A stretch of DNA of 64,000 nt. Origin: Tautonia sociabilis (lineage in GTDB: Bacteria > Planctomycetota > Planctomycetia > Isosphaerales > Isosphaeraceae). The position numbers were made by a program, and so were the translations under genes. The notes under the pieces are model-generated. The model was given only the letters and a program-made list of their open reading frames with translations, was not told the origin of the DNA and did not search any database. Positions within the stretch are counted from its first letter, which is position 1. Every line of letters begins with the position of its first letter. Where the stretch lies: the NCBI RefSeq assembly GCF_003977685.1, contig NZ_RYZH01000002.1, positions 1 to 64,000 of the forward strand, written 5' to 3'. Shown here piece after piece: positions 1-64,000 of this stretch.

Positions 1-222
1 ATGCCGACGTGGTGCACGGGAGTCCTCCGGTTCGGTGGGGCAGGAGTTCGGTTCTACACCTCCAGTCTTCCACCGGCTCGGGGCCCCGGGCCCCGTCGGC
101 TCGACCTCCCCTCTCATAGTTTCAACGAACTCGCGAAACCATTGACGAGAATCGGACTTCCGTCAATCCATCCCAGCGCACCCGCAGCGCACCAAGCAGC
201 GCACCTCGAGGATCCGACGACC

Positions 223-2268
<2,046 letters not shown>

Positions 2269-2418
2269 CCAACCCGGAAGCCCCCCGAGGGTCACCCTAC
2301 CGGATTGTCAAGGGGCGGGAGGACCGCTAGCATCGGGCTTCGGTCCCCGGGAATCCGGACCGGGCCCGCCGGCTTGATTTCCTCAGGTGCCGCCGCATCG
2401 GGTCAGCAAGGTCTTCAC

Positions 2419-2928
2419 ATGCACACGCCACCCCGAATCGACTCCGCGGCGGGCCCGGACGACCGTCTCGGGACCTTCGACCACTGGGCCGCCGGCCGGA
2501 AGGACCCGAGTCAGGTGGCCCAAACCTTCTCCGTCCAGAGCGACGATGCTCGCAAGGAGCGGGGCGCCGTCGGGCCGGCGGTCAACCGCCGCTACCCGCA
2601 TCCTAGGTACGGGCTCCGGTTCCACTGGGCCATGCTCCGGATCGCCGGGGTCACCTCGTCGGCCTGCCCGGCGCTGGCAACGATCCGAGAGGCGGTAACT
2701 GAGGTCCCGCCGGACGACGAGCACGCCCGAGGTGACGCCCAGCGGCGGCGGCTGCGGGACGCCCGGCGATCCGAGTCGATGCGGACGGCCGCTGAAATCG
2801 TCCCCGGCTGGTTCGACGACCGGGAGGACTGCTGGCGTCCCCCCTTGCTGCTCGCCCTCGACGACCTCGGCGTCGGCCCCGCCGATCGGCCTCTCGAACA
2901 GACAACCACAGGACATGTCGATGCCTGA
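2419..2928 (+). CDS. Hypothetical protein, possibly genuine
   Basis: 169 residues beginning MHTPPRIDSAAGPDD. I do not recognise a family. Codons are strongly GC-ended like the neighbouring genes, which is the main support for coding. It has no signal peptide or membrane segment and is rich in Arg and Asp. Its end overlaps the start of the fhs gene by a few bases in another frame, as co-transcribed genes often do. An AAGG-like ribosome site lies a few bases upstream of the ATG. It could still be a chance open frame in GC-rich DNA. Confidence 0.4.
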   Translation: MHTPPRIDSAAGPDDRLGTFDHWAAGRKDPSQVAQTFSVQSDDARKERGAVGPAVNRRYPHPRYGLRFHWAMLRIAGVTSSACPALATIREAVTEVPPDDEHARGDAQRRRLRDARRSESMRTAAEIVPGWFDDREDCWRPPLLLALDDLGVGPADRPLEQTTTGHVDA

Positions 2929-4576
2929 CACGTCGCCCGACCGGCAGCCGATCTCCGCCATCGCGGCCCAACTTGGCATCCCCGAGGACCTGCTGGAGCC
3001 CTACGGCCGGGACAAGGCCAAGGTCCGGCTCGAGGCGCTGGAGGCGGCCCGATCTCGGCGATCTCCGGGCAAGCTGATCCTCGTCTCCGCCATCACCCCG
3101 ACGCCGGCCGGCGAGGGGAAGACGACCACCTCGATCGGCCTGGCCCAGGGGCTCCGCCGCATTGGGGAGGAGGCCTGTCTGGCCCTCCGCCAGCCGTCGA
3201 TGGGGCCGGTCTTCGGCCGCAAGGGGGGGGCGACCGGCGGCGGGGCGAGCAAGGTCGAGCCCTCGAACGTCATCAACCTCCAGTTCACCGGCGACTTCCA
3301 CGCCATCACCGCCGCCCACAACCTGCTGGCCGCGGCGCTGGACAACCAGCTCCACTTCGGCCAGACGCCGCTCGACCCGCGGCGGGTCCTCTGGAAGCGG
3401 GCGCTGGACATGAACGACCGCGCCTTGAGGCGGTTGGTCATCGGCCTCGGCGGCCCCGGCCAGGGGGTGCCCCGGGAGTCGGGCTTCGACATCACCGCCG
3501 CCAGCGAGGTCATGGCCATCCTCTGCCTGTCCGAGTCGTATGATGATCTGAGGGCGCGTCTCGATCGCATCCTCATCGGCTACGACCGCGACGGCGGCCC
3601 GGTGCTCGCCTCCAGCGTCGGCGTGACCGGGGCGATGGTGGCGATCCTCAACGAGGCGCTGATGCCCAACCTCGTGCAGTCGACCGAGGGGGGGCCGGCC
3701 TTCGTCCACGGCGGGCCGTTCGCTAACATCGCCCACGGCTGCAACTCGGTCCTCGCCACCCGGATGGCCCTGGCCCATTCGGACTACGCCGTCACCGAGG
3801 CCGGCTTCGCCTTCGACCTGGGGGCCGAGAAGTTCTTCGACATCAAGTGCCGCTCCGCCGGCCTGAACCCGGCCGCGGTGGTGATCGTCGCCACGGTCCG
3901 CGCTCTGAAGATGCACGGCGGCGTCGGCCTGGACGACCTGACGACGCCGAACCCCTCGGCCGTCGAGCGCGGCCTGGAGAACCTGGCCGCCCACCTCGAA
4001 GCCGCCCGACACTTCGGCAAGCCCGTCGTCGTGGCGATCAACCGCCGCCGAGAGGACACCGACGGCGAGCTCGGCGTCGTCCACGCCTTCTGCGAGTCGT
4101 TCGGCGTCCCCTGCGCCACCGCCGACGTCTTCGGTCGGGGAGGAGCGGGGGCGACCGAGCTGGCCGAGCGAGTCGTCGCCGCGGCGGAGAAGCCGGAGAC
4201 GCCCTACCGGCCCCTCTACGATCTCGACCTCTCCCCCGAGGCGAAGATCGAGGCCATCGCCCGGTCGATCTACGGTGCCGACGGCATCAGCCTCACCGCG
4301 GAGGCTCGGACCAAGCTCCGCAAGGCCGAGCGGCTCGGCTACGGCGGCCTGCCGATCTGCATGGCCAAGACCCAGGACTCGCTCTCCGACAACCCGAAGC
4401 TCCGGGGACGACCCCGAGGGTTCACCATCACGGTGCGAGACATCGAGATCGCCGCCGGGGCGGGCTTCCTGGTCGCGCTAACCGGGGATATCGTCCGGAT
4501 GCCGGGGCTCCCAAAGCAGCCAGCGGCCCTTCGGATCGACGTCGACAGTGGAGGGCAGATCACCGGACTCTTCTGA
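2921..4576 (+). CDS. fhs: Formate-tetrahydrofolate ligase
   Basis: Cytosolic enzyme of one-carbon metabolism that makes 10-formyl-THF from formate, THF and ATP. About 551 residues, typical for the family. The phosphate-binding motif TPAGEGKTT lies near residue 65 and is followed by GLAQGL, QPSMGPVFGRKGGATGGG and NLQFTGDFHAI, all highly characteristic. The C-terminus has the conserved VRDIEIAAGAGFLVALTGDIVRMPGLP block. ATG 2921 has GGA at 2911-2913 with 7 bases spacing; an in-frame ATG at 2915 is the alternative. It overlaps the preceding small frame and is followed by a hairpin. Confidence 0.97.
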   Translation: MPDTSPDRQPISAIAAQLGIPEDLLEPYGRDKAKVRLEALEAARSRRSPGKLILVSAITPTPAGEGKTTTSIGLAQGLRRIGEEACLALRQPSMGPVFGRKGGATGGGASKVEPSNVINLQFTGDFHAITAAHNLLAAALDNQLHFGQTPLDPRRVLWKRALDMNDRALRRLVIGLGGPGQGVPRESGFDITAASEVMAILCLSESYDDLRARLDRILIGYDRDGGPVLASSVGVTGAMVAILNEALMPNLVQSTEGGPAFVHGGPFANIAHGCNSVLATRMALAHSDYAVTEAGFAFDLGAEKFFDIKCRSAGLNPAAVVIVATVRALKMHGGVGLDDLTTPNPSAVERGLENLAAHLEAARHFGKPVVVAINRRREDTDGELGVVHAFCESFGVPCATADVFGRGGAGATELAERVVAAAEKPETPYRPLYDLDLSPEAKIEAIARSIYGADGISLTAEARTKLRKAERLGYGGLPICMAKTQDSLSDNPKLRGRPRGFTITVRDIEIAAGAGFLVALTGDIVRMPGLPKQPAALRIDVDSGGQITGLF

Positions 4577-4601
4577 GGAGAGGGTCGGCCGGCCCTCCTC
4601 A
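4574..4601. terminator. Candidate bidirectional hairpin terminator
   Basis: An inverted repeat with arms TGAGGAG(A)GGG and CCCTCCTCA around TCGGCCGG sits between the convergent ends of fhs and the TlpA-like gene. It has a one-base bulge and no T-tract, so rho-independent activity is uncertain. Confidence 0.4.
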
Positions 4602-6758
4602 GTGGCGAGTCACCGTCATCACCCCCTCCGCCATGGCCGCCGCGATCGCCCGGTCGAGCCTCATGAGCGTCTCGCCGGTCGCCCCAGTCTCGCGGTGGAC
4701 GACCCGGCCCTCGCGGTCGAGCAGCACGAGGGTCGGGTAGTACTTCACCTCGAAGGCTGAGGCGACCGGGCAGGTCCCGTCGGCCGGGGCGAGCAAGATC
4801 GGGAACCGGAGCCCCAGGCGCCTGGCGGTCCGGGAGACGGAGCGAGGCCCTCCCTGGCCGTTCCGCTCGTAGGCGATGGAAACGACCCGGAGCCGATCGG
4901 GGCCGAACTGCCCCTGGAGTTCGTCCAGGTGCGGCAGGGCGGCCAGGCAGGGATCGCACCAGGTGCCCCAGAAGCAGAGCAGCACATAGTCGGAGTTCGC
5001 CTCGCTGAGCCGGAACGGACGGCCCTGCACGTCGGGCAGCTCGAAGTCTCCCAGCCTGCCGCGCTCGGCGTCGAACTCGATCCTCGGCTCGACGGCCGGG
5101 GCCTCCTCTCGGCCGGGACGGATCAGCCGCAACAGGCCGGCTCCCCAACCCGATCCCGCGGGCTCCTGGCCCTCGTCGGCCGGAGGGGAGGCCTCCGGCC
5201 CTCGGGGATCGAGCGGCTCAGGAGGGGGGAGATCCCCCCAACGCACCACCCGATTGGAAGCTTCCGGATTCGGCTCCAGTTCGAAGCGAGGATGCTCCCC
5301 AGGGGTGCGATCGACCTCCAACGGATCGGACGACGGACCGACCCTGGCCGGAGTTCGAGCCTCCTGGGGATCCTGATCCGGGAGGGGGGCGATCCGAGGA
5401 CCGTCGGCCAACCGTTCTGGAGACGGCTCGGGATCAAAGGAGCCCATCTCTTCCCCATGCCCATCGGGCACGATCGTCGGATCGGGACCGATCGGAGATC
5501 GTTCCGGCGTCGCGTCCTCGGCCGGCGACCCCTCCCGAGACGGAGGAGCCCCGGTCGGCACCCGCATCGCCCCAGGGCGATCCGCACCGATCGGCGCGAG
5601 GGGAGCGTTCGTTCGGTCGTCCCGAGGCTCGACGACTGGGGGCGTGTCGGTCATCAAGAGCGGAGGATCCGGCTGGTCGGCCTCTCGCTCCGACTCCGGC
5701 TCGAAGATCCGTACCGTGGGAGCGGCTCTCTCCTCGATTGGCCGGACGGGAGCCGGCGACGGCTGGGAGGGGGGCGAGGGGGATCGGGTTCCCGACGGCT
5801 CCTTCAGAAGGGGAGGATCGAGTGCCCCGCCAGGAGCGGGATCGAGGATCGGTTCGGGGAGCTCGATCTCGTCGGGGATCCGGGACGATTCGGCCAGCGC
5901 CCCGAATCGATCGGGAGGGGGATCGACAGGGGACCGCTCGGTCTCCGGGAACAAGTTCGGTCCCTCGGGAGCGGCCGAAGCCCGGACGACCGAGGAGGAC
6001 TCCTCCCGATCGGGGTCGAGCGAGGCGCGACGGACGCCGTCGCTGGGAATCCAGCCGGCTCTGGAGTCTCGATTGGTCCCGGGGTCGGGCGGCGGCATCC
6101 TCCCGGGAATGTCCGGGCGATACGACCGGATCGGGACCCGGTCGGGTTCCTGGGGAGGAGCCTCGAAGAGTCGGACACCAGAGGCTTCAAACCGGCTACC
6201 GGAGGTCACCTCGGCGCGGTTCGGTTCCTTGACCGAGGCGACCCGAATCTCGATCTCCTCGGCCGGGGTGGAGACGGTGGAACGGCCGAGCAACAAGTCG
6301 TCACCGTCGTCCCATTCGGCGATCAGGGTATACCGCTCTCCCGGTCGGAGCCCCTTGAGCAGGAACCGGCCGGAACGATTGGTCGTCCCCTCGACCTCCC
6401 TCCCCGCCGGGGCGCCATCGACGGCGAGCCGGACTCGGGCGTTGGCGACCGGAACGCCCTGGTCGTCAACGACCTGGCCGATGACGCGGTCGGAGGAGGG
6501 ACCTTCGGCCGGGGGGTCCACGCGGCTGGAGATGGTCGAGGGAGTTCCCTCTCGGGTCGCCGGTCGATCCGGACGGGCGCCGACCCCGGCGATCGTGCGG
6601 ATCTCGGGGGCCCGGCCCAGGGCCAGCCCACCCCTCGGCAGGTTCCGGCAGCCGGCCTGGCCGAGCACGAGCATTGCGGCCACGATGATCGAGCCGACCG
6701 TGCGGATCTGCAACGACGAGCCTCCGCCCCTCCCCGAACCGGCGACGAACCCGATCAC
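4599..6758 (-). CDS. Lipoprotein with carboxypeptidase-regulatory-like domain, Pro-rich linker and TlpA-type thioredoxin domain
   Basis: 719 residues. The N-terminus has a hydrophobic stretch ending in a lipobox-like LGQAGC near residue 37, so the protein is probably membrane-anchored and exposed to the periplasm. Residues about 90-170 (IGQVVDDQGVPVANARVRLAVDG...GRFLLKGL) form a carboxypeptidase-regulatory-like beta-sandwich. A low-complexity Pro/Glu/Arg/Ser segment of about 380 residues follows. The last 150 residues are a TlpA/AhpC-type thioredoxin fold with the redox motif WCDPC near residue 600 and the cis-Pro region YYPTLVLLD. It could act as a disulfide reductase or oxidase for envelope proteins. 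It is convergent with fhs. Confidence 0.85.
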   Translation of the reverse strand: MIGFVAGSGRGGGSSLQIRTVGSIIVAAMLVLGQAGCRNLPRGGLALGRAPEIRTIAGVGARPDRPATREGTPSTISSRVDPPAEGPSSDRVIGQVVDDQGVPVANARVRLAVDGAPAGREVEGTTNRSGRFLLKGLRPGERYTLIAEWDDGDDLLLGRSTVSTPAEEIEIRVASVKEPNRAEVTSGSRFEASGVRLFEAPPQEPDRVPIRSYRPDIPGRMPPPDPGTNRDSRAGWIPSDGVRRASLDPDREESSSVVRASAAPEGPNLFPETERSPVDPPPDRFGALAESSRIPDEIELPEPILDPAPGGALDPPLLKEPSGTRSPSPPSQPSPAPVRPIEERAAPTVRIFEPESEREADQPDPPLLMTDTPPVVEPRDDRTNAPLAPIGADRPGAMRVPTGAPPSREGSPAEDATPERSPIGPDPTIVPDGHGEEMGSFDPEPSPERLADGPRIAPLPDQDPQEARTPARVGPSSDPLEVDRTPGEHPRFELEPNPEASNRVVRWGDLPPPEPLDPRGPEASPPADEGQEPAGSGWGAGLLRLIRPGREEAPAVEPRIEFDAERGRLGDFELPDVQGRPFRLSEANSDYVLLCFWGTWCDPCLAALPHLDELQGQFGPDRLRVVSIAYERNGQGGPRSVSRTARRLGLRFPILLAPADGTCPVASAFEVKYYPTLVLLDREGRVVHRETGATGETLMRLDRAIAAAMAEGVMTVTRH

Positions 6759-6980
6759 GATGCCCCGAGTTCGGGAGCTTCGGCCCGAGTCGAGGCTTCG
6801 GTTCGTCCTCCTCGTCAGATCATCGGCCGGATCCGGAAGGGACTTGAGGGGATTCTCCTGGTTCTACCAGAAATCCTGCCCTCGGGGCGGACGGAATGGG
6901 GGGGATCGACCGTACCGGGCGCCGACGCGCGCGGGCTTCGGGAGCGGCCCTGGCCGGACCAGGACGCTCGGAACCCTCGA

Positions 6981-7835
6981 TCAGCTGGACCGGCCGCTCC
7001 GACGCCTGGCCTCTCGGAGGATCGAACGGATCGCCGGGGAGTCGGAGGCCTGGGGGACCTGCTCAAGGTAGGCGGAGAGCTGGGCGACCGCCTCTTCGGG
7101 GCGCTCGACGGCGAGCGAGGCGATGCCGAGATCGCGACGATGCTCGGGCTCGCCGGGCCGGAGCGCGACGAGCCGTCGGAGGACCGGCCAGGCAGCGGCG
7201 AGCTCACCGCGATCGAGGTAGACCGCCTTGAGGTTGCGAAGCATCCGGGCCACGATGTCCGACGTGGCGCAGGGTTCGAACAGGGCGTCGTCCAGCTCGA
7301 TTCGGCCGCCGGATCGGGAGGAGATCAGGCGTCGGCAGCCATCCCGATCGAGCAGGGCCCCACCGTGGAAGGCGTCGATGAAGACGGGGGGCCCGTCGTC
7401 TCGGTCGGCCCGGAGGACGAAGTGGGCTGGGAGGTTCACGCCGTGAAGCGTGACGCCCACTCCCAGGGCGACCGCCCGATACAGCACCGCGAGGCTGATG
7501 GGGATGCCGGTGCGTCTCCTGAGGACTTCGTTGAGGTAGCTATTCCTCGGGTCGTCGTAGTCATCCTCATTCCCCGAGAACCGCTCCTCCACGTAGAGAA
7601 CCCAGTTGATCTGCCGCAAGGCGTCCTCGGTGCCCGATTGGGAGGGGAGTCGGGGGCCAATCCTCCGGGAGAGGGAGGCGATGCGATCCAGGCAGGAGGC
7701 GGGATCGAGGTCCGGGTCGGCGTCTCTGGCGAGTTCCAGGGCGATCCGGGTGAGGTCGGCGTCCTCGTCCCCAAGGAGGAGTCGATTGAACTCGGGGCTG
7801 TCGGGGATCGGGGGGCGCACGGGGAAGGGCCTCAC
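6981..7835 (-). CDS. SirB1-family transglutaminase-like/TPR protein
   Basis: 284 residues. The N-terminal 190 residues match the SirB1 transglutaminase-like family: NSYLNEVLRRRTGIPISLAVLYRAVALGVGV, then GVNLPAHFVLR and FIDAFHGGALL. The C-terminal 90 residues are TPR-like helices (LRNLKAVYLDRGELAAAWPVLRRLVALRPGEPEHRRDLG). Start is GTG at 7835, overlapping the stop of the upstream YcxB-like gene by four bases (GTGA), which implies translational coupling. The molecular function of the family is poorly known. Catalytic Cys is not evident at the usual place, so enzymatic activity is doubtful. Confidence 0.85.
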   Translation of the reverse strand: MRPFPVRPPIPDSPEFNRLLLGDEDADLTRIALELARDADPDLDPASCLDRIASLSRRIGPRLPSQSGTEDALRQINWVLYVEERFSGNEDDYDDPRNSYLNEVLRRRTGIPISLAVLYRAVALGVGVTLHGVNLPAHFVLRADRDDGPPVFIDAFHGGALLDRDGCRRLISSRSGGRIELDDALFEPCATSDIVARMLRNLKAVYLDRGELAAAWPVLRRLVALRPGEPEHRRDLGIASLAVERPEEAVAQLSAYLEQVPQASDSPAIRSILREARRRSGRSS

Positions 7836-8461
7836 GCGTCGGAGATCGTCGGGCCAGCCGAGGCGCGATAGAAGCAGGCGGTGGCCAGGAACGAGGAGGC
7901 GGCGGCCTCGCTGTCGAAGGCTCGGATCGGGAGGACGGGGCCGGGACGGGTGACATACCGGCCAGTGGATGTGTCAAAGGAGACGAGGTCGAAGCGGATG
8001 AGATGGCGATCTGAGGAAATGGCGGCGATGCTCGGCCAGGAGCGCCGGATCTCGGTGGTCCCCGACTCCCGGATGATCAGCTCCGAGGGGGTCAGCTCGA
8101 ACGTGGTTTCGAAGGGAGACTCCGTCGGTCTCCGGCCTCGCCAGCGCTGCGAGATCGCTCCCGCGCCGACGATCAGGGCAAAGCCAGCGAGGGCGATGCC
8201 CGTCGGGAGCAGGGCCTCGGAAGGCCAGCGCCCCTCGGGGGACCGAGCGAGCACCGCGAGCACGACCGCGGCGAGGGTCGTGAACGTCACCGGCTGCAGG
8301 ACCCACCCCCGAGCCGAGGGCGCAAGAGCCCGCCTCAGGTCCTGGTCCGAATAGCGGAAGGTGACGGAGCAGATCGGGGGGTCGCGTTCGGTGACGCGAT
8401 CGACCGGCAGACCGGGAGCGGGCACCGGGGGCGTGAACCGGTTCTCTTTGGGGTCGCTCAT
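7832..8461 (-). CDS. YcxB-like membrane protein
   Basis: 209 residues. Two hydrophobic segments (VTFTTLAAVVLAVLA and LLPTGIALAGFALIVGAGAI) separate an N-terminal stretch (ICSVTFRYSDQDLRRAL) from a C-terminal beta-rich domain (FELTPSELIIRESGTTEIRRSWPSIAAI...DRHLIRFD...VLPIRAF). This order is typical of YcxB-like proteins of unknown function. It is the first gene of a two-gene unit with the SirB1-like gene. Confidence 0.7.
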   Translation of the reverse strand: MSDPKENRFTPPVPAPGLPVDRVTERDPPICSVTFRYSDQDLRRALAPSARGWVLQPVTFTTLAAVVLAVLARSPEGRWPSEALLPTGIALAGFALIVGAGAISQRWRGRRPTESPFETTFELTPSELIIRESGTTEIRRSWPSIAAISSDRHLIRFDLVSFDTSTGRYVTRPGPVLPIRAFDSEAAASSFLATACFYRASAGPTISDA

Positions 8462-8495
8462 CGGGGCGGCGGGGCCTCCATCGGGCCGAGCCGGA

Positions 8496-8852
8496 TCAGT
8501 CGTAATAGGGTTGGGGATCGAAATCCGAGGCGGTCTCGCCGCGGGGAGAGGGCGCGGCGGTGGGAGGCTCGAACTTGGGGACCGCGGGATCGGGGGAGAG
8601 GTCGTTGGTCACGGCCGGGGCGGCGTTGGCGGGGGTGTAGGGGCGGGTCGCGGAGTTGGCGGTGCTGGTGACCTGCCGGTTGATCGAACGGAGCTCATCC
8701 TCGACACCGCTGATGCTGCGGCGGAACTCGGCGATCCCCTTGCCGAGCGAACGCCCGACCTCGGGAAGTCGTTTGCCGAAGAGCAGGACGCCGAGGATGC
8801 CGATGATCACCATCTCCTGCGGGCCGATGCCGGGCAGCAGGGCGTAGAGCAT
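8496..8852 (-). CDS. tatA: Twin-arginine translocase subunit TatA/TatB family, long form
   Basis: 118 residues. One N-terminal membrane helix (PQEMVIIGILGVLLFGKRLPEV) is followed by the amphipathic helix GRSLGKGIAEFRRSISGVEDEL, the signature FGxxxLPxxxRSLGKxxxEF of TatA proteins. A Pro/Ala-rich tail of about 60 residues ends DFDPQPYYD. It forms the protein-conducting oligomer of the Tat pathway in the cytoplasmic membrane. A second TatA paralogue lies directly upstream on the same strand. The long charged tail could indicate a TatB-like role. Confidence 0.88.
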   Translation of the reverse strand: MLYALLPGIGPQEMVIIGILGVLLFGKRLPEVGRSLGKGIAEFRRSISGVEDELRSINRQVTSTANSATRPYTPANAAPAVTNDLSPDPAVPKFEPPTAAPSPRGETASDFDPQPYYD

Positions 8853-8987
8853 CGATGGAAACTCCCGGAGCGAGGCGGAGAAGTCGTCAGAAGCGGGGCC
8901 GGGGGCGGCGAGAGGGGGCGGGGCGGCCGATGCTCGGGCACCCCGCCCTCGGGAGGACGGCGGGATGGGAGGCGGTCGAGCCGGCGA

Positions 8988-9224
8988 TCAGACGTCGGCG
9001 CCGGTCTCGGCCTTCTTGGCGTTCGCGTCGGGCTTGCCGGCCTCATCCAGCTCCTCCTCGATGGAGTTCATCCCCTTCTTGAACTCGACGACGCTCTTCC
9101 CCAGCGAGCGCATGACGCTGGGCAGACGGTTGCCGAAGATCAGCAGGGAGACCATGCCGATGACGGCCAGCTCCCAGGGGCCGAACGAGGGGAGCAGGGC
9201 GAAGGTGATCAGGTCCTGGAACAT
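8988..9224 (-). CDS. tatA: Twin-arginine translocase subunit TatA
   Basis: 78 residues. Membrane helix LAVIGMVSLLIFGNRLPSVMRSLGKSVVEFKKGMNSIEEEL has the complete TatA motif FGNRLPSVMRSLGK. The short charged tail is the usual TatA length. It lies about 135 bases upstream of the second, longer paralogue on the same strand, so the two probably form one operon. TatC is not in the window. Confidence 0.9.
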   Translation of the reverse strand: MFQDLITFALLPSFGPWELAVIGMVSLLIFGNRLPSVMRSLGKSVVEFKKGMNSIEEELDEAGKPDANAKKAETGADV

Positions 9225-9309
9225 CTCGGGGGCCTCCGGGTCGGGGAACGTCGGGGGATCGATTGGGGGACGCGGACGGTGGATCAGGGTTTGGGGTCGA
9301 TCGGTCGAG

Positions 9310-9618
9310 TCAGCGGGCCGTTCCCCTGGGCTCGTCGATCGATACGGCCTGCGAGGAGATCGTCGCCCGAGTGGCCAACCAGGCGGCGATCGCCAGCAGC
9401 AGCACGACGATCAGAGCGACCTTCGTCCTCCGGTCGAGCCAGGGCTTCGGAGGCTCGGCCGGCGGGCCGGGCCGGGTCGGACGCCGGGCCGGCAGAGCGG
9501 AGAGCACGGCCGCCCAGGACCTCGGCAGCAGGAGGCGGATGAGCGGGTTGCTCAGCGCGGGGGTGCGGCCGGCGATCCAGAACACGACGCCCAGGGTGAT
9601 CGCGAGCTTCCACAACAC
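9310..9618 (-). CDS. Small hypothetical membrane protein
   Basis: 102 residues from GTG 9618 (reads MLWKLAITLGVVFWIAGRTP). Two hydrophobic segments, one at the N-terminus and one near the C-terminus (TKVALIVVLLLAIAAWLA), flank a Pro/Arg-rich cytosolic loop. No family recognised. It lies upstream of the tatA pair on the same strand. A longer version from GTG 9660 is possible, but its extra residues are Arg/Ser-rich and unconvincing. Confidence 0.5.
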   Translation of the reverse strand: MLWKLAITLGVVFWIAGRTPALSNPLIRLLLPRSWAAVLSALPARRPTRPGPPAEPPKPWLDRRTKVALIVVLLLAIAAWLATRATISSQAVSIDEPRGTAR

Positions 9619-10018
9619 GGCGAAACCTCGGCGGGACCTCCGGGATCGGCCGAGACACACAGGTACGATCGCTTGCGCGGACTGACCGCGAGCGAGGACC
9701 GGTCATCGGTTCGAGGTTGTACCCGCGGAGAGGCGTCGCTCGGGGGCGGGTCGCACCGGATTCGAAGGTGGTCGTCCGAGGCACGAGTGGGGAAACGAAC
9801 CTCGATGCGGAAGGCCCGACAGATCGGAGCCGACCGAGGCCAGAGCGTCTCGACAGGGACGACGCGAGGCGGGTTCAATCTCATTCTATCCTACCGGCCC
9901 CTCCGGACGTGTCAAACGGTTTCCCGGGCTGGTCAAGACCTCGGGGCCCGGGACGGCGGAAGGGGCCGCCGCCGGGGCCTCTCGGAGAGGCTCCGGCGGC
10001 GGGAAGGACCGGCCGGGA
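9619..10018. other. Intergenic stretch, no supported gene
   Basis: Four hundred bases between the small membrane protein and ilvD. The only open frames are antisense-like and Pro/Arg/Ser-rich without a recognisable family. I see no tRNA, convincing terminator or repeat. It should hold the promoter of the tatA-side operon. Confidence 0.4.
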
Positions 10019-11716
10019 TCACGGAGCGGACTTCGGCTCGGGGACCCGGGTGACGGCCCCCTCGGAGGCGGACGAGACCAGGGCCGCGTACTTGGCCATC
10101 ACGCCCGTCTGATATCGGGGCCTGGGGGCGGTCCAGCCGGAGAGCCGGGCGGCCAGGTCGTCTTGGGAGAGCGCGACGTCAAGCCGGCGGTTGGGGATGT
10201 CGAGGGTGATGACGTCGCCGTCTCGGAGGGCGGCGATCGGCCCTCCCCGGGCGGCCTCGGGGGCGACGTGCCCGACCATCAGGCCCCGGGTGGCACCACT
10301 GAAGCGGCCGTCGGTCATCAGGGCGACCGTCTCTCCCAGACCGGCGCCGACGATCGCGGCGGTGACGCCGAGCATCTCCCTCATGCCAGGGCCGCCGGCC
10401 GGCCCTTCGTAGCGGATGACGACCACATCATTCGGCTGGATCTGGTTCGAGAGAACGGCGGCCATCGCCTGCTCCTCGGACTCGAAGACCCGGGCCGGTC
10501 CCTGGTGGTACTGCCGCTCCGAGCCGGCGACCTTGATCACGCAGCCCTCGGGGGCGAGGTTCCCCTTGAGGATCACCAGGCCTCCGGTCGGCTTGAGCGG
10601 ATTGTCCAGCGGGCGGACGACCTCCTGCCCCGGCTCCTCGACCGCCACGGCCGATTCCTCGGCGAGCGATCGGCCGGTGGGAGTGAGCTGGCCGCCATCG
10701 AGCTTGCCGGCGTCGAGCAGGCGCTTCGCGACCAGGGGGACGCCGCCGGCTCGGTCGAGGTCGGCGGCGACGAACCGGCCGCCGGGCTTCAGGTCGGCGA
10801 GGGTGGGAGTGCGAGCGCTGACGGTATCGAAGTCGTCGATCGTCAGCGGGACGCCGATCTCCCGGGCGATCGCCAGCAGATGGAGCACGGCGTTGGTCGA
10901 GCCTCCGGTGGCGGCAACACCGGCGATGGCGTTCTCGAAGGCGAGCCGGGTGAGGATCGACTTCGGCATGAGCCCCTTGCGCAGCTGATCGACGACGAGC
11001 TTGCCGGCCTTGTAGGCGACCTCCTTCTTGCGGGGGTCCATCGCCGGGGGGCTGGCGGTGCCGATGGGGGAGAGGCCGAGGAACTCGAAGGCCAGGGCCA
11101 TCGTGTTCGCCGTGAATTGACCGCCGCAGGCGCCAGCGCCGGGGCAGGCGACGCCCTCCAGCTCGTGCAGCTCCTCGTCAGTCATCCGGCCCCGGGAGTG
11201 AGCCCCGATGGCCTCGAAGACGTCCTGAACGGTAACGTCCTTCCCCTTGTAGTGGCCGGGGGCGATCGAGCCGCCGTAGAGGACGAAGCCGGGCACGTCA
11301 AGCCGGAGCAGGCCCAGGGCGCAGCCAGGCATGGTCTTGTCGCAGGCGGCTAGGCAGATCACGGCGTCGAAATAATGCCCGCGGCCCATCAGCTCGATCG
11401 AGTCGGCGATCACCTCCCGGCTGATGAGGCTGGTCTTCATGCCTTCGGTGCCCATGGTGATGCCGTCGCTGATCGCGATGGTGTTGAACTCCATGGGGGT
11501 GCCGCCGGCCTCCCGGATGCCCCGCTTCACGTCCACCGCCAGGTCTCGGAGGTGGAAGTTGCAGTTCATCGTCTCGGTCCAGGTGTTGGCGACGCCGATG
11601 ATCGGCTTCCTGAGGTCCTCCTCGGTGTAGCCGATCGACTTGAGGTAGGATCGGGCCGCGGCTCGGGAGGGACCGTCGAGGAGCAGACGGGAGCGGTGGC
11701 GGGGGTCGAATTCCAT
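10019..11716 (-). CDS. ilvD: Dihydroxy-acid dehydratase
   Basis: Iron-sulfur enzyme of branched-chain amino acid synthesis that dehydrates 2,3-dihydroxy-isovalerate or -methylvalerate to the 2-keto acid. 565 residues, normal length. Family blocks include IGVANTWTETMNCNFHLRDLA, AACDKTMPGCALGLLRLDVP, the cluster-ligand region GVACPGAGACGGQFTANTMA, and MTDGRFSGATRGLMVGHVAPEA near the C-terminus. ATG 11716 gives MEFDPRHRSRLLLDG, the usual start; the frame is open further upstream but that part is unlike the family. It is divergent from the D-threonine-aldolase-like gene across 166 bases. Confidence 0.97.
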   Translation of the reverse strand: MEFDPRHRSRLLLDGPSRAAARSYLKSIGYTEEDLRKPIIGVANTWTETMNCNFHLRDLAVDVKRGIREAGGTPMEFNTIAISDGITMGTEGMKTSLISREVIADSIELMGRGHYFDAVICLAACDKTMPGCALGLLRLDVPGFVLYGGSIAPGHYKGKDVTVQDVFEAIGAHSRGRMTDEELHELEGVACPGAGACGGQFTANTMALAFEFLGLSPIGTASPPAMDPRKKEVAYKAGKLVVDQLRKGLMPKSILTRLAFENAIAGVAATGGSTNAVLHLLAIAREIGVPLTIDDFDTVSARTPTLADLKPGGRFVAADLDRAGGVPLVAKRLLDAGKLDGGQLTPTGRSLAEESAVAVEEPGQEVVRPLDNPLKPTGGLVILKGNLAPEGCVIKVAGSERQYHQGPARVFESEEQAMAAVLSNQIQPNDVVVIRYEGPAGGPGMREMLGVTAAIVGAGLGETVALMTDGRFSGATRGLMVGHVAPEAARGGPIAALRDGDVITLDIPNRRLDVALSQDDLAARLSGWTAPRPRYQTGVMAKYAALVSSASEGAVTRVPEPKSAP

Positions 11717-11882
11717 CGTGGGAGGGCCTCGCGGAGGGGGGATGGGGCGCGGAGACGTGCGGTGGGTTGTGCCGGGTCTCGCGAAAGCCGATATTGTGGC
11801 GAAACCCCGGCCTCGATGCCAGCGGAACGCCCCCCGTCCGGGGCCTCGCGTCGCGGGCCGGACCGACCGAGGCGGATCGACC

Positions 11883-13010
11883 ATGAGCGCGCTGGCTCCC
11901 GAACCGAGGTATCGGATTGACGAGGTGTCTCCGATCCCCAGCCCTTCGCTGATCGTCTTCGTCGACCTCGTGCGGGAGAACCTTGCCCGGATGATCGAGC
12001 TCGTCGGTGATCCGGCTCGGCTCCGACCGCACGTCAAGACGCACAAGATGCCGGCGATCGTCCGGATGGCGGTCGAGCTGGGGATCACCAAGCACAAGGC
12101 CGCCACCATCGCCGAGGCCGAGATGGCCGCTCAGGCCGGGGCGCCCGACGTCCTGCTCGCGTACCCGCTGGTCGGACCGAACCCGGCTCGCATGGCGAGG
12201 CTGATGACGGCGTTCCCGAGGACGACCTTCCGGGCCGTCGTGGACGACCCTGGGGCGGCGAAGGCGCTGTCGGAGGCGGTCGTCGGGCTCGATCGCCCGT
12301 TGCCGACCCTGCTCGACCTGAACGTCGGCATGGACCGCACGGGGATCCTCCCGGGCCCGGCGGCAGAGGAGCTGTATGCCGAGGTCGCCCGCCTCCCCGG
12401 GCTGGAGCCCGACGGCCTGCACGCCTACGACGGACACACGAAGGCCCGCGACCTGACCGAGCGTCGGGCGTCGGTCGGGAACATCGTCGAGCGGGTGCTG
12501 GACCTCCGGGGACGGATCGAGGCGAGAGGCTTGCCCGTCCCGAGGATCGTGATGGGAGGGACTCCCCCGTTCCCGATCTACGCCTCGCTTGACCTGCCCG
12601 GCCTGGAATGCTCGCCGGGGACGGTCGTGCTCCAGGACACCGGCTACGGGACGATGTACCCCGATCTCGGCTTCACGCCGGCCGCCCTGCTGCTCGGCCG
12701 GGTGATCAGCCGGCCGAAGGAGGGGCTGCTCTGCCTGGACATCGGCTCGAAGGCGGTGGCGGCCGACCCGGCGGGCGATCGGGTGACGGTTCTGGGCATT
12801 CCCGGCGCGAAGCTCGGCTCGCAGAACGAGGAGCATCTCGTCGTCGAGACGAGCGCCGCGTCCGACTTCCCGCCAGGAACTCCCGTGCTGGCGATCCCCA
12901 CCCACATCTGCCCGACCTGCGCCCTGCACAAGGAGGCGATCGTCGTCCAAGACGGCCGAGTCATCGACCGCTGGCCGGTCGTGGCTCGGGATCGGGAGCT
13001 CACCGTCTGA
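11883..13010 (+). CDS. D-threonine aldolase-family PLP enzyme (alanine racemase-like fold)
   Basis: 375 residues. The N-terminal alanine-racemase-type barrel has the PLP lysine in LRPHVKTHKMPAIVRM, followed by NVGMDRTGI, HAYDGHT and MGGTPPFP. The C-terminal domain carries the metal-site motif IPTHICPTC, usual in D-threonine aldolase/D-serine dehydratase-like enzymes. It would cleave a D-3-hydroxy-amino acid to glycine and an aldehyde, or dehydrate D-serine; the substrate cannot be fixed from sequence. Start ATG 11883 is preceded by the divergent promoter region shared with ilvD. Confidence 0.88.
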   Translation: MSALAPEPRYRIDEVSPIPSPSLIVFVDLVRENLARMIELVGDPARLRPHVKTHKMPAIVRMAVELGITKHKAATIAEAEMAAQAGAPDVLLAYPLVGPNPARMARLMTAFPRTTFRAVVDDPGAAKALSEAVVGLDRPLPTLLDLNVGMDRTGILPGPAAEELYAEVARLPGLEPDGLHAYDGHTKARDLTERRASVGNIVERVLDLRGRIEARGLPVPRIVMGGTPPFPIYASLDLPGLECSPGTVVLQDTGYGTMYPDLGFTPAALLLGRVISRPKEGLLCLDIGSKAVAADPAGDRVTVLGIPGAKLGSQNEEHLVVETSAASDFPPGTPVLAIPTHICPTCALHKEAIVVQDGRVIDRWPVVARDRELTV

Positions 13011-13057
13011 TCGAGCGATTGTTTCGCCCTTCCAGACCGCCCGGCGAAGAGGACTCG

Positions 13058-13270
13058 CTAGGCTGACTCGACGGCTCGGGCTCGATCGGCGTCGTCGCCG
13101 GCTCGCATCGCGGCCACCAACGCGCGGAACTCGTCGTCCGAAGCCGATCGCACGAAACGATCAGACCGGGGGCCGGCCGCGATCGGCAGGATCTCCGGGG
13201 TCGTTTCGCAACCCCGGGCAAGGACGAGGCCGAAGAGGTTCCGGTCGACTTCCGAACGAAGCCGTCAGGT
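13058..13270 (-). pseudogene. Possible decayed coding remnant in a 339-base gap
   Basis: Between the aldolase-like gene and the PH-like membrane protein the minus strand has about 65 coding-like codons. They read ...RNLFGLVLARG near the upstream end and ...ALVAAMRAGDDADRARAVESA before a TAG at 13060-13058. Codon use is as GC3-rich as real genes, but an in-frame TGA precedes it and no start codon lies upstream of the conserved-looking part. The remainder of the 13011-13349 gap shows nothing else. No family recognised. Confidence 0.25.
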
Positions 13271-13349
13271 CGAGGTGTCGGCGCCTTCCTCGCGGAGGAG
13301 CCGGCGTTCGATCGCGGATCCTCCCGGCCGGTTGTGCCAGGGAACCCGA

Positions 13350-13880
13350 TCAGATGAGGTTCCGCACGGCCTGATCGAGGGCCCGAGCGAGTTCCTCGGG
13401 CCGCTGCGAGCCGATCAGCACGGTGGAACCATCGTGGAGCGTGATGCGGACGGCGCGGTCCCCCCGGGCGGAGAAGACGCGCTCGCCGTTGCGGCAGCGG
13501 TGAATGCCCCAGCCGCCGCAGTCGGCCAGGGGGCGGTAGCGGACGGGTTCGACCGATCGGATCTCGCAGAGGGGGACGACGTGGCGGTAGGTCGGCAGCA
13601 GGCCGAACCAGATGCGGAGGTCGGTGGGAAGGACCTCGGTGGTCATTCTCAGCAGGCCGACGACGAGCATCGGCGGCAGGCTCAGACAGAGCGCGGCGGC
13701 CAGCGGGAGTTCTCGCCAGCCGGGCCAGCCAAGGAAGGGGGTGGCCGGATCGACGTGCCAGGCGACGACACCGACCGCCAGGGCGGCGATCGCCGCCAGG
13801 CCGGCGTAGATCCAGCCGCTAAACCACTGGTCTTCCCGGTAGATGGCGACCGGGGGCCGGTTGATCATGACGATCGACAC
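13350..13880 (-). CDS. Small membrane protein with PH-like C-terminal domain
   Basis: 176 residues. Two membrane helices (WIYAGLAAIAALAVGVVAWHV and LPLAAALCLSLPPMLVVGLL) are followed by a beta-rich region. That region contains VPLCEIRSVEPVRYRPLADCGGWGIHRC and VRITLHDGSTVLIGSQRPEELARAL. The GGWGI motif and the closing helix resemble bacterial PH-like domains seen in small membrane proteins of unknown role. It lies two bases downstream of the isomerase-like gene on the same strand, so the two are probably co-transcribed. Confidence 0.7.
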   Translation of the reverse strand: MSIVMINRPPVAIYREDQWFSGWIYAGLAAIAALAVGVVAWHVDPATPFLGWPGWRELPLAAALCLSLPPMLVVGLLRMTTEVLPTDLRIWFGLLPTYRHVVPLCEIRSVEPVRYRPLADCGGWGIHRCRNGERVFSARGDRAVRITLHDGSTVLIGSQRPEELARALDQAVRNLI

Positions 13881-13882
13881 GG

Positions 13883-14737
13883 TCAGGCCTCCACCGATTC
13901 GGACTCGGCCCCGGGGGGAGGGGCGAGGTGGCTCGCCAGCGTCCGCTCCAGGGCCTGCAAGGCGATTCCGACAACGCGGTCGGCGGGCATCTCCCAGAGC
14001 ATCGGGTTGAGCACCTCGAGCGACACCGGCCCTCGGTAGCCGATCCGGGCGAAGTGGTCGAGGATCGGTCCGAGCGGCAGGTCTCCCTCGCCGGGCAGGA
14101 TGCGGTCGGAGTCGCTGGCCAGTTCTCGGGGAACGCCGCTGAGGTCGCAGACCTGAACCAGGGTCAGGTTCTCGGGGGAGAGGTAGGCGAGGTCCTCGAA
14201 CTTGCTCGGGCCGGTGTAATAGTGGAAGGCGTCGAAGCAGACGCCGACGCCCGGGGCACCGCTCTGGGCGACCAGAGCGATGGTTGTATCGAGGCTGGCA
14301 CAGAAGCGTGCGGTCTTCTGGAACTCGATCGCCAGGCGGACTCCCTTCGGGCCGGCCAGCTCGGCGGCCTCGATGAGCGAGGCGGCGGCGCGGTGCAGGT
14401 CGTCGGACTCGGGGGAGGAGACAAAGTCGGGAGCCACGACGAGGGTCGGCACGCCAAGCTCGGCCAGGAGGTCGAGCCGGCGGCGGAAGTGATCCCAGTG
14501 CGCTTGCCGCTCCTGCCCTCGGGACAGCAGCAGGCCTCCCTGGAAGGACGCGGCGACGGGGAGAATCCCCTCGCCATCGAGCAGAGCGCGGGCTTCGCCG
14601 ACCGGCCGACCGCGGAGGAACTCCTCGAGCTTGGTGAGCCAGAGCTCGACCGCCCGCCAGCCGGCCCGCCCGAGGGCCGGAATCTCGGCCTCGAACGGCG
14701 TGCCGAGGGTGGTCGCCTGATTGAAACAGGGCTGCAT
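13883..14737 (-). CDS. Sugar phosphate isomerase/epimerase-family TIM barrel protein
   Basis: 284 residues beginning MQPCFNQATTLG. It has the xylose-isomerase-like AP-endonuclease-2 barrel: NQATTL, the metal and substrate loops LAIEFQ, GVCFDAFHYYTGPS and VQVCDLSG, then LPGEGDLPLGPILDHFARIGYRGPVSLEVLNP. The pattern E...D/H...E is kept. Such proteins often act on inositol or hydroxypyruvate-type sugars; the substrate here is unknown. ATG 14737 was chosen because upstream in-frame sequence is unlike the family. Confidence 0.85.
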   Translation of the reverse strand: MQPCFNQATTLGTPFEAEIPALGRAGWRAVELWLTKLEEFLRGRPVGEARALLDGEGILPVAASFQGGLLLSRGQERQAHWDHFRRRLDLLAELGVPTLVVAPDFVSSPESDDLHRAAASLIEAAELAGPKGVRLAIEFQKTARFCASLDTTIALVAQSGAPGVGVCFDAFHYYTGPSKFEDLAYLSPENLTLVQVCDLSGVPRELASDSDRILPGEGDLPLGPILDHFARIGYRGPVSLEVLNPMLWEMPADRVVGIALQALERTLASHLAPPPGAESESVEA

Positions 14738-14858
14738 GTCTCTCCGTCCTGCCTGAGGCGGGCCGGTGCCTTGGGGGCGAGGGACGATCCGATCGTGGTC
14801 ATCACGGGGGCGATCGCCGCTGGGGATCGGGGCCGGACGACTCCCCCCGGGGGCGAGG

Positions 14859-16430
14859 TCATGAGCCAATGCCGGCCAAGTCAGCCGAGCCGTCCAGTAG
14901 GTCGCCGATCAGCCCGACCAGGCCCGAGGCCGGGACGCGTTTCTGGACAAGCGAGTCGCGGTCGCGGAGCGTGACCGTGCCGTCTTCCAGGGTCTGGCCG
15001 TCCACGGTGATGCAGTAGGGCGTGCCGGCCTCGTCCTGACGACGGTAGCGGCGGCCGATGGCCCCCTTCTCGTCGTAGAAAACGTTGTGCCGGCGCTTGA
15101 GGTCGCGGTAGATGGCCTCGGCCCGCTCGGGCATCCCCTCCTTCTTGACCAGAGGGAAGACGGCGGCCTTGATCGGCGCGAGCCTCGGGTGGAGCTTGAG
15201 CACGGTGCGCGCCTCTCCTCCGATCTCGTCCTCGGTGTACGCCTCGCAGAGGAAGGCGAGCGTGCCGCGGTCGGCACCGGCCGAGGGCTCGATGACGTGG
15301 GGCAGGAAGCGCTGCTTGGTGTCCTCGTCGAAGTAGGTGAGATCCTTGCCGCTGAACTTCTGGTGCTGGCCAAGGTCGTAGTCGCCGCGATGGGCGATTC
15401 CCTCCAGCTCGCTGATGCCGAAGGGGAACTCGTACTCGATGTCGGCCGTGGCCTGGGAGTAGAAGGCGAGCTCGTCCGGGTCGTGGTCTCGGAGGCGAAG
15501 CCGGTCGCTGCGGAGGCCGTGGCGGACGTACCAGTCAAACCGCTCCTTGCGCCAGTACGCGTACCACTGCTGCGAGTCCTCGGGGCGGCAGAAGAACTCG
15601 ATCTCCATCTGCTCGAATTCTCGGGAGCGGAAGGTGAAGTTCCGAGGCGTGATCTCGTTGCGGAAGCTCTTGCCGATCTGGGCGATCCCGAAGGGGAGCT
15701 TGACCCGGCTGGTGTCGAGGACGTTCTTGAAGTTGGCGAAAATGCCCTGCGCCGTCTCGGGGCGGAGGTAGGCGACGCTGGAGGCGTCTTCGAGGGCGCC
15801 GACGTTCGTCTTGAACATCAGGTTGAACTGACGGGGTTCGGTCAGGGTGCCGGGCTCGTCGGCGGAGGGGCCGAGCACCCGGGAGCGCTCCTCGGGGGAC
15901 AGGTGCAGGTAAAGGGCGGTCGTCGCGGCCGGAGGATCGCCGAGGCTCGCCGGCTTCGTCTTCAGCAGCTTGGCGGCCTTTGGCCGGGCCAGCTCCCAGG
16001 CGTCAAGCGGGGAGGCGCCCACGGCCGAGACGCGGTGCTCGACCCAGCTGGGGAACTCCAGGCCGGTCGCCCCCTGCCGAAGGTGCTCGGCGTCCGGTCC
16101 GGGCATCTCCCGGGCGAGGCCGAAGACATAGAGCTGGTCGGCCCGGTAGCGCTCCTTGGTCTGCTTGCAGTCGACCATCGGGTCGACAAAGCCGCCGACG
16201 TGGCCGGAGGCCTCCCAGACCCGGGGGTTCATGATGATCGAGCAATCAAGCCCGACCATGTCGTCTCGCCCGGTGACATTGTCGCGCCACCAGGCGTCCT
16301 TGATGTTCCGCTTCAGCTCGACGCCCAGCGGTCCGTAGTCCCAGAAGCCGTTGATGCCCCCGTAGATCTCGCTCGACGGGAAGATGAACCCCCGGCGCTT
16401 GCAGAGGGAAACCAGCTTCTCCATATCCAT
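14859..16430 (-). CDS. glyQS: Glycine-tRNA ligase, homodimeric type
   Basis: 523 residues. Class II aminoacyl-tRNA synthetase that charges tRNA-Gly. Signature stretches: MEKLVSLCKRRGFIFPSSEIYGGINGFWDYGPLGVELKRN, then YLRPETAQGIF (motif 2 region), FRNEITPRNFTFRSREFEQMEIEFF, and a C-terminal anticodon-binding domain with APIKAAVFPLVKKE. This is the alpha2 form, not the alpha2beta2 GlyQ/GlyS pair. The start is MDMEKL at ATG 16430; the upstream in-frame sequence is Arg/Pro-rich and rejected. Confidence 0.97.
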   Translation of the reverse strand: MDMEKLVSLCKRRGFIFPSSEIYGGINGFWDYGPLGVELKRNIKDAWWRDNVTGRDDMVGLDCSIIMNPRVWEASGHVGGFVDPMVDCKQTKERYRADQLYVFGLAREMPGPDAEHLRQGATGLEFPSWVEHRVSAVGASPLDAWELARPKAAKLLKTKPASLGDPPAATTALYLHLSPEERSRVLGPSADEPGTLTEPRQFNLMFKTNVGALEDASSVAYLRPETAQGIFANFKNVLDTSRVKLPFGIAQIGKSFRNEITPRNFTFRSREFEQMEIEFFCRPEDSQQWYAYWRKERFDWYVRHGLRSDRLRLRDHDPDELAFYSQATADIEYEFPFGISELEGIAHRGDYDLGQHQKFSGKDLTYFDEDTKQRFLPHVIEPSAGADRGTLAFLCEAYTEDEIGGEARTVLKLHPRLAPIKAAVFPLVKKEGMPERAEAIYRDLKRRHNVFYDEKGAIGRRYRRQDEAGTPYCITVDGQTLEDGTVTLRDRDSLVQKRVPASGLVGLIGDLLDGSADLAGIGS

Positions 16431-16585
16431 CGGTTCGCGTCTCCTCGGGGCAGACCTTGGCCTGGCCCGCCCCGGTGCGGGGTGGGGTCGTCTGGTCGTC
16501 GTCGAAGGCCAGAACGGGACATCCGCTCGCCCGTTGAGGCTCGCGCCTCCGAGTTCGGGCCGGCTCGATCGTCCGATCGAGGATT

Positions 16586-17368
16586 CTACCCGATCCCCGG
16601 TCCTCCCGGCGCCCCCGAGGCGACGATTCGCACGGGATCGCGGTGCAATTCGGGCACGAGGTCGAAGCGATCGATCCGGGAGGCGGCCTCGAGGTCCGCC
16701 CGGAGGCCCAGCTCGGTCACACGACGCCCCCCCCTGCCCCGTGCAAGGATCGCCGCAAGGGACTCCGGGGTTTCCGGATCCGGTGCGACCGATTCCCAGG
16801 CGCCCGAGGCAATCCGGGCGGCGTCGTTCCCGAACGACCCGCCGTGATCCCGGACCAGCTGGGACGTAATCCAACCGGCCAGCAGCGAATCCTCGAAGCT
16901 GATGAGGCCATCGGTCCCCGAGCAGACCAGGTGGATGGGGGTTACGGACCCCTCAAGGTGGCGGAGGACCGCCCGGCGGTTGATGAAGGCGCCGATGAGC
17001 ACTCGGTCGGCCTCGGCGGCGGCGAGGATCGCTCGGGTGCCGTTGGTGGTCGTCATCACGACCGTCTTCCCCCGGCAGGCCTCCGGGGAGAACGACTCGG
17101 GGGAGTTCCCGAGGTCGAACCCCTCGATCGGGATCCCGAGCCGCTCGCCGGCCAGAAGGGTCGAGCCGGGAGGCCGGCCCGCCGCGATCGATCGGGCCTC
17201 GTCAATCTCCAGGCAGGGGACGATCGCCTCGCTTCCCGAGGCCAGGGCGTGAACCATCACGGTGGTCGCCCGGAGAACGTCGACCACCACAGCGACTCCC
17301 CCGGCCAGGGCTCCGGGGGGGATGAGGGCGGGGAGCAGGTGGACGGAGACGGGACGGTCGGTCGTCAT
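16586..17368 (-). CDS. comB: 2-phosphosulfolactate phosphatase family (ComB-like)
   Basis: 260 residues. Family blocks are VVVDVLRATTVMVHALASG near residue 27, then LLAGERLG, GFDLGNSPESF, KTVVMTTTNGTRAI and HLVCSGTDGLISFEDSLLAG. The characterised member removes phosphate from 2-phosphosulfolactate in coenzyme M synthesis. Many bacteria without coenzyme M carry homologues, so the natural substrate here is uncertain. It is transcribed divergently from the E2-type acyltransferase. Confidence 0.88.
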   Translation of the reverse strand: MTTDRPVSVHLLPALIPPGALAGGVAVVVDVLRATTVMVHALASGSEAIVPCLEIDEARSIAAGRPPGSTLLAGERLGIPIEGFDLGNSPESFSPEACRGKTVVMTTTNGTRAILAAAEADRVLIGAFINRRAVLRHLEGSVTPIHLVCSGTDGLISFEDSLLAGWITSQLVRDHGGSFGNDAARIASGAWESVAPDPETPESLAAILARGRGGRRVTELGLRADLEAASRIDRFDLVPELHRDPVRIVASGAPGGPGIG

Positions 17369-17478
17369 GGGGGCGAATCGCCTCGATCGGCCGGAGGAGG
17401 ATGGTTCGACTTCACGAGTCCTCGGGCAGATCGTATCGTGCGGGCTCGGATCGCCCCCCCAGGTCGAGAGGTGCTCGG

Positions 17479-18264
17479 ATGCCGCAACCCAAGGGACGCT
17501 CGCTGCCGCTGTCCGGCCCGAGACGGTTCATCCTGGACATGATGCACTTCGCCCGACAAGTCCCATCGGTGCCGGTGGGCCGGGCGATGCGGCTCGGCCC
17601 GCTGGCCGAGGCAAGGGCGGGTCACCCGATTCGCCCCTCCTGGTCGGTCCTGTTCCTCAAGGCGTTCGGGATGGTCTGCGAGGCCCACCCCGAGCTGAAG
17701 CGGGCCCTCCTGACGGTCCCGGTCCCGCGGCTGTACGAGCACCCCTATTCCATCGCCGCACTGGCGATGGAACGCGAGCACGAGGGAGAGCCTTGCGTCG
17801 TCGTCGGCCTGTTCCGGGCGCCGGAACGGCAGTCGATCGCCGAGTTGCAGAAGGCCCTGGACGAGTACCGGAGCCTGCCCCTGGATCGCGTCGGCTTCTT
17901 CCGGCAGATGCTCCGGATCAGCGGGTATCCGGCTCCGGTGCGGCGGTTTCTCTGGTGGAGCACCCTGCACGTCTCCGGCCCGAAGCGGGCGAAGCGGCTC
18001 GGGACCTTCGGCCTCTCCAGCTACGGCGCCCTGGGGGCCGAGTCGTACCACCCGATCAGCCCCCTGACAACGACCCTGACCTACGGGCCGATCGACGCCG
18101 AAGGCCGGGTGACGGTGAAGCTCATCTACGACCACCGGGTTCTGGACGGCGCCCAGGTCGCCCGTCGGCTGAAAGACTTGGAGGCGGCCCTGCTCGGTCC
18201 GGTCCTGGAGGAGCTTCGGCGGTCGTCCGGGGCCGTTCCCGACATTCGAGAAGAGGCGGCGTGA
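17479..18264 (+). CDS. Stand-alone 2-oxoacid dehydrogenase E2-type acyltransferase domain
   Basis: 261 residues with only the catalytic domain of the dihydrolipoamide acyltransferase/chloramphenicol acetyltransferase fold; lipoyl and subunit-binding domains are absent. The catalytic motif HRVLDG (HxxxDG) lies near residue 219 in KLIYDHRVLDGAQVARRLKDLE. ATG 17479 gives MPQPKGRSLPLSGPRRF. The missing lipoyl domain means it probably acylates something other than lipoamide; the partner is unknown. Confidence 0.8.
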   Translation: MPQPKGRSLPLSGPRRFILDMMHFARQVPSVPVGRAMRLGPLAEARAGHPIRPSWSVLFLKAFGMVCEAHPELKRALLTVPVPRLYEHPYSIAALAMEREHEGEPCVVVGLFRAPERQSIAELQKALDEYRSLPLDRVGFFRQMLRISGYPAPVRRFLWWSTLHVSGPKRAKRLGTFGLSSYGALGAESYHPISPLTTTLTYGPIDAEGRVTVKLIYDHRVLDGAQVARRLKDLEAALLGPVLEELRRSSGAVPDIREEAA

Positions 18265-18346
18265 CCTTGAGCCGTGGCTGGCTGGACAAGGCTCGCCGCC
18301 GCCCCTCGGCGGGAGATCGGCGACGGCCTCAAGATGCCGGTCGGAC

Positions 18347-19153
18347 TCACTCGTCGACTCGGAGCTTGCTCATGATCTGCTTGAGCTGCTCCTCCTTCGA
18401 ATTGATGAACAGGACGTGATCCAGCACGACCTGACGATCCGTCGCGCTGAAGTACAGCACGAGCCGACCCGAGCCGAGCCCGAGGAGGAACTCCAGGACA
18501 TCGGGGATCTCCTTGGTGAACTTCAACTGGAGGGTCGGGAAGCGTTCCAGGTCGCTCAGCGGGCCGTGGTGGTGCAGGACCTCGTTGGAGCGAACCTCCC
18601 AATAATCGAGGTAGCGCGTCATCCAGATCACCGCGAACATGACCGCGAGGATCGCCGAAATGGCGAAGTAGAAGCCGGCGTTGGCGGTGAAGTAGAGGTG
18701 CCGGGAGAGGTAGGTCAGCGGAGAGAGGAAATCGACTCCCTGGGAAGCGAGATAGAGCATCAGGAAGACGATCATCAGGATGAAGAAGATCACCGCGATC
18801 AGGGTGAACCGAGGGAAGTCAAGTGACATCACCATCATGTTCACACCGAAGACGATGAGGAAGATCACCCCGAAGATATTCTGCCAACTGGAGAAGCGTC
18901 GGACCTTCGGGGGAGTCAGCTCGGCCTGGGCCTGGGCCTCGGCGCCGTCGGCCTCGACAACCTGGGCCTCCTCGGCGACCGGGGGGCTCGTCTCGGGCTG
19001 GGCATCGCCGACGATGAGCATCCCGATGCCGCAGATCAGGGCGAAGACCATCGTCGGCCAGATGAAGATGATCTTCGGATAGGAGAAGATCTTCACCGAC
19101 TCCAGATCGGGCTTCGGTGTCGGCGTTTCCTGGGCTTTGGGGTCCGCGGCCAT
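18347..19153 (-). CDS. Multi-spanning membrane protein of unknown function
   Basis: 268 residues starting MAADPKAQETPTPKPDLESVKIFSYPKIIF. Five or so hydrophobic segments: IFIWPTMVFALICGIGMLIV, IFGVIFLIVFGVNMMVM, FTLIAVIFFILMIVFLMLYLA and FYFAISAILAVMFAVIWM. The soluble C-terminal domain contains YWEVRSNEVLHHHGPLSDLERFPTLQLKFTKEIPDVLEFLLGLGSGRLVLYF. This layout is familiar from uncharacterised planctomycete proteins. Length and codon use are normal. Confidence 0.75.
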   Translation of the reverse strand: MAADPKAQETPTPKPDLESVKIFSYPKIIFIWPTMVFALICGIGMLIVGDAQPETSPPVAEEAQVVEADGAEAQAQAELTPPKVRRFSSWQNIFGVIFLIVFGVNMMVMSLDFPRFTLIAVIFFILMIVFLMLYLASQGVDFLSPLTYLSRHLYFTANAGFYFAISAILAVMFAVIWMTRYLDYWEVRSNEVLHHHGPLSDLERFPTLQLKFTKEIPDVLEFLLGLGSGRLVLYFSATDRQVVLDHVLFINSKEEQLKQIMSKLRVDE

Positions 19154-19369
19154 CGCGAGCGACTCCTGGGACAGGGTAAGCGGTTCCGGGGCCGGCGCGA
19201 TCCGTTCCGAGATCGGCGGCGCCGCGTCGGGAGCATGGTAACGGCGGCCCGGCTTCCGGAATAGCCCCCGCCGTCCCTGGGCGATTCGCCCTTCACCCGG
19301 AGAAATTGGGGAACCTGGCCGAAGGGATCTCCCCGGCCGTGTCGAGGTCGAGTAACCTGGAGTCCCCGG

Positions 19370-19466
19370 GGGAGCGGGCGCACGGCTGGTGCCGGCCCTG
19401 GTCTTCAAAACCAGTCGGGCGGCCTGGAGACAGGTCGCCGGTGGGTTCGATTCCCATACGCTCCCG
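19370..19466 (+). tRNA. selC: tRNA-Sec (anticodon TCA)
   Basis: A 97-base gene with the hallmarks of selenocysteine tRNA. The acceptor arm is long (GGGAGCG pairing CGCTCCC, plus one weak pair). The anticodon stem-loop CTGGTCTTCAAAACCAG has TCA at 19405-19407 and is nearly the same as in enterobacterial selC. The variable arm is long (about 20 bases) and the T-arm is GTGGGTTCGATTCCCAT. Discriminator base is G and CCA is not encoded. It implies that this genome decodes some UGA codons as selenocysteine. Confidence 0.9.
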
Positions 19467-19745
19467 TCCAGTCGACCGGCATCGTGCCTGCCGATGGCGA
19501 CCGGCTCCGGCCGGCGTCCCGATCGGGGTTCGGCCGTTCCCCCGGAACCGGATGAGTCGCTCGGGACGGGAGGCTGATCCGACAACGCCTCGGGGCTCCC
19601 GGAACCGACTCCCGAACCTGATCATCGAATTCGCTCTTGGACCTCAACCGACACCCCATTCCGACGGTCATTCGCTATACTGCGAGTGGGGCCGCGTCGA
19701 CGTGAGGCGGTCGATCTCGGGGCGTCGAATGCAAGAGGTCGGCAG

Positions 19746-20009
19746 ATGGACGGGAACCCGAACGAGTCCCAGCGTTCTGTCCATTCCTCGTCTGGAAGCC
19801 CCGCCACGCCTCCTTCGAGGAACACCGACCCCGGCCGCCCCCGACCATCACGTTTCTGGACCCTCGACCAACTCCACCTTCAGGGCTGGATCGGCTATCT
19901 CATCGCGCTGCTGGTGCTGCTGACGATGCTGATCATCGCGGGGCGAGCCGTCACGTCCTGGATGCTTCAATACTCCGAGGCATCCTCATCCGATTCGGCC
20001 GAACCTTGA
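19746..20009 (+). CDS. Small single-pass membrane protein
   Basis: 87 residues from ATG 19746 (MDGNPNESQRS). A Ser/Pro-rich cytosolic N-terminus is followed by one membrane helix, LQGWIGYLIALLVLLTMLIIAGRAV, near the C-terminus. No family recognised. It sits between the two tRNA genes and has a hairpin downstream. Confidence 0.6.
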   Translation: MDGNPNESQRSVHSSSGSPATPPSRNTDPGRPRPSRFWTLDQLHLQGWIGYLIALLVLLTMLIIAGRAVTSWMLQYSEASSSDSAEP

Positions 20010-20235
20010 CGCGAGTGGCCTGCTCGCTGATGGCCTCAATCTGATCATCGATCCCGACCTGAGCCCGCTCGAGCCATTCCTCCCGGGCGCCTCAATCCGG
20101 GTGAGGCCACGCGACCGCTCGAGGCGGAAATGACGAATCAGCGGCCTTTCTGGTTGGTTCACGCGACTCGACTCCCTGATGATCTGGAAAGAGACGGCCG
20201 GAGCGGGTAAGATCAAGGACGTGACGCGAGTTCGG

Positions 20236-20263
20236 AATGTGCCCCCCCTGCTGAGGGGGCATT
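20236..20263 (+). terminator. Candidate hairpin terminator
   Basis: AATG(T)GCCCCC and GGGGGCATT form a strong stem around CCTGCTGA, followed by the short T-rich run TTCTTTG. It lies downstream of the small membrane protein and upstream of tRNA-Ser. Confidence 0.5.
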
Positions 20264-20291
20264 CTTTGGCGCATCGCGTCGACGTTCGACT

Positions 20292-20380
20292 GGAGAGGTG
20301 ACCGAGAGGCCGAAGGTGCGGCACTGGAAATGCCGTGTACGGGTCAAACCGTACCGAGGGTTCGAATCCCTCCCTCTCCG
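20292..20380 (+). tRNA. tRNA-Ser (anticodon GGA)
   Basis: 89-base class II tRNA. Acceptor GGAGAGG pairs with CCTCTCC, D-arm includes GAGAGGCCGAAGGTG, anticodon loop CTGGAAA has GGA at 20326-20328. A long variable arm (TGTACGGGTCAAACCGTACC) and T-arm GAGGGTTCGAATCCCTC complete it. CCA is not encoded. An integrase gene starts 183 bases downstream, so the 3' end of this tRNA is the likely integration target of the element to the right. Confidence 0.96.
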
Positions 20381-20396
20381 CTTGATATGATCCCCA

Positions 20397-20436
20397 AAGG
20401 GCTTGCGTCCAAAGGTCGCGAGCCCTTCCTTTTTTC
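20397..20436 (+). terminator. Rho-independent terminator after tRNA-Ser
   Basis: Stem AAGGGCTTGCG / CGCGAGCCCTT (one G-T pair) with an 9-base loop, followed by CCTTTTTT. A standard intrinsic terminator directly behind tRNA-Ser. Confidence 0.85.
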
Positions 20437-20563
20437 CCTGCTAACCGCCCGTACCGACCAGCCGCCCTGTGGTTAACAGAATCAGTTAACAGCCCCTTGC
20501 CCGGAAAGCGCCCCGGCCGTACCATCACGGACACGGCATCCGCGGTTAACAGGGGTCTCGCCG

Positions 20564-21886
20564 ATGGCCCGCAAGTACGACATGACGTGGCAGGCGTCCA
20601 CGCGTCGGTGGTTCAAGAAGCACAAGGGCAAGATGTACACCGTATCCTGCCGGCAGCTCGGCTGCCCGGATACGAAGGAAGGCAGCGGCAACGCAGCCAA
20701 CGCCTGGTGGGGCGCCAAGCTCAAGGAGGTCGAGGCGGCACCGCCCTCCGAGGCCGACCGCCGGGCCAACGCCCTCAAGGTCTGGTCGATGGTGCAGGAC
20801 TGGGGGCAGCTCGCGGAGGAGGACCGCGAGCGCCTGGTCGATTCGATGGTCGGCGAGGGGCAGTACCGGAAGATCAAGGCCCAGGCCGAGGCCATGGTCG
20901 AGACCGCCGCGAAGCCGACGCCCGTCGACCGGACGGTCTCCGCCCAGGTGGAGGCGTGGAAGGGCCTGCTCCGCTCCGCGTGCCAGTCGCGACAGCTCTC
21001 CGAGGGGCGGTACGACGCCTATTGCCGCAGGATCAAGCCCTTCATGGACTGGATCGGGCCGGGCGCCGCGGTCGACGTCATCGACGAGGCCCGCCTGGAA
21101 GGCTATTACTCCCACCTCTCGCGGCAGGTGGCCGAAGGCCGCTACTCCCGGTCCTCCGCCCACGAGCTGCTCATGACCGCCAAGCAGTTCATCAGCCGAC
21201 TTGCCACGCTCAGGCTGATCCCCCTCCCGGGGAACATCCGCGACCGCCGCTTCCGCTTCAACCACTCGGTCGCCGCCGAGATCGAGACCTACAGCGTCGA
21301 GGAAGTGCGAGCATTCCTGGGAGCTTGCGACGGCCCCGGCGAGCGGACGAGGCTCTTCCTCCTGCTGTGCCTCAACTGCGGCATGTATCAGAACGACATC
21401 GCCGAGCTGCGGCAGGACGAGGTGGACTGGACGCGCGGGACAATCAAGCGGGCCAGGAGCAAGACGCGGGAGCGGGGCGGCCCCGTGGTCACCTACAAGC
21501 TCTGGCCCGAGACGTTCGCCCTGCTGAAGAAGCATCGCTCCGGGGGCGACCCGGTCCTGACCACCGGCGCGGGCAACCCGCTCGTCAAGGAATGGCTCGA
21601 CGGTGGGAAGTACCGGAAGTACGACGCCGTCCGCTCCGCCTGGATGCGGCTGGCGGAGAAGATGGGGATGAAGAAGAACCGACTGGGCCTGAAGCACCTG
21701 CGGAAGACGTCGGCCTCGCTGCTGGGCGAGCACCCGCAGTACAAGTATTACGCCACCCACTTCCTGGCCGACTCGCCGAGGCACATGACCGAGAAGCACT
21801 ACGTGAAGCCCAGCGAGGCGGAGTTCATCGAGGCGCTTGAGTGGCTCAGGGGGCGATTGCTGGGGACGGAGCCCGACGGGACGTGA
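20564..21886 (+). CDS. int: Tyrosine recombinase (integrase), planctomycete type
   Basis: 440 residues; would integrate and excise the element at tRNA-Ser. The N-terminus (MARKYDMTWQASTRRWFKKHKGKMY) is a basic arm-binding-like region. A core-binding domain lies around residues 130-220, then the catalytic domain. Conserved KHLRKTSASLLGEH gives the HxxR box and SPRHMTEKHYVKP carries the nucleophile Tyr. At the first catalytic Arg position the sequence reads CGMYQNDIAEL, where most family members have G-L/M-R. It lies just behind tRNA-Ser and points into the element. Confidence 0.9.
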   Translation: MARKYDMTWQASTRRWFKKHKGKMYTVSCRQLGCPDTKEGSGNAANAWWGAKLKEVEAAPPSEADRRANALKVWSMVQDWGQLAEEDRERLVDSMVGEGQYRKIKAQAEAMVETAAKPTPVDRTVSAQVEAWKGLLRSACQSRQLSEGRYDAYCRRIKPFMDWIGPGAAVDVIDEARLEGYYSHLSRQVAEGRYSRSSAHELLMTAKQFISRLATLRLIPLPGNIRDRRFRFNHSVAAEIETYSVEEVRAFLGACDGPGERTRLFLLLCLNCGMYQNDIAELRQDEVDWTRGTIKRARSKTRERGGPVVTYKLWPETFALLKKHRSGGDPVLTTGAGNPLVKEWLDGGKYRKYDAVRSAWMRLAEKMGMKKNRLGLKHLRKTSASLLGEHPQYKYYATHFLADSPRHMTEKHYVKPSEAEFIEALEWLRGRLLGTEPDGT

Positions 21887-22053
21887 AGGGCCCGGGGCGG
21901 ATGGAGGTCTCCTCGCCGGGTCGCGGCCGCGCGGAACGTATCGAGCCGCTCGCGCAGCCTCTCCTCGACCAGGAGGCAGAGGACCAGCCTGGCGACGTCC
22001 TCGGCGCCGAGGTCCATGAAGGCGTCGAGTTCATCCGGCTGGTCCTGCAACAT
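21799..22053 (-). CDS. Small hypothetical protein overlapping the integrase 3' end
   Basis: 84 residues beginning MLQDQPDELDAFMDLGAEDVARLVLCLLVEERLRERL. The first 45 residues look like a compact helical protein with good codon use. The last third is antisense to the integrase and is Pro/Ser-rich. It is the last gene of the leftward accessory operon. No family recognised; the overlap of about 88 bases with the integrase makes its full extent uncertain. Confidence 0.4.
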   Translation of the reverse strand: MLQDQPDELDAFMDLGAEDVARLVLCLLVEERLRERLDTFRAAATRRGDLHPPRALHVPSGSVPSNRPLSHSSASMNSASLGFT

Positions 22054-22151
22054 GGTCGCCGCCCTGCTCGCCCTCGGTCCTCTGCGACCTCAGCCCGCGC
22101 GATCCCGCCGGCACGTCTCCGGACGCCGCAACCGAGGTTCTGCGTCCGCGC

Positions 22152-22484
22152 TCACCGGTCTCGCCCTTCCTCCGGCCCCTTCGGCCTCGCGGCCGACCGG
22201 GCGGTGGTTCTTTCGAGGATGCTTCCGGATGGAGTCGTCTCGCGCCACTGGCGCACTAAGTCGTCGACGATCCGGTCGAGTTCCTCGGGGCCGACCGGCG
22301 TCTGGGGGGGAGGTGCGGGGCCGAGCGCCTCCGCCCGCAGGCGATAGGACTCTGCCATCCTGGCCGGGTATGTCGCGGCGTCGGCCTCGCCGTAATCGCG
22401 GACCCGGGCGGCGTGCTCGTCGGCCTCCCACTCGCCGTTGAGGGCCCTGATCTCCTCGTCGGACCAGTACAGCTTGTCCGGCAT
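22152..22484 (-). CDS. Hypothetical protein of the mobile element
   Basis: 110 residues, acidic and helical, starting MPDKLYWSDEEIRALNGEWEADEHAARVRDYGEADA. A good ribosome site (GGGGAGG) lies 6 bases before the ATG. No membrane segment and no family recognised. It follows the 60-residue gene immediately, with one base between its start and that gene's stop, so the two are translationally linked. Confidence 0.6.
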   Translation of the reverse strand: MPDKLYWSDEEIRALNGEWEADEHAARVRDYGEADAATYPARMAESYRLRAEALGPAPPPQTPVGPEELDRIVDDLVRQWRETTPSGSILERTTARSAARPKGPEEGRDR

Positions 22485-22485
22485 G

Positions 22486-22668
22486 TCACACCTCCCCCGC
22501 CGACGCGGGCTTGTCGAGCTCCTCCCGGCACACGCGGTAGAATTCCCGCAGGGCCTCGCCCCGCTCCTCCTCCCGCAGCACCGCCTGGATGATGAAGACG
22601 CATCGCCGGGCGATCCGGCTGCAGAGCTGATGCACCGCCGGGTCGGCGGCCTGCGACTCGATGAACAT
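22486..22668 (-). CDS. Small helical protein of the mobile element
   Basis: 60 residues, MFIESQAADPAVHQLCSRIARRCVFIIQAVLREEERGEALREFYRVCREELDKP. The start at 22668 is preceded by GAGGAGGTGACC, a strong ribosome site, and is preferred over the longer frame. It is probably a small soluble helical protein. Function unknown. Confidence 0.6.
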   Translation of the reverse strand: MFIESQAADPAVHQLCSRIARRCVFIIQAVLREEERGEALREFYRVCREELDKPASAGEV

Positions 22669-22799
22669 GGTCACCTCCTCGGTGAGGGGCGGGCCCCAAC
22701 GGCCCGCCCGGGGGAATCTGCCGGGCGCGAGAAAACGGAGGCGATCCAGGAATGCCCGTGCGACGCCGGCCTCCCTCGGGCTGGACCGGGAGGCAGGCT

Positions 22800-23678
22800 T
22801 CATGGGTTCCGCCCCTTGGCCATGTGGCGGGCGATCGCCCTGCCCAGCACCGCCGCGGCCTGCGGGTGGCGGATCGCGAGGAACGCGGTCCCCGCCGGGA
22901 TGAGGACGATGAGGACAGTCGCCGCCCGGAGCAGCCAGGCGAAGGCGCCGACGGCCTCCTGAACGGCCGGCTTCACCGCGTTTTCCGCCACCGTGCCGGC
23001 CAGCCGGTTCGTGCCGTCGATGAACGCCTCGGGCCTCGCCAGGAAGGCGGTGAGGGTGGCCCCGACGGTGAGCGCGCCCTTGTTCCGCCAGATGAAGTCC
23101 ATGGCCGGGTCACCGAGCCGGCCGATCACCCCCAGCACCTCGGGCGTCCGCCCGATGGCGGCGAGATCCCCTCCGTCCTGGGCCATCATGGCGAGCCGTC
23201 TCCCGGACCGGGGGCCGACGGCGCGGAACGCGTCCACGGCCGGGCCACCGAGCCGCTCGATCACGGGCTCGGCCAGGCCCTTGTGCTTGACGAGGGCTTC
23301 CGCCGCGTCGTCGCCGTGGCGGGCGAGCAGCCTCATGGCGCCGGGGCGCCCCAGGACCCAGACGGCCGCTTCCTCGCCGTGCCTGGAGAGGATCCGCACC
23401 GCCGCGGGAGCCTGCTCCCCGGCCTCGTCGGCCAGGGTCAGCGCCTTCGGCCCGACCTTGCGGACGGCCGTGATCATGTCGTCGCCGTGGCGGGCGGCCC
23501 CGGCCGCGATGCGCTCCGCGAGCGTCTCGGTGCCCTCCTTGACCGCCGTCCGCCCGAACTTCTTCGCGGCGTATTCGGCCGCCTCGCGGGCCGCCTTGGT
23601 GCGCCAATCGGCCCGCACGGAAGGGGACGCGGCCGCGGCCAGGGCGGCGAGGAGGGCGAGGGAGGTGAGGGGTCTCAC
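22800..23678 (-). CDS. Exported, membrane-anchored helical repeat protein
   Basis: 292 residues. N-terminal signal peptide MRPLTSLALLAALAAAASPSVRA. The middle has short repeated helical units around RHGDDMITAVRKVG, RHGEEAAVWVLGRPG and RHGDDAAEALVKHKG. A hydrophobic segment near the C-terminus (LLRAATVLIVLIPAGTAFLAI) is probably a membrane anchor. It overlaps the next upstream gene by four bases (ATGA). I know of no characterised family; the context is a membrane-protein operon with a VirD4-like ATPase. Confidence 0.65.
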   Translation of the reverse strand: MRPLTSLALLAALAAAASPSVRADWRTKAAREAAEYAAKKFGRTAVKEGTETLAERIAAGAARHGDDMITAVRKVGPKALTLADEAGEQAPAAVRILSRHGEEAAVWVLGRPGAMRLLARHGDDAAEALVKHKGLAEPVIERLGGPAVDAFRAVGPRSGRRLAMMAQDGGDLAAIGRTPEVLGVIGRLGDPAMDFIWRNKGALTVGATLTAFLARPEAFIDGTNRLAGTVAENAVKPAVQEAVGAFAWLLRAATVLIVLIPAGTAFLAIRHPQAAAVLGRAIARHMAKGRNP

Positions 23679-24853
23679 GGCGTACCTCCTTCCAGGATCA
23701 GCCGCCGGAGCGCCGCTTGGCGCAGCCGGGCGCGGGCCTCGTGCAATCTGCTGAGTTGATTCCGCATGCCGAGGCTCCCGGGATCTTCATGGGCCGCCTT
23801 GGCCATGAACCACCGGTCCTTCGCGGCGAAATACTCCTCTGCGACCGCGTGCCTTCTTTGTTCTTCCTCGGCGGAGGGCGGGGGGCTTCCGCGAGGCGGG
23901 ATCAGGATCCGGGCGATCTCGGGAGTTAGCGGATGGGGTGACGGGTAGTCGGGGAAATCGGCAGCAGACGGGCCGTCGAGGATCGTGGATTCGAGGCGGT
24001 CGAGCGTCTCATCCACCTTGGCGGCAATCTCCCCTTCCGGGTCATACCCCGCCTCGCGGATCGCCCAATCGAGGGCCATGTCCACCAGGATCCCGACGAC
24101 GAGGCCGATGCCGAACGTCACGGTCCCTGAGTAGGCGCCAGTCCCGAGGATGCCGCCGGAGATGCCCAGCCGGACGGCGAGCGCCTGTGCGATCTGCGCG
24201 ACGACCTGGGCGGCGATCTCCGAGCCCACGAAGGAGACCACCTCTCTCGTCACGCTGAAACCGACTTCACGCGAGACGATGGGCATGACCTGTTCGAGCA
24301 TGGCCTCGTATTGCTGCCGGAACGCCGCCTCGTCATGCAGGGCGGGCAGCCGGTCGGCCGCGGCCATCTCGCCGTCGGCCAGGTCGGCGCGGATGTCGAC
24401 CAGGAGCTGGTTCTCGCGGCCCTGGAGCTTGCTGACGCAGCCGGAGACCGCCGAGTCGACGATCGTCCGCAACTCCTCGGGGCTGAAGATGTGCCGCACG
24501 AAGGACTCCTCGAGGAACCGGTTGTGGCTCCCCGGCTCGTAGTAGTCCTTGACGTAGGCCCACTTCCCGCCGAGCGAGAGCACGTCCGAGGCGAAGTCCC
24601 TGGCGCCCGGGTGCCGCTCGGCGAAGAACGCCCGGATCTGCGCCACGGACTCGTCGACGTCGGCTTTCGACGCCTCCTCGACCTCGGCCAGGCGGGGCGT
24701 CACCTTCTCCCAGGCCGCGAGTCGGACGGGGTCGTAACGCGGATAGCAGTAGTAGCCGGCCGCCGCGAGGGCCAGGCCGGTCAGGATGCCGAGCGTGAGG
24801 AGGGCCGTCCGCCGACGGCCCATGGCCTGGCGGACTTCGGTTGCGGTCAGCAT
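23675..24853 (-). CDS. Membrane-anchored envelope protein of unknown function
   Basis: 392 residues. One N-terminal membrane helix (TALLTLGILTGLALAAAGYYCY) is followed by a large soluble, probably periplasmic, domain. A Gly-rich hydrophobic stretch at about residues 225-270 (VVAQIAQALAVRLGISGGILGTGAYSGTVTFGIGLVVGILVDMALDWAI) may insert into membrane. The C-terminus is a charged helix. It is translationally coupled to the exported repeat protein behind it. No family recognised. Confidence 0.65.
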   Translation of the reverse strand: MLTATEVRQAMGRRRTALLTLGILTGLALAAAGYYCYPRYDPVRLAAWEKVTPRLAEVEEASKADVDESVAQIRAFFAERHPGARDFASDVLSLGGKWAYVKDYYEPGSHNRFLEESFVRHIFSPEELRTIVDSAVSGCVSKLQGRENQLLVDIRADLADGEMAAADRLPALHDEAAFRQQYEAMLEQVMPIVSREVGFSVTREVVSFVGSEIAAQVVAQIAQALAVRLGISGGILGTGAYSGTVTFGIGLVVGILVDMALDWAIREAGYDPEGEIAAKVDETLDRLESTILDGPSAADFPDYPSPHPLTPEIARILIPPRGSPPPSAEEEQRRHAVAEEYFAAKDRWFMAKAAHEDPGSLGMRNQLSRLHEARARLRQAALRRLILEGGTP

Positions 24854-25005
24854 CGGTTGTGCCTCCCTGGAGGAAATGAGGAGAGGGCATCCGTGCCCGG
24901 AGTCGCGGCCCCCGGTGGGCTCCCGGGGCGCGCGGTCCCGGGATCGGCCCGCGGGGGTCTCCTGCGGGCCGTGATCAGTCGTGAGGATTGGCGAGGGGCG
25001 AGGGG

Positions 25006-25308
25006 CTACCCGCGCTCCATCCCCTTGCCCTTGTCGGCCCGATCCGATCGGGCTTCGGCCTGCCGGGAGCGGCTCTCCAGGACCGAGCCCCGGCCCTTCG
25101 CCTTCTCGTCTTCGAGGCCGCGGGCCTCGCCGCGCCGGTCATGCGCGACCTCGCCGGGCGTCTTGGTCCCGTAGACGCCATACTCGGCCGGCTGCGCGAC
25201 GTTCGACTCGGGGAACACGGCGGCCCGCAATTCGCGCAAGCCCTGGCGCCACATGGCCGAGGCGTGCCCGGCCCCGATCTTGGGCTTGGGCTCCTGCTGA
25301 CGCGACAT
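25006..25308 (-). CDS. Small charged hypothetical protein
   Basis: 100 residues, MSRQQEPKPKIGAGHASAMWRQGLRELRAAVFPESNVAQPAEYGVYGTKTPGEV, then a highly charged disordered tail. CGGAGGTGATCC before the ATG is a strong ribosome site. The ordered N-terminal half suggests a real gene. No family recognised. It lies in the same leftward operon as its neighbours. Confidence 0.6.
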   Translation of the reverse strand: MSRQQEPKPKIGAGHASAMWRQGLRELRAAVFPESNVAQPAEYGVYGTKTPGEVAHDRRGEARGLEDEKAKGRGSVLESRSRQAEARSDRADKGKGMERG

Positions 25309-25322
25309 GGATCACCTCCGTT

Positions 25323-25865
25323 TCAAGGTTCGTCGCCACGCATGGCGCGGATCTGTTCCGCGCGCGCCTGGTTCTCGATCATCAGGTCATTCAGGTCGAG
25401 CAGGTGCTGGCGGTCGACGACCCCCGAGGCCATCACCGAGACGAACAGGCCGCCGGCCGCGAGCATCAGATACACCCCGAGCGGCGGGGTGAAAGTGCAG
25501 AGCGCGCCGCCCACCAGCAGGACCAGCCCGGGCTCGGCGTATCTCTTGACCTCCAATTCGGTGCGCCCCGGGAGCTGGCCCATCAGCCGCGGCACGCCCG
25601 TGTATCGGGAGTGGCAAATGGGCATCTGGCGGCGTCGGAGGAGGCCCTCGGCACGGTTGCGCACGCACATCGCGACGTAGGCCAGCAGGAAGATGAACAG
25701 CGGCCGGACGTCCCGGCCCTCCCACAGGGCCGCGTAGAAGGGGACCAGCACCAGGACGGCCAGGGCCTGGATGTCCGCGTAGCGTTCGCCCATCCGGGTG
25801 TGGAGGAAGACCTCGACCGAGAAGGCGAGCGTCCGGGGGATGAAGAGGACTTCCGCGAATGTCAG
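25323..25865 (-). CDS. Multi-pass membrane protein next to the coupling ATPase
   Basis: About 180 residues with coding character beginning at LTFAEVLFIPRTLAFSVEVF. Hydrophobic segments IQALAVLVLVPFYAALW, PLFIFLLAYVAMCVR, LVLLVGGALCTFTPPLGVYLMLAAGGLFVSVMASGV. The start is uncertain: the frame continues to 26030, but that part reads like noise. The coding-like part begins at a CTG (25865) right behind GGGAGG, and the first ATG is at 25796. Its position 15 bases before a small gene and 121 bases after the VirD4-like gene suggests a role at the membrane with that ATPase. Confidence 0.6.
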   Translation of the reverse strand: MTFAEVLFIPRTLAFSVEVFLHTRMGERYADIQALAVLVLVPFYAALWEGRDVRPLFIFLLAYVAMCVRNRAEGLLRRRQMPICHSRYTGVPRLMGQLPGRTELEVKRYAEPGLVLLVGGALCTFTPPLGVYLMLAAGGLFVSVMASGVVDRQHLLDLNDLMIENQARAEQIRAMRGDEP

Positions 25866-25986
25866 CCTCCCGGCCCCGTGGGGGCCGTGCGATGACGGGT
25901 TGTACAGGGGACACCTCCGATCTTGGCGGCCCGCGTGCGAGCGGCCCCCGCGCGGGACCTCGTCGGCCGGCCGTTGGTATGATGTC

Positions 25987-27474
25987 TCAGCCGCGCTGCA
26001 GGAACGTCCGGCGGAGCCAGGATCGGCCATTCGCGAGGAACCGCCTGCCGCCCTGGAAGACGATCCCGTCCACTTCGCCGCCGCTGGCGAAGCCGCCGCG
26101 GCGGAGCGCCGTGAAGGCGCTCGGCTGGACCTCGAACTCGAAGGTCTCGGAGATGCCGGCGTTGACCGACGGGAACGACCGCATCCAGGGGAAGGTCGTG
26201 AAATCGGGCGTCTGGTAGCTGTTGCCGCCGTTCACCAGGAATTGCCGCGTGCGGCCGATGAGCGTGGCCGCCCATTCGTTGGTGACCGGGTCTCCGTTGG
26301 CGTGGAACACCTTGGTGTTGAGGTTGGCCAGGAGCGAATCCGCCTGGGCCTTTCCGCGCTCCCCGCCGCCCAGCGCGGCGTAGAAGTTCGAGAGATTCTG
26401 GCTGAGCAGCACCGTGGCCACGCGCGAGCTGCGGGCCGTGGTCTGGAACTGCATGTCATACGACGTCACGAAGTTCTGGGCCTCGTCCGCCCAGAAGAAG
26501 ACCGGCCGGGGGTTGGCGGCCGCGTCCCGCCGCTCGATGGAGCGCTGGAACACGTACTTCCAGAGCACCTGGGCGAAGACGCCGACCTCGGCGAACTCCT
26601 TGACCGGCAGGTCGATCACCAGCACCTTGCCCGCCTCAACCGCCTCCGGGCCCACGTTCGTCTCGCCGCAGAAGAGGTCCCGGAGGATGCCCCGGTTGAG
26701 CACGTCGATCATGCTGGTGAAGGTCGAGACGATCACCGACCGGGTCTTCTCGGAGAGTGCCGGGTATTCGAGCATGAGGTAGTCGGCCACGATCTCGTAA
26801 TCCTTCCGCTGCCGCTCCGTCTTCTCCCGCTCGTCGGCCTCCTGCAGGCAGGCGTAGCAGAACGACTCGGCCTTCCATTCGGGCGACCGGGCCTCCTCGA
26901 GGGAGGTCGGCGCCGAGACGATCAGCCGGTAGAGGTCGGGGATCGAGAGGCTCCCCCGGGCCAGGACGAGGAGGTCCACCAGGTTGCGCATGAGCTGGCG
27001 CATCGCCCGGCGCCAGTAGCCCTCGTCCTCGCGCCCGCCCTGGCCGCTGCCCGTGCCGCGCTCGGCGACCTCCAGCACGGTCGAGAGGAGGTTGACGATG
27101 TTCTCGGTGAGGCCCGCGCCGAGGCCGGGCCGCTTGAGCTCGTGGTCGATGAAGTTGAAGCGCAAGGGGCGGTCGGGGCCGAAGACGCACAGGTCGTCCG
27201 ATCGCCCCGCCTCCCGGCAATACGTCTCCCAGACGGCCCGCTCGTCGGGCTTCGCGGTGAGGACCAGGCCGCCGAACCCGGCCCGGAGGAAGGCGAGCGC
27301 GAACGTCCGTCCGCTCCCGGAGGACTTGCCGCTGCCGGTAGCACCGAACACGACCGTCCCCTCGAAGGCGTCCGCGAGGGTCAAATCGTCATCCGCCGAC
27401 AGGGCCAGCAGCGCCTCGGACAGGTGCCAGGGCCCTGGCTGCTGAAACGGTTGTCCCGACTTCCGCCGCCACAT
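25987..27474 (-). CDS. VirD4/TraG-type coupling ATPase
   Basis: About 495 residues. Walker A GATGSGKSSG lies near residue 44, VLTAKPDERAVWE follows the first beta strands, and Walker B FFWADEAQNF lies near residue 335. The arm QTTARSSRVATVLLSQNLSNFY and the ending SFPSVNAGISETFEFEVQP fit the conjugative DNA-transfer family. It would link the relaxase-bound DNA strand to a secretion pore. ATG 27474 has AGGGGGAA just upstream; a start at ATG 27528 adds 18 residues and is also possible. No VirB4 or pore genes are visible, so the element is probably mobilisable only. Confidence 0.87.
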   Translation of the reverse strand: MWRRKSGQPFQQPGPWHLSEALLALSADDDLTLADAFEGTVVFGATGSGKSSGSGRTFALAFLRAGFGGLVLTAKPDERAVWETYCREAGRSDDLCVFGPDRPLRFNFIDHELKRPGLGAGLTENIVNLLSTVLEVAERGTGSGQGGREDEGYWRRAMRQLMRNLVDLLVLARGSLSIPDLYRLIVSAPTSLEEARSPEWKAESFCYACLQEADEREKTERQRKDYEIVADYLMLEYPALSEKTRSVIVSTFTSMIDVLNRGILRDLFCGETNVGPEAVEAGKVLVIDLPVKEFAEVGVFAQVLWKYVFQRSIERRDAAANPRPVFFWADEAQNFVTSYDMQFQTTARSSRVATVLLSQNLSNFYAALGGGERGKAQADSLLANLNTKVFHANGDPVTNEWAATLIGRTRQFLVNGGNSYQTPDFTTFPWMRSFPSVNAGISETFEFEVQPSAFTALRRGGFASGGEVDGIVFQGGRRFLANGRSWLRRTFLQRG

Positions 27475-27520
27475 GTTTCCCCCTATCGGAATCGCGTTTG
27501 CTGTGCTTTCAGGCTTGCTG

Positions 27521-27534
27521 TCTTTCATGAAAGC
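27521..27534. repeat. Palindromic site shared with the putative partition region
   Basis: TCTTTCATGAAAGC, containing the perfect palindrome CTTTCATGAAAG, lies between the ParB-like gene and the coupling ATPase. The same 14 bases occur at 55555-55568, upstream of parA. The words CTTTCAGGCTTGCTG and CATGACGGA beside it also recur there. Confidence 0.5.
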
Positions 27535-27552
27535 ATGACGGACAGCGGCGGT

Positions 27553-28368
27553 TCAGTTGGCCTGGTCGCGCAGCATCTTGGCGAAGGTGCCGAGCTCGAT
27601 CCCCTGGGTCCTGGCCTTGCGGGCCTTGCCCAGGACCTCCTCGAGCACCTCGATGAAGGCGTCCAGGTCGACCGAATCGGCGGCCACCGTGACCGCCCGC
27701 CCGCCGGCCAGCTTGGCGGTGACGCGGGACGGGGAGGGGGCGGCCGACGGCTTGGAGGCGTGCCCGTTCTTCCGCGACTTGAGCGACCCGCTGAGCGCAT
27801 CCCGCGTGAGCTTGCCCGCGGCGACCTTCGAGGCCAGGTCCGCCTGCTCAGCCCCGTCCTCGACGCGCGCCAGCTCGCAGGCCGCGCTCAAGGAGATGTC
27901 GCCGCGATGGACCCGCTCGCGGATCGGCTCGGGCAACTCCAGGATCGACAGCAGCCGCGAGACGGTGGCGTTCGACATGCCGAGCTTCTCGGCGACCGTC
28001 GAGGCGTTCCAGCCGGTGACCTCCATGAGCCGCCCGATGGCCTCGGCCTTCTCCACCGGCGTGTTTGCGATCCGGTGCGAGTTGGCGATCAGGCCCTTCT
28101 GGATCAGCTCGCCTTCGGCCAGCGGCTTCTCCTCGATGATCGCCGAGATCTCCGTCCAGCCGAGCTTCATGGCGGCGAGGATGCGGTGATACCCGTCCGA
28201 CGGGATGTATTTCTGCCCCTTCCGCGTGAGCCGGGGCGGATAGAGCAGCCCGACCTCCTGCATGGATTGGGTCAGGCCAGCGAGGGCCTCCTCGTCGAGC
28301 GACTTCCGGTTCAGCGGGACCAGTTCGATCTCCGCGAGGGGGACGATGCGAATCAGTTCGGGGGCCAT
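27553..28368 (-). CDS. parB: ParB/Spo0J-family DNA-binding protein
   Basis: 271 residues. The N-terminal ParB/sulfiredoxin-like domain reads IRIVPLAEIELVPLNRKSLDEEALAGLTQSMQEVGLLYPPRLTRKGQKYIPSDGYHRILAAMKLG. A helix-turn-helix follows (GWNASTVAEKLGMSNATVSRLLSILELPEPI), then a short C-terminal helical part. It could bind centromere-like sites or regulate the downstream coupling operon. It is separated from the ParA gene by about 28 kb, which is unusual for a canonical ParAB pair. The gene heads the leftward operon. Confidence 0.88.
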   Translation of the reverse strand: MAPELIRIVPLAEIELVPLNRKSLDEEALAGLTQSMQEVGLLYPPRLTRKGQKYIPSDGYHRILAAMKLGWTEISAIIEEKPLAEGELIQKGLIANSHRIANTPVEKAEAIGRLMEVTGWNASTVAEKLGMSNATVSRLLSILELPEPIRERVHRGDISLSAACELARVEDGAEQADLASKVAAGKLTRDALSGSLKSRKNGHASKPSAAPSPSRVTAKLAGGRAVTVAADSVDLDAFIEVLEEVLGKARKARTQGIELGTFAKMLRDQAN

Positions 28369-28727
28369 GGTGCCTCCTTTGTGGGGCGATCAAGCGTGGT
28401 CGGACGCGCACGCTCCCGGCAGCGCGAGACCGAGAGGGCTCGACGCGGGGTTTGGGCAGCGATCTCCGAGGCGGCCCAACCGCCCTACGGGCGACTGGTC
28501 GGCCATGCGGGAGGGCGGGATCGCCTGATCCGAGCCGACGACGGGGGTGCGGGCGAGCAAGCTCAGCAGGCTGGTTTTCTCGCCATTCCGGTCACCGCGA
28601 GGTCGGGGTGATCGGATACCCAAAGATAGGGAAGGCGAGGACGGCCAGCAATTTGGGAAAATGCAGGGCTAGCGTTTCCCAGGGGGACATGCGCCCAGTA
28701 CGCGGATGCCGGCGGAATTCCGGGCGT
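28369..28727. other. Intergenic stretch, no supported gene
   Basis: Between the ParB-like gene and the HEAT-repeat gene. A 77-codon minus-strand frame (28390-28623) has ordinary GC3 but no recognisable family. The ParB-like operon promoter should lie here. A slightly AT-richer patch around 28610-28680 is the only compositional change seen. Confidence 0.35.
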
Positions 28728-30077
28728 TCAATCGAGCCGGCGGGGGTTGGCCTCGATCCATTCGCCGAGGGCTCGCCCCAAGTCGGTGAGCTCAACCCGC
28801 TTTCGGCCGGTGCCCTCCACGGCCCGGGTCAGCGGGGCACCCAGGGATTCCTCCAGCCACGCGACCTGCGAGGCCGGACTGGAATGGTCGCCGCTGCGCC
28901 CCATTAGCCGGGCTTCTTTTGCTACCTTCCGGAACGACCGGAGCTTGACCAGGGCCCGGAAGCTCCGCAGCCGCTCCTTCGTCTTCGGGGCGGTCTTGGG
29001 CATGGCCAGGAGGGCGAGCAGGACGTCGTGGGCTTGCGGGAATCGATGTTTCAGCCCGGACAGGGGGCTCTCGACAAGCCCAGCGGCACGGCGCATCGTC
29101 CGGAGGGCCTCCGCCTTGGTGCGGATCACCAGGTTGCGATGCCGGAGGGCGTCCTCGAGGCAGGACTCGACTTCCTCGTCCCAGGTGGAGAGCGCCTCCC
29201 AGGCGCGCGAGCAGGCCGGCTCGCCACCGGCCAGGGCCAGGGCCAGGTAGGGCAGGGCCGGAGGCCCAACCGCCTGGATGATGCTGCAGATGAGATCACG
29301 GGACCACACCCGCGGAAACTCGTCGAGCTCCCAGCGCCGGTCGATCCCGGCCGACGCCGCATCGAGCAGGGAGGGGACCGACGCGGGCCCGATGCGGATC
29401 AGCGATTGGCACGCGAGGGCCCGAGCCTTCGCGTCATCGCTGGCCAGGACCCCGATCAACGCGGGGATCGCCGCCTCGGACGCCGCCCCGATCTGTCCCA
29501 GCGCTTTGACGCTGGAGAGCGACGCGAAGCGGTACGGATCCTCGATGAGCCCGATCAGGTCCGGGACGGCCGGGGCCGCGGCCGTCCCGATCTCGCCGAG
29601 CGCCAAAGCCGCATACCCGCGCGTGCTGCCGTCTTCGTGCCCCAGCAGCCCGATCAGTGGGAAGACGGCCGCCGGGCCGATCGCGGCGAGCGCCAACGCC
29701 GATTCCTCGAGCACGAGCCCGAAATCTTCGCCCAGCAACCGGACCAGGCTGGGGATCGCGGCCGAAGCGGATGGGCCTAGCGCGCGGAGTGCCGCGGCGG
29801 CCTTCTCGCGCACGCAGGACGCCTCATCGTCGAGCGAGTCGATCAGGTCCGCGACCGCGGCCGAAGCCGGCGGCCCCATCCTGCCGAGGGCGAGCGCGGC
29901 CTGTTCGCGCACGAAGGGGTCGCGATGACGCAGCGCATCGACCAGCGGAGGGATCGCCGACGCCCCGAGCGTGCCCGCCTCGATCGCGGCGGCTAACCGA
30001 TCCTTCTCGTACAAGCCGGCGAAGCGGGCAATCAGCTCCCGAGTCCGCTCGTCGCCGGTAACCGATCGCTCGCTCAT
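28728..30077 (-). CDS. HEAT-repeat protein with C-terminal LysR-like winged helix-turn-helix
   Basis: 449 residues. Residues about 25-300 are HEAT/PBS-lyase-like repeats (IPPLVDALRHRDPFVREQAALALGRMGP; IPSLVRLLGEDFGLVLEESALALAAIGP; VPDLIGLIEDPYRFASLSSVKALGQIGA). The last 85 residues look like a LysR-type DNA-binding domain: FRALVKLRSFRKVAKEARL, then ASQVAWLEESLGAPLTRAV, then GRKRVELTDLGRALGEWIEAN. The effector domain of LysR regulators is absent, so this is an unusual repeat-scaffold/DNA-binding fusion. Role unknown; it stands alone on the minus strand. Confidence 0.75.
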   Translation of the reverse strand: MSERSVTGDERTRELIARFAGLYEKDRLAAAIEAGTLGASAIPPLVDALRHRDPFVREQAALALGRMGPPASAAVADLIDSLDDEASCVREKAAAALRALGPSASAAIPSLVRLLGEDFGLVLEESALALAAIGPAAVFPLIGLLGHEDGSTRGYAALALGEIGTAAAPAVPDLIGLIEDPYRFASLSSVKALGQIGAASEAAIPALIGVLASDDAKARALACQSLIRIGPASVPSLLDAASAGIDRRWELDEFPRVWSRDLICSIIQAVGPPALPYLALALAGGEPACSRAWEALSTWDEEVESCLEDALRHRNLVIRTKAEALRTMRRAAGLVESPLSGLKHRFPQAHDVLLALLAMPKTAPKTKERLRSFRALVKLRSFRKVAKEARLMGRSGDHSSPASQVAWLEESLGAPLTRAVEGTGRKRVELTDLGRALGEWIEANPRRLD

Positions 30078-30196
30078 GGGTACGTCGCCCCGGCAATCGC
30101 TCTCGATTCGCTCCGGATACCATTTTACGCCGCGGGAGAACGCATCTCCAATCCAGCCGTGGAGGGCTTGACGCCGAGGGATGGCGAGGCTAGGAG

Positions 30197-30490
30197 TTAT
30201 CGCGCCCGGGTGGATTTGTGGCCTCCGGGCGTGGCCGGCGCGCGCATGTCATCCGGGACGACGCCGAAGTGACCCGGACGAGGCGCCGTGTCCGCGGCCG
30301 CCGTCGACGGACGATCCGTATGACCGCCTCCTCCCGCCGCCCGGTCGCCGAAACCGAGCCATCCCCCCACCGCATGCACGACGGGATCGAAGATGCCCAG
30401 CCGGGCGAGCACCATTGCAGCCAGGATGCCCGCGTATCTCGGGACCGAGCCGAGCCACGAGGGCCCTTGTTTCTCCCCTTTGTCCATCAC
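30197..30490 (-). CDS. Small membrane-associated hypothetical protein
   Basis: 97 residues, MMDKGEKQGPSWLGSVPRYAGILAAMVLARLGIFDPVVHAVGGWLGFGDRAAGGGG, with one hydrophobic segment and a disordered tail. The start is preceded by AT-richer DNA typical of a promoter. No family recognised. Confidence 0.45.
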   Translation of the reverse strand: MMDKGEKQGPSWLGSVPRYAGILAAMVLARLGIFDPVVHAVGGWLGFGDRAAGGGGHTDRPSTAAADTAPRPGHFGVVPDDMRAPATPGGHKSTRAR

Positions 30491-30601
30491 TGCCCTGCTT
30501 TATCACATGATTTGTTGGAATTCATAATATTCAATGGGACCTGGTTCAACATCGGAGTGCGGCGGCCGGACGCGAGGAGCTAGCTGGCCACGGCAGAGGG
30601 C

Positions 30602-31051
30602 CTAATCCCCTCCTGTCCGCCCCATGAACTGTTTGGCCTGTTCCGCGCCCTGTTTTTCGATGCGGCGGATCGCTTGCTTTGCGGAGATCGGGCCTTCTGC
30701 GACACCGTAGCGTATATAGTATTCGGTGAGCATCTCGACGGCTTTCTCTAGCCCCTTGGCATCGCTATACTTCCCATCCATTTCCTCGTCCCAATCGTCG
30801 CCCACGAGGTTGAATATCGCTTTTTCAATCCTTGCCGGGTCTCCTAATGCCTTGGCGAATCCAAGCTTCGCATGGTTTTGCTCTCGAATCGTCATGTTCC
30901 CAATGTCTGTGCCTTCTTGCCTGAAATAAAAACCCAAATCATCCTCGGCAAGGGCCCGCAGATGTTTGAGGGTCACGCGGTCGCTCGGATATTTGATGCG
31001 GGAGTGGTCGATCTCTGGCTGAGGCTGGCTACTGGGCACTGGTGATTCCAT
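30602..31051 (-). CDS. Hypothetical protein with foreign base composition
   Basis: 149 residues from ATG 31051 (MESPVPSSQPQPEIDHSRIKYPSDRVTLKHLRALAEDDLGFYF). It is soluble, with the stretch EKAIFNLVGDDWDEEMDGKYSDAKGLEKAVEMLTEYYIRYGV. Codon use is clearly less GC-rich than its neighbours, and the upstream 100 bases are strongly AT-rich (TATAAT at 31110-31105 on the minus strand). Both point to recent acquisition. It stands next to toxin-antitoxin genes. No family recognised. Confidence 0.65.
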   Translation of the reverse strand: MESPVPSSQPQPEIDHSRIKYPSDRVTLKHLRALAEDDLGFYFRQEGTDIGNMTIREQNHAKLGFAKALGDPARIEKAIFNLVGDDWDEEMDGKYSDAKGLEKAVEMLTEYYIRYGVAEGPISAKQAIRRIEKQGAEQAKQFMGRTGGD

Positions 31052-31277
31052 TTCTCTATATGATATGAACAATATAGTTATTGTATTTTACTATCATAAA
31101 TAAAATTATAATCCCACTGAGATCCCTTCTGTCGGGCTGTCGTCGAAGCCCTTGACGTCCTTCATCGGGAATGAGACGCCGGCTCCCGTCGGTCACGTGC
31201 TTTCGGTGTCCGATTGGCTCCCGTCCCTCGGGAACCGCCTTCCGGTTATGGGGCCAGTGGTTGCCCGATGAGAATTG

Positions 31278-31661
31278 CTATCGGATCATGACCAAGCGGA
31301 CGCCCAGCTCGCACGCCGCCCAGGCCCGTTCTGCAGTGACGGCCTGTGCGTCCAGGTGCAAGGCGAGGGCCAGGCAGGCGCGATCGCCGAGCGATAGCCC
31401 GGCCGAGCGGGTCGGCACCCACAGCGAAGCGGCGATGCTCGCCTGGGCCGCGTCGAACGGGACGACCCGAAGGCGGAGCCGGGCGATCAGCCGAATGGTG
31501 TCGTCGAGCCGCTTGCCGTACTGGACCAGCTTGCCGTAGGTCTCGGCCAGGTTGACGGCGGAGATGCACGCGGAGGATAGGATCGCCCGCACGTTGTCGG
31601 CCCCGGGCTCGTTCCGCAGGAAAGCGATGAGCGCCGAGGCATCCAAGACCGACTCAGTCAC
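31278..31661 (-). CDS. vapC: PIN-domain toxin (VapC family)
   Basis: 127 residues. Ribonuclease toxin of a type II pair. Acidic residues expected for the PIN active site are present: Asp7 in VLDASALIAFL, Glu40 in NLAETYGKL and Asp93 in LSLGDRACLAL. The fourth position has Glu in TAERAW where Asp is usual. The start overlaps the antitoxin stop by eight bases, giving the classic antitoxin-first order on the minus strand. Targets would be tRNA or rRNA; none can be named from sequence. Confidence 0.88.
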   Translation of the reverse strand: MTESVLDASALIAFLRNEPGADNVRAILSSACISAVNLAETYGKLVQYGKRLDDTIRLIARLRLRVVPFDAAQASIAASLWVPTRSAGLSLGDRACLALALHLDAQAVTAERAWAACELGVRLVMIR

Positions 31662-31911
31662 GGGACTCGCGGGTCGCCTCGTCGCGGCGGTCGCGGAGCA
31701 GTTCCTCGGACAACAGCGCCCCCGGCGGTGCGACGTCCGCGAACGCGGACTGGACCTCCTTCAGGACCTGCTCGTACCCGCGGACCAGCAGGCTGTCGCC
31801 GTCGGACTCGAGGACCAGCGTATCGCCGGGCTTGATGTTCAGCTCCCTGCGGAGAGACGACGGGATCACCACCCGGCCGTCGTCACCGATCTTGACGTAC
31901 TCGACTTGCAT
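31654..31911 (-). CDS. vapB: AbrB/MazE-type antitoxin (VapB)
   Basis: 85 residues. Swapped-hairpin AbrB domain at the N-terminus: MQVEYVKIGDDGRVVIPSSLRRELNIKPGDTLVLESDGDSLLVRGY. The C-terminal tail (FADVAPPGALLSEELLRDRRDEATRESRD) would wrap the toxin. ATG 31911 is preceded by GGAGGTG; an in-frame ATG at 31923 is an alternative. The pair is autoregulated in known systems. Confidence 0.87.
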   Translation of the reverse strand: MQVEYVKIGDDGRVVIPSSLRRELNIKPGDTLVLESDGDSLLVRGYEQVLKEVQSAFADVAPPGALLSEELLRDRRDEATRESRD

Positions 31912-32042
31912 AGGCACCTCCATGTGAGTTGACAAATTCCAACGGGGCGCCGCTTCTCCCTGCCTATCGTCAATGATACGCAAGACCTGCAGGCCGGCGA
32001 TTTATTGCGGATGCGGGCACCATATGGGACTAACAGGAAGCT

Positions 32043-32226
32043 TAACATGGTATCATGGCATGTCAATTATTGAAAGCCAGCCGGCGGCTCGTCCGCGTGA
32101 CGACTCGGCGGGCTTCCGGCTTGCCGTGAGCATGATAGATAAAGGACGTTATCTTTCACATGGGAGGGTCACATGGTCAAGATGGTTGCAAGATGGTCCA
32201 TTTTGGTTTAATATGTTATCATGCCA
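32043..32226. repeat. Two direct copies of an 18-base element upstream of the second toxin-antitoxin pair
   Basis: TAACATGGTATCATGGCA at 32043-32060 and TAATATGTTATCATGCCA at 32209-32226 agree at 15 of 18 positions. The second copy overlaps the -10 box of the antitoxin promoter. They may be operator copies for the antitoxin. The rest of the 31912-32243 gap holds no gene. Confidence 0.45.
32186..32214 (+). promoter_or_regulatory. Promoter of the Phd/PIN toxin-antitoxin operon
   Basis: TTGCAA, 17 bases, TAATAT, followed by the antitoxin ATG 30 bases downstream. A near-consensus sigma-70 type promoter in a locally AT-rich stretch. Confidence 0.7.
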
Positions 32227-32243
32227 ATTTGATTGTGGTTCAT

Positions 32244-32483
32244 ATGGAAATCGCGAATATCCACCAGGCCAAGGCCCAGCTCTCCCGTCTCATCGAGCTG
32301 GCGCTCGCCGGAGAAGAAGTGCAGATCGCCCGCTCGGGAGAGCCCCTGGTGCGCCTTGTGCCCATCCAGCCCGACGCACAGCCCCGCCAGGGCGGACAGC
32401 TCAAGGGCCAAGTGTGGATGTCCCCGGATTTCGACGCCCCCGACCCGGAAGTCGAGGCGCTCTTCGACGGCGAGGAGGCGTGA
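32244..32483 (+). CDS. Phd/YefM-type antitoxin
   Basis: 79 residues, MEIANIHQAKAQLSRLIELALAGEEVQIARSGEPLVRLVPI, the standard Phd/YefM DNA-binding N-terminus. The tail WMSPDFDAPDPEVEALFDGEEA is the toxin-binding segment. It overlaps the PIN toxin by four bases (GTGA). Transcription would start from the promoter just upstream. Confidence 0.9.
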   Translation: MEIANIHQAKAQLSRLIELALAGEEVQIARSGEPLVRLVPIQPDAQPRQGGQLKGQVWMSPDFDAPDPEVEALFDGEEA

Positions 32484-32857
32484 AGCTCCTCCTCGACACG
32501 CACGCCTTCCTGTGGTGGCTCTCCGACCCCGCCCACCTCGCCGCCGAGGCCCGCATCGCGATCGCCAATCCCCGCCATTTCGTCTTCGTCAGCGCCGCCT
32601 CGATCATCGAGATCGCGATCAAGCAGGCCAGCGGGAAGCTCAAGGTGAGCGAGCACCCCGAGGCCATGATCGGCCCCTGCCGATTCCGCGAGCTGCCCCT
32701 GAAGGTCGCCCACGCCGCCGCTCTGCGCGACCTGTCCCCCGTCCACAAAGATCCCTTCGACCGGCTGCTCGTCGCCCAGGCCAAGGTCGAAGGGATGACC
32801 CTCGTGTCGAGGGACACGATCTTGTCCCAGTATGACGTCCCCCTCCTCGCCGCCTGA
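32480..32857 (+). CDS. vapC: PIN-domain toxin (VapC family)
   Basis: 125 residues from GTG 32480. Active-site acidic residues: Asp6 in LLLDTHAFLWWL, Glu44 in SIIEIAIKQ, Asp91/Asp94 in HKDPFDRLLVAQA and Asp112 in LVSRDTILSQYD. DTHAFLWW and KDPFDRLL are typical of the subgroup paired with Phd-type antitoxins. Its 3' end overlaps the start of the following recombinase gene by 26 bases, so the three genes may be co-transcribed. Confidence 0.92.
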   Translation: MKLLLDTHAFLWWLSDPAHLAAEARIAIANPRHFVFVSAASIIEIAIKQASGKLKVSEHPEAMIGPCRFRELPLKVAHAAALRDLSPVHKDPFDRLLVAQAKVEGMTLVSRDTILSQYDVPLLAA

Positions 32858-33848
32858 GGCGGGCGCCCCATCGCCGGCCACCGCCGTGCTCTTGCCGGCC
32901 CTCCCCTCGGCGTCGCGCCTAACGGTGCCGGCCATCCTGGCCTCGGCCGGCGAGGATGCGGTCACGCGGTTCGTCGAATACTTCGCCGCCCAGATCCGCA
33001 ACCCGCACACCCGCCGGGCCTATCTCCGCAACGCCATGCAATTCCTGGCCTGGTGCGAGGGCCGGGGCATCCATGCCCTGAAGGACATCCGGCCCGTGAC
33101 GGTCGCGGCCTATATCGAGCAGCTGGTGAAATCGCACTCCAAGCCGACGGTGAAGCAGCACCTGGCCACGATCCGCATGCTCTTCGACTGGCTGGTCACC
33201 GGCCAGGTCGTGCCGGTCAACCCTGCGCATGCCGTCCGGGGCCCGAAGCACGTCGTCACCAAGGGCAAGACCCCTGTCCTCTCGCCGGAGGAGACCCGCA
33301 CGTTGTTCGAGAGCATCGCGCCCGTCACCGTCGTGGACAAGAGGGACCGCGCCGTCATCGCCGCGATGTTCTTCACCTTCGCGCGGGTCGGTGCCGTCGT
33401 CACGATGGCGGTCGAGGACTATTGCCCGCAGGGCAAGCGCATGTGGCTCCGCCTCCAGGAGAAAGGCGGCAAGCAGCACGAGATGCCGGCCCATCATAAG
33501 CTCGAGGAGTTCCTGGACGCGTACGTCGAGGCGGCGGGGATCGGGGGCGACCGGCGCGGGCCCCTCTTCCGCACCGCCACCCGCAGGGGCGACGGGCTGA
33601 CGGCGAGCCCGATGTCCACCGCCGACGTCTGGCGCATGATCCGCAGACGGGCGGAGAAGGCGGGGATCAGGACGCCGATCGGCTGCCACAGCTTCCGGGC
33701 CACCGGCATCACCAACTACCTGGAGCACGACGGCACGCTGGAGAAGGCCCAGCAGATGGCCGCCCACGCGAGCCCGCGCACGACCAAGCTCTACGACCGG
33801 ACCAACGACCAGGTCACGCTGGACGAGATTGAGCGCATTAAATACTGA
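32832..33848 (+). CDS. Tyrosine recombinase
   Basis: 338 residues. A SAM-like core-binding domain (NPHTRRAYLRNAMQFLAWCEGRGI) is followed by the catalytic domain. Catalytic residues are Arg in FARVGAVVTM, the HxxR box in CHSFRATGITNYLEHDG, the second His in QQMAAHASPRTTKLYDRT, and Tyr in that same stretch. It resembles stand-alone XerC/D-like recombinases on plasmids, which resolve multimers or move cassettes. It is distinct from the integrase at the left end. Confidence 0.92.
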   Translation: MTSPSSPPEAGAPSPATAVLLPALPSASRLTVPAILASAGEDAVTRFVEYFAAQIRNPHTRRAYLRNAMQFLAWCEGRGIHALKDIRPVTVAAYIEQLVKSHSKPTVKQHLATIRMLFDWLVTGQVVPVNPAHAVRGPKHVVTKGKTPVLSPEETRTLFESIAPVTVVDKRDRAVIAAMFFTFARVGAVVTMAVEDYCPQGKRMWLRLQEKGGKQHEMPAHHKLEEFLDAYVEAAGIGGDRRGPLFRTATRRGDGLTASPMSTADVWRMIRRRAEKAGIRTPIGCHSFRATGITNYLEHDGTLEKAQQMAAHASPRTTKLYDRTNDQVTLDEIERIKY

Positions 33849-34007
33849 CCCGCCGGAAGGTCATCAGGTCTTATCGCCGGGGGCGTAACGGAACATTGCC
33901 TCTTGCAAGGCATTGAAACTGCGGCGATTCCGCATTGAAAAATTAATTATTTTACATATTATAATATGATAGAATATTAATATTCTAATTTCATGGATGA
34001 ATAGCGA

Positions 34008-36944
34008 TTGCAAAATGAACTGAAGGACCGGATCCTCCATAAGCTACGACACTACGTCGGGCGGGAGAAGGCAGATCACAAGGACAAGCTGATGGACCAC
34101 CAGGTCGCGGCGCTGGAACGTTCGCTCGCGTTCCTGTCGCTGCACAAAGGGGAGAGTTACGGCATCGCATACAGCGCCGACGGGAAGGGCAAGGAGGAGA
34201 CGGGGCGGAAGATCGACGACTTCTTCGAGGTCGTCTCTGCGACGGGGACCGGCAAGACGCGCATGATGGGCTGCCTCGCCAAAGCCTGCGACGTGCCGAC
34301 CCTGTTCTTGACGCCGCGTAATGTCATCAATGACCAGACGAAGAAGGAGTTCTGCGAAGAGATCGGCCTCGATCCCGACGATGTCGGCGTATACGACGGC
34401 AAGCAGCCCCGCGCCGCCAAGGCGCGCGCCATAGGGCAGAAGTACCTGATCACCACCTACCAGTCGCTCCCTTCCCTGCTCCGGCAGTATCCCTTCGCCG
34501 ACGCCGGTAGCGAGCACTACCGGCCGCTGGTGCTTCTGGACGAGGTGCATATGGGCAAGGGACCTCAGACAGCGAAGGAGATCAAGGGACTCTTGCGAAA
34601 GAGCATCGTCGCCGGGTTCACCGCCACCGAAGCGGGCGAGCGCCAGGCGCTGTTCGAGGGGCAGGCGCCCATCTTCCAGCTCAAGATCGTCCCGGCAATC
34701 GAAAAAGACCTGCTCTGCGAAGGCGTCCGCACGGGCGTCATCGACGTCAATATAGATGAACAGTGGCTCAAGGACTTCAAGCCACCCGGAGCCGGCGTGG
34801 ACTTTCGCGAAGCGGACGTCGCCAGGTTCGTGAACAGCCCAGCCGTCATCAAGGGCGCGATCGACTTCCACTTCAACGAGGATCCGGAGCACCTGGCCCG
34901 GCTCGACATGGGAGGCCCGCTCCACCGCCTACCCGCGATCTTCTACACCCAAGGAGTGGATGCGGCCCGCAGAGGGGCCGAGCTATTCAACCAGACCGCC
35001 ACGGCACTCGGCAAGTCGGCTCGCGCGGACTATGTCAGCGGGGAAATGTCCAAGACCGTGCGCGATGCCAAACTCGAGGCCTTCCGCACCGGGCAGATCA
35101 GCGCGCTGTGGAACGACTCGGTGCTCGAAATGGGCTTCAACGACAGGAATGCGACCGTCGGCTACATGCTGCGGCCCACTCGGGTGACGCACCGCGTCGA
35201 GCAGCCGCTCGGCCGCTTCGCCCGCAAGCCCACGGACGATTACGCCGAGCGGTTCTATCCGGACATTGATCGCCAGGGGAAGATCGCCCTGGCGATCAAC
35301 GTCCGTGCGCCGAACATGAATCCGCTGCTCTTCGGCGAAGTCCTCGAAGGCAGGGCCGCGGTCTTTTCCCAATCGAGGCCGCAGCCGACGCGGCCGACGC
35401 AGCCGCCAGGCATGAAGCCTTGGCCGAGCGATATCGAAGTCCATATCGATTACGATGACGTAAGCGAGGTGGTGACGAAGGCGAAAAAGGCCCGCGATCA
35501 GTCGTATGGCGAGAAGTCCGAGGACTGGATCAATTATACCGAAACCTGCAGGGAGTTAAGGACCGCCAGCGACAAGCTGAGGGCGCTCTGGGACCAGATC
35601 GCGGCCGCGGCAGAGGCCGGCTCCGCCGAACAGCAGGTGTCCATCGACGGCCTCGCCGTCACCTGCGCCTACAAGGCAACCTGGGACGGAAAGGTCGTCT
35701 TCTGCATCAATCGGTCGGCACTGCCGGGCCTCGCCGCCCGCATCGGCCTGGGTGATCCGGAGAAGTCGGGCGACGAATGGATGGCACGCATCGAATTCCT
35801 CCGCGCCGTGGGGACCACCGACAAGAACGCCAAGGCCGAAGAGTTGTGGTCGCAGATTTCTGATCGCTATGCCGCCGCGCCCGAGGAGCCTGTGGTCATC
35901 GAGGGGCATGAGGTGAAGTGCGGCACCGCGCGGCGGGGTAACCACCACGTGTTTTGCCTCCATGCGGACCAGGTCCACTGGTTCCGCGAACACCTCGGCA
36001 TCGCGGAGAAGAAGGGCGACGAATGGGCGAGCCGCAAGGAAGCGGCCGCAGAAATCGGGTGGTCCGTCAACACGCCGAGATTTGAAAAGTGCTGGAAGAT
36101 GCTCGAGGCGGAGTATGCGACTACCCGGAAATCGCCAATCACTGTGAAAGACTACACGGGCGAGTTCGCCATCGAATGCGGCTATAAGTCGGCTGGCCCG
36201 AAAATCCCCTTCTGCATCAAGCGGACTTCGCTGCCCCGCTTCTCCGCCCTGCTTGCCCCGGAAAAGGGGTCGGAATGGCTGGATGTGCTGCGGGCGGCGA
36301 CGACTTCCGGCTACCGGCAGAACGACCCCGCGTTTCGCAGCGTGTGGTCCGAACTGAATCACCTGCTGGACGGGAATCAGCCGACCGTCGTGGAAGGGAT
36401 TGAGATCAAATGCACCTACGCGAGAAATGGCAGGAGCATGATGTTCGCGGTGAACGCGGCGAGCATTGAACGCTTCCGGGAGGCGGTGAGGGTTCGCAAG
36501 GAGAAAAGGGTTGCCGTTGCCCCCGGGGAGCATGCCTTTTCCGACGCTTACGCGGCGAGCCAGATGAACCTGCCCGCCAAGGACGCGGAATGGATGGGTC
36601 TTGGCGATATTCGCCAAGCGTCCAGTCCGCACAGGCGCGAGATCAGGAAGGCCGTCGATCCCATCCAGCATGCCTACAACCCCGCGCTGCCCGGCATCCA
36701 ACGCATGGATTGCTGGGGCCACAGCGTGCGGGTGCGGAAAATGCTGGCAGGCACCAGGCCCGTAATCTGCGTCAATCGGGAGGATTGGGCGAAGGTCGAG
36801 CAGGCGATAGCAGAGGCAATGTCCTCTCCCGCACACGCGGAAGACCGCCTGAGGACGCGACCGATCACCAGCAAGGACCTGGCACCCGGGAGCGACGATC
36901 TGAAGCGTACAGGCCATTCGCGCAGCCCCGGCTCCGGGAACTGA
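34008..36944 (+). CDS. Superfamily 2 helicase with tandem C-terminal modules
   Basis: 978 residues from TTG 34008 (an ATG at codon 29 is the alternative). The helicase core has Walker A SATGTGKT at 77-84, DEVH at 178-181, TAT at 205-207 and a motif VI-like QPLGRFAR at 399-406. After a Pro-rich linker the protein has about four repeats of roughly 82 residues (about 543-628, 629-710, 711-790, 791-880) plus half units at both ends. Each repeat runs from a strand pair (VxIxGxxVxCxY...VFCI) to a GDEW...W helical part. I know of no named family with this layout. It is flanked upstream by an AT-rich patch (33850-34007), and its codon use is a little less GC-rich than its neighbours. A defence or DNA-transaction role is inference. 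Confidence 0.78.
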   Translation: MQNELKDRILHKLRHYVGREKADHKDKLMDHQVAALERSLAFLSLHKGESYGIAYSADGKGKEETGRKIDDFFEVVSATGTGKTRMMGCLAKACDVPTLFLTPRNVINDQTKKEFCEEIGLDPDDVGVYDGKQPRAAKARAIGQKYLITTYQSLPSLLRQYPFADAGSEHYRPLVLLDEVHMGKGPQTAKEIKGLLRKSIVAGFTATEAGERQALFEGQAPIFQLKIVPAIEKDLLCEGVRTGVIDVNIDEQWLKDFKPPGAGVDFREADVARFVNSPAVIKGAIDFHFNEDPEHLARLDMGGPLHRLPAIFYTQGVDAARRGAELFNQTATALGKSARADYVSGEMSKTVRDAKLEAFRTGQISALWNDSVLEMGFNDRNATVGYMLRPTRVTHRVEQPLGRFARKPTDDYAERFYPDIDRQGKIALAINVRAPNMNPLLFGEVLEGRAAVFSQSRPQPTRPTQPPGMKPWPSDIEVHIDYDDVSEVVTKAKKARDQSYGEKSEDWINYTETCRELRTASDKLRALWDQIAAAAEAGSAEQQVSIDGLAVTCAYKATWDGKVVFCINRSALPGLAARIGLGDPEKSGDEWMARIEFLRAVGTTDKNAKAEELWSQISDRYAAAPEEPVVIEGHEVKCGTARRGNHHVFCLHADQVHWFREHLGIAEKKGDEWASRKEAAAEIGWSVNTPRFEKCWKMLEAEYATTRKSPITVKDYTGEFAIECGYKSAGPKIPFCIKRTSLPRFSALLAPEKGSEWLDVLRAATTSGYRQNDPAFRSVWSELNHLLDGNQPTVVEGIEIKCTYARNGRSMMFAVNAASIERFREAVRVRKEKRVAVAPGEHAFSDAYAASQMNLPAKDAEWMGLGDIRQASSPHRREIRKAVDPIQHAYNPALPGIQRMDCWGHSVRVRKMLAGTRPVICVNREDWAKVEQAIAEAMSSPAHAEDRLRTRPITSKDLAPGSDDLKRTGHSRSPGSGN

Positions 36945-37133
36945 TTCAAGAGAATAGCTCCTCAGCCTAGGCCCTACCGGCCTGTCCGGAAGGACGTCGC
37001 CCTCTTCGTCAAGGGCGCTCCTCCCGCAGCTTCCGTGTCGCTGCGCTCCGTGTGCAGCCGCTCCGCTCGTCCCTGTGACGAATTCACCCATTCTATATCA
37101 ATCCGGCACCTGGTGCCGCCGTTGGCCGGTTGA

Positions 37134-37152
37134 ATGTCGCGCGTGCCGACAT
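37134..37152 (+). promoter_or_regulatory. Hairpin leader upstream of a small plasmid gene cluster
   Basis: ATGTCG and CGACAT form a stem about 40 bases before the next start. A second perfect inverted repeat, CGGCACC T GGTGCCG, lies at about 37104-37118. These give this cluster a structured leader resembling those upstream of the clusters at 49990, 53165 and 54673. Confidence 0.35.
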
Positions 37153-37190
37153 GACCGACCAACAGGCCCTTCGCATCAGGAGACCGGACC

Positions 37191-37400
37191 ATGCAGATCG
37201 TCCACCGCACCTCGCACACCGAGAAGCTCGCCTTCACCGTCCGCCCCGACGCCGCGACCCGCAAGGCCCTCGTCGCCGCAGGCTGGCGCTACAACGGCCT
37301 CCACTGGTGGAGGAACGTCAACCACACCGCCATCCGGAAGGCCAAGGACTTGCCCGCGCTGCTGGCCCCCGTCGGCCAGGCCGAGGCGGCCACCGCCTGA
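37191..37400 (+). CDS. Small conserved plasmid-type protein
   Basis: 69 residues, MQIVHRTSHTEKLAFTVRPDAATRKALVAAGWRYNGLHWWRNVNHTAIRKAKDL. Preceded by CAGGAGACC. A short basic protein of the sort found beside DUF932 genes on plasmids. Function unknown. It is the first gene of a rightward cluster. Confidence 0.65.
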   Translation: MQIVHRTSHTEKLAFTVRPDAATRKALVAAGWRYNGLHWWRNVNHTAIRKAKDLPALLAPVGQAEAATA

Positions 37401-37464
37401 ACGCACCCCGGGCACGGATGCCCGCTCCTCTTTTCCGCATCCACGAACACCCGGAGATCCACTC

Positions 37465-38277
37465 ATGACGACCGCGACCGTCCCCGCCGTCCTGTCCCGC
37501 GACGACCTCCGCCGCCTGGCCCCCAGCGTGTTCGCCTCCCGGCCGTGGCACGGCATGTCGGGCCGTTACCGCATGGTCCCGACCATCGAGGTCGTGGACA
37601 TCCTCCGCGATCGGGGGTTCTTCCCGGTCAAGGCCCAGCAGTCCCGCACCCGCATCCCCGAGAAGGGCGACTTCACCCGCCACCTGATCCGGTTCCGGCA
37701 CGCCGACCACCTCGAGGCCCTGGCCATCGGCCAGGAGACGCCCGAACTGGTCCTGACCAACTCCCACGACGGCACCTCCGCCTACCGCTTCATGGCCGGC
37801 ATCTTCCGGCTGGTCTGCGGCAACGGCCTGACCGTGCAGTCCGCCGACTTCGGCAGCATCAGCGTCCGGCACTCCGGCGGCGGCGACTTCCACGAGCGGA
37901 TCGTCGACGCGACCTATCGGGTCGCCGAGGAGACGCCCCGGGCCCTGGAGAAGATCGCGGTTTGGAAGCAGATCGGCCTGACCCCGCCGCAGCAGCGGGC
38001 ATTCGCCGCCGCCGCCTCGGAGCTGAAGCCGAATCCCAGCATCACGCCGTCCCACCTGCTCATCCCTCGGCGCATGGAGGACGACCGGCCGGACCTCTGG
38101 CACACGCTGAACCGCGTGCAGGAGAACGTGATCAAGGGCGACTTGCGCGCCATCAACGCGGGCGGGCGGCGTATCCGCACGCGGCCGATCCGCTCCGTGG
38201 ACGCTGACCTCCGCATCAATCGGGCGCTCTGGCGTCTGGCCGAGGAGATGGCGAAGTTGGCGGGGGCGGCGCCATGA
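37465..38277 (+). CDS. DUF932-type phage/plasmid protein
   Basis: 270 residues. Typical DUF932 blocks: RYRMVPTIEVVDILRDRGFFPVKAQQSRTR, HLIRFRHAD, ELVLTNSHDGTSAYRFMAGIFRLVCGNGLTVQSADFGSISVRHSGG, then WHTLNRVQENVIKGDLRA and a C-terminal helix. Such proteins are frequent on plasmids and phages; their biochemical role is unknown. It overlaps the next gene by four bases. Confidence 0.85.
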   Translation: MTTATVPAVLSRDDLRRLAPSVFASRPWHGMSGRYRMVPTIEVVDILRDRGFFPVKAQQSRTRIPEKGDFTRHLIRFRHADHLEALAIGQETPELVLTNSHDGTSAYRFMAGIFRLVCGNGLTVQSADFGSISVRHSGGGDFHERIVDATYRVAEETPRALEKIAVWKQIGLTPPQQRAFAAAASELKPNPSITPSHLLIPRRMEDDRPDLWHTLNRVQENVIKGDLRAINAGGRRIRTRPIRSVDADLRINRALWRLAEEMAKLAGAAP

Positions 38278-38607
38278 ACCGCCGGCAGGCAGGCCGGAAG
38301 GGCGGGCAACGGACGGTCGCCCTCTACGGCAGGGACCCCATCCGGGCCATCGGGAAACGCGGCTATCCGGCTCACCCTCGCCCGCCACCGGCAGGGCGGC
38401 GCCCTCGCCTACCGCCGCTGGCTGATTGCGCGCGGTTGGAACGCACTGAGCGATGAACTCGCCGGGCGAGAGATGGACCGACGCATCGACGCCGGAGAAC
38501 GGATCGTCTGCGTCGAACCACCTCACCTCGAAGAAGACCGGGAGATCCCGTGGTGGCGACGGGGCGTCCGCGGCCCCGGCCTTTCCGCTCGCTTCGCTCG
38601 CCGGTGA
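38274..38607 (+). pseudogene. Small plasmid gene interrupted by a one-base frameshift
   Basis: ATG 38274 overlaps the DUF932 stop. The frame reads MNRRQAGRKGGQRTVALYGRDPIRAIGKRGYP and then becomes Pro/Arg-rich noise ending at 38456. Shifting by one base near 38370 restores sensible coding: LTLARHRQGGALAYRRWLIARGWNALSDELAGREMDRRIDAGERIVCVEPP, ending at TGA 38605. The combined product would be about 110 residues. Removing one G from the run at 38369-38370 joins the frames. It is either a real mutation or a sequencing error. Confidence 0.65.
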
Positions 38608-38625
38608 GAGGGCAGGAACGAGGCG

Positions 38626-39054
38626 TCATCTCGCCTCTATGAAATCGAACCGTTCGATGACGAGCGTGTCCTCCGCCGCCGCCAGGAGATCAGCCTCGCC
38701 CAGTTCCCGGACCCAGGGGACGCGGTGGTTGAGGATCCCCCGCAGGAGCTGGATGCCCGGCGTCAGCTCGTCGCCCAGATTCCGGCCCTCGATGCGGGCG
38801 ATCTCGCCGTCGAAATGCAGCGTGATGCCCTCCGAGGGGTCGAACTCAACCTTGCGAAGCAGCGCGTAGTCGTACGCGAGGCTCCGCCCGTCCTTGCGGC
38901 GGAATTCGAGCATGGGGGAGCGCTCGCGCATCCCCCGGAGCCATCCATAGCAGCCGAGATCGTCGGTCAATCCCTCCTCCTCGTCCGGCTGCTCGCCGCG
39001 CTGCACGAACGCCGCCCTCGGGTTCGTGTATCGCTTCAGGACGCTATCGCTCAT
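38626..39054 (-). CDS. Hypothetical protein upstream-overlapped by the relaxase
   Basis: 142 residues, MSDSVLKRYTNPRAAFVQRGEQPDEEEGLTDDLGCYGWLRGMRERSPMLEFRRKDGRSLAYDYALLRKVEFDPSEGITLHFDG. A soluble alpha/beta protein of unknown family. It begins inside the last 11 bases of the relaxase gene and so is translated from the same message. Association with the relaxase suggests a transfer-related role, but this is only context. Confidence 0.65.
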   Translation of the reverse strand: MSDSVLKRYTNPRAAFVQRGEQPDEEEGLTDDLGCYGWLRGMRERSPMLEFRRKDGRSLAYDYALLRKVEFDPSEGITLHFDGEIARIEGRNLGDELTPGIQLLRGILNHRVPWVRELGEADLLAAAEDTLVIERFDFIEAR

Positions 39055-41698
39055 GCTGCCTCTCCTGCGCCGGGGCGCGGGCCGGGGCCGGGATCCGAAC
39101 CAGCCTCCGCCGCTCCGCCTCCTTGAGACGCTGACGGATCTTGGGAACCGGTGGGCGCGGGCCGGCTGCCGCGACGTCCCTCGCCGACATCTGCTGCTCC
39201 GAGCGGGCCAGCTGCGCCCGCAGCGCCTGCTTGTCGTTCGTGTAGACCGTGGCCGATTTCCGCCCCCGCGAGCAGCTCACGTAGAATTGCTCGCGGGAGG
39301 TCGCCGCGAAGGAGTCGGCCGACTGGCCGACGAAGACGCGATCGACCGTCTTGCCCTGCGCCGCATGCGAGGTCACGACATAGCCGTAATCCAGATGGCC
39401 GAAGTCCCGTGCGATCGTCCATCCGTTATCCAGTTCGATGTCCCCGTCCCTGCCGAAGGACCTGACGCGGTGCAGGTCGCCGTTGTGCAGCGCGTGCTTC
39501 CGGTCCGCCGTGGTTCCGTTCCTCGTGATGCGGACGACGTCGCCCGGCGCAATCGCGAGCTTTCCACGGTGGAAGACCTCGAACCGGCCCGACTGCCCCA
39601 AGGGCAACGCCGCGGCGCCCGTCGCCTCGATGCGCTCGCCTTTGCGGTAGCCCCTCGCATTCTGGTGGAACAGGAGCACGTCGCCGGGCTGGTATTGGGC
39701 CGGGTCAGCCTTCTCGGCCTCCGTGAGTTGCCGGCTGATGAGCACGGGGATCTCGCGCCCCTCCCCGTCCAGCTTGCCCTCCTCGCGGAGGACCCGCCGG
39801 ATCTCGCGGGTGATGCGGTCCTTCTCCAGATGCGTGGGCGATACGACCAGGGCGGTCTCGCCCGCGCCTACGGCCTCGACGTAGTCCGCCGCCAGCTGCC
39901 GGTGGCGGTCCCGCTCCCCGATCTCCCGGACCCAGCCCAGCCCGTCGAGCCGGTCGAACCCCTCCTCCGCCCGGCCCTCGCTCAGGGCCTTGATTGCCTC
40001 CTTGTAGAGGCCCTTCTGCCGCTGGATCTCCCGCACTTCCGCCGGGATGACGCCGGCCTCCTCCTCGAGCAGGCGAAGCGGCGAGCCCCGCTCGACCGAT
40101 TTGTGCTGCCGGCGGTCGCCCGAGAGCACGATGCGGGCGTCGGCACGCTCCGCCAGGTCGAAGACCCGGGCCATCGTCTTCGAGCCGAGCAATCCCGCCT
40201 CGTCGATCCAGATGACCTGCCCGCGCGTCCGCTCCTGCAGCGTCTCGTCGAGCAGCAGCCGCGTCACCGTGTCGGCCGCCCCGAATCCCTCCTGGCGGAG
40301 CACGCCGCGGCTGGCTCCGGCCGTCGGGGCAAAGACGAAGACCTCCCTCCCCCCTTCCCGGATGCCCTCGGCCGCCTCCTGCATGAGCGACGTCTTCCCC
40401 GCCCCAGCCGCCCCGCGGATCACGATGACCCGGTCGCGGGAGGAGAGCACATGGCGCACCGCCCGAAGCTGGTCGCGGTCCAGCCATGTTCGGGTGGGCA
40501 GCCTGTCCGGATCGCCCAGGGCCTTGCGCGTCCCCCTCCCCTTGCGGGCGAACTCGACCATGCGGCCTTCCTCGGCGAGCACGTGCGGCGTCGTGGCCAT
40601 CCGGCGGCCCTGGACGGTCCCGATCACGAGTTCTGAGGGCGAAGGCGATCGGGTGACCTGCTCGACCGACGCTCGCCCCACGGAATGCTTCAGGGCCTCG
40701 GTGAAGAGCTGCCTCTCGGGCACGGCGGAGCGGCGCTCGAAGCAATGGCCGATCGCGAACCGCATCGCCTCCTCCGCGGCCCGGTCGTCGCGGATCCGGG
40801 GAGAGGCAATCGCCCGCTGCCGGATGCGGGCAACGGCGTGGAGATCATCCGGGGCTAGCCGCGACCGCCACTCGGCCCGCAGCTGATCCCCCGTCAGGTG
40901 CGTTGCCTTCCGCTCGCGGGTCTTGGCCCCGAGGCGGTCCTTCTGCGCATCGTCGGTGATCCCCTCCTCGCGTGCGGCCTTCTCGATCACGTCGCGCCGG
41001 CGCGAGAACAGGCCGATCACCCGGTCCGAAACACCCTCCACCTCCCAACCCTTGGCGGTGCGACGGATGCCGTAGCCTTCTCCCGCCAGGAGATCGGCCA
41101 GGTGCGAGTGGAACACCGCCTGGAAGTACGGGGCGTCCCGCTTGATGCCCCGGAACTGCCCGGCCTTCCACGCGCGCTCCTGCTCGTCCCAGGTGGCGTT
41201 GAACGCGAAACAATGCGCGTGCAGGTGTGGGTCCGGCACACCGTCCACCGGCCGTGAGGTGAGATGGACGAACTCGCCCCAGACCAGGTTGCCCGTCGTG
41301 CGATCGGAGCACTTCCCGCCCTTGCGGACGCGGGACTGGGCTTCCGCCTCGAGCTCGTTCATGGTCCGGCGCACGGCCGTGCGGAAGGCATCGGTAATAC
41401 GCTCGTCATCGGTCAGCGCGTGCAGGACGGAGACGCTCTTGGGCACGTGGAAATTGATGTCGTAGCCGACGGTGCGATGGTCCTTGTTGCGGAGCGTCAG
41501 CGGGGCGCCGGTCCGGGGGTGGCGGTTGTCGCAGAGCGACTCCCAGGCCTGCCGATCGACCTCGCCGGAAAGCCCGAGCATCCCCGCGCCACGGCCGCCC
41601 CATCGCCCGGCAAGCTCCTGCCCCTCGACGTAGTAATCGGCCGTGCTGTAGTAGCTCTTCGCCCCGGCAGCCGACGCGTTCTGGATGATTCGCAGCAT
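39044..41698 (-). CDS. MobF-family relaxase/helicase (TrwC/TraI type)
   Basis: 884 residues from ATG 41698. It would nick the transfer origin, stay bound to the strand and unwind it. The N-terminal TrwC domain has paired catalytic tyrosines in SYYSTADYYVEG (residues 15-26), YDINFHVPKSVSVL and the metal-binding triad DPHLHAHCFAFN. The C-terminal RecD/TraI-like helicase has Walker A RGAAGAGKTS, Walker B IWIDEAG, GDRRQHKSV and a final SHAAQGKTVDRVFV block. The longer frame to 41827 adds unlikely residues. It is divergent from the region holding the candidate transfer origin. Confidence 0.95.
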   Translation of the reverse strand: MLRIIQNASAAGAKSYYSTADYYVEGQELAGRWGGRGAGMLGLSGEVDRQAWESLCDNRHPRTGAPLTLRNKDHRTVGYDINFHVPKSVSVLHALTDDERITDAFRTAVRRTMNELEAEAQSRVRKGGKCSDRTTGNLVWGEFVHLTSRPVDGVPDPHLHAHCFAFNATWDEQERAWKAGQFRGIKRDAPYFQAVFHSHLADLLAGEGYGIRRTAKGWEVEGVSDRVIGLFSRRRDVIEKAAREEGITDDAQKDRLGAKTRERKATHLTGDQLRAEWRSRLAPDDLHAVARIRQRAIASPRIRDDRAAEEAMRFAIGHCFERRSAVPERQLFTEALKHSVGRASVEQVTRSPSPSELVIGTVQGRRMATTPHVLAEEGRMVEFARKGRGTRKALGDPDRLPTRTWLDRDQLRAVRHVLSSRDRVIVIRGAAGAGKTSLMQEAAEGIREGGREVFVFAPTAGASRGVLRQEGFGAADTVTRLLLDETLQERTRGQVIWIDEAGLLGSKTMARVFDLAERADARIVLSGDRRQHKSVERGSPLRLLEEEAGVIPAEVREIQRQKGLYKEAIKALSEGRAEEGFDRLDGLGWVREIGERDRHRQLAADYVEAVGAGETALVVSPTHLEKDRITREIRRVLREEGKLDGEGREIPVLISRQLTEAEKADPAQYQPGDVLLFHQNARGYRKGERIEATGAAALPLGQSGRFEVFHRGKLAIAPGDVVRITRNGTTADRKHALHNGDLHRVRSFGRDGDIELDNGWTIARDFGHLDYGYVVTSHAAQGKTVDRVFVGQSADSFAATSREQFYVSCSRGRKSATVYTNDKQALRAQLARSEQQMSARDVAAAGPRPPVPKIRQRLKEAERRRLVRIPAPARAPAQERQHER

Positions 41699-41895
41699 AT
41701 CCGAAGCAAGTGCTCTTCGTTTCGACCCGGAAAGTGCTACGCGTGCCCGCTTCGACCGCAGCGCAAGGGGGCGCGGCGTCGCTCGCCAGAGGCCCATCCC
41801 GCCGTCCGAGCATGGCCCTCGCGGCACACGCTATGTACATTATTAGCATGCGTCAAGTTTTATCGTTATATTTCACCGGTTTAGCCTGTGGAATA

Positions 41896-41912
41896 TGTCC
41901 CGCACCGGGACA
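41896..41912. repeat. Inverted repeat in the relaxase-MFS gap, candidate transfer-origin region
   Basis: TGTCCCG CAC CGGGACA is a perfect 7-base stem within the 241-base gap 41699-41939 upstream of the relaxase. The gap also has a locally AT-rich part (about 41830-41885). Transfer origins of MobF systems usually lie next to the relaxase gene. No nic consensus was recognised, and the hairpin could instead end transcription of the MFS gene. Confidence 0.35.
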
Positions 41913-41939
41913 CGGACGCCACATAGTTCGAGACCCGGC

Positions 41940-43223
41940 TCAGCGATGCAGGTGGGCGACGCGATCCCCCCTGCCGAGTGTCAGGGCGAGCGCGGTGATG
42001 AGCAGGCATACGGCGCCGGCCGCGGTGAACGTGGCCGGCGCCCCCCACAGGGCGGCCGAATGGCCGACCGCCGGATAGGTGGCGAGCCAGAAGGCGTGGG
42101 TCAGGGCGAAATGGGCGGCATAGGCCCGTCCCCTCTCCGCTTCGGCGGTATGTTCGGCCAGCAGCGTGGACGAAGAGATTGCGATCAGCGCCTGCCCGGC
42201 GCCGTTGAGGAACCACAGGACAGCGAAGGGGGCGAGCGGCGGCATGAGGAAGCCCGGCAGGAGGATCAGGCCGAGGACACCCCCGCCGGCGAGCATCGCG
42301 AGCGAGGCCCAGCGATGCCTCCGGCCGTGCAGCACCGCCGGATCTCCGGCGCCACGCTCATAACGACCCGTCGCCCTCCCCAGGGCCAGGGCCGCGACCG
42401 ACGATCCCAGCCCCAGCCCGGCCATGGCCAGCGAAAACGTCGCGTCCCCCCGCCCGAGCACATCCCGAACGTAGGACACGGTCGCGACGATGGCGACCGC
42501 CCCCGCCGTCGCCTCGGCGAGGCTGAGGGTCAATGCCTGTCGCAGGGACGCCTCCCGCAGGAGCACCCGCATCCCGTGCGTGATCTCGCCCAGGAACGTC
42601 GGCCACGAGAGCGGCTTGACGTCCTTCCCGGCCTGCGGGACGTTCGCGGCAAGGACCACACCCGCCGAGGCCAGGTAAGTCAGCGCGTCGAACCAGAAGA
42701 CCCATTCCACCCCGAGGAGCACGACGAGCAGCCCAGCAAGGGCGGGCGCTGCGACGGCCTCGACGTCGACGGCCACCCGCGACAGCGACAGCGCCTTCAC
42801 GTATTGCTCTCCGCCCACGACCTCGGGGATGCTCGCCTCGAATGTCGGCGTGAAGAACGCCGTGGCGGCGTTGATGGCGAAGATCAGCAGGTAGACCTGC
42901 CACACCGCCGTGATGAACGGGAACAGGGCGAGGAGCCCGCAGCGGATCAGGTCGGAGGCGATCAGGATCTTCTTCCGGCTCACGCGGTCGGCGATGACCC
43001 CCGCGGGCTGGGAGAAGAGGAGGAAGGCGAGGATGCGCAGCATCAGCGCGTTGCCGATGACGGCCGTGGCGGACGAACCGCCGGTCAACTGATAGCTGAA
43101 CAGCGCGAGGCCCACGGTGGTCACGCCGCTGCCGAGCAGCGAGATGATCTGGGCCGCGAAGAGCAGGCCGAAGTCGCGGTTTCGCCGCAGCGGCGGTGTT
43201 GCGAGCTGATGGCTCCCTTCCAT
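41940..43223 (-). CDS. Major facilitator superfamily efflux transporter
   Basis: 427 residues, twelve predicted membrane helices. MFS motif A-like loop is FSQPAGVIADRVSRKKILIASDLIR between helices 2 and 3. Starts MEGSHQLATPPLRRNRDFGLLFAAQIISLLGSGVTTVGLALFSYQL, as in DHA3-type/NreB-like exporters. Ends in GRGDRVAHLHR. Its position beside a heavy-metal RND pump suggests metal or drug export, but the substrate is not determined. Confidence 0.88.
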   Translation of the reverse strand: MEGSHQLATPPLRRNRDFGLLFAAQIISLLGSGVTTVGLALFSYQLTGGSSATAVIGNALMLRILAFLLFSQPAGVIADRVSRKKILIASDLIRCGLLALFPFITAVWQVYLLIFAINAATAFFTPTFEASIPEVVGGEQYVKALSLSRVAVDVEAVAAPALAGLLVVLLGVEWVFWFDALTYLASAGVVLAANVPQAGKDVKPLSWPTFLGEITHGMRVLLREASLRQALTLSLAEATAGAVAIVATVSYVRDVLGRGDATFSLAMAGLGLGSSVAALALGRATGRYERGAGDPAVLHGRRHRWASLAMLAGGGVLGLILLPGFLMPPLAPFAVLWFLNGAGQALIAISSSTLLAEHTAEAERGRAYAAHFALTHAFWLATYPAVGHSAALWGAPATFTAAGAVCLLITALALTLGRGDRVAHLHR

Positions 43224-43253
43224 GAAGTTTCATCTCACAATTCTTGTGTTGTG

Positions 43254-43502
43254 TCAATATGCTCGGTGGTCGCCGGCTCGGTGCAGGATGCGCCGCCCCA
43301 CGGCCGTGTTGAGCCGAAGCATGCTCCGCCGGTGCCGGATGAGCGTGTCCCGGTTCGGGCGGCCGACGTGGTTGTAATCTCGTTGGGCGTTGAGGAACCC
43401 CACCACGTCAGCCTCGCCGCGCCTGGAAGCCTCGAGGCGGTCTCGAGCACCTGCTGAGTCGCCGGCAGGACGTCGCGCCGGTAGGCGACCAGGTCGGGAC
43501 GG
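43254..43502 (-). pseudogene. czcC: Remnant of a CzcC/TolC-type outer-membrane efflux protein
   Basis: Immediately behind the RND pump gene the minus strand encodes the tail of an outer-membrane factor in two frames. First PDLVAYRRDVLPATQQVLETASRLPG, then after a shift near 43430 EADVVGFLNAQRDYNHVGRPNRDTLIRHRRSMLRLNTAVGRRIL, ending at TGA 43254. The second part is the typical CzcC C-terminal helix region. About 80 residues remain of the usual 400 or more, so the gene is truncated and frameshifted. Confidence 0.75.
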
Positions 43503-46500
43503 TTAGAACGCTTGTCGGCCCTCGACCGCCGTGCCGCCCGGGAGGTCGAGAATCTGTCCCTCGGCCCCCTCCACGGGCGGGGCCGGGCGGCCGAACCGCA
43601 GGTAGAGGGCCGGGACCACGAACATGTTCAGCGCCGTCGAGGTCGTCAGGCCGCAGAGGATCACCAGCGCCATCGGCGTCTGGATCTCGCTGCCCGGCTT
43701 GTCGCCGCCCAGTGCCAGCGGGATCAGCGCCAGCCCGGCGGTCAGTGCCGTCATCAGGATCGGGGCAAGCCGCTCCATCGCCCCCAGGTAGACCGCCTCC
43801 GGCAGGCTGGCGACCTCCTCGTGCTGCTGGAGGTGGCGGATGTGCGAGACCATCATGATGCCGTTGCGCGTCGCGAGGCCGAACAGGGTGATGAACCCGA
43901 TCAGCGAGGCGACCGACAGCACGCCGCCCGAGAGGTAGACGCCCACCACGCCGCCGATTAAGGCCAGCGGGAGGTTGACCATTACCAGCAGCGCGTCCCG
44001 CGTCGAGCCGAAGGCCACGTTCAGCAGGAAGCCGATGCCGATGATGACCGCGACGCCCAGCAGCGTCAGCCGCCGCGTGGTCTCCTGGGCGCTCTCGAAC
44101 TGGCCGCCGTACTCGACGAAATACCCCTCGTACTGGCCCCGGCCGATCGGCACGCGCTCCGCGACCCGCTCGCGGATGTCCTCCACCACGCTGATCACGT
44201 CGCGATCGGCCACGTTGCACATGACCACGATCTTGCGCTGCACATTCTCGCGGCTGATCTGGTTCGGGCCGGTGCTGCGGACGATGCGCGCCAGCGCCTT
44301 CAGCGGGACCTTCGCCCCGCGGGGCGTGTCCACCGGCAGGTTCTCGATCGACTCCCGGTCGATCGCCTTGGGGTCGCCGACCCGGACCACGAGGTCGAAG
44401 GCGTAGCGGCCTTCCAGCACCTGGGAGACGACCTGCCCCCGGAACGCGGTATCGACGGCCTCAGCGACGTCCGTCACCGTCAGGCCGTGCCGCGCGATGG
44501 TCGGCCGGTCGAAGCGCACCTTCACGATCGGGATGTCCATCTGCTGCTCGACGGCCAGGTCCACCACCCCGGGTACCGCCGCCATCTCCCGCCGGACGTC
44601 CTCGGCCAGGGCCCTCAGCTTGTACAGGTCCTCGCCGAAGATCTTCACCGCGACGTTGGCCCGGGTGCCCGAGAGCATGTGGTCGATCCGGTGCGAGATC
44701 GGCTGGCCGATGACGATGCTCATCCCCGGCACCAGGGTGAAGTCGCGGCGTAGCTCGGCCAGGAACTCCTCCTTGCTGCGGCCCTCCCCGAGCCGGAACG
44801 ACACGTCCAGCTCGGCGGCCTCGACCCCCTGGGCGTGCTCGCTCAGCTCGGCCCGGCCGGTCCGGCGCGCGACCCCCGTCACCTCCGGGTGCGCCATCAG
44901 CACGCGCTCGACGACCCGCCCGAGCTTGTCCGATTCCGGGAGCGAGGTGCCCGGCAGCGTGACGGCGCTGATCGTCAGCGCCCCCTCGTTGAACTCGGGC
45001 AGGAACGCGCGGCCGAGAAAGGGGATGGCCGCCACGGCGACGACGAGCAGGGCCAGGGCGGGGACCAGCACGGCCCACGGGTGCCGCAGTGTCGGCCCCA
45101 GGACCCGGCCGTAGGCCCACTTGAGGGCCCGCACCACGAGCGGCTCGCGGCCCCCGAGGATGGCGCGGCTCCTCGGCAGCAGAAGGGAGCAGAGCGCCGG
45201 GGTGATCGTCAGGCTGACCACCAGCGAGGCGAACAGCGCCACGACGTAAGCGACACCAAGGGGCCGCAGCATCCGCCCCTCGACCCCCCCCAGGAAGAAG
45301 ATCGGCAGGAACACCAGCAGGATGATCAGCGTGGCGAAGACGACCGACGAGCGGACCTCGACGCTCGCGTGGTAGATGACCGCGAGGGGGTTGCGCCGCC
45401 GGCCCTCGGGGAGCCCGGCGTTCTCGCGCAGCCGGCGGACCACGTTCTCGACGTCGATGATCGCGTCGTCGACCAGGTCGCCGATGGCGATCGCCATGCC
45501 GCCGAGCGTCATCGTGTTGATCGTCGCGCCGAACGCCTTGAGCACCAGCACCGCCGTCACCAGGGACAGCGGGATCGCCAGCAGCGTGATGAAGCTGGCC
45601 CGCAGGTTCGCCAGGAACAGCAGCACGATGATGACCACCAGGATGCCGCCGTCGCGCAGCGCCTCCTCGACGTTGCGCACGGCGACCGCGATGAAGTCGG
45701 CCTGGCGGAAGATGTCGCGGTCGATCTCCATGCCCTCGGGGAGCGTGGCCTCGATCTCGTCCAGCGTGGCGTCGAGCGCCGCGGTCAGGGCGAGCGTGTT
45801 GGTGTCCGGCTGCTTCTGGACGCCGAGGATCACCGCCGGCTCGGCGTCCGCCGAGCCCTCGCCCCGCTTGATCGCCTCGCCGATCTGGACGAGCCCGAGC
45901 TGCCCGACGCGGATCGGGACGCCGTCGCGCACCGCCACCACCGTGTCGGCGATGTCCGCCGGGTCCCGGACGCGGCCGATCCCCTGGATGAGCTGCTCCT
46001 GCCCCCCCTCGATGAGGAAGCCCGCCGAGACGTTCTGGTTGGTCTCGCGCAGCCGGTCGGCGACCTCGGCCACGCCGATCCCGTACGCCTTGAGCCTCTC
46101 CGGCGAGAGCACCACCTGGTACTGCTTCACGCCGCCGCCGATGGGGACGACCTGGGAGACGCCCGGCACCGACAGCAGGCGACGGCGGATGCGCGTGTCG
46201 GCCACCGTGCGCAGCTCGATCCCGCTGTGGCGGTCCGAGGTCAGCGACAGGAACAGGATCTCGCCCATGATCGAGGAGATCGGCGCCAGGATCGGCCGCT
46301 CGACCTCCGGCGGCAGGCTGCCCGAGACCAGGCTCAACTTCTCGTTGACGATCTGCCGCGCGATGTAGATGTCCGTGTCCCACTCGAACTCGACCCAGAC
46401 GACCGAGATGCCCACGGCCGTGGCCGACCGCACGCGGCGCACGCCGGAGGCCCCGTTGACGGCCGCCTCGATCGGGAAGGTGACGAGCGTCTCCACCTCC

Positions 46501-46676
46501 TCGGGGGCCATGCCGTAGGCCTCGGTGATGACCGTCACCGTCGGCGCCGTCAGGTCGGGGAAGACGTCCACCGGCATGGTCGCGGCGGTATAGCCGCCAG
46601 CCGCGAGGAGCAGGACGGCCAGGAAGAGGACGACGAGGCGGTTGGTCAGCGACCCGCGGATGATGGCGTTGAGCAT
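43503..46676 (-). CDS. czcA: Heavy-metal efflux RND pump (CzcA/CusA family)
   Basis: 1057 residues from ATG 46676 (MLNAIIRGSLTNRLVVLFLAVLLLAAGGY). Inner-membrane proton antiporter that drives metal export across the envelope with adaptor and outer-membrane channel. Twelve helices. Family marks include MPVDVFPDLTAPTVTVITEAYGMAPEEVETLVTFPIE, the helix-4 acidic motif AIGDLVDDAIIDVENVVRRLREN, and a duplicated C-terminal half with NGIMMVSHIRHLQ. Upstream lies the adaptor, 16 bases away; downstream is only a CzcC remnant. Metal specificity cannot be assigned safely. Confidence 0.95.
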   Translation of the reverse strand: MLNAIIRGSLTNRLVVLFLAVLLLAAGGYTAATMPVDVFPDLTAPTVTVITEAYGMAPEEVETLVTFPIEAAVNGASGVRRVRSATAVGISVVWVEFEWDTDIYIARQIVNEKLSLVSGSLPPEVERPILAPISSIMGEILFLSLTSDRHSGIELRTVADTRIRRRLLSVPGVSQVVPIGGGVKQYQVVLSPERLKAYGIGVAEVADRLRETNQNVSAGFLIEGGQEQLIQGIGRVRDPADIADTVVAVRDGVPIRVGQLGLVQIGEAIKRGEGSADAEPAVILGVQKQPDTNTLALTAALDATLDEIEATLPEGMEIDRDIFRQADFIAVAVRNVEEALRDGGILVVIIVLLFLANLRASFITLLAIPLSLVTAVLVLKAFGATINTMTLGGMAIAIGDLVDDAIIDVENVVRRLRENAGLPEGRRRNPLAVIYHASVEVRSSVVFATLIILLVFLPIFFLGGVEGRMLRPLGVAYVVALFASLVVSLTITPALCSLLLPRSRAILGGREPLVVRALKWAYGRVLGPTLRHPWAVLVPALALLVVAVAAIPFLGRAFLPEFNEGALTISAVTLPGTSLPESDKLGRVVERVLMAHPEVTGVARRTGRAELSEHAQGVEAAELDVSFRLGEGRSKEEFLAELRRDFTLVPGMSIVIGQPISHRIDHMLSGTRANVAVKIFGEDLYKLRALAEDVRREMAAVPGVVDLAVEQQMDIPIVKVRFDRPTIARHGLTVTDVAEAVDTAFRGQVVSQVLEGRYAFDLVVRVGDPKAIDRESIENLPVDTPRGAKVPLKALARIVRSTGPNQISRENVQRKIVVMCNVADRDVISVVEDIRERVAERVPIGRGQYEGYFVEYGGQFESAQETTRRLTLLGVAVIIGIGFLLNVAFGSTRDALLVMVNLPLALIGGVVGVYLSGGVLSVASLIGFITLFGLATRNGIMMVSHIRHLQQHEEVASLPEAVYLGAMERLAPILMTALTAGLALIPLALGGDKPGSEIQTPMALVILCGLTTSTALNMFVVPALYLRFGRPAPPVEGAEGQILDLPGGTAVEGRQAF

Positions 46677-46692
46677 GGGTGTCCCTCCAGGG

Positions 46693-48435
46693 TCAGTGGC
46701 TGTGGCCGTGTTCGGGGATGACCGACGAGACCGATGCCAGTCGGATGGCGTAGGCCCCCTCGGTAGCCACGCGCTCACCCTCCTGGAGCCCCTGCCTCAC
46801 CTCGACGTAGCCCGCGTCGCGGAGCCCCAGCACCAGGTCACGCCTCTGGAAGCTCTCGCCGTCGAGCATCACATAGGCGGTGGGCCGGCCGTCCTCGTCG
46901 ACGATCGCCGACTCGGGGACGGCGAGCGCCTCCTCGGCCCGCGCTGTCTCGATGGCCACGTCGGCGAACAGGCCGACCCGCACCGCGTGGTCGGGGTTGT
47001 CGATCTGGTAGCGCACGGGCACGGTGCGCGAGTCGGGATCGACGACCGAGCCGACGTCGATCAGCGAGCCGCCCTCGGACCCGAGGATCGAGATGCGACG
47101 CCCCGGGCGGGCGGCGAGCGTGAAGTCGGCGGACGGGGCCGCGACCACCCGCTCCAGGTCGAACTCCGGGACCCGGGCCTCGATCCAGACCCGGTCCAGG
47201 TTGATGATCGTGAACAGGGCCTCGGTCACGCCCACGTACTCGCCCTGGGTCGCTTCGGCCTCGGTGACGGTCCCCGCGTGCGGCGACTGCAGCACGACCT
47301 GCATCGCCGGGGACGACGACCCGTCCTGCTGCCCGCCCTCGGCCGGGGCGTCGGCCGACGGGGGCAGCATCGCGACCAGCTTCGCCCTCGCCTCCTCGTA
47401 GGGGCGACGCAGCCGGAGCTTCCCCTCGTAGACCGACTCGGCGACGTGCATCTCGTGCTCGGCGAGGTCCAGTTCCTTCTTCGGGACGGCATCCCGCGCC
47501 GCGAGCGACGCCAGGCGCTCGTAGACGAGCCGGGCCTGATCCAGCTCCAGCTTCGCCGTCTGGATCTCGACCTCGACGTCCATCTGCCGGACGGTCAGCT
47601 CCGTCTCCAGCGTCTGGACCTGCGCCCGGTTAGCCAGGAGCGCCACCCCCGGCGGGCCGGCCAGCGGCGGCTCGATGACGGCGACTACTTGGCCGGCCAG
47701 GACCTGCTCCCCCACCCGGGGGAAGGCGCCGCCCGGCGGTGGCAGGACCCGCCCGGCGAGCGGCGGCGTAACGACCGCCTCGGCGCCGGCCGCCGGGCGG
47801 ACCTCCCCGGGCACAACCAACCGCTCCACCAGACGCCGCTCGGCGACGGGCTCGGTCACGAGCCCGATCTTCCACTGCTGCTCCTTCAGGAACGGGATCA
47901 CTCCCTCCGGTTCGATGTCGCCGGCGGCCTCGGCGGCCTTCGTCGCCGCGGCCTCATCCGGATAGACCGTCACGGGGACGCGGATCGTGTCCTCCGCCTG
48001 GTCGCTCTTGAGCACCAAGGTCATCTCGTTCCGGCCGGCCTCCGGGAACGCGACCGTCGGGCCGTAGATGCCGGGGCTCCGCGGCGCCGCCTGCTCGACG
48101 GTCGTCGTCTTGCCGGTCGGCCCGGTCGCGACGACGGTGAGCGTGCCGCCGCGGATGGGCGTGCCATCCTCGAGCACGGTGAGGTGGACGTTGAACTTCG
48201 CCCCCGCGCCCTGCACGAGGTAAGGATGCTCCATGAAGAGTTCCAACTTGTCGCTGAAATCGGTCACCGCGACCGTCGCGGGCTCCCCTTCGGCCGGCGC
48301 CTCCGGCTGCACGCCCCCGAGCCCGGGGAGCGAAAACTCGACGCAGCCAGCGCCCGCAAGCGAAATCATCACCGCAACGAAGATCCACCCGGCGGCCCGG
48401 GGGGCGCGCAAGGGGGAAGACCGGAAAGGCCGCAT
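46693..48435 (-). CDS. czcB: RND efflux periplasmic adaptor (CzcB/HlyD family), lipoprotein
   Basis: 580 residues. Signal and lipobox LAGAGC near residue 31. Residues about 55-160 form an extra beta-rich N-terminal domain (FMEHPYLVQGAGAKFNVHLTVLEDGTPIRGG) seen in large CzcB-like adaptors. A lipoyl-like/barrel-sandwich part and coiled coil follow (VQTLETELTVRQMDVEVEIQTAKLELDQARLVYERLASLAARDAVPKKELDLAEHEMHVAES). The C-terminus ends EHGHSH, a possible metal ligand. It is co-transcribed with the pump. Confidence 0.92.
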   Translation of the reverse strand: MRPFRSSPLRAPRAAGWIFVAVMISLAGAGCVEFSLPGLGGVQPEAPAEGEPATVAVTDFSDKLELFMEHPYLVQGAGAKFNVHLTVLEDGTPIRGGTLTVVATGPTGKTTTVEQAAPRSPGIYGPTVAFPEAGRNEMTLVLKSDQAEDTIRVPVTVYPDEAAATKAAEAAGDIEPEGVIPFLKEQQWKIGLVTEPVAERRLVERLVVPGEVRPAAGAEAVVTPPLAGRVLPPPGGAFPRVGEQVLAGQVVAVIEPPLAGPPGVALLANRAQVQTLETELTVRQMDVEVEIQTAKLELDQARLVYERLASLAARDAVPKKELDLAEHEMHVAESVYEGKLRLRRPYEEARAKLVAMLPPSADAPAEGGQQDGSSSPAMQVVLQSPHAGTVTEAEATQGEYVGVTEALFTIINLDRVWIEARVPEFDLERVVAAPSADFTLAARPGRRISILGSEGGSLIDVGSVVDPDSRTVPVRYQIDNPDHAVRVGLFADVAIETARAEEALAVPESAIVDEDGRPTAYVMLDGESFQRRDLVLGLRDAGYVEVRQGLQEGERVATEGAYAIRLASVSSVIPEHGHSH

Positions 48436-48679
48436 TGGATCCTCCTGACAGACGTTGGGCCGAGATGAACGGATACGGTTGCCGATCGCCAGGCCGGGAT
48501 CTACGGCGGCCGGCCCTGGGCGGTAACCCGCGCCCCAATCCGGGAGCGGCGCGTCGCCGTTTGCAGCACGGGCGACGGTGCGGGCCCGGGATTTTTGGCA
48601 ACGAACTGGGGTCTGATGAGGGGGACGCGCCGAGGCCCACCATGGGGCCGCGGACGGGGCTTCGGGAGGGTGGCCGCCT

Positions 48680-49192
48680 TTAGCAGCGGAGCGAGACCGA
48701 GCGCATCAGGAGCACGCCCGAATCGCAGAGCCCGAGGGAGGGCGGGGTGGTGGGAAATGAGGCGGGGTCGTCAGGCGCGCGGAGGGGCCAAAGAAGCGAC
48801 AAGGCTTGCAGGCCGAAGGAGGGCTCCCATCCGAGGCGGGCGGCAGCGATAGCCCCCGATGTCAGGCAGGCATCAGAGACCGGATGGAAACCGATCGACT
48901 CTCCCGAAGCCCCCTGCGGGGAGGCCGGGAGGCTGAACGGGATGCCAAACCAGGCGCCGTGGAGGTGGAAGACGGATTCGCCGATCGGGGGAGCACCGCC
49001 GTGGTCCGCATCGTCTTGCTCAAGGCCACGATCGTGGGAGTGCTCGTGGCCGAACCACCCTTGATCGGAGCGGGATGGAGCTGAAGACAATCCGTGGGCG
49101 TGGCCCATGACGGGCGACGAGCCGATGCTGCCGACCAAGCAGAGGGTCGCGAGCAGCATGCGTATCGGTTTCGTCGCCCGCAGACCTCTCAT
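48680..49192 (-). CDS. Secreted His-rich protein at the head of the metal-efflux operon
   Basis: 170 residues from ATG 49192. Signal peptide MRGLRATKPIRMLLATLCLVGSIGSSPVMG is followed by HAHG, GHEHSHDRGLEQDDADHGG and HLHGAWFGIPF. The clusters of His, Asp and Glu suggest a periplasmic metal-binding role, as for small CzcE/CopG-like accessory proteins; no such family is established here. It lies 244 bases upstream of the adaptor gene on the same strand. Confidence 0.7.
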   Translation of the reverse strand: MRGLRATKPIRMLLATLCLVGSIGSSPVMGHAHGLSSAPSRSDQGWFGHEHSHDRGLEQDDADHGGAPPIGESVFHLHGAWFGIPFSLPASPQGASGESIGFHPVSDACLTSGAIAAARLGWEPSFGLQALSLLWPLRAPDDPASFPTTPPSLGLCDSGVLLMRSVSLRC

Positions 49193-49815
49193 GATCAGGA
49201 AATGCTCCACGATCGGACCGAATGCCCCGTAGCGTCCATTCTCCCGCCCGTAAACGCGGAAATCAAGGGCATCACGCGAGCGGTGGCGATCGGAAAGGAC
49301 GTCCCCGGGATTGGATCGGCCATGGTAGCCGCGGCGGAGCGGGATATCAGGATAATTCGAGGGCCGCGCCGTGCCGCTCGAGTCTCGGGGAAGCGTCCCG
49401 GAACGCAACTCCTTCCCATCCACGACTTGCAACGCGATCGACCGGAGTCCTTGATTGATCAATCAATTTGCAATATTGTCGAAAACGCGGTGCCAATCGG
49501 CCGTGCCGGTGATCCGCTCCGGTTCTCGGGGCCGGAAGGTCATAGCCCTGCCCGCCTCAATCCCGCCGATCCCTTCTCGATCCTATCCGGCCCGCGCCAT
49601 CGCCTGGCCGCGGGTTGCCCGATCTCCTCGCCCCGCCCGCCGGCCTTCTCAAGCCGCCCCCCCCCCACGGATGTCCACACCTCTCCCGCAGGGTCTCCTC
49701 GTCCGGAAGCGTTCGGCCGTTGACCCTTCCATGTGACGCATTGCTCGCCTGCCTTCCCGTCCGTCCTTTCCTCTCGCCTCCCGGCCCCGACACGCGGCCT
49801 TTGGCATGTCACGCC
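49193..49815. other. Gene-free stretch with a candidate operator palindrome
   Basis: No convincing gene in about 620 bases; the open frames are GC shadows. At 49451-49466 lies the perfect 16-base palindrome TTGATTGATCAATCAA, followed at 49471-49478 by CAATATTG. This AT-rich patch is about 260 bases upstream of the His-rich gene and is the likely promoter/operator of the leftward metal-efflux operon. From 49600 on the sequence is C-rich without structure that I can interpret. Confidence 0.5.
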
Positions 49816-49962
49816 TAAAGCCGCCGCCGGTCCGCTCAAGCGGAAAATCGGTTCCCCCTGGGGTTTCCCCCAATTTTCCGCTTGCCCGGTCGCTGGCGCT
49901 CGCTTCGCCCCGGCTCAAGGCGGCTTTTCTCCGGGTGACATCAGGCCGCGATGGTCGCGGTC
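49816..49962 (+). promoter_or_regulatory. Structured leader, copy A
   Basis: The outer stem pairs AAAGCCGCC (49817-49825) with GGCGGCTTT (49919-49927). Inside, CAAGCGGAAAAT (49837-49848) pairs perfectly with ATTTTCCGCTTG (49873-49884). A second hairpin, GGCCGCGA TGG TCGCGGTC, is at 49944-49962, and AAAGGAGA precedes ATG 49990. Its first 26 bases (49816-49841) are identical to 54507-54532 in copy B. It could be a structured RNA leader, or a promoter active in single-stranded DNA as known for plasmid leading regions. Confidence 0.6.
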
Positions 49963-49989
49963 GGAATCACGAAGAAAGGAGAACCGTCC

Positions 49990-50199
49990 ATGTCCGACAG
50001 CAAGAATTACGACACCGCCCCGAAGAGCCCGAGCCACGTCGCCTACCAGGTCCGCGACCGGGAGGGCCAGAAGAGCTTCTGGACCCGCATCGGGAGCGTC
50101 TGGCCCCACTCCGACGGCAAGGGCTTCAACGTGCAGCTCGAGGCCGTGCCGCTCGATGGCCGCATCACCCTCCGCGTCGCCTCGGAGAAGAAGGACTAA
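49990..50199 (+). CDS. Small conserved plasmid protein
   Basis: 69 residues, MSDSKNYDTAPKSPSHVAYQVRDREGQKSFWTRIGSVWPHSDGKGFNVQLEAVPLDGRITLRV. The pattern PSH.AY.VR...FWTRIG.VWPH.DGKGF...LEA.PLDGRI is familiar from small proteins on many proteobacterial plasmids. The role is unknown. AAAGGAGA lies before the start. Confidence 0.8.
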   Translation: MSDSKNYDTAPKSPSHVAYQVRDREGQKSFWTRIGSVWPHSDGKGFNVQLEAVPLDGRITLRVASEKKD

Positions 50200-50256
50200 C
50201 CGCTCGTTCACCCGGGGCGGCCGGGAAGGCCGCCCCAACCTGAAAGGAATCAGACC

Positions 50257-50559
50257 ATGACCAACGACATCAAGATTCGAGTCCTCAACATCGACTACCA
50301 CCGCAACGGGATTGGCGGTGCACCGTTCCACGCCATCGTCTTCCGCGACTCCGGAGAGCTGGGCAGCGTCAAGCTGGCCGTCGTCTCCGACCAGGCCGCC
50401 CATGTTGCCGTCCTCGACATCGCCAAGCTGGTCGACTGCGACGTGGAGTTCGGCTCGAACTCCTGGCGCGGCGACCAGTACGAGCCAGGACTGCGGCGAG
50501 CAATCAGGCGCCGGGAGCGGCAGATCGAGAAGGAAGCCCTCGGCGGGAAGGAGGCCTGA
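50257..50559 (+). CDS. Hypothetical plasmid protein
   Basis: 100 residues, MTNDIKIRVLNIDYHRNGIGGAPFHAIVFRDSGELGSVKLAVVSDQAAHVAVLDIAKL, with a charged C-terminal helix. GAAAGGAATC precedes it. It resembles small plasmid proteins of unknown function that accompany orphan methyltransferases. The next gene begins two bases after its stop. Confidence 0.65.
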   Translation: MTNDIKIRVLNIDYHRNGIGGAPFHAIVFRDSGELGSVKLAVVSDQAAHVAVLDIAKLVDCDVEFGSNSWRGDQYEPGLRRAIRRRERQIEKEALGGKEA

Positions 50560-50561
50560 TC

Positions 50562-51314
50562 ATGAGCACCGCGATCATCAATCCCTTCTACGCAGCTCGC
50601 ATCAGTCGCAATCACCGCATCCGGCGCGACGAGCCGACACAGCCCGTCTACGCCCGGCTGCCGATGGCCCCGAGGAACGCGAGCCCGGTCCCCCACCTCA
50701 CCAGCCTCTACCATTTCCACCGCGCCGGCGAGTACGGCGACCGCAAGTGGCCGGGCAATTGCGGCGGCAACCTGATCAAGGACCTGCTCCGCTACTTCCG
50801 CCCCGGCCTCGTGTTCGACCCGATGACGGGCAGCGGCACCGCCCGCGATGTCTGCCGGGAGATCGGCGTCCCCTGCATCTCCTTCGACATCCACGAGGGC
50901 TTCGACGCCTGCGACCCGCGGCAATCCCCGGCCGCGGAGTCGTTCGACTTCATCTGGGCCCACCCGCCCTACTGGCGCCAGAAGCTCTACGCCGACGACC
51001 CGCGCGACCTGTCGCGCTCACCGACGCTGGAGGATTTCCTCCGCCGCTACGGCCAGTTCATCCGCAACTCGGCCCGGGCCCTGAAGCCCGGCGGCAAGCT
51101 CGCCATCCTGATGGGCGACTACAGCGACCGCGACGCGGGCTACGTCCCCCTCGTCTACCACACCAAGCGGCTCGCCTTCGCGGCGGGCCTGGCCCAGCAC
51201 TGCACGGACATCATCCGCTTCAGCCACGGCGCGAGCAGCAGCAAGAAGGTCTATCGCTCCAGCTTCATCCCCGGCCTTCATGACGTCTGCATGATCTTCG
51301 AGAAAACCCGATAA
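50562..51314 (+). CDS. Orphan DNA methyltransferase
   Basis: 250 residues. SAM-binding motif I is DPMTGSGTARDV starting at Asp86, and the catalytic motif IV is HPPYW at residues 134-138, with His instead of Asp/Asn/Ser at its first position. The remaining fold (ALKPGGKLAILMGDYSD) is a class I methyltransferase. No restriction partner lies beside it. It may protect the element from host restriction during entry, consistent with the nearby ArdC gene. The altered motif IV makes DNA-base methylation likely but not certain. Confidence 0.75.
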   Translation: MSTAIINPFYAARISRNHRIRRDEPTQPVYARLPMAPRNASPVPHLTSLYHFHRAGEYGDRKWPGNCGGNLIKDLLRYFRPGLVFDPMTGSGTARDVCREIGVPCISFDIHEGFDACDPRQSPAAESFDFIWAHPPYWRQKLYADDPRDLSRSPTLEDFLRRYGQFIRNSARALKPGGKLAILMGDYSDRDAGYVPLVYHTKRLAFAAGLAQHCTDIIRFSHGASSSKKVYRSSFIPGLHDVCMIFEKTR

Positions 51315-51339
51315 CCAAACCCGAGAAAGGAGTCTCACC

Positions 51340-51795
51340 ATGACACTGTTCAACGTCCACATCTACCGCGAGATGCGGCTGCGCTTCGACGGCATCGAGG
51401 CGGATTCCCCGGAGGCGGCCGCCGCGATCGCACGCGAGCGGACCGCCGAGGATGCATCGATCGTCGAGGAATGCGACGGGATCACCCTCGCCGCCCTCGT
51501 CGATGAGGTCGGCGACGAGGAGTACGAACGCTCGGTCACCATCGATTTCGAGCAGGGCCCGCGACCCGGACCGGGCGGCCGCGATCCCCTCGTGGCCATC
51601 TCCGTCCGGGACGGCCTGATCGAGGATGTGTCCAGCACCGTTCCGTCCACCGTCGTGATCGAGGACTGGGACGTGTTCGACGAGGATACCGGCGGGCGGC
51701 CGCTGCGGACCATCGATCGCATCGAGAGCGGGATGCCGGAAGCGAAGACCGAGAGGCTCCGCCGGCTGATCACCGACGATTCAACCAGCACCTGA
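51340..51795 (+). CDS. Hypothetical acidic plasmid protein
   Basis: 151 residues, MTLFNVHIYREMRLRFDGIEADSPEAAAAIARERTAEDASIVEECDG, acidic overall. The first 60 residues resemble small plasmid proteins that sense or bind nucleic acid; nothing definite. GAGAAAGGAG precedes the start. Confidence 0.6.
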   Translation: MTLFNVHIYREMRLRFDGIEADSPEAAAAIARERTAEDASIVEECDGITLAALVDEVGDEEYERSVTIDFEQGPRPGPGGRDPLVAISVRDGLIEDVSSTVPSTVVIEDWDVFDEDTGGRPLRTIDRIESGMPEAKTERLRRLITDDSTST

Positions 51796-51808
51796 AAGGA
51801 AACCGCCC

Positions 51809-52261
51809 ATGAAACCACTCGACCGCATCCTGGCCGACATCGCCCGCAAGCATCTCGGCGTCGAGACGCTTGAGCCCCGCCATTCCGACGGCCTGGATTT
51901 CCACGATCTCGCAGTCTGGCGCATACGGGACGCCCTGCTGGCCGCCTACGAGGCAGGGGCGGCCTCCCCCTCCCCTCGTCACGGCGCGGATGCCCCTCGC
52001 CACCCCGCGCGATTCGACGGCTACGAGATCAACCCCTGCCGGCGGCTGCAGGAGCCGGACGTCCCCGGCCGTTGCTACTACGAGCCCTGCCAGCCGCATG
52101 AGGCCGATGTCTGGACGCTGTACGGCCATGTCACCGGCGAGGGCGTCCACGCGATCGGCGACTTCGAGACCCGCGAGCAGGCGGAGGAAGTCGTTGCCCG
52201 CATCACCGGCCGGCGCTATACAGGCGCGAGCGATCAGCGGAGGCTTGGGCATGAGCAATGA
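51809..52261 (+). CDS. DUF6900-like plasmid protein
   Basis: 150 residues. The N-terminal 45 residues, DRILADIARKHLGVETLEPRHSDGLDFHDLAVWRIRDALLAAYEAG, match the small DUF6900-type domain of plasmid proteins. The C-terminal part (GYEINPCRRLQEPDVPGRCYYEPC...VWTLYGHVTGEGVHAIGDFETREQAEEVVARITGR) is another small alpha/beta unit. Preceded by GAAAGGAAACC. Function unknown. Confidence 0.7.
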   Translation: MKPLDRILADIARKHLGVETLEPRHSDGLDFHDLAVWRIRDALLAAYEAGAASPSPRHGADAPRHPARFDGYEINPCRRLQEPDVPGRCYYEPCQPHEADVWTLYGHVTGEGVHAIGDFETREQAEEVVARITGRRYTGASDQRRLGHEQ

Positions 52262-52451
52262 TCTGGACGAGATCCTCGACGACCTGTTCCACGGCTGCGC
52301 GTTCGCCGCGTTCGTGGAGCTGGCCTTCGAGTGCAGAGGCCTCCCCGACGCGGAGGCCACGCGGGAGCGTGCGTTTCGCTACTTCGAGGAAGAGCTGGCG
52401 CGCAAGAATCGCCTGCGGGATGAACGATCGGCGCTCGAACCGGCCGCTTGA
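52251..52451 (+). CDS. Small hypothetical protein
   Basis: 66 residues, MSNDLDEILDDLFHGCAFAAFVELAFECRGLPDAEATRERAFRYFEEELARKNR. It overlaps the preceding gene by 11 bases. A helical protein whose pattern (DLFHGCAF.AFVE.A...G.PD.E.TR..A...YE.ELA) is typical of small plasmid proteins. Function unknown. Confidence 0.65.
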   Translation: MSNDLDEILDDLFHGCAFAAFVELAFECRGLPDAEATRERAFRYFEEELARKNRLRDERSALEPAA

Positions 52452-52462
52452 CGGCGATCGCG

Positions 52463-52744
52463 TCACGATCGATCCGCGGGCTGGAGCATGGCGAAGACGG
52501 CCGCGGAGACCCGGTGCACGAGCTGCGTGTGCGACTTGTCCCAAGGCCGGCCGTAGTCGCGTAGCCACTCTTCCACCGTGGGCTGGACTGTTTCGCGGAT
52601 GCGCGCGATCGGCCAGTCCTCGGCGAGCCACCTCTCGGCCTCGGCGACGGCATCGGCCATCCCGCCCATGTCGCCGGCCGCCCTGGCCTCCAGGTAACGC
52701 GCCACGGACTCCAGGAAACAATCGATGCGGATGTTGCGGGGCAT
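52463..52744 (-). CDS. Small hypothetical protein, opposite strand
   Basis: 93 residues from ATG 52744, MPRNIRIDCFLESVARYLEARAAGDMGGMADAVAEAERWLAEDWPIARIRETVQPTVEEWLRDYG. A compact helical protein without a known family. The only leftward gene within the rightward leading-region-like block. The upstream extension to 52897 reads like noise. Confidence 0.55.
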   Translation of the reverse strand: MPRNIRIDCFLESVARYLEARAAGDMGGMADAVAEAERWLAEDWPIARIRETVQPTVEEWLRDYGRPWDKSHTQLVHRVSAAVFAMLQPADRS

Positions 52745-52980
52745 GATCTTGTCCCCGGGAGGGAGGAGCTGCGCGGAAGGGGGGTCCCTCCGATACCAGC
52801 AGCCTACCTGATTCCCGGCCATATTGCAGTGCAACACCTCGCCCGCAGCTGTTCCGGCCGCCCCGGCTGACGCCGGCCGCGTGCTCGCGGGGTCCACTTG
52901 CGTTGCCGTCCACTGCGGGGACCGGCCTTCGCCGCCCTCACGCCCGCTGGCGGGACATCGGGGGGCGATCCCCCGGGTCC

Positions 52981-53138
52981 GTCAAGGATGTCCCGGCGGC
53001 GGCCGAGGCGGTCTCCGCCCGACCTTCCGCGCTGGCGCTTGTGCAGGCCGGTGCCCCCCGCCTCGCCCGTCCTTGACCGCCCCTCCCCCCGATTCGGGAC
53101 TCGCCTTCGTCCCGGGTGAATGCCGCGCGCATTCACCC
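52981..53138 (+). promoter_or_regulatory. Structured leader, copy C (upstream of ardC)
   Basis: The outer stem pairs GTCAAGGA (52981-52988) with TCCTTGAC (53070-53077), and an inner stem pairs GAGGCGG (53005-53011) with CCGCCTC (53058-53064). A second perfect hairpin, GGGTGAATG / CATTCACCC (53114-53122, 53130-53138), follows, and GGAGGAGA precedes ATG 53165. The architecture equals copies A and B, although the primary sequence differs; it shares CGCTGGCGCT with copy A. Confidence 0.55.
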
Positions 53139-53164
53139 AGACAGTTCCAACGGAGGAGAGACCC

Positions 53165-54061
53165 ATGCAGAACGCACGCCACGACGTCTACGCCCGCGTC
53201 ACCGACGCCATCATCGCCGAGCTGGAGAAGGGCGTCAGGCCCTGGCTCAAGCCCTGGAACGCCGAGCACATGGCGGGCCGGATCAGCCGCCCCTTGCGGC
53301 ACAACGGCCAGCCCTACAAGGGCGTCAATGTCCTGATGCTCTGGATGGCGGCCGAGATGCAGGGCTTCGCCGCCCCCTACTGGATGACCTTCAACCAGGC
53401 CAAGGACTTCGGGGCGAGTGTGAAGAAGGGGGCCAAGGGCTCGCTGGTCGTCTACGCCGACCGCATCACCCGGACCGAGGCCGGCGAGGACGGCGAGGAG
53501 GCCGAGCGCGACATCTACTTCATGAAGGGCTACACCGTCTTCAACGCCGAACAGATCGAGGGACTCCCGCCGCACTTCCACGCCGTCGCCGCGCCGCAAC
53601 TCGACCCGATGCAGAGGGTCGAGGCGGCCGACCTGTTCTTCGCCAACACCGGGGCCGAGATCCGCCACGGCGGGAATCAGGCCTACTATGCCGCCGAGGC
53701 GGACTATGTCCAGATGCCGCCCTTCGAGTCGTTCCGCGACGCCGAGAGCTATTGCGCCACCCTCGCCCACGAGGTGGCCCACTGGACGAAGCACCCGGCG
53801 AGGCTCGATCGCGACTTCGGCCGCAAGCGGTTCGGCGACGAGGGCTATGCCCGCGAAGAGCTGGTCGCCGAGATCGGGGCCGCCTTCCTGGCCTGCGACC
53901 TGGGCATCACGCCGGAGCCCCGCGAAGACCACGCGAGCTATCTCGACCACTGGCTCAAGGTCCTGAGGGAGGACAAGCGGGCCATCTTCCAGGCCGCCGC
54001 CTACGCCCAGAAAGCCGTGGACTTCCTGCACGGCTTGCAGCCGCAGGGGGTGCAGGGATGA
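53165..54061 (+). CDS. ardC: ArdC-type antirestriction protein
   Basis: 298 residues. The N-terminal ArdC single-stranded DNA-binding domain reads DVYARVTDAIIAELEKGVRPWLKPWN, GVNVLMLWMAA and YWMTFNQAKDFGASVKKGAKGSLVVY. The C-terminal zincin-like metallopeptidase domain carries HEVAHWTKH (HExxH, His202 and His206) and EELVAEIGAAFL. Known ArdC protects incoming plasmid DNA during conjugation. It lies in a cluster with an orphan methyltransferase and follows structured leader C. It overlaps the next gene by four bases. Confidence 0.92.
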   Translation: MQNARHDVYARVTDAIIAELEKGVRPWLKPWNAEHMAGRISRPLRHNGQPYKGVNVLMLWMAAEMQGFAAPYWMTFNQAKDFGASVKKGAKGSLVVYADRITRTEAGEDGEEAERDIYFMKGYTVFNAEQIEGLPPHFHAVAAPQLDPMQRVEAADLFFANTGAEIRHGGNQAYYAAEADYVQMPPFESFRDAESYCATLAHEVAHWTKHPARLDRDFGRKRFGDEGYAREELVAEIGAAFLACDLGITPEPREDHASYLDHWLKVLREDKRAIFQAAAYAQKAVDFLHGLQPQGVQG

Positions 54062-54438
54062 CCCGCACCCGCTCCGCACGGCGGCCTCGCCCGTCGCCGT
54101 GCGGTTGCGGTCCGCAGGCACGGGGCACCTGCCCGCACGTCACCCAATGCCCGCAATGCCACGCCGAGCCCGGGGCACGCTGCAAACGCCCCAGCGGCCA
54201 CCCGGCCGGGGCGATGCACGCGGAACGCTATCGCGCCGCCGAGCGTGCCGACGCCGCCGCCTGCCCCGGGTTCGAGCCGATCGAGACGCCGGCCGGGACG
54301 GGATGCCGCCATTGCTCGGGATTGCCCGCGGACCACCCGTCGCACCCGGCCGGACCGGCAGCGGCCGACCGCAAGCCTTCGCTGGCCCATCACTCCCGCG
54401 AGGGGGATGGCGACGAGGTCCAGGGAACGCTGTTCTGA
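54058..54438 (+). CDS. Zinc-finger-like plasmid protein
   Basis: 126 residues from ATG 54058. A Cys/His motif CPQCHAEPGARCKRPSGHPAG...MHAERYRAAE resembles the zinc-binding CxxC...C...H module of small phage and plasmid proteins. A second CRHCSG pair lies further on. The C-terminus EVQGTLF is a typical ending of such proteins. Translationally coupled to ardC. Confidence 0.7.
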   Translation: MTRTRSARRPRPSPCGCGPQARGTCPHVTQCPQCHAEPGARCKRPSGHPAGAMHAERYRAAERADAAACPGFEPIETPAGTGCRHCSGLPADHPSHPAGPAAADRKPSLAHHSREGDGDEVQGTLF

Positions 54439-54506
54439 CTCCCCTCACCCCGGTCTCCCGCCCGTTCGAGGCCGCGCCGCACCCCGCGGCCTCGTCAGGG
54501 CAGGCG

Positions 54507-54644
54507 TAAAGCCGCCGCCGGTCCGCTCAAGCTGCCAAGGCCGTTTCCCTTCGGGAGCCTCGGCCTTTCGCTTGATCGGTACGCTTACGCACCGGGCTCG
54601 GGCAGCTTTGTCCGCCGTGCCGTCCGGCCGCGATTGGCGCGGCC
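54507..54644 (+). promoter_or_regulatory. Structured leader, copy B
   Basis: Shares its first 26 bases with copy A. Stems: AAAGCCGCC / GGCAGCTTT (54508-54516 with 54601-54609, one mismatch), CAAGC / GCTTG, and AAGGCCG / CGGCCTT (54537-54543 with 54561-54567). The second hairpin is GGCCGCG / CGCGGCC (54626-54632, 54638-54644), and AAAGGAGA precedes ATG 54673. The inner stem has a different sequence from copy A but is paired in both, which suggests selection on structure. Confidence 0.6.
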
Positions 54645-54672
54645 GGTGACCCGAGACGAAAGGAGACCGATC

Positions 54673-55011
54673 ATGACGGGAACCCCCAAGCGACGCTTCC
54701 ACGACATCCGCTGCGCCGCCAGCCGCCTAGGCGACTGGATGAACCACCTCGAAGATAAGGCCCGCGCCGAAGGGTTCTTCGACGGGGCCTTCAGGCCCGA
54801 AGATCCCAAGTATCACATCGAAGGCCGCGGCAACCGCCTCCTCGGCGTCTATCACGCCCTGACCATCATCGCCGAACGGGCGAGCTGCCGGATCAACCCG
54901 GAAGCCCTGGAGGCCTTCCGGGCCGAGATCGAGGCGGCCGAAGCGACCCTCGCCGAGGACTGGGCCAAGGAACTACTCGACGCTGATTTCCAGCCGTTGC
55001 CCCTCGTCTGA
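54673..55011 (+). CDS. Hypothetical plasmid protein
   Basis: 112 residues, MTGTPKRRFHDIRCAASRLGDWMNHLEDKARAEGFFDGAFRPEDPKYHIEGRGNRLLGVYHALTIIAERASC. A soluble helical protein. No family recognised. It is the only gene behind structured leader B. Confidence 0.65.
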   Translation: MTGTPKRRFHDIRCAASRLGDWMNHLEDKARAEGFFDGAFRPEDPKYHIEGRGNRLLGVYHALTIIAERASCRINPEALEAFRAEIEAAEATLAEDWAKELLDADFQPLPLV

Positions 55012-56099
55012 ACCGCGTGGCCGGGCGAAGCGCCCGGCCATACTCCCCTCCGCCTGCATGGGAATGAGCGGGCGGCAATCCGAGGTTGCCCCCTCCCCCC
55101 AGCGACGACATCAGTCGGAGTCGTCCGCCCGATCGCTGCTTGGTGTGCCAGGATGACACAGCCGGTCAGTTGCCTACCTGGCCACTGCCGAAGTCGGGAT
55201 TCGCGACTCCTCCCACCTTCCGCCGGTCCTGCCCGGCCCTCGTTCAGTCAACTGACTGATTTGAGGGCAGGATTATCTGTTGCTGTCAGACATCTTCCCT
55301 AAGCAGTGCTTAGGGTGCTTTTCACCGTGAAAACAGGATTTCATGACGGAAAGCCAGCCTGTTTTCTTGCTTTCTTTCCGGCGTTCTTGCAGTCTGGCAA
55401 GCCGTCTCGCTCTCGCGTCGCTCCATCTGACTGCATGTTCTCGGACGGTCCGCGGGTCCGCGCCCTGGCGGCGGATGCTATTTGGCGAGTCACGGCCAAC
55501 CGAACCTGCAATCAGGAGGCTGGCCGGATTGTTTGCTTTCCGGTCTTCTGACTTTCTTTCATGAAAGCCCCCTTTCACTCTGTCTTGCCAGACTGCGCCT
55601 GTGAGCAACAATCATTCGGACCTCTGGATTTCATTATTATTTCCGGACAGCTTGCATGCCATCCGGCTTTCTTTCTTGCCAGACGGCCATCAGGCAAGCA
55701 GCGGAGCTTTCGTAGGGATGCCAGCTGCAAGATGGCTTGCTGTCCGGCTGGCTTGATTTCGTGCTTTCCTTCTTTCAGCCTGGCATACTGTCTCGCAAGC
55801 TCGCTGCCTTCGGGCGAGAATGACTTGCGCTTAAAAGGCCGATTCATCATGACGGACGGAAGGAAACCTGGCTGGCTTGCTTTCCATCCATCCATCCGTC
55901 TTACTTTCTGTCTTTCAGGCTGGCTTGCTTGGTTGCCCCAGCCGTCGACCGGCGGGCGAGGTCGGTATTGGGCGGGGAGGGACTTGCCGCCTTACTTGCT
56001 GGTTTGCTTTCTTGCTGGCTGGCCTGAAAGCCGGACGGACTGTCATCCGGCTGCACATTATGCTTGCCAGCCGGAAGGAAATCAATTAAACGGTAGATC
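55012..56099. other. Palindrome- and repeat-rich region upstream of parA, candidate partition site
   Basis: No convincing gene in 1.09 kb. The stretch is less GC-rich than its surroundings and full of recurring words (CTTGCTTTC, GGCTGGCTTGC, CTTGCCAGAC, CATGACGGA). Perfect inverted repeats: CCCTAAGCA G TGCTTAGGG (55297-55315), TTTTCAC C GTGAAAA (55319-55333) and CTTTCATGAAAG (55556-55567). The last recurs upstream of the coupling ATPase. Its place directly before parA suits a centromere-like site. The open frames on both strands here are made of the repeated words. Confidence 0.5.
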
Positions 56100-56786
56100 A
56101 TGATTATCGTTGTAGCAAATTCCAAGGGCGGCGTAGGTAAATCCACCCTGGCCGTCCACCTGGCGGCCTGGCTCCACAAGCAGGGCCACCGCGTCACGCT
56201 GGCCGACTGCGACACCCAGCAGTCCTCATCGGAATGGGTCCGCGAGGCCGTTCCCGAGGTGAGGGCGGTCCGGCTGGACAGCCCCGACATGATCCTGAAC
56301 GACCTGCCTCAGCTGTGCCAGGAGACGGATTTCGTGGTCGCCGACGGGCCGGGGAGCCAGACGGAGACCAGCCGCGCCCTGCTGCTCCGCGCCGACCTCG
56401 CGATCGTGCCGTGCAAGGCCAGCATGCTGGAAGTGCGGGCGCTCGCCAAGGCGACCGACGTGCTCCGCCAGGCCCAGGACATCCGCGCCGGCAAGCCCGA
56501 GGCCGTGATCGTGCTGAGCATGATCGGCAAGAACTACCGGCTGACCAAGGACATGAAAGACGCCGCCGCGGCGCTCGACCTTCCCCTGGCCACACGGGCC
56601 CTCGTCTTGCGTCAGGTCTACGCCGACGCCCCGGGGCAAGGCTCCGTCGTCTGGAATCTGGGTTCGCGGGCCCAGGAGGCTGCCGGAGAGGTGGACCTGT
56701 TGTTCCGCGAGATCCTGCCGGGGGCCGTCAGGAACAGGGGCCGGAAGCCGTCCTCGATCAAGTCGAAGAAAGTAGCAGTCGCGTGA
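56100..56786 (+). CDS. parA: ParA-type partition ATPase
   Basis: 228 residues. Deviant Walker A KGGVGKST at residues 9-16, the start MIIVVANSKGGVGKSTLAVHLAAWL, then the switch region ADCDTQQSSSEW and FVVADGPGSQ. Short type Ib ParA without an N-terminal DNA-binding domain, as usual when the partner is a ribbon-helix-helix protein. The ATG has no strong ribosome site; TTGCCA-17-TAAACG lies just upstream, close to the start. Segregates the plasmid copies on the nucleoid. Confidence 0.93.
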   Translation: MIIVVANSKGGVGKSTLAVHLAAWLHKQGHRVTLADCDTQQSSSEWVREAVPEVRAVRLDSPDMILNDLPQLCQETDFVVADGPGSQTETSRALLLRADLAIVPCKASMLEVRALAKATDVLRQAQDIRAGKPEAVIVLSMIGKNYRLTKDMKDAAAALDLPLATRALVLRQVYADAPGQGSVVWNLGSRAQEAAGEVDLLFREILPGAVRNRGRKPSSIKSKKVAVA

Positions 56787-56797
56787 AGGAGGGACCC

Positions 56798-57112
56798 ATG
56801 GGCGAACGACGCGCATTAGTTGAAGGACTCAAGAGCACCGGCCCCGCCGTAGATCCCCAGGCCGAGAAGGCCTTCGTCTTCAAGAGGGAAGTCTCGGAGG
56901 CCTCGCAGGCCGCTACGCCGATGGCTACCCCGACCGCGGCGACCGCGCTCTCCCGCGTCCCGTTGAGCACGCGCATCAGGTCCGACTTTTCGGCCGCGCT
57001 GAAGCGCGCCTCGCTCGAACGCCAGCTCGCCGGCGTCGAGCCCAACACGCTCCAGGACATCCTCGAACAGGCGGTCGAGCCCTGGCTCCGCTCGAACGGC
57101 TACCTGAAATAG
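56798..57112 (+). CDS. Ribbon-helix-helix partition partner
   Basis: 104 residues. A disordered N-terminus (MGERRALVEGLKSTGPAVDPQAEKAFVFKRE) is followed by a C-terminal ribbon-helix-helix: VPLSTRIRSDFSAALKRASLERQLAGVEPNTLQDILEQAVEPWLRSNGYLK. Flexible tail plus RHH is the design of ParG/ParB-like centromere-binding factors with type Ib ParA. It starts 12 bases after parA with GAAGGAGGGACCC as ribosome site. Confidence 0.82.
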   Translation: MGERRALVEGLKSTGPAVDPQAEKAFVFKREVSEASQAATPMATPTAATALSRVPLSTRIRSDFSAALKRASLERQLAGVEPNTLQDILEQAVEPWLRSNGYLK

Positions 57113-57184
57113 CCGCGAGGCGAGGGGCCTCCGACGTGATGAGCCGAGGTGAGCGGCGAAAGCCGTCGCCCGGGCGCATTTCGA

Positions 57185-57213
57185 TTGATACGACTGCGAG
57201 ACTGGTCTATGGT
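57185..57213 (+). promoter_or_regulatory. Candidate promoter of the replication initiator
   Basis: TTGATA, 17 bases, TATGGT, located about 90 bases before the initiator ATG. Confidence 0.45.
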
Positions 57214-57299
57214 TCGCGAGGCGATCGGCTGCTGACGCCGGGGGCCCCCTCCCATGCGAGTCGCAGCGCGGTCGCCGGATGCATTGATTCGACAGGACC

Positions 57300-58229
57300 A
57301 TGACCAAACGCCTCCCGCCCAAGGGCGACCACCAGCCCGACCTTTTCGCCGCCAACTTCGCGGACATCCCGATCCGCGACCAGCGCGACACGATGGAGCG
57401 GCCCTTCTTCAGCCTGGCCAAGAAGCCGCGTTACACGCCCATCGAATACCACGTCGGCGACGTCTGGGTGGAGGTCTCGGCCAATCCGAAATTCGGGCTC
57501 GCGACCATCTGGGACGCCGACATCCTCATCTGGGCCTCGACGCAGATCACCGAGGCCCTCGACCGCGGCCAGACGCCCAGCCGCGTCGTCCGATTCCATC
57601 CGCACAACCTGCTGAAGTCCATTCGCCGGGCGACGGGCGGGGAGCATTACCTCCGCCTTCGCGCCGCCCTCGAGAGGCTGACCCACACCGCCGTGCGCAC
57701 CAACATCCGGGGAGAGGGCAAGAAGAAGGCCGCCTCGTTCCACTGGCTGGAGAGCTGGACGGAGGTGACGGACGAGAAGACCGGCGAGACGATCGGGATG
57801 ACGATGACGCTCCCCGACTGGCTCTACGAGGGGATCCTCATGAAGGGCGGGGTGCTCACCATCCACGAGGATTATTTCCTGCTCACCGGGGGCATCGAAC
57901 GCTGGCTCTATCGCGTGGCCCGCAAGCACGCCGGGCAGCAGGAAGGCGGCTGGCAGTTCACCATGCGTCAGCTCTACGAGAAGTCCGGCTCAGCCTCGCG
58001 GTTCTCGGATTTCGCCATCGACGTCCGCAAGGTGGTCGAAGCCGACTCCCTGCCGGAATACACGACCATGCTGCACAAGAACGAGGAGGGGGAGGAGATC
58101 GTCCATTTCCTGAAGCGAGACCAGCTGGCCCTCGACGACCCCCGCTATGAGTCCGCCAGGCACCCGCGGCGGCGGGTCGCTCGCGGCATCGCATCTAAGG
58201 CCCTGAGTTTTAAGAAAGTCGCGGGATAG
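57300..58229 (+). CDS. repA: Plasmid replication initiator protein
   Basis: 309 residues, RepA/RPA-type initiator. Conserved stretches: DQRDTMERPFFSLAKKPR, IEYHVGDVWVEVSANPKFGLATIWDADILIWASTQI, VRFHPHNLLKSIRRATGGEHYLRLRAALERLTHTAVRTNI, then LPDWLYEGI, HEDYFLLTGGIERWLYRVARKHAG and WQFTMRQLYEKSGS. Winged-helix fold that binds iterons. Nine iterons begin a few bases after its stop codon, which makes the assignment strong. It follows the parA operon on the same strand. Confidence 0.92.
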   Translation: MTKRLPPKGDHQPDLFAANFADIPIRDQRDTMERPFFSLAKKPRYTPIEYHVGDVWVEVSANPKFGLATIWDADILIWASTQITEALDRGQTPSRVVRFHPHNLLKSIRRATGGEHYLRLRAALERLTHTAVRTNIRGEGKKKAASFHWLESWTEVTDEKTGETIGMTMTLPDWLYEGILMKGGVLTIHEDYFLLTGGIERWLYRVARKHAGQQEGGWQFTMRQLYEKSGSASRFSDFAIDVRKVVEADSLPEYTTMLHKNEEGEEIVHFLKRDQLALDDPRYESARHPRRRVARGIASKALSFKKVAG

Positions 58230-58234
58230 GCGTA

Positions 58235-58631
58235 CGGCCTATTGGGCGCAAGGCGCCGCGGGTTGGCAGATTGGACACGGCCTATTAGCCGCAAGTCATC
58301 TCTGCTTGAGGGGTCTGGCACGGCCTATTAGCCGCAAAATTGCACCTGCGGAACGTTTTGGGACGGCCTATTGGGCGCAAAAATGGCAGATTTGCGCCAA
58401 TAAAATCTCTCTCGAGCCTGCCAGGCGACCACGCTCCTGTCCCCATAGCCAGAAAACCGCGGTCACGGCCGATTAGGCGCAAGTGCCCGGTTGTGTCGCT
58501 GGCGTGCCGGGAGGGAAGAACTACATCCGGCGGCTGTGGATTAGCACGGCCTATTAGCCGCAGGCGACTCGGCCTATTAGGCGCAAAACGACCGGCCTAT
58601 TAGGCGCAAAGGCTCGGCCCATTAGGCGCAC
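58235..58631. repeat. Nine iterons of the plasmid-type replication origin
   Basis: Consensus CGGCCTATTAGGCGCAA, 17 bases, with the palindromic core GCCTA T TAGGC. Starts: 58235, 58278, 58321, 58364, 58466, 58547, 58570, 58593, 58615. The first four are exactly 43 bases apart, about four helical turns. The last four are 23, 23 and 22 apart, about two turns. Copies 1 and 4 read GGGCGCAA; copies 2, 3 and 6 read AGCCGCA. A partial inverted copy (TTGCGCCAATA) is at 58392-58402. These are the expected binding sites of the initiator. Confidence 0.93.
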
Positions 58632-58733
58632 GGATCGCCCGATTGTGCCGAGGCGTCAATGGGATACCAGGGCCCTAACTGTTTAACATCAAGTATTATT
58701 GTAACTTACTTAACGTCCGGTGCCTGTGGACAA
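58535..58733. other. Origin elements: DnaA-box-like sites and AT-rich unwinding region
   Basis: On the minus strand TAATCCACA (58543-58535) and TTGTCCACA (58733-58725) each differ from the DnaA box TTATCCACA by one base. Between the last iterons and the second site, 58676-58718 is strongly AT-rich (TGTTTAACATCAAGTATTATT), a likely duplex-opening element. No gene lies between 58230 and 58979. Confidence 0.6.
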
Positions 58734-58929
58734 CTTCGATAAGTGATTAAGCGCCTGGCCTCATAGTCCGGGGGGCAGGAGGGAGAAGGGGCATTCAGGA
58801 ATGCCATCGTTGCGGCTATGGAGCGAAGCCGCCATGGGAAGGGGTTCCGAGGCATCGAAGGCCATAAGGGCTGGCCCTCGTCACCTCCCCGAAATCCGTT
58901 GAATTTGTGTACAAAAACGCCCCAGCCGA

Positions 58930-58958
58930 TTGACAAGTCTAACACCTGCGGTTAGAGA
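58930..58958 (+). promoter_or_regulatory. Promoter of the HTH-methylase-nuclease operon
   Basis: TTGACA, 17 bases, TAGAGA, 22 bases before the ATG of the HTH gene, with GGGGGAG as ribosome site. Confidence 0.7.
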
Positions 58959-58979
58959 TAGACTGGGGGAGCTACGAGA

Positions 58980-59234
58980 ATGAGGTATGAGAGGGCGCTC
59001 GCGGTCACGAACCGCTTGGAGAACCTCCTGGATCTGATCCGGGAGGGCAGCTATTCGACGCCTGCCATCGCGGCCAAGCTCCAGGTATGCGACCAGACGA
59101 TCTACCGCGACGTCCTATTCCTGAAGCGGCGCGGCTACAAGATCCGCTCCCGAAGGCTTTCAAGCCGTTGGGCTTACGAGCTCCTCGGCGAGCCCGAAGC
59201 CGGGCGGTTGGGGAAGGGGGAAGACGGCCCATGA
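58980..59234 (+). CDS. Small HTH regulator of the restriction-modification operon
   Basis: 84 residues. HTH_11/DeoR-like helix-turn-helix: ENLLDLIREGSYSTPAIAAKLQVCDQTIYRDVLFLKRRGYKIRSRR. Its position before the methylase, with a four-base overlap (ATGA), suggests a control protein for timing of the downstream genes. Unlike classic C proteins it is not of the Xre family. Confidence 0.8.
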   Translation: MRYERALAVTNRLENLLDLIREGSYSTPAIAAKLQVCDQTIYRDVLFLKRRGYKIRSRRLSSRWAYELLGEPEAGRLGKGEDGP

Positions 59235-62200
59235 CCGCCCGACCCTCGCCCGACTGGATGTTCGATTTCGGCCTCGACGGGACGCGGCCGCCGCACTTCT
59301 TCGCCACGGTCGCCGATCTCGACGCCGAGGGCGGGGCGATCCCCCAGGCGCATGTGCTGCGCCGGGCCTTCGAGGAATTGGATCTGAGCGGCATCCTCTG
59401 CCAGGATGGGAGCCCGATCGTCTATTTCCGGACGGTGGACCGCCTCGATGCGTCGGAGGTGATGGCCCTCCACCGTACCTTCTGGAACCAGGGGGTCGCC
59501 CCGATCCTCGCGCTGGTCGGGCCCGACGAGGTCCACATCTACTCCGGCCTGTCGCAGCCCGCCGTTAGCCAAAGGCCCGGCGCCGACCCGGACGGCCTGG
59601 TTGAGCGGCTGGACCGCGTGGCCGAGCAGCTGCGGGCATTCCTCTTGGCCGTGGAGACCGGCGAGTATTATCACCGCCACCGGCGGGCCTTCGACCCGAG
59701 GCAGCGGGTGGACCGCAACCTGTTGCGGCATCTCGAGGCTGCCCGCGAATTGCTCGCGGATGTGCCGGCGACCCGGCTCGATCCCGCCTCCCTCGACGCC
59801 TTGCTCTGCCGCGTCGTCTTCACCTGCTACCTGTTCGATCGGAAGGTGATCGACCGGGTATACCTGGAGGAAGCGGGCATCCACGGGGCCGAGGGCCTGG
59901 CGGATATCCTCGGCCGCAAGTCACGCTCGCAGGCGAGGGTCGACCTCTACGCGCTGTTCTCGCAGCTGGGCGAGGATTTCAACGGCGACCTGTTCAGTGA
60001 GGACCTGGAGGCCGAGGCCAGGCAGATCAGGGGCGAACATCTCGACATCCTGGGCGACTTCATCCAAGGGACAGACCCGCGGAGCCGCCAGCGGAGCTTC
60101 TGGCCCTACGAATTCGGGATCATCCCGATCGAGACCATCAGCGCGATCTACGAGCACTTCCTGAAGGCGGCGGGCGCGCGAGCGAAGAGGGAGGCCGGGG
60201 CATTCTACACCCCGCGATTCCTGGCCGAGTTGGTCATCGACTCCGCCCTCGACGGGGGAGAGCCCCTGCTCGGCAAGCGGTTCCTCGACCCCGCCTGCGG
60301 TTCGGGTATCTTCCTCGTCGGCCTGTTCAACCGCCTGGCCGAAGAATGGGCGCGGGCCAACCCGAAGGCCGGCTACGACGCTAAGATCAGGGGCCTGACG
60401 GCGATCCTGAAGACGAATCTGTTCGGGGTGGACAAGAACCGCACCGCATGCCTGATCGCGGCCTTCAGCCTTTACCTAGCCTTCCTCGACCAGCTGTCGC
60501 CCCCGGACATTCGCCGCGTGCTGAAGAAGGTCAAGGTGCTGCCGAGGCTGGTCGCGGGCGTGGGGGGCGAGGCGGCGACCATCCGCTGCGCCGATTTCTT
60601 CGCAGACCAGGCCGCCCCAGACCAGGTGGATTACGTGATCGGCAACCCGCCGTGGGCAGAGGTCAGGGATGCGAACGCGTCGGCCGCGACCTGGTGTGCC
60701 CACCGTAAACTTCCATTCCCTGCCAAGCAGCTCGCTGCGGCTTTCGTCTGGAAGGCCCCGGAACACCTCGCCGCCGGAGGATCCGTCTGCCTCGTCCTGC
60801 CGTACGGGCTGCTCTTCAATCACACGCAGAGTTCCGTCGAGTTCCAACGGCATTGGTTCAAGTCGCGCGCGGTCGATCGGATCATGAACCTCGCCGATTT
60901 CCAGCGCTTCCTGTTCGAAGACGCGGAGGCGCCCGCCCTGGTCGTCCGCTACGGGAAGCAGCAGCCGGCGCATAGCGGGCACCGCATCCAGTACTGGTCG
61001 CCCAAGACCGACTGGGCCGTAACCCAGGCCGAGGTGATCTCGATCCTGCCGCAGGACCGGGCGTGCCTGAGCGTCCGGGAAGTGCTCGACGACCTCCGGG
61101 GAGACGATGCGCCGCTGATCTGGAAGGAACGCTACTGGGCGACCTCGCGAGACCGTCGCCTCCTGGACCGGCTGCGCCTTTACCCACGCCTGCGGGACGT
61201 CCTCGGCCAGCGCGGCAAGGGGACTCCCAAGCGGTGGATCGTCGCTGAAGGTTATGAGCCCTTCGGGGCCAACGACCCGGACGATAGCCTTCGGGAGTTG
61301 ACCCTTCATCGCACCGGCCGCATCGAGAGGACCACACACCGGCTCTGTCTGCTGCTCCTCCCAGATGAGTGCGGGCTGCAGGAAACGCTCACGCTGGAGC
61401 TGAGGCGAGCCATCAGCAACACTGATATCTTCAAGGGGCCGCTCGTCCTGATAAAGCGAGGATATTCCAACGAGCCCGAGGTCGCGTTCGCGAATTTCAA
61501 TGTGGCCTACCGCCACGGCATTCGCGGGATCCACGGGCCGGCCGGGGACGCCGACCTGCTGGCCTTCCTGACGTTCTACCTGCGGTCGAGCCTGGCCCGC
61601 TACTTCCTCTTCCACACCTCCGCGAGTTGGGGGGTGAGCCGCGCAACAATCGACATCGACGACCTCATGCGGCTGCCCTTCCCGCTGCCGGACCAGGCGG
61701 ATCATCCGAATCGAGCGGCCGAGATCGTTGCGGAGGCCGGCCGGCTCATGGCGGCGGTGGCGAGGGAAGCGAGTGACGCAGTCCTCGGGAGGGACGATGT
61801 CGTGCGGCGCGCCCAGGCGCGTGCCGAGCCTCTGATCGAGGAGTATTTCGACGTAGATCCCATCGAGCAGAAACTTGTCGCTGACACCGTCGGCATCGTC
61901 ATCCCCAGCGTGAGGCCCACCCGCGCCCGGATCGACGTGCCCGCGCTCCTGCCGGCCCGCTCCGATGATTATGCGGCCTACATCGATCTCCTCTGCTCGA
62001 CGCTCAACGGATGGGCGAACGCCAAATACCGCGTCCATGGCAAGTCCATGGCCGACTGCAGCCTGGGCATCGGCATGGTGGTCCTGCGGAAGGCGAGGCG
62101 AGGGGAAGACCCGGGGCAGATCGATGGGGTGACCACGGACGTCCTCGCCGCGCTACAGCGGCTCCAGAAGGGGGCTGCCAGGGGGAGGGGCGCGTTCGAG

Positions 62201-62347
62201 CTGGCGCGGGGGCTGAAGGTGTTCGACGGGAACCTCCTCTACGTAATCAAGCCCGTCGGGCGGCGCTTCTGGTCCGCGACGGCCGCGCTCAACGACGCCG
62301 ACGAAATCGCGGGCACGATCCTCATGCGATCCGAGGGGGATGCATGA
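59231..62347 (+). CDS. Eco57I/N6-adenine-type DNA methylase, long form
   Basis: 1038 residues. Motif I DPACGSGIFLVGL begins at Asp353, preceded by KREAGAFYTPRFLAELVIDSAL, the usual lead-in of N6-adenine methylases. Motif IV is NPPW at Asn472. The N-terminal 300 residues and the C-terminal 400 residues (target-recognition-like, with RATIDIDDLMRLPFPLP) have no clear nuclease motif that I can see. Overlap of four bases with both neighbours makes HTH-methylase-nuclease one tight operon. Confidence 0.87.
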   Translation: MTARPSPDWMFDFGLDGTRPPHFFATVADLDAEGGAIPQAHVLRRAFEELDLSGILCQDGSPIVYFRTVDRLDASEVMALHRTFWNQGVAPILALVGPDEVHIYSGLSQPAVSQRPGADPDGLVERLDRVAEQLRAFLLAVETGEYYHRHRRAFDPRQRVDRNLLRHLEAARELLADVPATRLDPASLDALLCRVVFTCYLFDRKVIDRVYLEEAGIHGAEGLADILGRKSRSQARVDLYALFSQLGEDFNGDLFSEDLEAEARQIRGEHLDILGDFIQGTDPRSRQRSFWPYEFGIIPIETISAIYEHFLKAAGARAKREAGAFYTPRFLAELVIDSALDGGEPLLGKRFLDPACGSGIFLVGLFNRLAEEWARANPKAGYDAKIRGLTAILKTNLFGVDKNRTACLIAAFSLYLAFLDQLSPPDIRRVLKKVKVLPRLVAGVGGEAATIRCADFFADQAAPDQVDYVIGNPPWAEVRDANASAATWCAHRKLPFPAKQLAAAFVWKAPEHLAAGGSVCLVLPYGLLFNHTQSSVEFQRHWFKSRAVDRIMNLADFQRFLFEDAEAPALVVRYGKQQPAHSGHRIQYWSPKTDWAVTQAEVISILPQDRACLSVREVLDDLRGDDAPLIWKERYWATSRDRRLLDRLRLYPRLRDVLGQRGKGTPKRWIVAEGYEPFGANDPDDSLRELTLHRTGRIERTTHRLCLLLLPDECGLQETLTLELRRAISNTDIFKGPLVLIKRGYSNEPEVAFANFNVAYRHGIRGIHGPAGDADLLAFLTFYLRSSLARYFLFHTSASWGVSRATIDIDDLMRLPFPLPDQADHPNRAAEIVAEAGRLMAAVAREASDAVLGRDDVVRRAQARAEPLIEEYFDVDPIEQKLVADTVGIVIPSVRPTRARIDVPALLPARSDDYAAYIDLLCSTLNGWANAKYRVHGKSMADCSLGIGMVVLRKARRGEDPGQIDGVTTDVLAALQRLQKGAARGRGAFELARGLKVFDGNLLYVIKPVGRRFWSATAALNDADEIAGTILMRSEGDA

Positions 62348-63078
62348 CGATCGGCGACAGCAGTGCCTGGGACGACTTCATCGCCCAGGGAGGGGTGGGG
62401 ACCGTGATCGGCCTCGTGCTCGAATCCTGGGCCTTGATCGCGCCCCCGGCGCCGGACGAGCTGGAGGAGGACACGTCCATCCGGCTCTACGCGGCGATGG
62501 TCAGGAAGCGAGACCGCCAGGCCCACCGGTTCCTGATCCGCTACGAGGACGTGGAGATCGACGTTGACCTGGCGAAGGAGACGGGGAGGAAGGACATCGT
62601 CTTCTTCCCCGGCCACGACGGCGACCTGTATTTCTGCCTGGAGGCCAAGCGGCTCAACGCCAGGGTCAAGGGGGTGATGAAGTCGCTGGCCGATGAGTAC
62701 GTGAAGGAGGGAATGCAGCGCTTCGTGGACGGCAAGTACGGCCGCCACGTCCACCACGGCGGCATGCTGGGCTACGTCCTGGACGGCGACGTGCCCAGGG
62801 CGATGCGCAACGTCCTGTCCAATATTCGCACGAATCATGCGGCCTTGGGAATGGACCCGCCAGGTGAGTGGGTAGAGTCGCGAAGCCACCCGGGTGACGA
62901 CCGCGCAAAAGAATCGGAACACCGGCGTGCGCAGGGCGCGCAGCGATTCTTGCTGCATCACCAGTTCGTCTCGGCCCGGACCACAGCGACCCCAGCCACA
63001 ACGGTGTCGGAAGTGGCGCCGAATCGGCCGTCCCCAGCCCGGCGTAAGCGAGATTCGGGAGAAGGGGGAATCCAATGA
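62344..63078 (+). CDS. Putative PD-(D/E)XK nuclease partner of the methylase
   Basis: 244 residues. Core motif is Asp84 in GRKDIVFFPG, then Glu100-x-Lys102 in YFCLEAKRLN, as in PD-(D/E)XK nucleases. An acidic stretch IRYEDVEIDVDLAKETG precedes it. The last 60 residues are Arg/Pro-rich and may be disordered. The start overlaps the methylase stop by four bases. Together they look like a two-subunit restriction-modification system; nuclease activity is inferred. Confidence 0.68.
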   Translation: MTIGDSSAWDDFIAQGGVGTVIGLVLESWALIAPPAPDELEEDTSIRLYAAMVRKRDRQAHRFLIRYEDVEIDVDLAKETGRKDIVFFPGHDGDLYFCLEAKRLNARVKGVMKSLADEYVKEGMQRFVDGKYGRHVHHGGMLGYVLDGDVPRAMRNVLSNIRTNHAALGMDPPGEWVESRSHPGDDRAKESEHRRAQGAQRFLLHHQFVSARTTATPATTVSEVAPNRPSPARRKRDSGEGGIQ

Positions 63079-63116
63079 TATTAGCGCAATTATTATCATA
63101 TAGGACTCAATGAAGC

Positions 63117-64000
63117 ATGACGACCGCCGCCGTTGAGCCGATCCTCCGATTCATCGAGTACGCCCGAACCCTGAAAGGGGACGAGAAGGGCGAGGCGCAG
63201 GTGTTTTGCGACCGCCTGTTCCAAGCGTTTGGCCATGGCGGCTACAAGGAAGCAGGGGCCACGCTCGAGTTCCGCGTGAAGGGGGCGAAGAGCACGAAGT
63301 TCGCCGACCTGCTTTGGCGGCCCCGGCTGCTCATGGAGATGAAGAAACGCGGCGAGAAGCTCCAGAAGCACTACACGCAGGCGTTTGAATACTGGCTCCA
63401 GCTCGTCCCTCAGCGCCCCAAGTATGTGGTGCTCTGCAACTTCGACGAATTCTGGATCTACGACTTCGACTCCCAGCTCAATGACCCGGTGGATGTGGTC
63501 GCCCTGGACGAGCTTCCCCAGCGGTACACGGCCTTCAACTTCCTCTTCCCCGTCGAGAAGAAGCCGCAGTTCGGCAACAACCGCGTGGATGTCACGCGGG
63601 CGGCGGCGGCGAACGTGGCGGGCGTGTTCAACGCGCTGGTGGCGCGGGGCGAGGACCGGGAACAGGCCCAGCGGTTCGCCCTGCAATGCGTGGTGGCGAT
63701 GTTCTCCGAGGACGCGGAGTTGCTGCCGCGCGGGCTGTTCAGCGAATTGCTCGACGAATGCAAGCGCGGCGAGAGCACCTACGACCTGGTCGGCGGCCTG
63801 TTCCGGCAGATGAACTCGCAGTCCCCGGCCAAGGGCGGGCGGTTCAAGGGCGTGCGCTACTTCAACGGCGGCATCTTCCAGACGGTCAACCCGCTGGAGC
63901 TGGTGCCGGAGGAGGTCGACCTGCTGCTCAAGGCCGCCGAGGAGAACTGGAGCAAGGTCCAGCCGCCCATCTTCGGCACGCTCTTCCAGAGCAGCATGGG
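63117..64000 (+). CDS. MmeI-like fused restriction-modification enzyme, N-terminal part, cut by window edge
   Basis: Open from ATG 63117 to the end of the window (294 codons), so partial. Starts MTTAAVEPILRFIEYARTLKGDEKGEAQVFCDRLFQAFGHGGYKEAGATLEFRVK. The nuclease motif is Asp64 and Glu74-x-Lys76 in FADLLWRPRLLMEMKKRG. PKYVVLCNFDEFWIYDF and RYFNGGIFQTVNPLEL are typical of the N-terminal parts of MmeI-like type IIL enzymes, whose methylase domain would follow beyond the window. Preceded by an AT-rich gap of 38 bases. Confidence 0.85.
   Translation, partial: MTTAAVEPILRFIEYARTLKGDEKGEAQVFCDRLFQAFGHGGYKEAGATLEFRVKGAKSTKFADLLWRPRLLMEMKKRGEKLQKHYTQAFEYWLQLVPQRPKYVVLCNFDEFWIYDFDSQLNDPVDVVALDELPQRYTAFNFLFPVEKKPQFGNNRVDVTRAAAANVAGVFNALVARGEDREQAQRFALQCVVAMFSEDAELLPRGLFSELLDECKRGESTYDLVGGLFRQMNSQSPAKGGRFKGVRYFNGGIFQTVNPLELVPEEVDLLLKAAEENWSKVQPPIFGTLFQSSM

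Follow-up and report, generated by a model that had tools for sequence, protein, structure and literature searches.

The RPA family of iteron origins (PF10134) includes those of the sphingomonad plasmids pPDL2 and pUT1, which combine an RPA-type RepA, iterons, an AT-rich element and a DnaA box. As described in PMC3516476, pPDL2 also has an integrase and an attP site, and a mini-replicon made of its oriV and repA replicated in Acinetobacter. SGI1 is an integrated element with a rep gene followed directly downstream by four iterons of 16-17 bp and AT-rich DNA, and its excised form is reported to replicate when a helper is present (PMC7433901, PMC7826253). After a failed transformation, the authors of PMC7826253 supposed that an active RepA together with oriV on the chromosome is harmful. 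The SGI1 initiator is described as a member of the Rep_3 family related to IncN2 RepA. PMC8409611 gives trmE as the integration target. Tn4371-family ICEs are integrated, carry repA and parA, and have a RepA that PMC2789088 relates to that of pVS1; they also carry a full conjugation cluster. According to PMC4980987, RK2 oriV combines iterons and DnaA boxes with an unwinding element that holds four short repeats. Its initiator, TrfA, belongs to a family different from RPA RepA. The iterons of RK2 are spaced at 22-24 bp.

Few replicons have been described in planctomycetes. According to a 2014 paper, the plasmids known until then from the family Planctomycetaceae numbered only two; it also describes, for genes of two planctomycete plasmids, relatives located on planctomycete chromosomes (PMC3906078). 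In this study, we analysed an iteron array behind a repA gene of Tautonia sociabilis; the window is the whole stretch of 64,000 nucleotides that was analysed. As in pPDL2 and pUT1, an RPA-type RepA, iterons, an AT-rich element and DnaA-like boxes are present. However, the iterons lie behind repA, whereas those of pPDL2 are reported upstream of it (PMC3516476), and the Tautonia element, unlike these plasmids, is integrated and carries a MobF relaxase. It resembles SGI1 in being integrated and in the iterons and AT-rich DNA behind its initiator gene, but differs in initiator family, in its target (tRNA-Ser) and in having no known helper, whereas SGI1 is helper-activated. It shares repA and parA with the Tn4371-family ICEs, although no conjugation cluster was recognised in it. 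The analysis yields a delimited and conserved origin, about 200 bp long, together with its initiator in planctomycetes, where few replicons have been described. It also adds, outside Proteobacteria, one more case in which plasmids and integrative elements overlap. Among the papers listed in searches of an open-access library for planctomycete integrative elements, plasmid origins and MobF transfer, none describes this element family, as judged by titles and the openings of abstracts.

Anatomy of the origin and its upstream genes

The features of the origin region are listed below.

55826-55841, minus strand: single inverted iteron, candidate RepA operator, 274 bp before parA, with similar copies in relatives
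56100-56786, plus strand: parA, partition ATPase (family match; NF041546 157 bits, below the cut-off of 180)
56798-57112, plus strand: small open reading frame of 104 aa between parA and repA, without a family match
57300-58229, plus strand: repA, initiator of 309 aa (PF10134 RPA, E 8.6e-83)
58234-58631, plus strand: nine direct iterons, consensus CGGCCTATTAGSCGCAA (0.45 matches expected by chance in the whole window)
58235-58379, plus strand: auxiliary array of four iterons at 43 bp, lineage-specific by comparison across loci
58535-58543, minus strand: DnaA-like box TAATCCACA, one mismatch from TTATCCACA, 12 bp ahead of the core iterons
58547-58630, plus strand: conserved core of four iterons at 23, 23 and 22 bp (22-24 bp cluster in 26 of 27 loci)
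58675-58714, plus strand: AT-rich candidate unwinding element holding four TAAC repeats, position kept in relatives
58725-58733, minus strand: DnaA-like box TTGTCCACA, 94 bp past the end of the last core iteron, one mismatch from TTATCCACA

RepA scored 277.8 bits against PF10134 (cut-off 27). Its reading frame is intact, and dN/dS values of 0.05-0.13 against nine relatives indicate purifying selection; RepA is therefore probably in use. Among solved structures, the RepA matches were two solute-binding proteins (E 0.059), which we took as chance. At the place of the small open reading frame, two related plasmids have genes annotated as ribbon-helix-helix proteins.

Nine direct copies of a 16-base iteron lie on the plus strand behind repA, the first beginning five bases past the last base of the stop codon. 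As 18-mers they start at 58234, 58277, 58320, 58363, 58465, 58546, 58569, 58592 and 58614, with successive spacings of 43, 43, 43, 102, 81, 23, 23 and 22. When CGGCCTATTAGGCGCA was searched with up to three mismatches, nine of the 11 matches in the window fell within the array, against a mean of 0.45 and a maximum of 3 in shuffled sequence (n = 100). The shuffle control and the PF10134 match bear out a preliminary description of this DNA, which had reported nine iterons directly after a RepA-type initiator. The measured spacings also agree with its account of the first four as 43 apart and the last four as 22-23 apart; the gaps of 102 and 81 bp were absent from that account. The AT-rich element and two DnaA-box-like sites that it placed beside the iterons are likewise present.

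Two of its further claims fared less well. The iterons had been placed on one face of the DNA. At 10.5 bp per turn their phases range from 257 to 103 degrees, and the R of 0.59 is equalled by 3.8% of random placements, so that even at this pitch the claim holds only loosely; it weakens at 10.6 bp (R 0.30) and 11.0 bp (R 0.22). Each iteron had also been said to have the palindromic core GCCTATTAGGC. This exact 11-mer was found in two of the nine copies alone. Full palindromes make up 10 of the 104 core iterons in the 26 loci, and the frequency of complementary bases at paired positions does not exceed that in shuffles. The iteron is therefore better regarded as a directional repeat, roughly CGGNCNATNRGNCGCA.

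The inverted iteron upstream of parA suggests self-control of the operon. A search of 23 upstream stretches with a degenerate pattern at 0-1 mismatch placed an inverted copy 125-316 bp ahead of parA in six (the window, L141, L142, L148, L151 and G582); one further match, in L140, is located elsewhere. The DNA before parA also shows a strong 4-base periodicity. Between 55250 and 56095 the lag-4 match was 0.424, against 0.259 (sd 0.016) in shuffles, and the best 400-bp stretch (55641-56040) lay about 12 sd over the contig mean. Among the other loci tested, L140-L143 also have a strong periodicity, and the remaining eight have a weaker one or none. We regard the stretch 55250-56095 as a candidate partition site.

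Conservation among planctomycetes and RPA-family plasmids

RepA matches (E up to 0.001), some of them weak, were found in 50 of the 397 genomes of the class, and by a count from the match table 23 genomes of the class hold a copy at 70% identity or more. A search of the phylum gave matches in 6 of 392 genomes, including one from another class (G045). A repA copy is also carried by Zavarzinella formosa. We compared 27 loci. Of these, 25 are L005-L007 and L039-L060, with L060 being a fragment (54%), and the other two, G414b and G648b, are second copies. A further repA match (G633:C174) lies outside the 27 loci.

The preliminary description had named absence of the repeats from relatives with the same initiator as evidence against an origin. 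Four clustered iterons at 22-24 bp follow repA in 26 of the 27 planctomycete loci, and no such cluster arose in 20 rounds of resampled sequence. The sole cluster on the reverse strand was L059's own four sites read backwards. The exception is L051, which is without the iteron core and has an internal stop in its RepA. Internal stops were also found in the RepA of L053 and L060, where the core is kept.

The layout beyond the core is fixed. In all 26 loci with a core, the first TAAC of the four-fold block lies exactly 45 bp past the end of the last core iteron, an arrangement that did not occur in 200 Markov-resampled rounds. When one mismatch at most is allowed, a DnaA-like box follows the AT-rich block in 20 of these loci and none follows it in the other six; the exact TTATCCACA occurs in L006, L039, L043 and L045, among others. 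The box 12 bp ahead of the first core iteron is present in seven of the 26 (the window, L007, L044, L045, L048, L050 and L060). In both G648 elements (L052 and G648b), an inverted repeat, TATGTATCT/AGATACATA, was seen between the TAAC pairs of the AT-rich block.

The 43-bp array is variable. Spacings of 43, 43, 43 were found in L039, 44, 43 in L040 and 43, 43 in L041, and a single gap of 43-44 in L006, L042, L043 and L059; the remaining loci are without the array, which is limited to loci whose RepA is about 86% identical or more. This pattern of conservation indicates a core around 58535-58733, to which the 43-bp array has been added. In six distant RPA homologues from planctomycetes, with 35-39% identity, the downstream side, which was the side searched, had no iteron family at 22-24 bp; the core is thus seen only in the close family. 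In one distant RPA locus (L008:93-373), repeats are spaced in multiples of 8 bases.

RepA relatives were found on 1,176 plasmid records, from which 11 loci were sampled. Nine of these (L028, L030-L035, L037 and L038) have direct repeats at 22-24 bp. Gaps of 43-47 bp also occur in several plasmids of the family, L035 included (43, 23, 22). By genus, the series 43, 23, 22 belongs to a Sphingobium plasmid and 22, 45, 22 to one of Methylobacterium. Since 43-45 bp is about two iteron steps, the dual period appears ordinary for the RPA family, and the view of the preliminary description that it is unusual does not stand. Such a gap may represent a skipped iteron slot. At least three TAAC motifs within 60 bp behind the iterons were found in eight of the 11 plasmids, L028, L029 and L030 being without them; the strict planctomycete TAAC pattern fits L031 and L032 only. 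A search of 72,556 plasmid records for DNA similarity to the iteron core gave no match (E 0.01). The plasmid loci L033 and L037 have the gene order DUF2285/repA/parA/DUF2840, with iterons behind the conserved part of repA. We take this order to be Tn4371-like, and the Tn4371 RepA is presumably also a member of PF10134.

The Tautonia locus contains the sequence features of an RPA-type iteron origin, namely the PF10134 gene, two-turn direct repeats, AT-rich repeats and DnaA-like boxes. By those features that are testable in sequence, the origin belongs to the RPA family.

The surrounding element and its boundaries

The contig comprises 228,804 bases, and genes for ATP synthase, SecA and cytochrome oxidase were recognised on it by eye. 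The features around the origin are as follows.

20292-20381, plus strand: tRNA-Ser(GGA), attachment gene (ARAGORN)
20321-20382, plus strand: left attachment repeat of 62 bp, with a perfect partner at contig 114864-114925, outside the window
20321-64000, no strand: window part of a 94.5-kb integrated element (contig 20321-114925), from attachment repeats and gene content
20564-21886, plus strand: tyrosine integrase beside the tRNA gene (PF00589 E 1e-5, 25.9 bits, just below the curated cut-off of 27.1)
25987-27528, minus strand: coupling-protein-like ATPase (PF12696 E 1.4e-6)
27553-28368, minus strand: ParB-like protein (PF17762)
32832-33848, plus strand: second tyrosine recombinase, with relatives in several compared loci (PF00589 E 1.7e-18)
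39044-41827, minus strand: TrwC (MobF) relaxase-helicase (PF08751 E 5.6e-69)
53120-54061, plus strand: ArdC-type antirestriction protein (PF08401 and PF18818)

The 62-bp repeat consists of the last 61 bases of tRNA-Ser plus one more, and its two copies, 94.5 kb apart, bracket repA. Synteny breaks on both sides of the element, at contig 7800 and at 114926-115150. In three genomes of the same genus (G454, G419 and G403), the genes of the right flank adjoin the stretch that starts near 7.8 kb of the window. The right boundary needs either an inversion of about 107 kb or an assembly misjoin, and one inversion of that size would account for both breaks. A simple empty site was sought and rejected: in G403 and G419 the tRNA-Ser gene is followed by other sequence (11 and 0.6 kb beyond), none of which aligns with the window. 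In G454, tRNA-Ser was not found within the portion compared.

Similar boundaries occur elsewhere. Long flanks were available for 15 loci, and in six of them, the window included, repA is bracketed by direct repeats derived from a tRNA gene: Ser in the window (62 bp), Met in G045 (49 bp), Leu in G414b (60 bp), Arg in G399 (55 bp) and in G648a (63 bp), and Phe in G648b (94 bp at 90%). A second, weaker repeat of the G045 tRNA also brackets repA. The other nine loci showed no bracketing tRNA repeat of at least 30 bp within the stretches of 60-120 kb (except the own contig; G401 was ended by the contig end). Two other tRNA-overlapping repeats of at least 30 bp lie between tRNA genes of G409 and not around repA, and tRNA matches of 16-23 bp around repA in G409, G582 and G426 were excluded from the count of six. 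All six tRNA-bounded elements enclose a TrwC gene, and five have a tyrosine integrase near one end; the search made gave no integrase match in G648b. The like-placed genes of G414b, G045, G399 and G648a exceed the PF00589 cut-off.

Eight genomes have repA on contigs of 4.8-10.1 Mb, with ten copies in all. TrwC was found in all 11 genomes with copies. In these 11 genomes, no match over the cut-off was found for VirB4 (PF03135) or VirB10 (PF03743), searches that divergent systems may escape. For the VirB4 model TIGR00929, with 41 first-look candidates per genome scored, none of the 11 had a match over the cut-off and four had weak matches. Two genomes, G414 and G648, each carry a pair of repA copies on a single contig; the paired RepA proteins are 95% and 92% identical, respectively, and the iterons nearly equal. 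Two such copies would be expected to be incompatible as free plasmids, and their coexistence thus fits a silent integrated state.

Proposed replication cycle and alternative explanations

The preliminary description had regarded the locus as a plasmid origin. An iteron origin adjoining its initiator stands, but a plasmid in the narrow sense is not supported, since the assembly places the origin in a tRNA-integrated element on a contig of chromosomal genes; the plasmid label is corrected here to that of an integrated element. With attachment repeats, its own integrase and its own relaxase, the element appears to work like an integrative mobilizable element. As stated in a 2017 review, the integrative mobilizable elements then known were without any MobF relaxase (PMC5704250).

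We consider it likely that the locus is the vegetative origin of an integrative element of the mobilizable type, silent while integrated and replicating in theta mode once excised. While the element resides in tRNA-Ser, the origin would be kept silent. The integrase would excise the element as a circle, RepA would bind the four core iterons as direct repeats, and DnaA would occupy the flanking boxes. The TAAC-rich element would then melt, leading to helicase loading and theta-mode replication of the circle. Replication, with ParA and its partner, would protect the circle against loss until it is transferred or integrates again. The additional iterons upstream would most likely titrate RepA and pair origins, which would limit the copy number, and the inverted copy ahead of parA would most likely let RepA repress its own operon.

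It is also conceivable that the replicon is an ordinary plasmid, connected to chromosomal sequence only in the assembly by way of the 62-bp tRNA repeat. The draft assembly of 133 contigs, the synteny break at the right boundary and the 1,176 plasmid records with RepA relatives would agree with such a misjoin. We nevertheless consider it unlikely, because contigs of 4.8-10.1 Mb hold ten relatives, tRNA-bounded elements occur at five other loci, and a false join at the repeat alone leaves the second break near 7.8 kb unexplained. The intact RepA under purifying selection, the perfect attachment repeats and the conserved core make it quite improbable that the origin is dead, the remnant of a plasmid that integrated long ago and lost replication. 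Decay of this kind is seen at L051, with its RepA stop and missing core, and L053 and L060 also have RepA stops, though the core is kept. That the iterons serve only as regulatory or incompatibility sites, with replication beginning elsewhere, is very improbable: such a role would suit the isolated inverted iteron before parA and the variability of the 43-bp array among loci, but the fixed distance from iterons to AT-rich repeats in 26 of 26 loci and the DnaA-like boxes in most are the standard layout of an origin.

Given an excisable element with its own vegetative origin as the preferred reading, a wider one may be put forward tentatively. The Tautonia element may belong to a phylum-wide set of chromosomally integrated planctomycete elements that combine a MobF relaxase and a near-invariant RPA origin with no recognisable VirB4 or VirB10; these would persist as silent islands, replicate like plasmids in transit and move by a transfer apparatus not yet recognised. 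We hold this to be a real possibility rather than a probable one. The origin of about 200 bp lends itself to a direct test as a replicating vector.

Several other gene groups were seen in the element by eye. RND/CzcA-like efflux-pump genes, probably metal-resistance cargo, occur at 43503-48435 and at contig 78-109 kb. Two large restriction-modification-like genes lie behind the origin (59087-66017), and a PIN-domain/AbrB-like toxin-antitoxin pair is found at 31278-31983. Elsewhere in the same genome there are four further TrwC matches (G000 contigs C40, C76 and C119), which perhaps mark similar elements.
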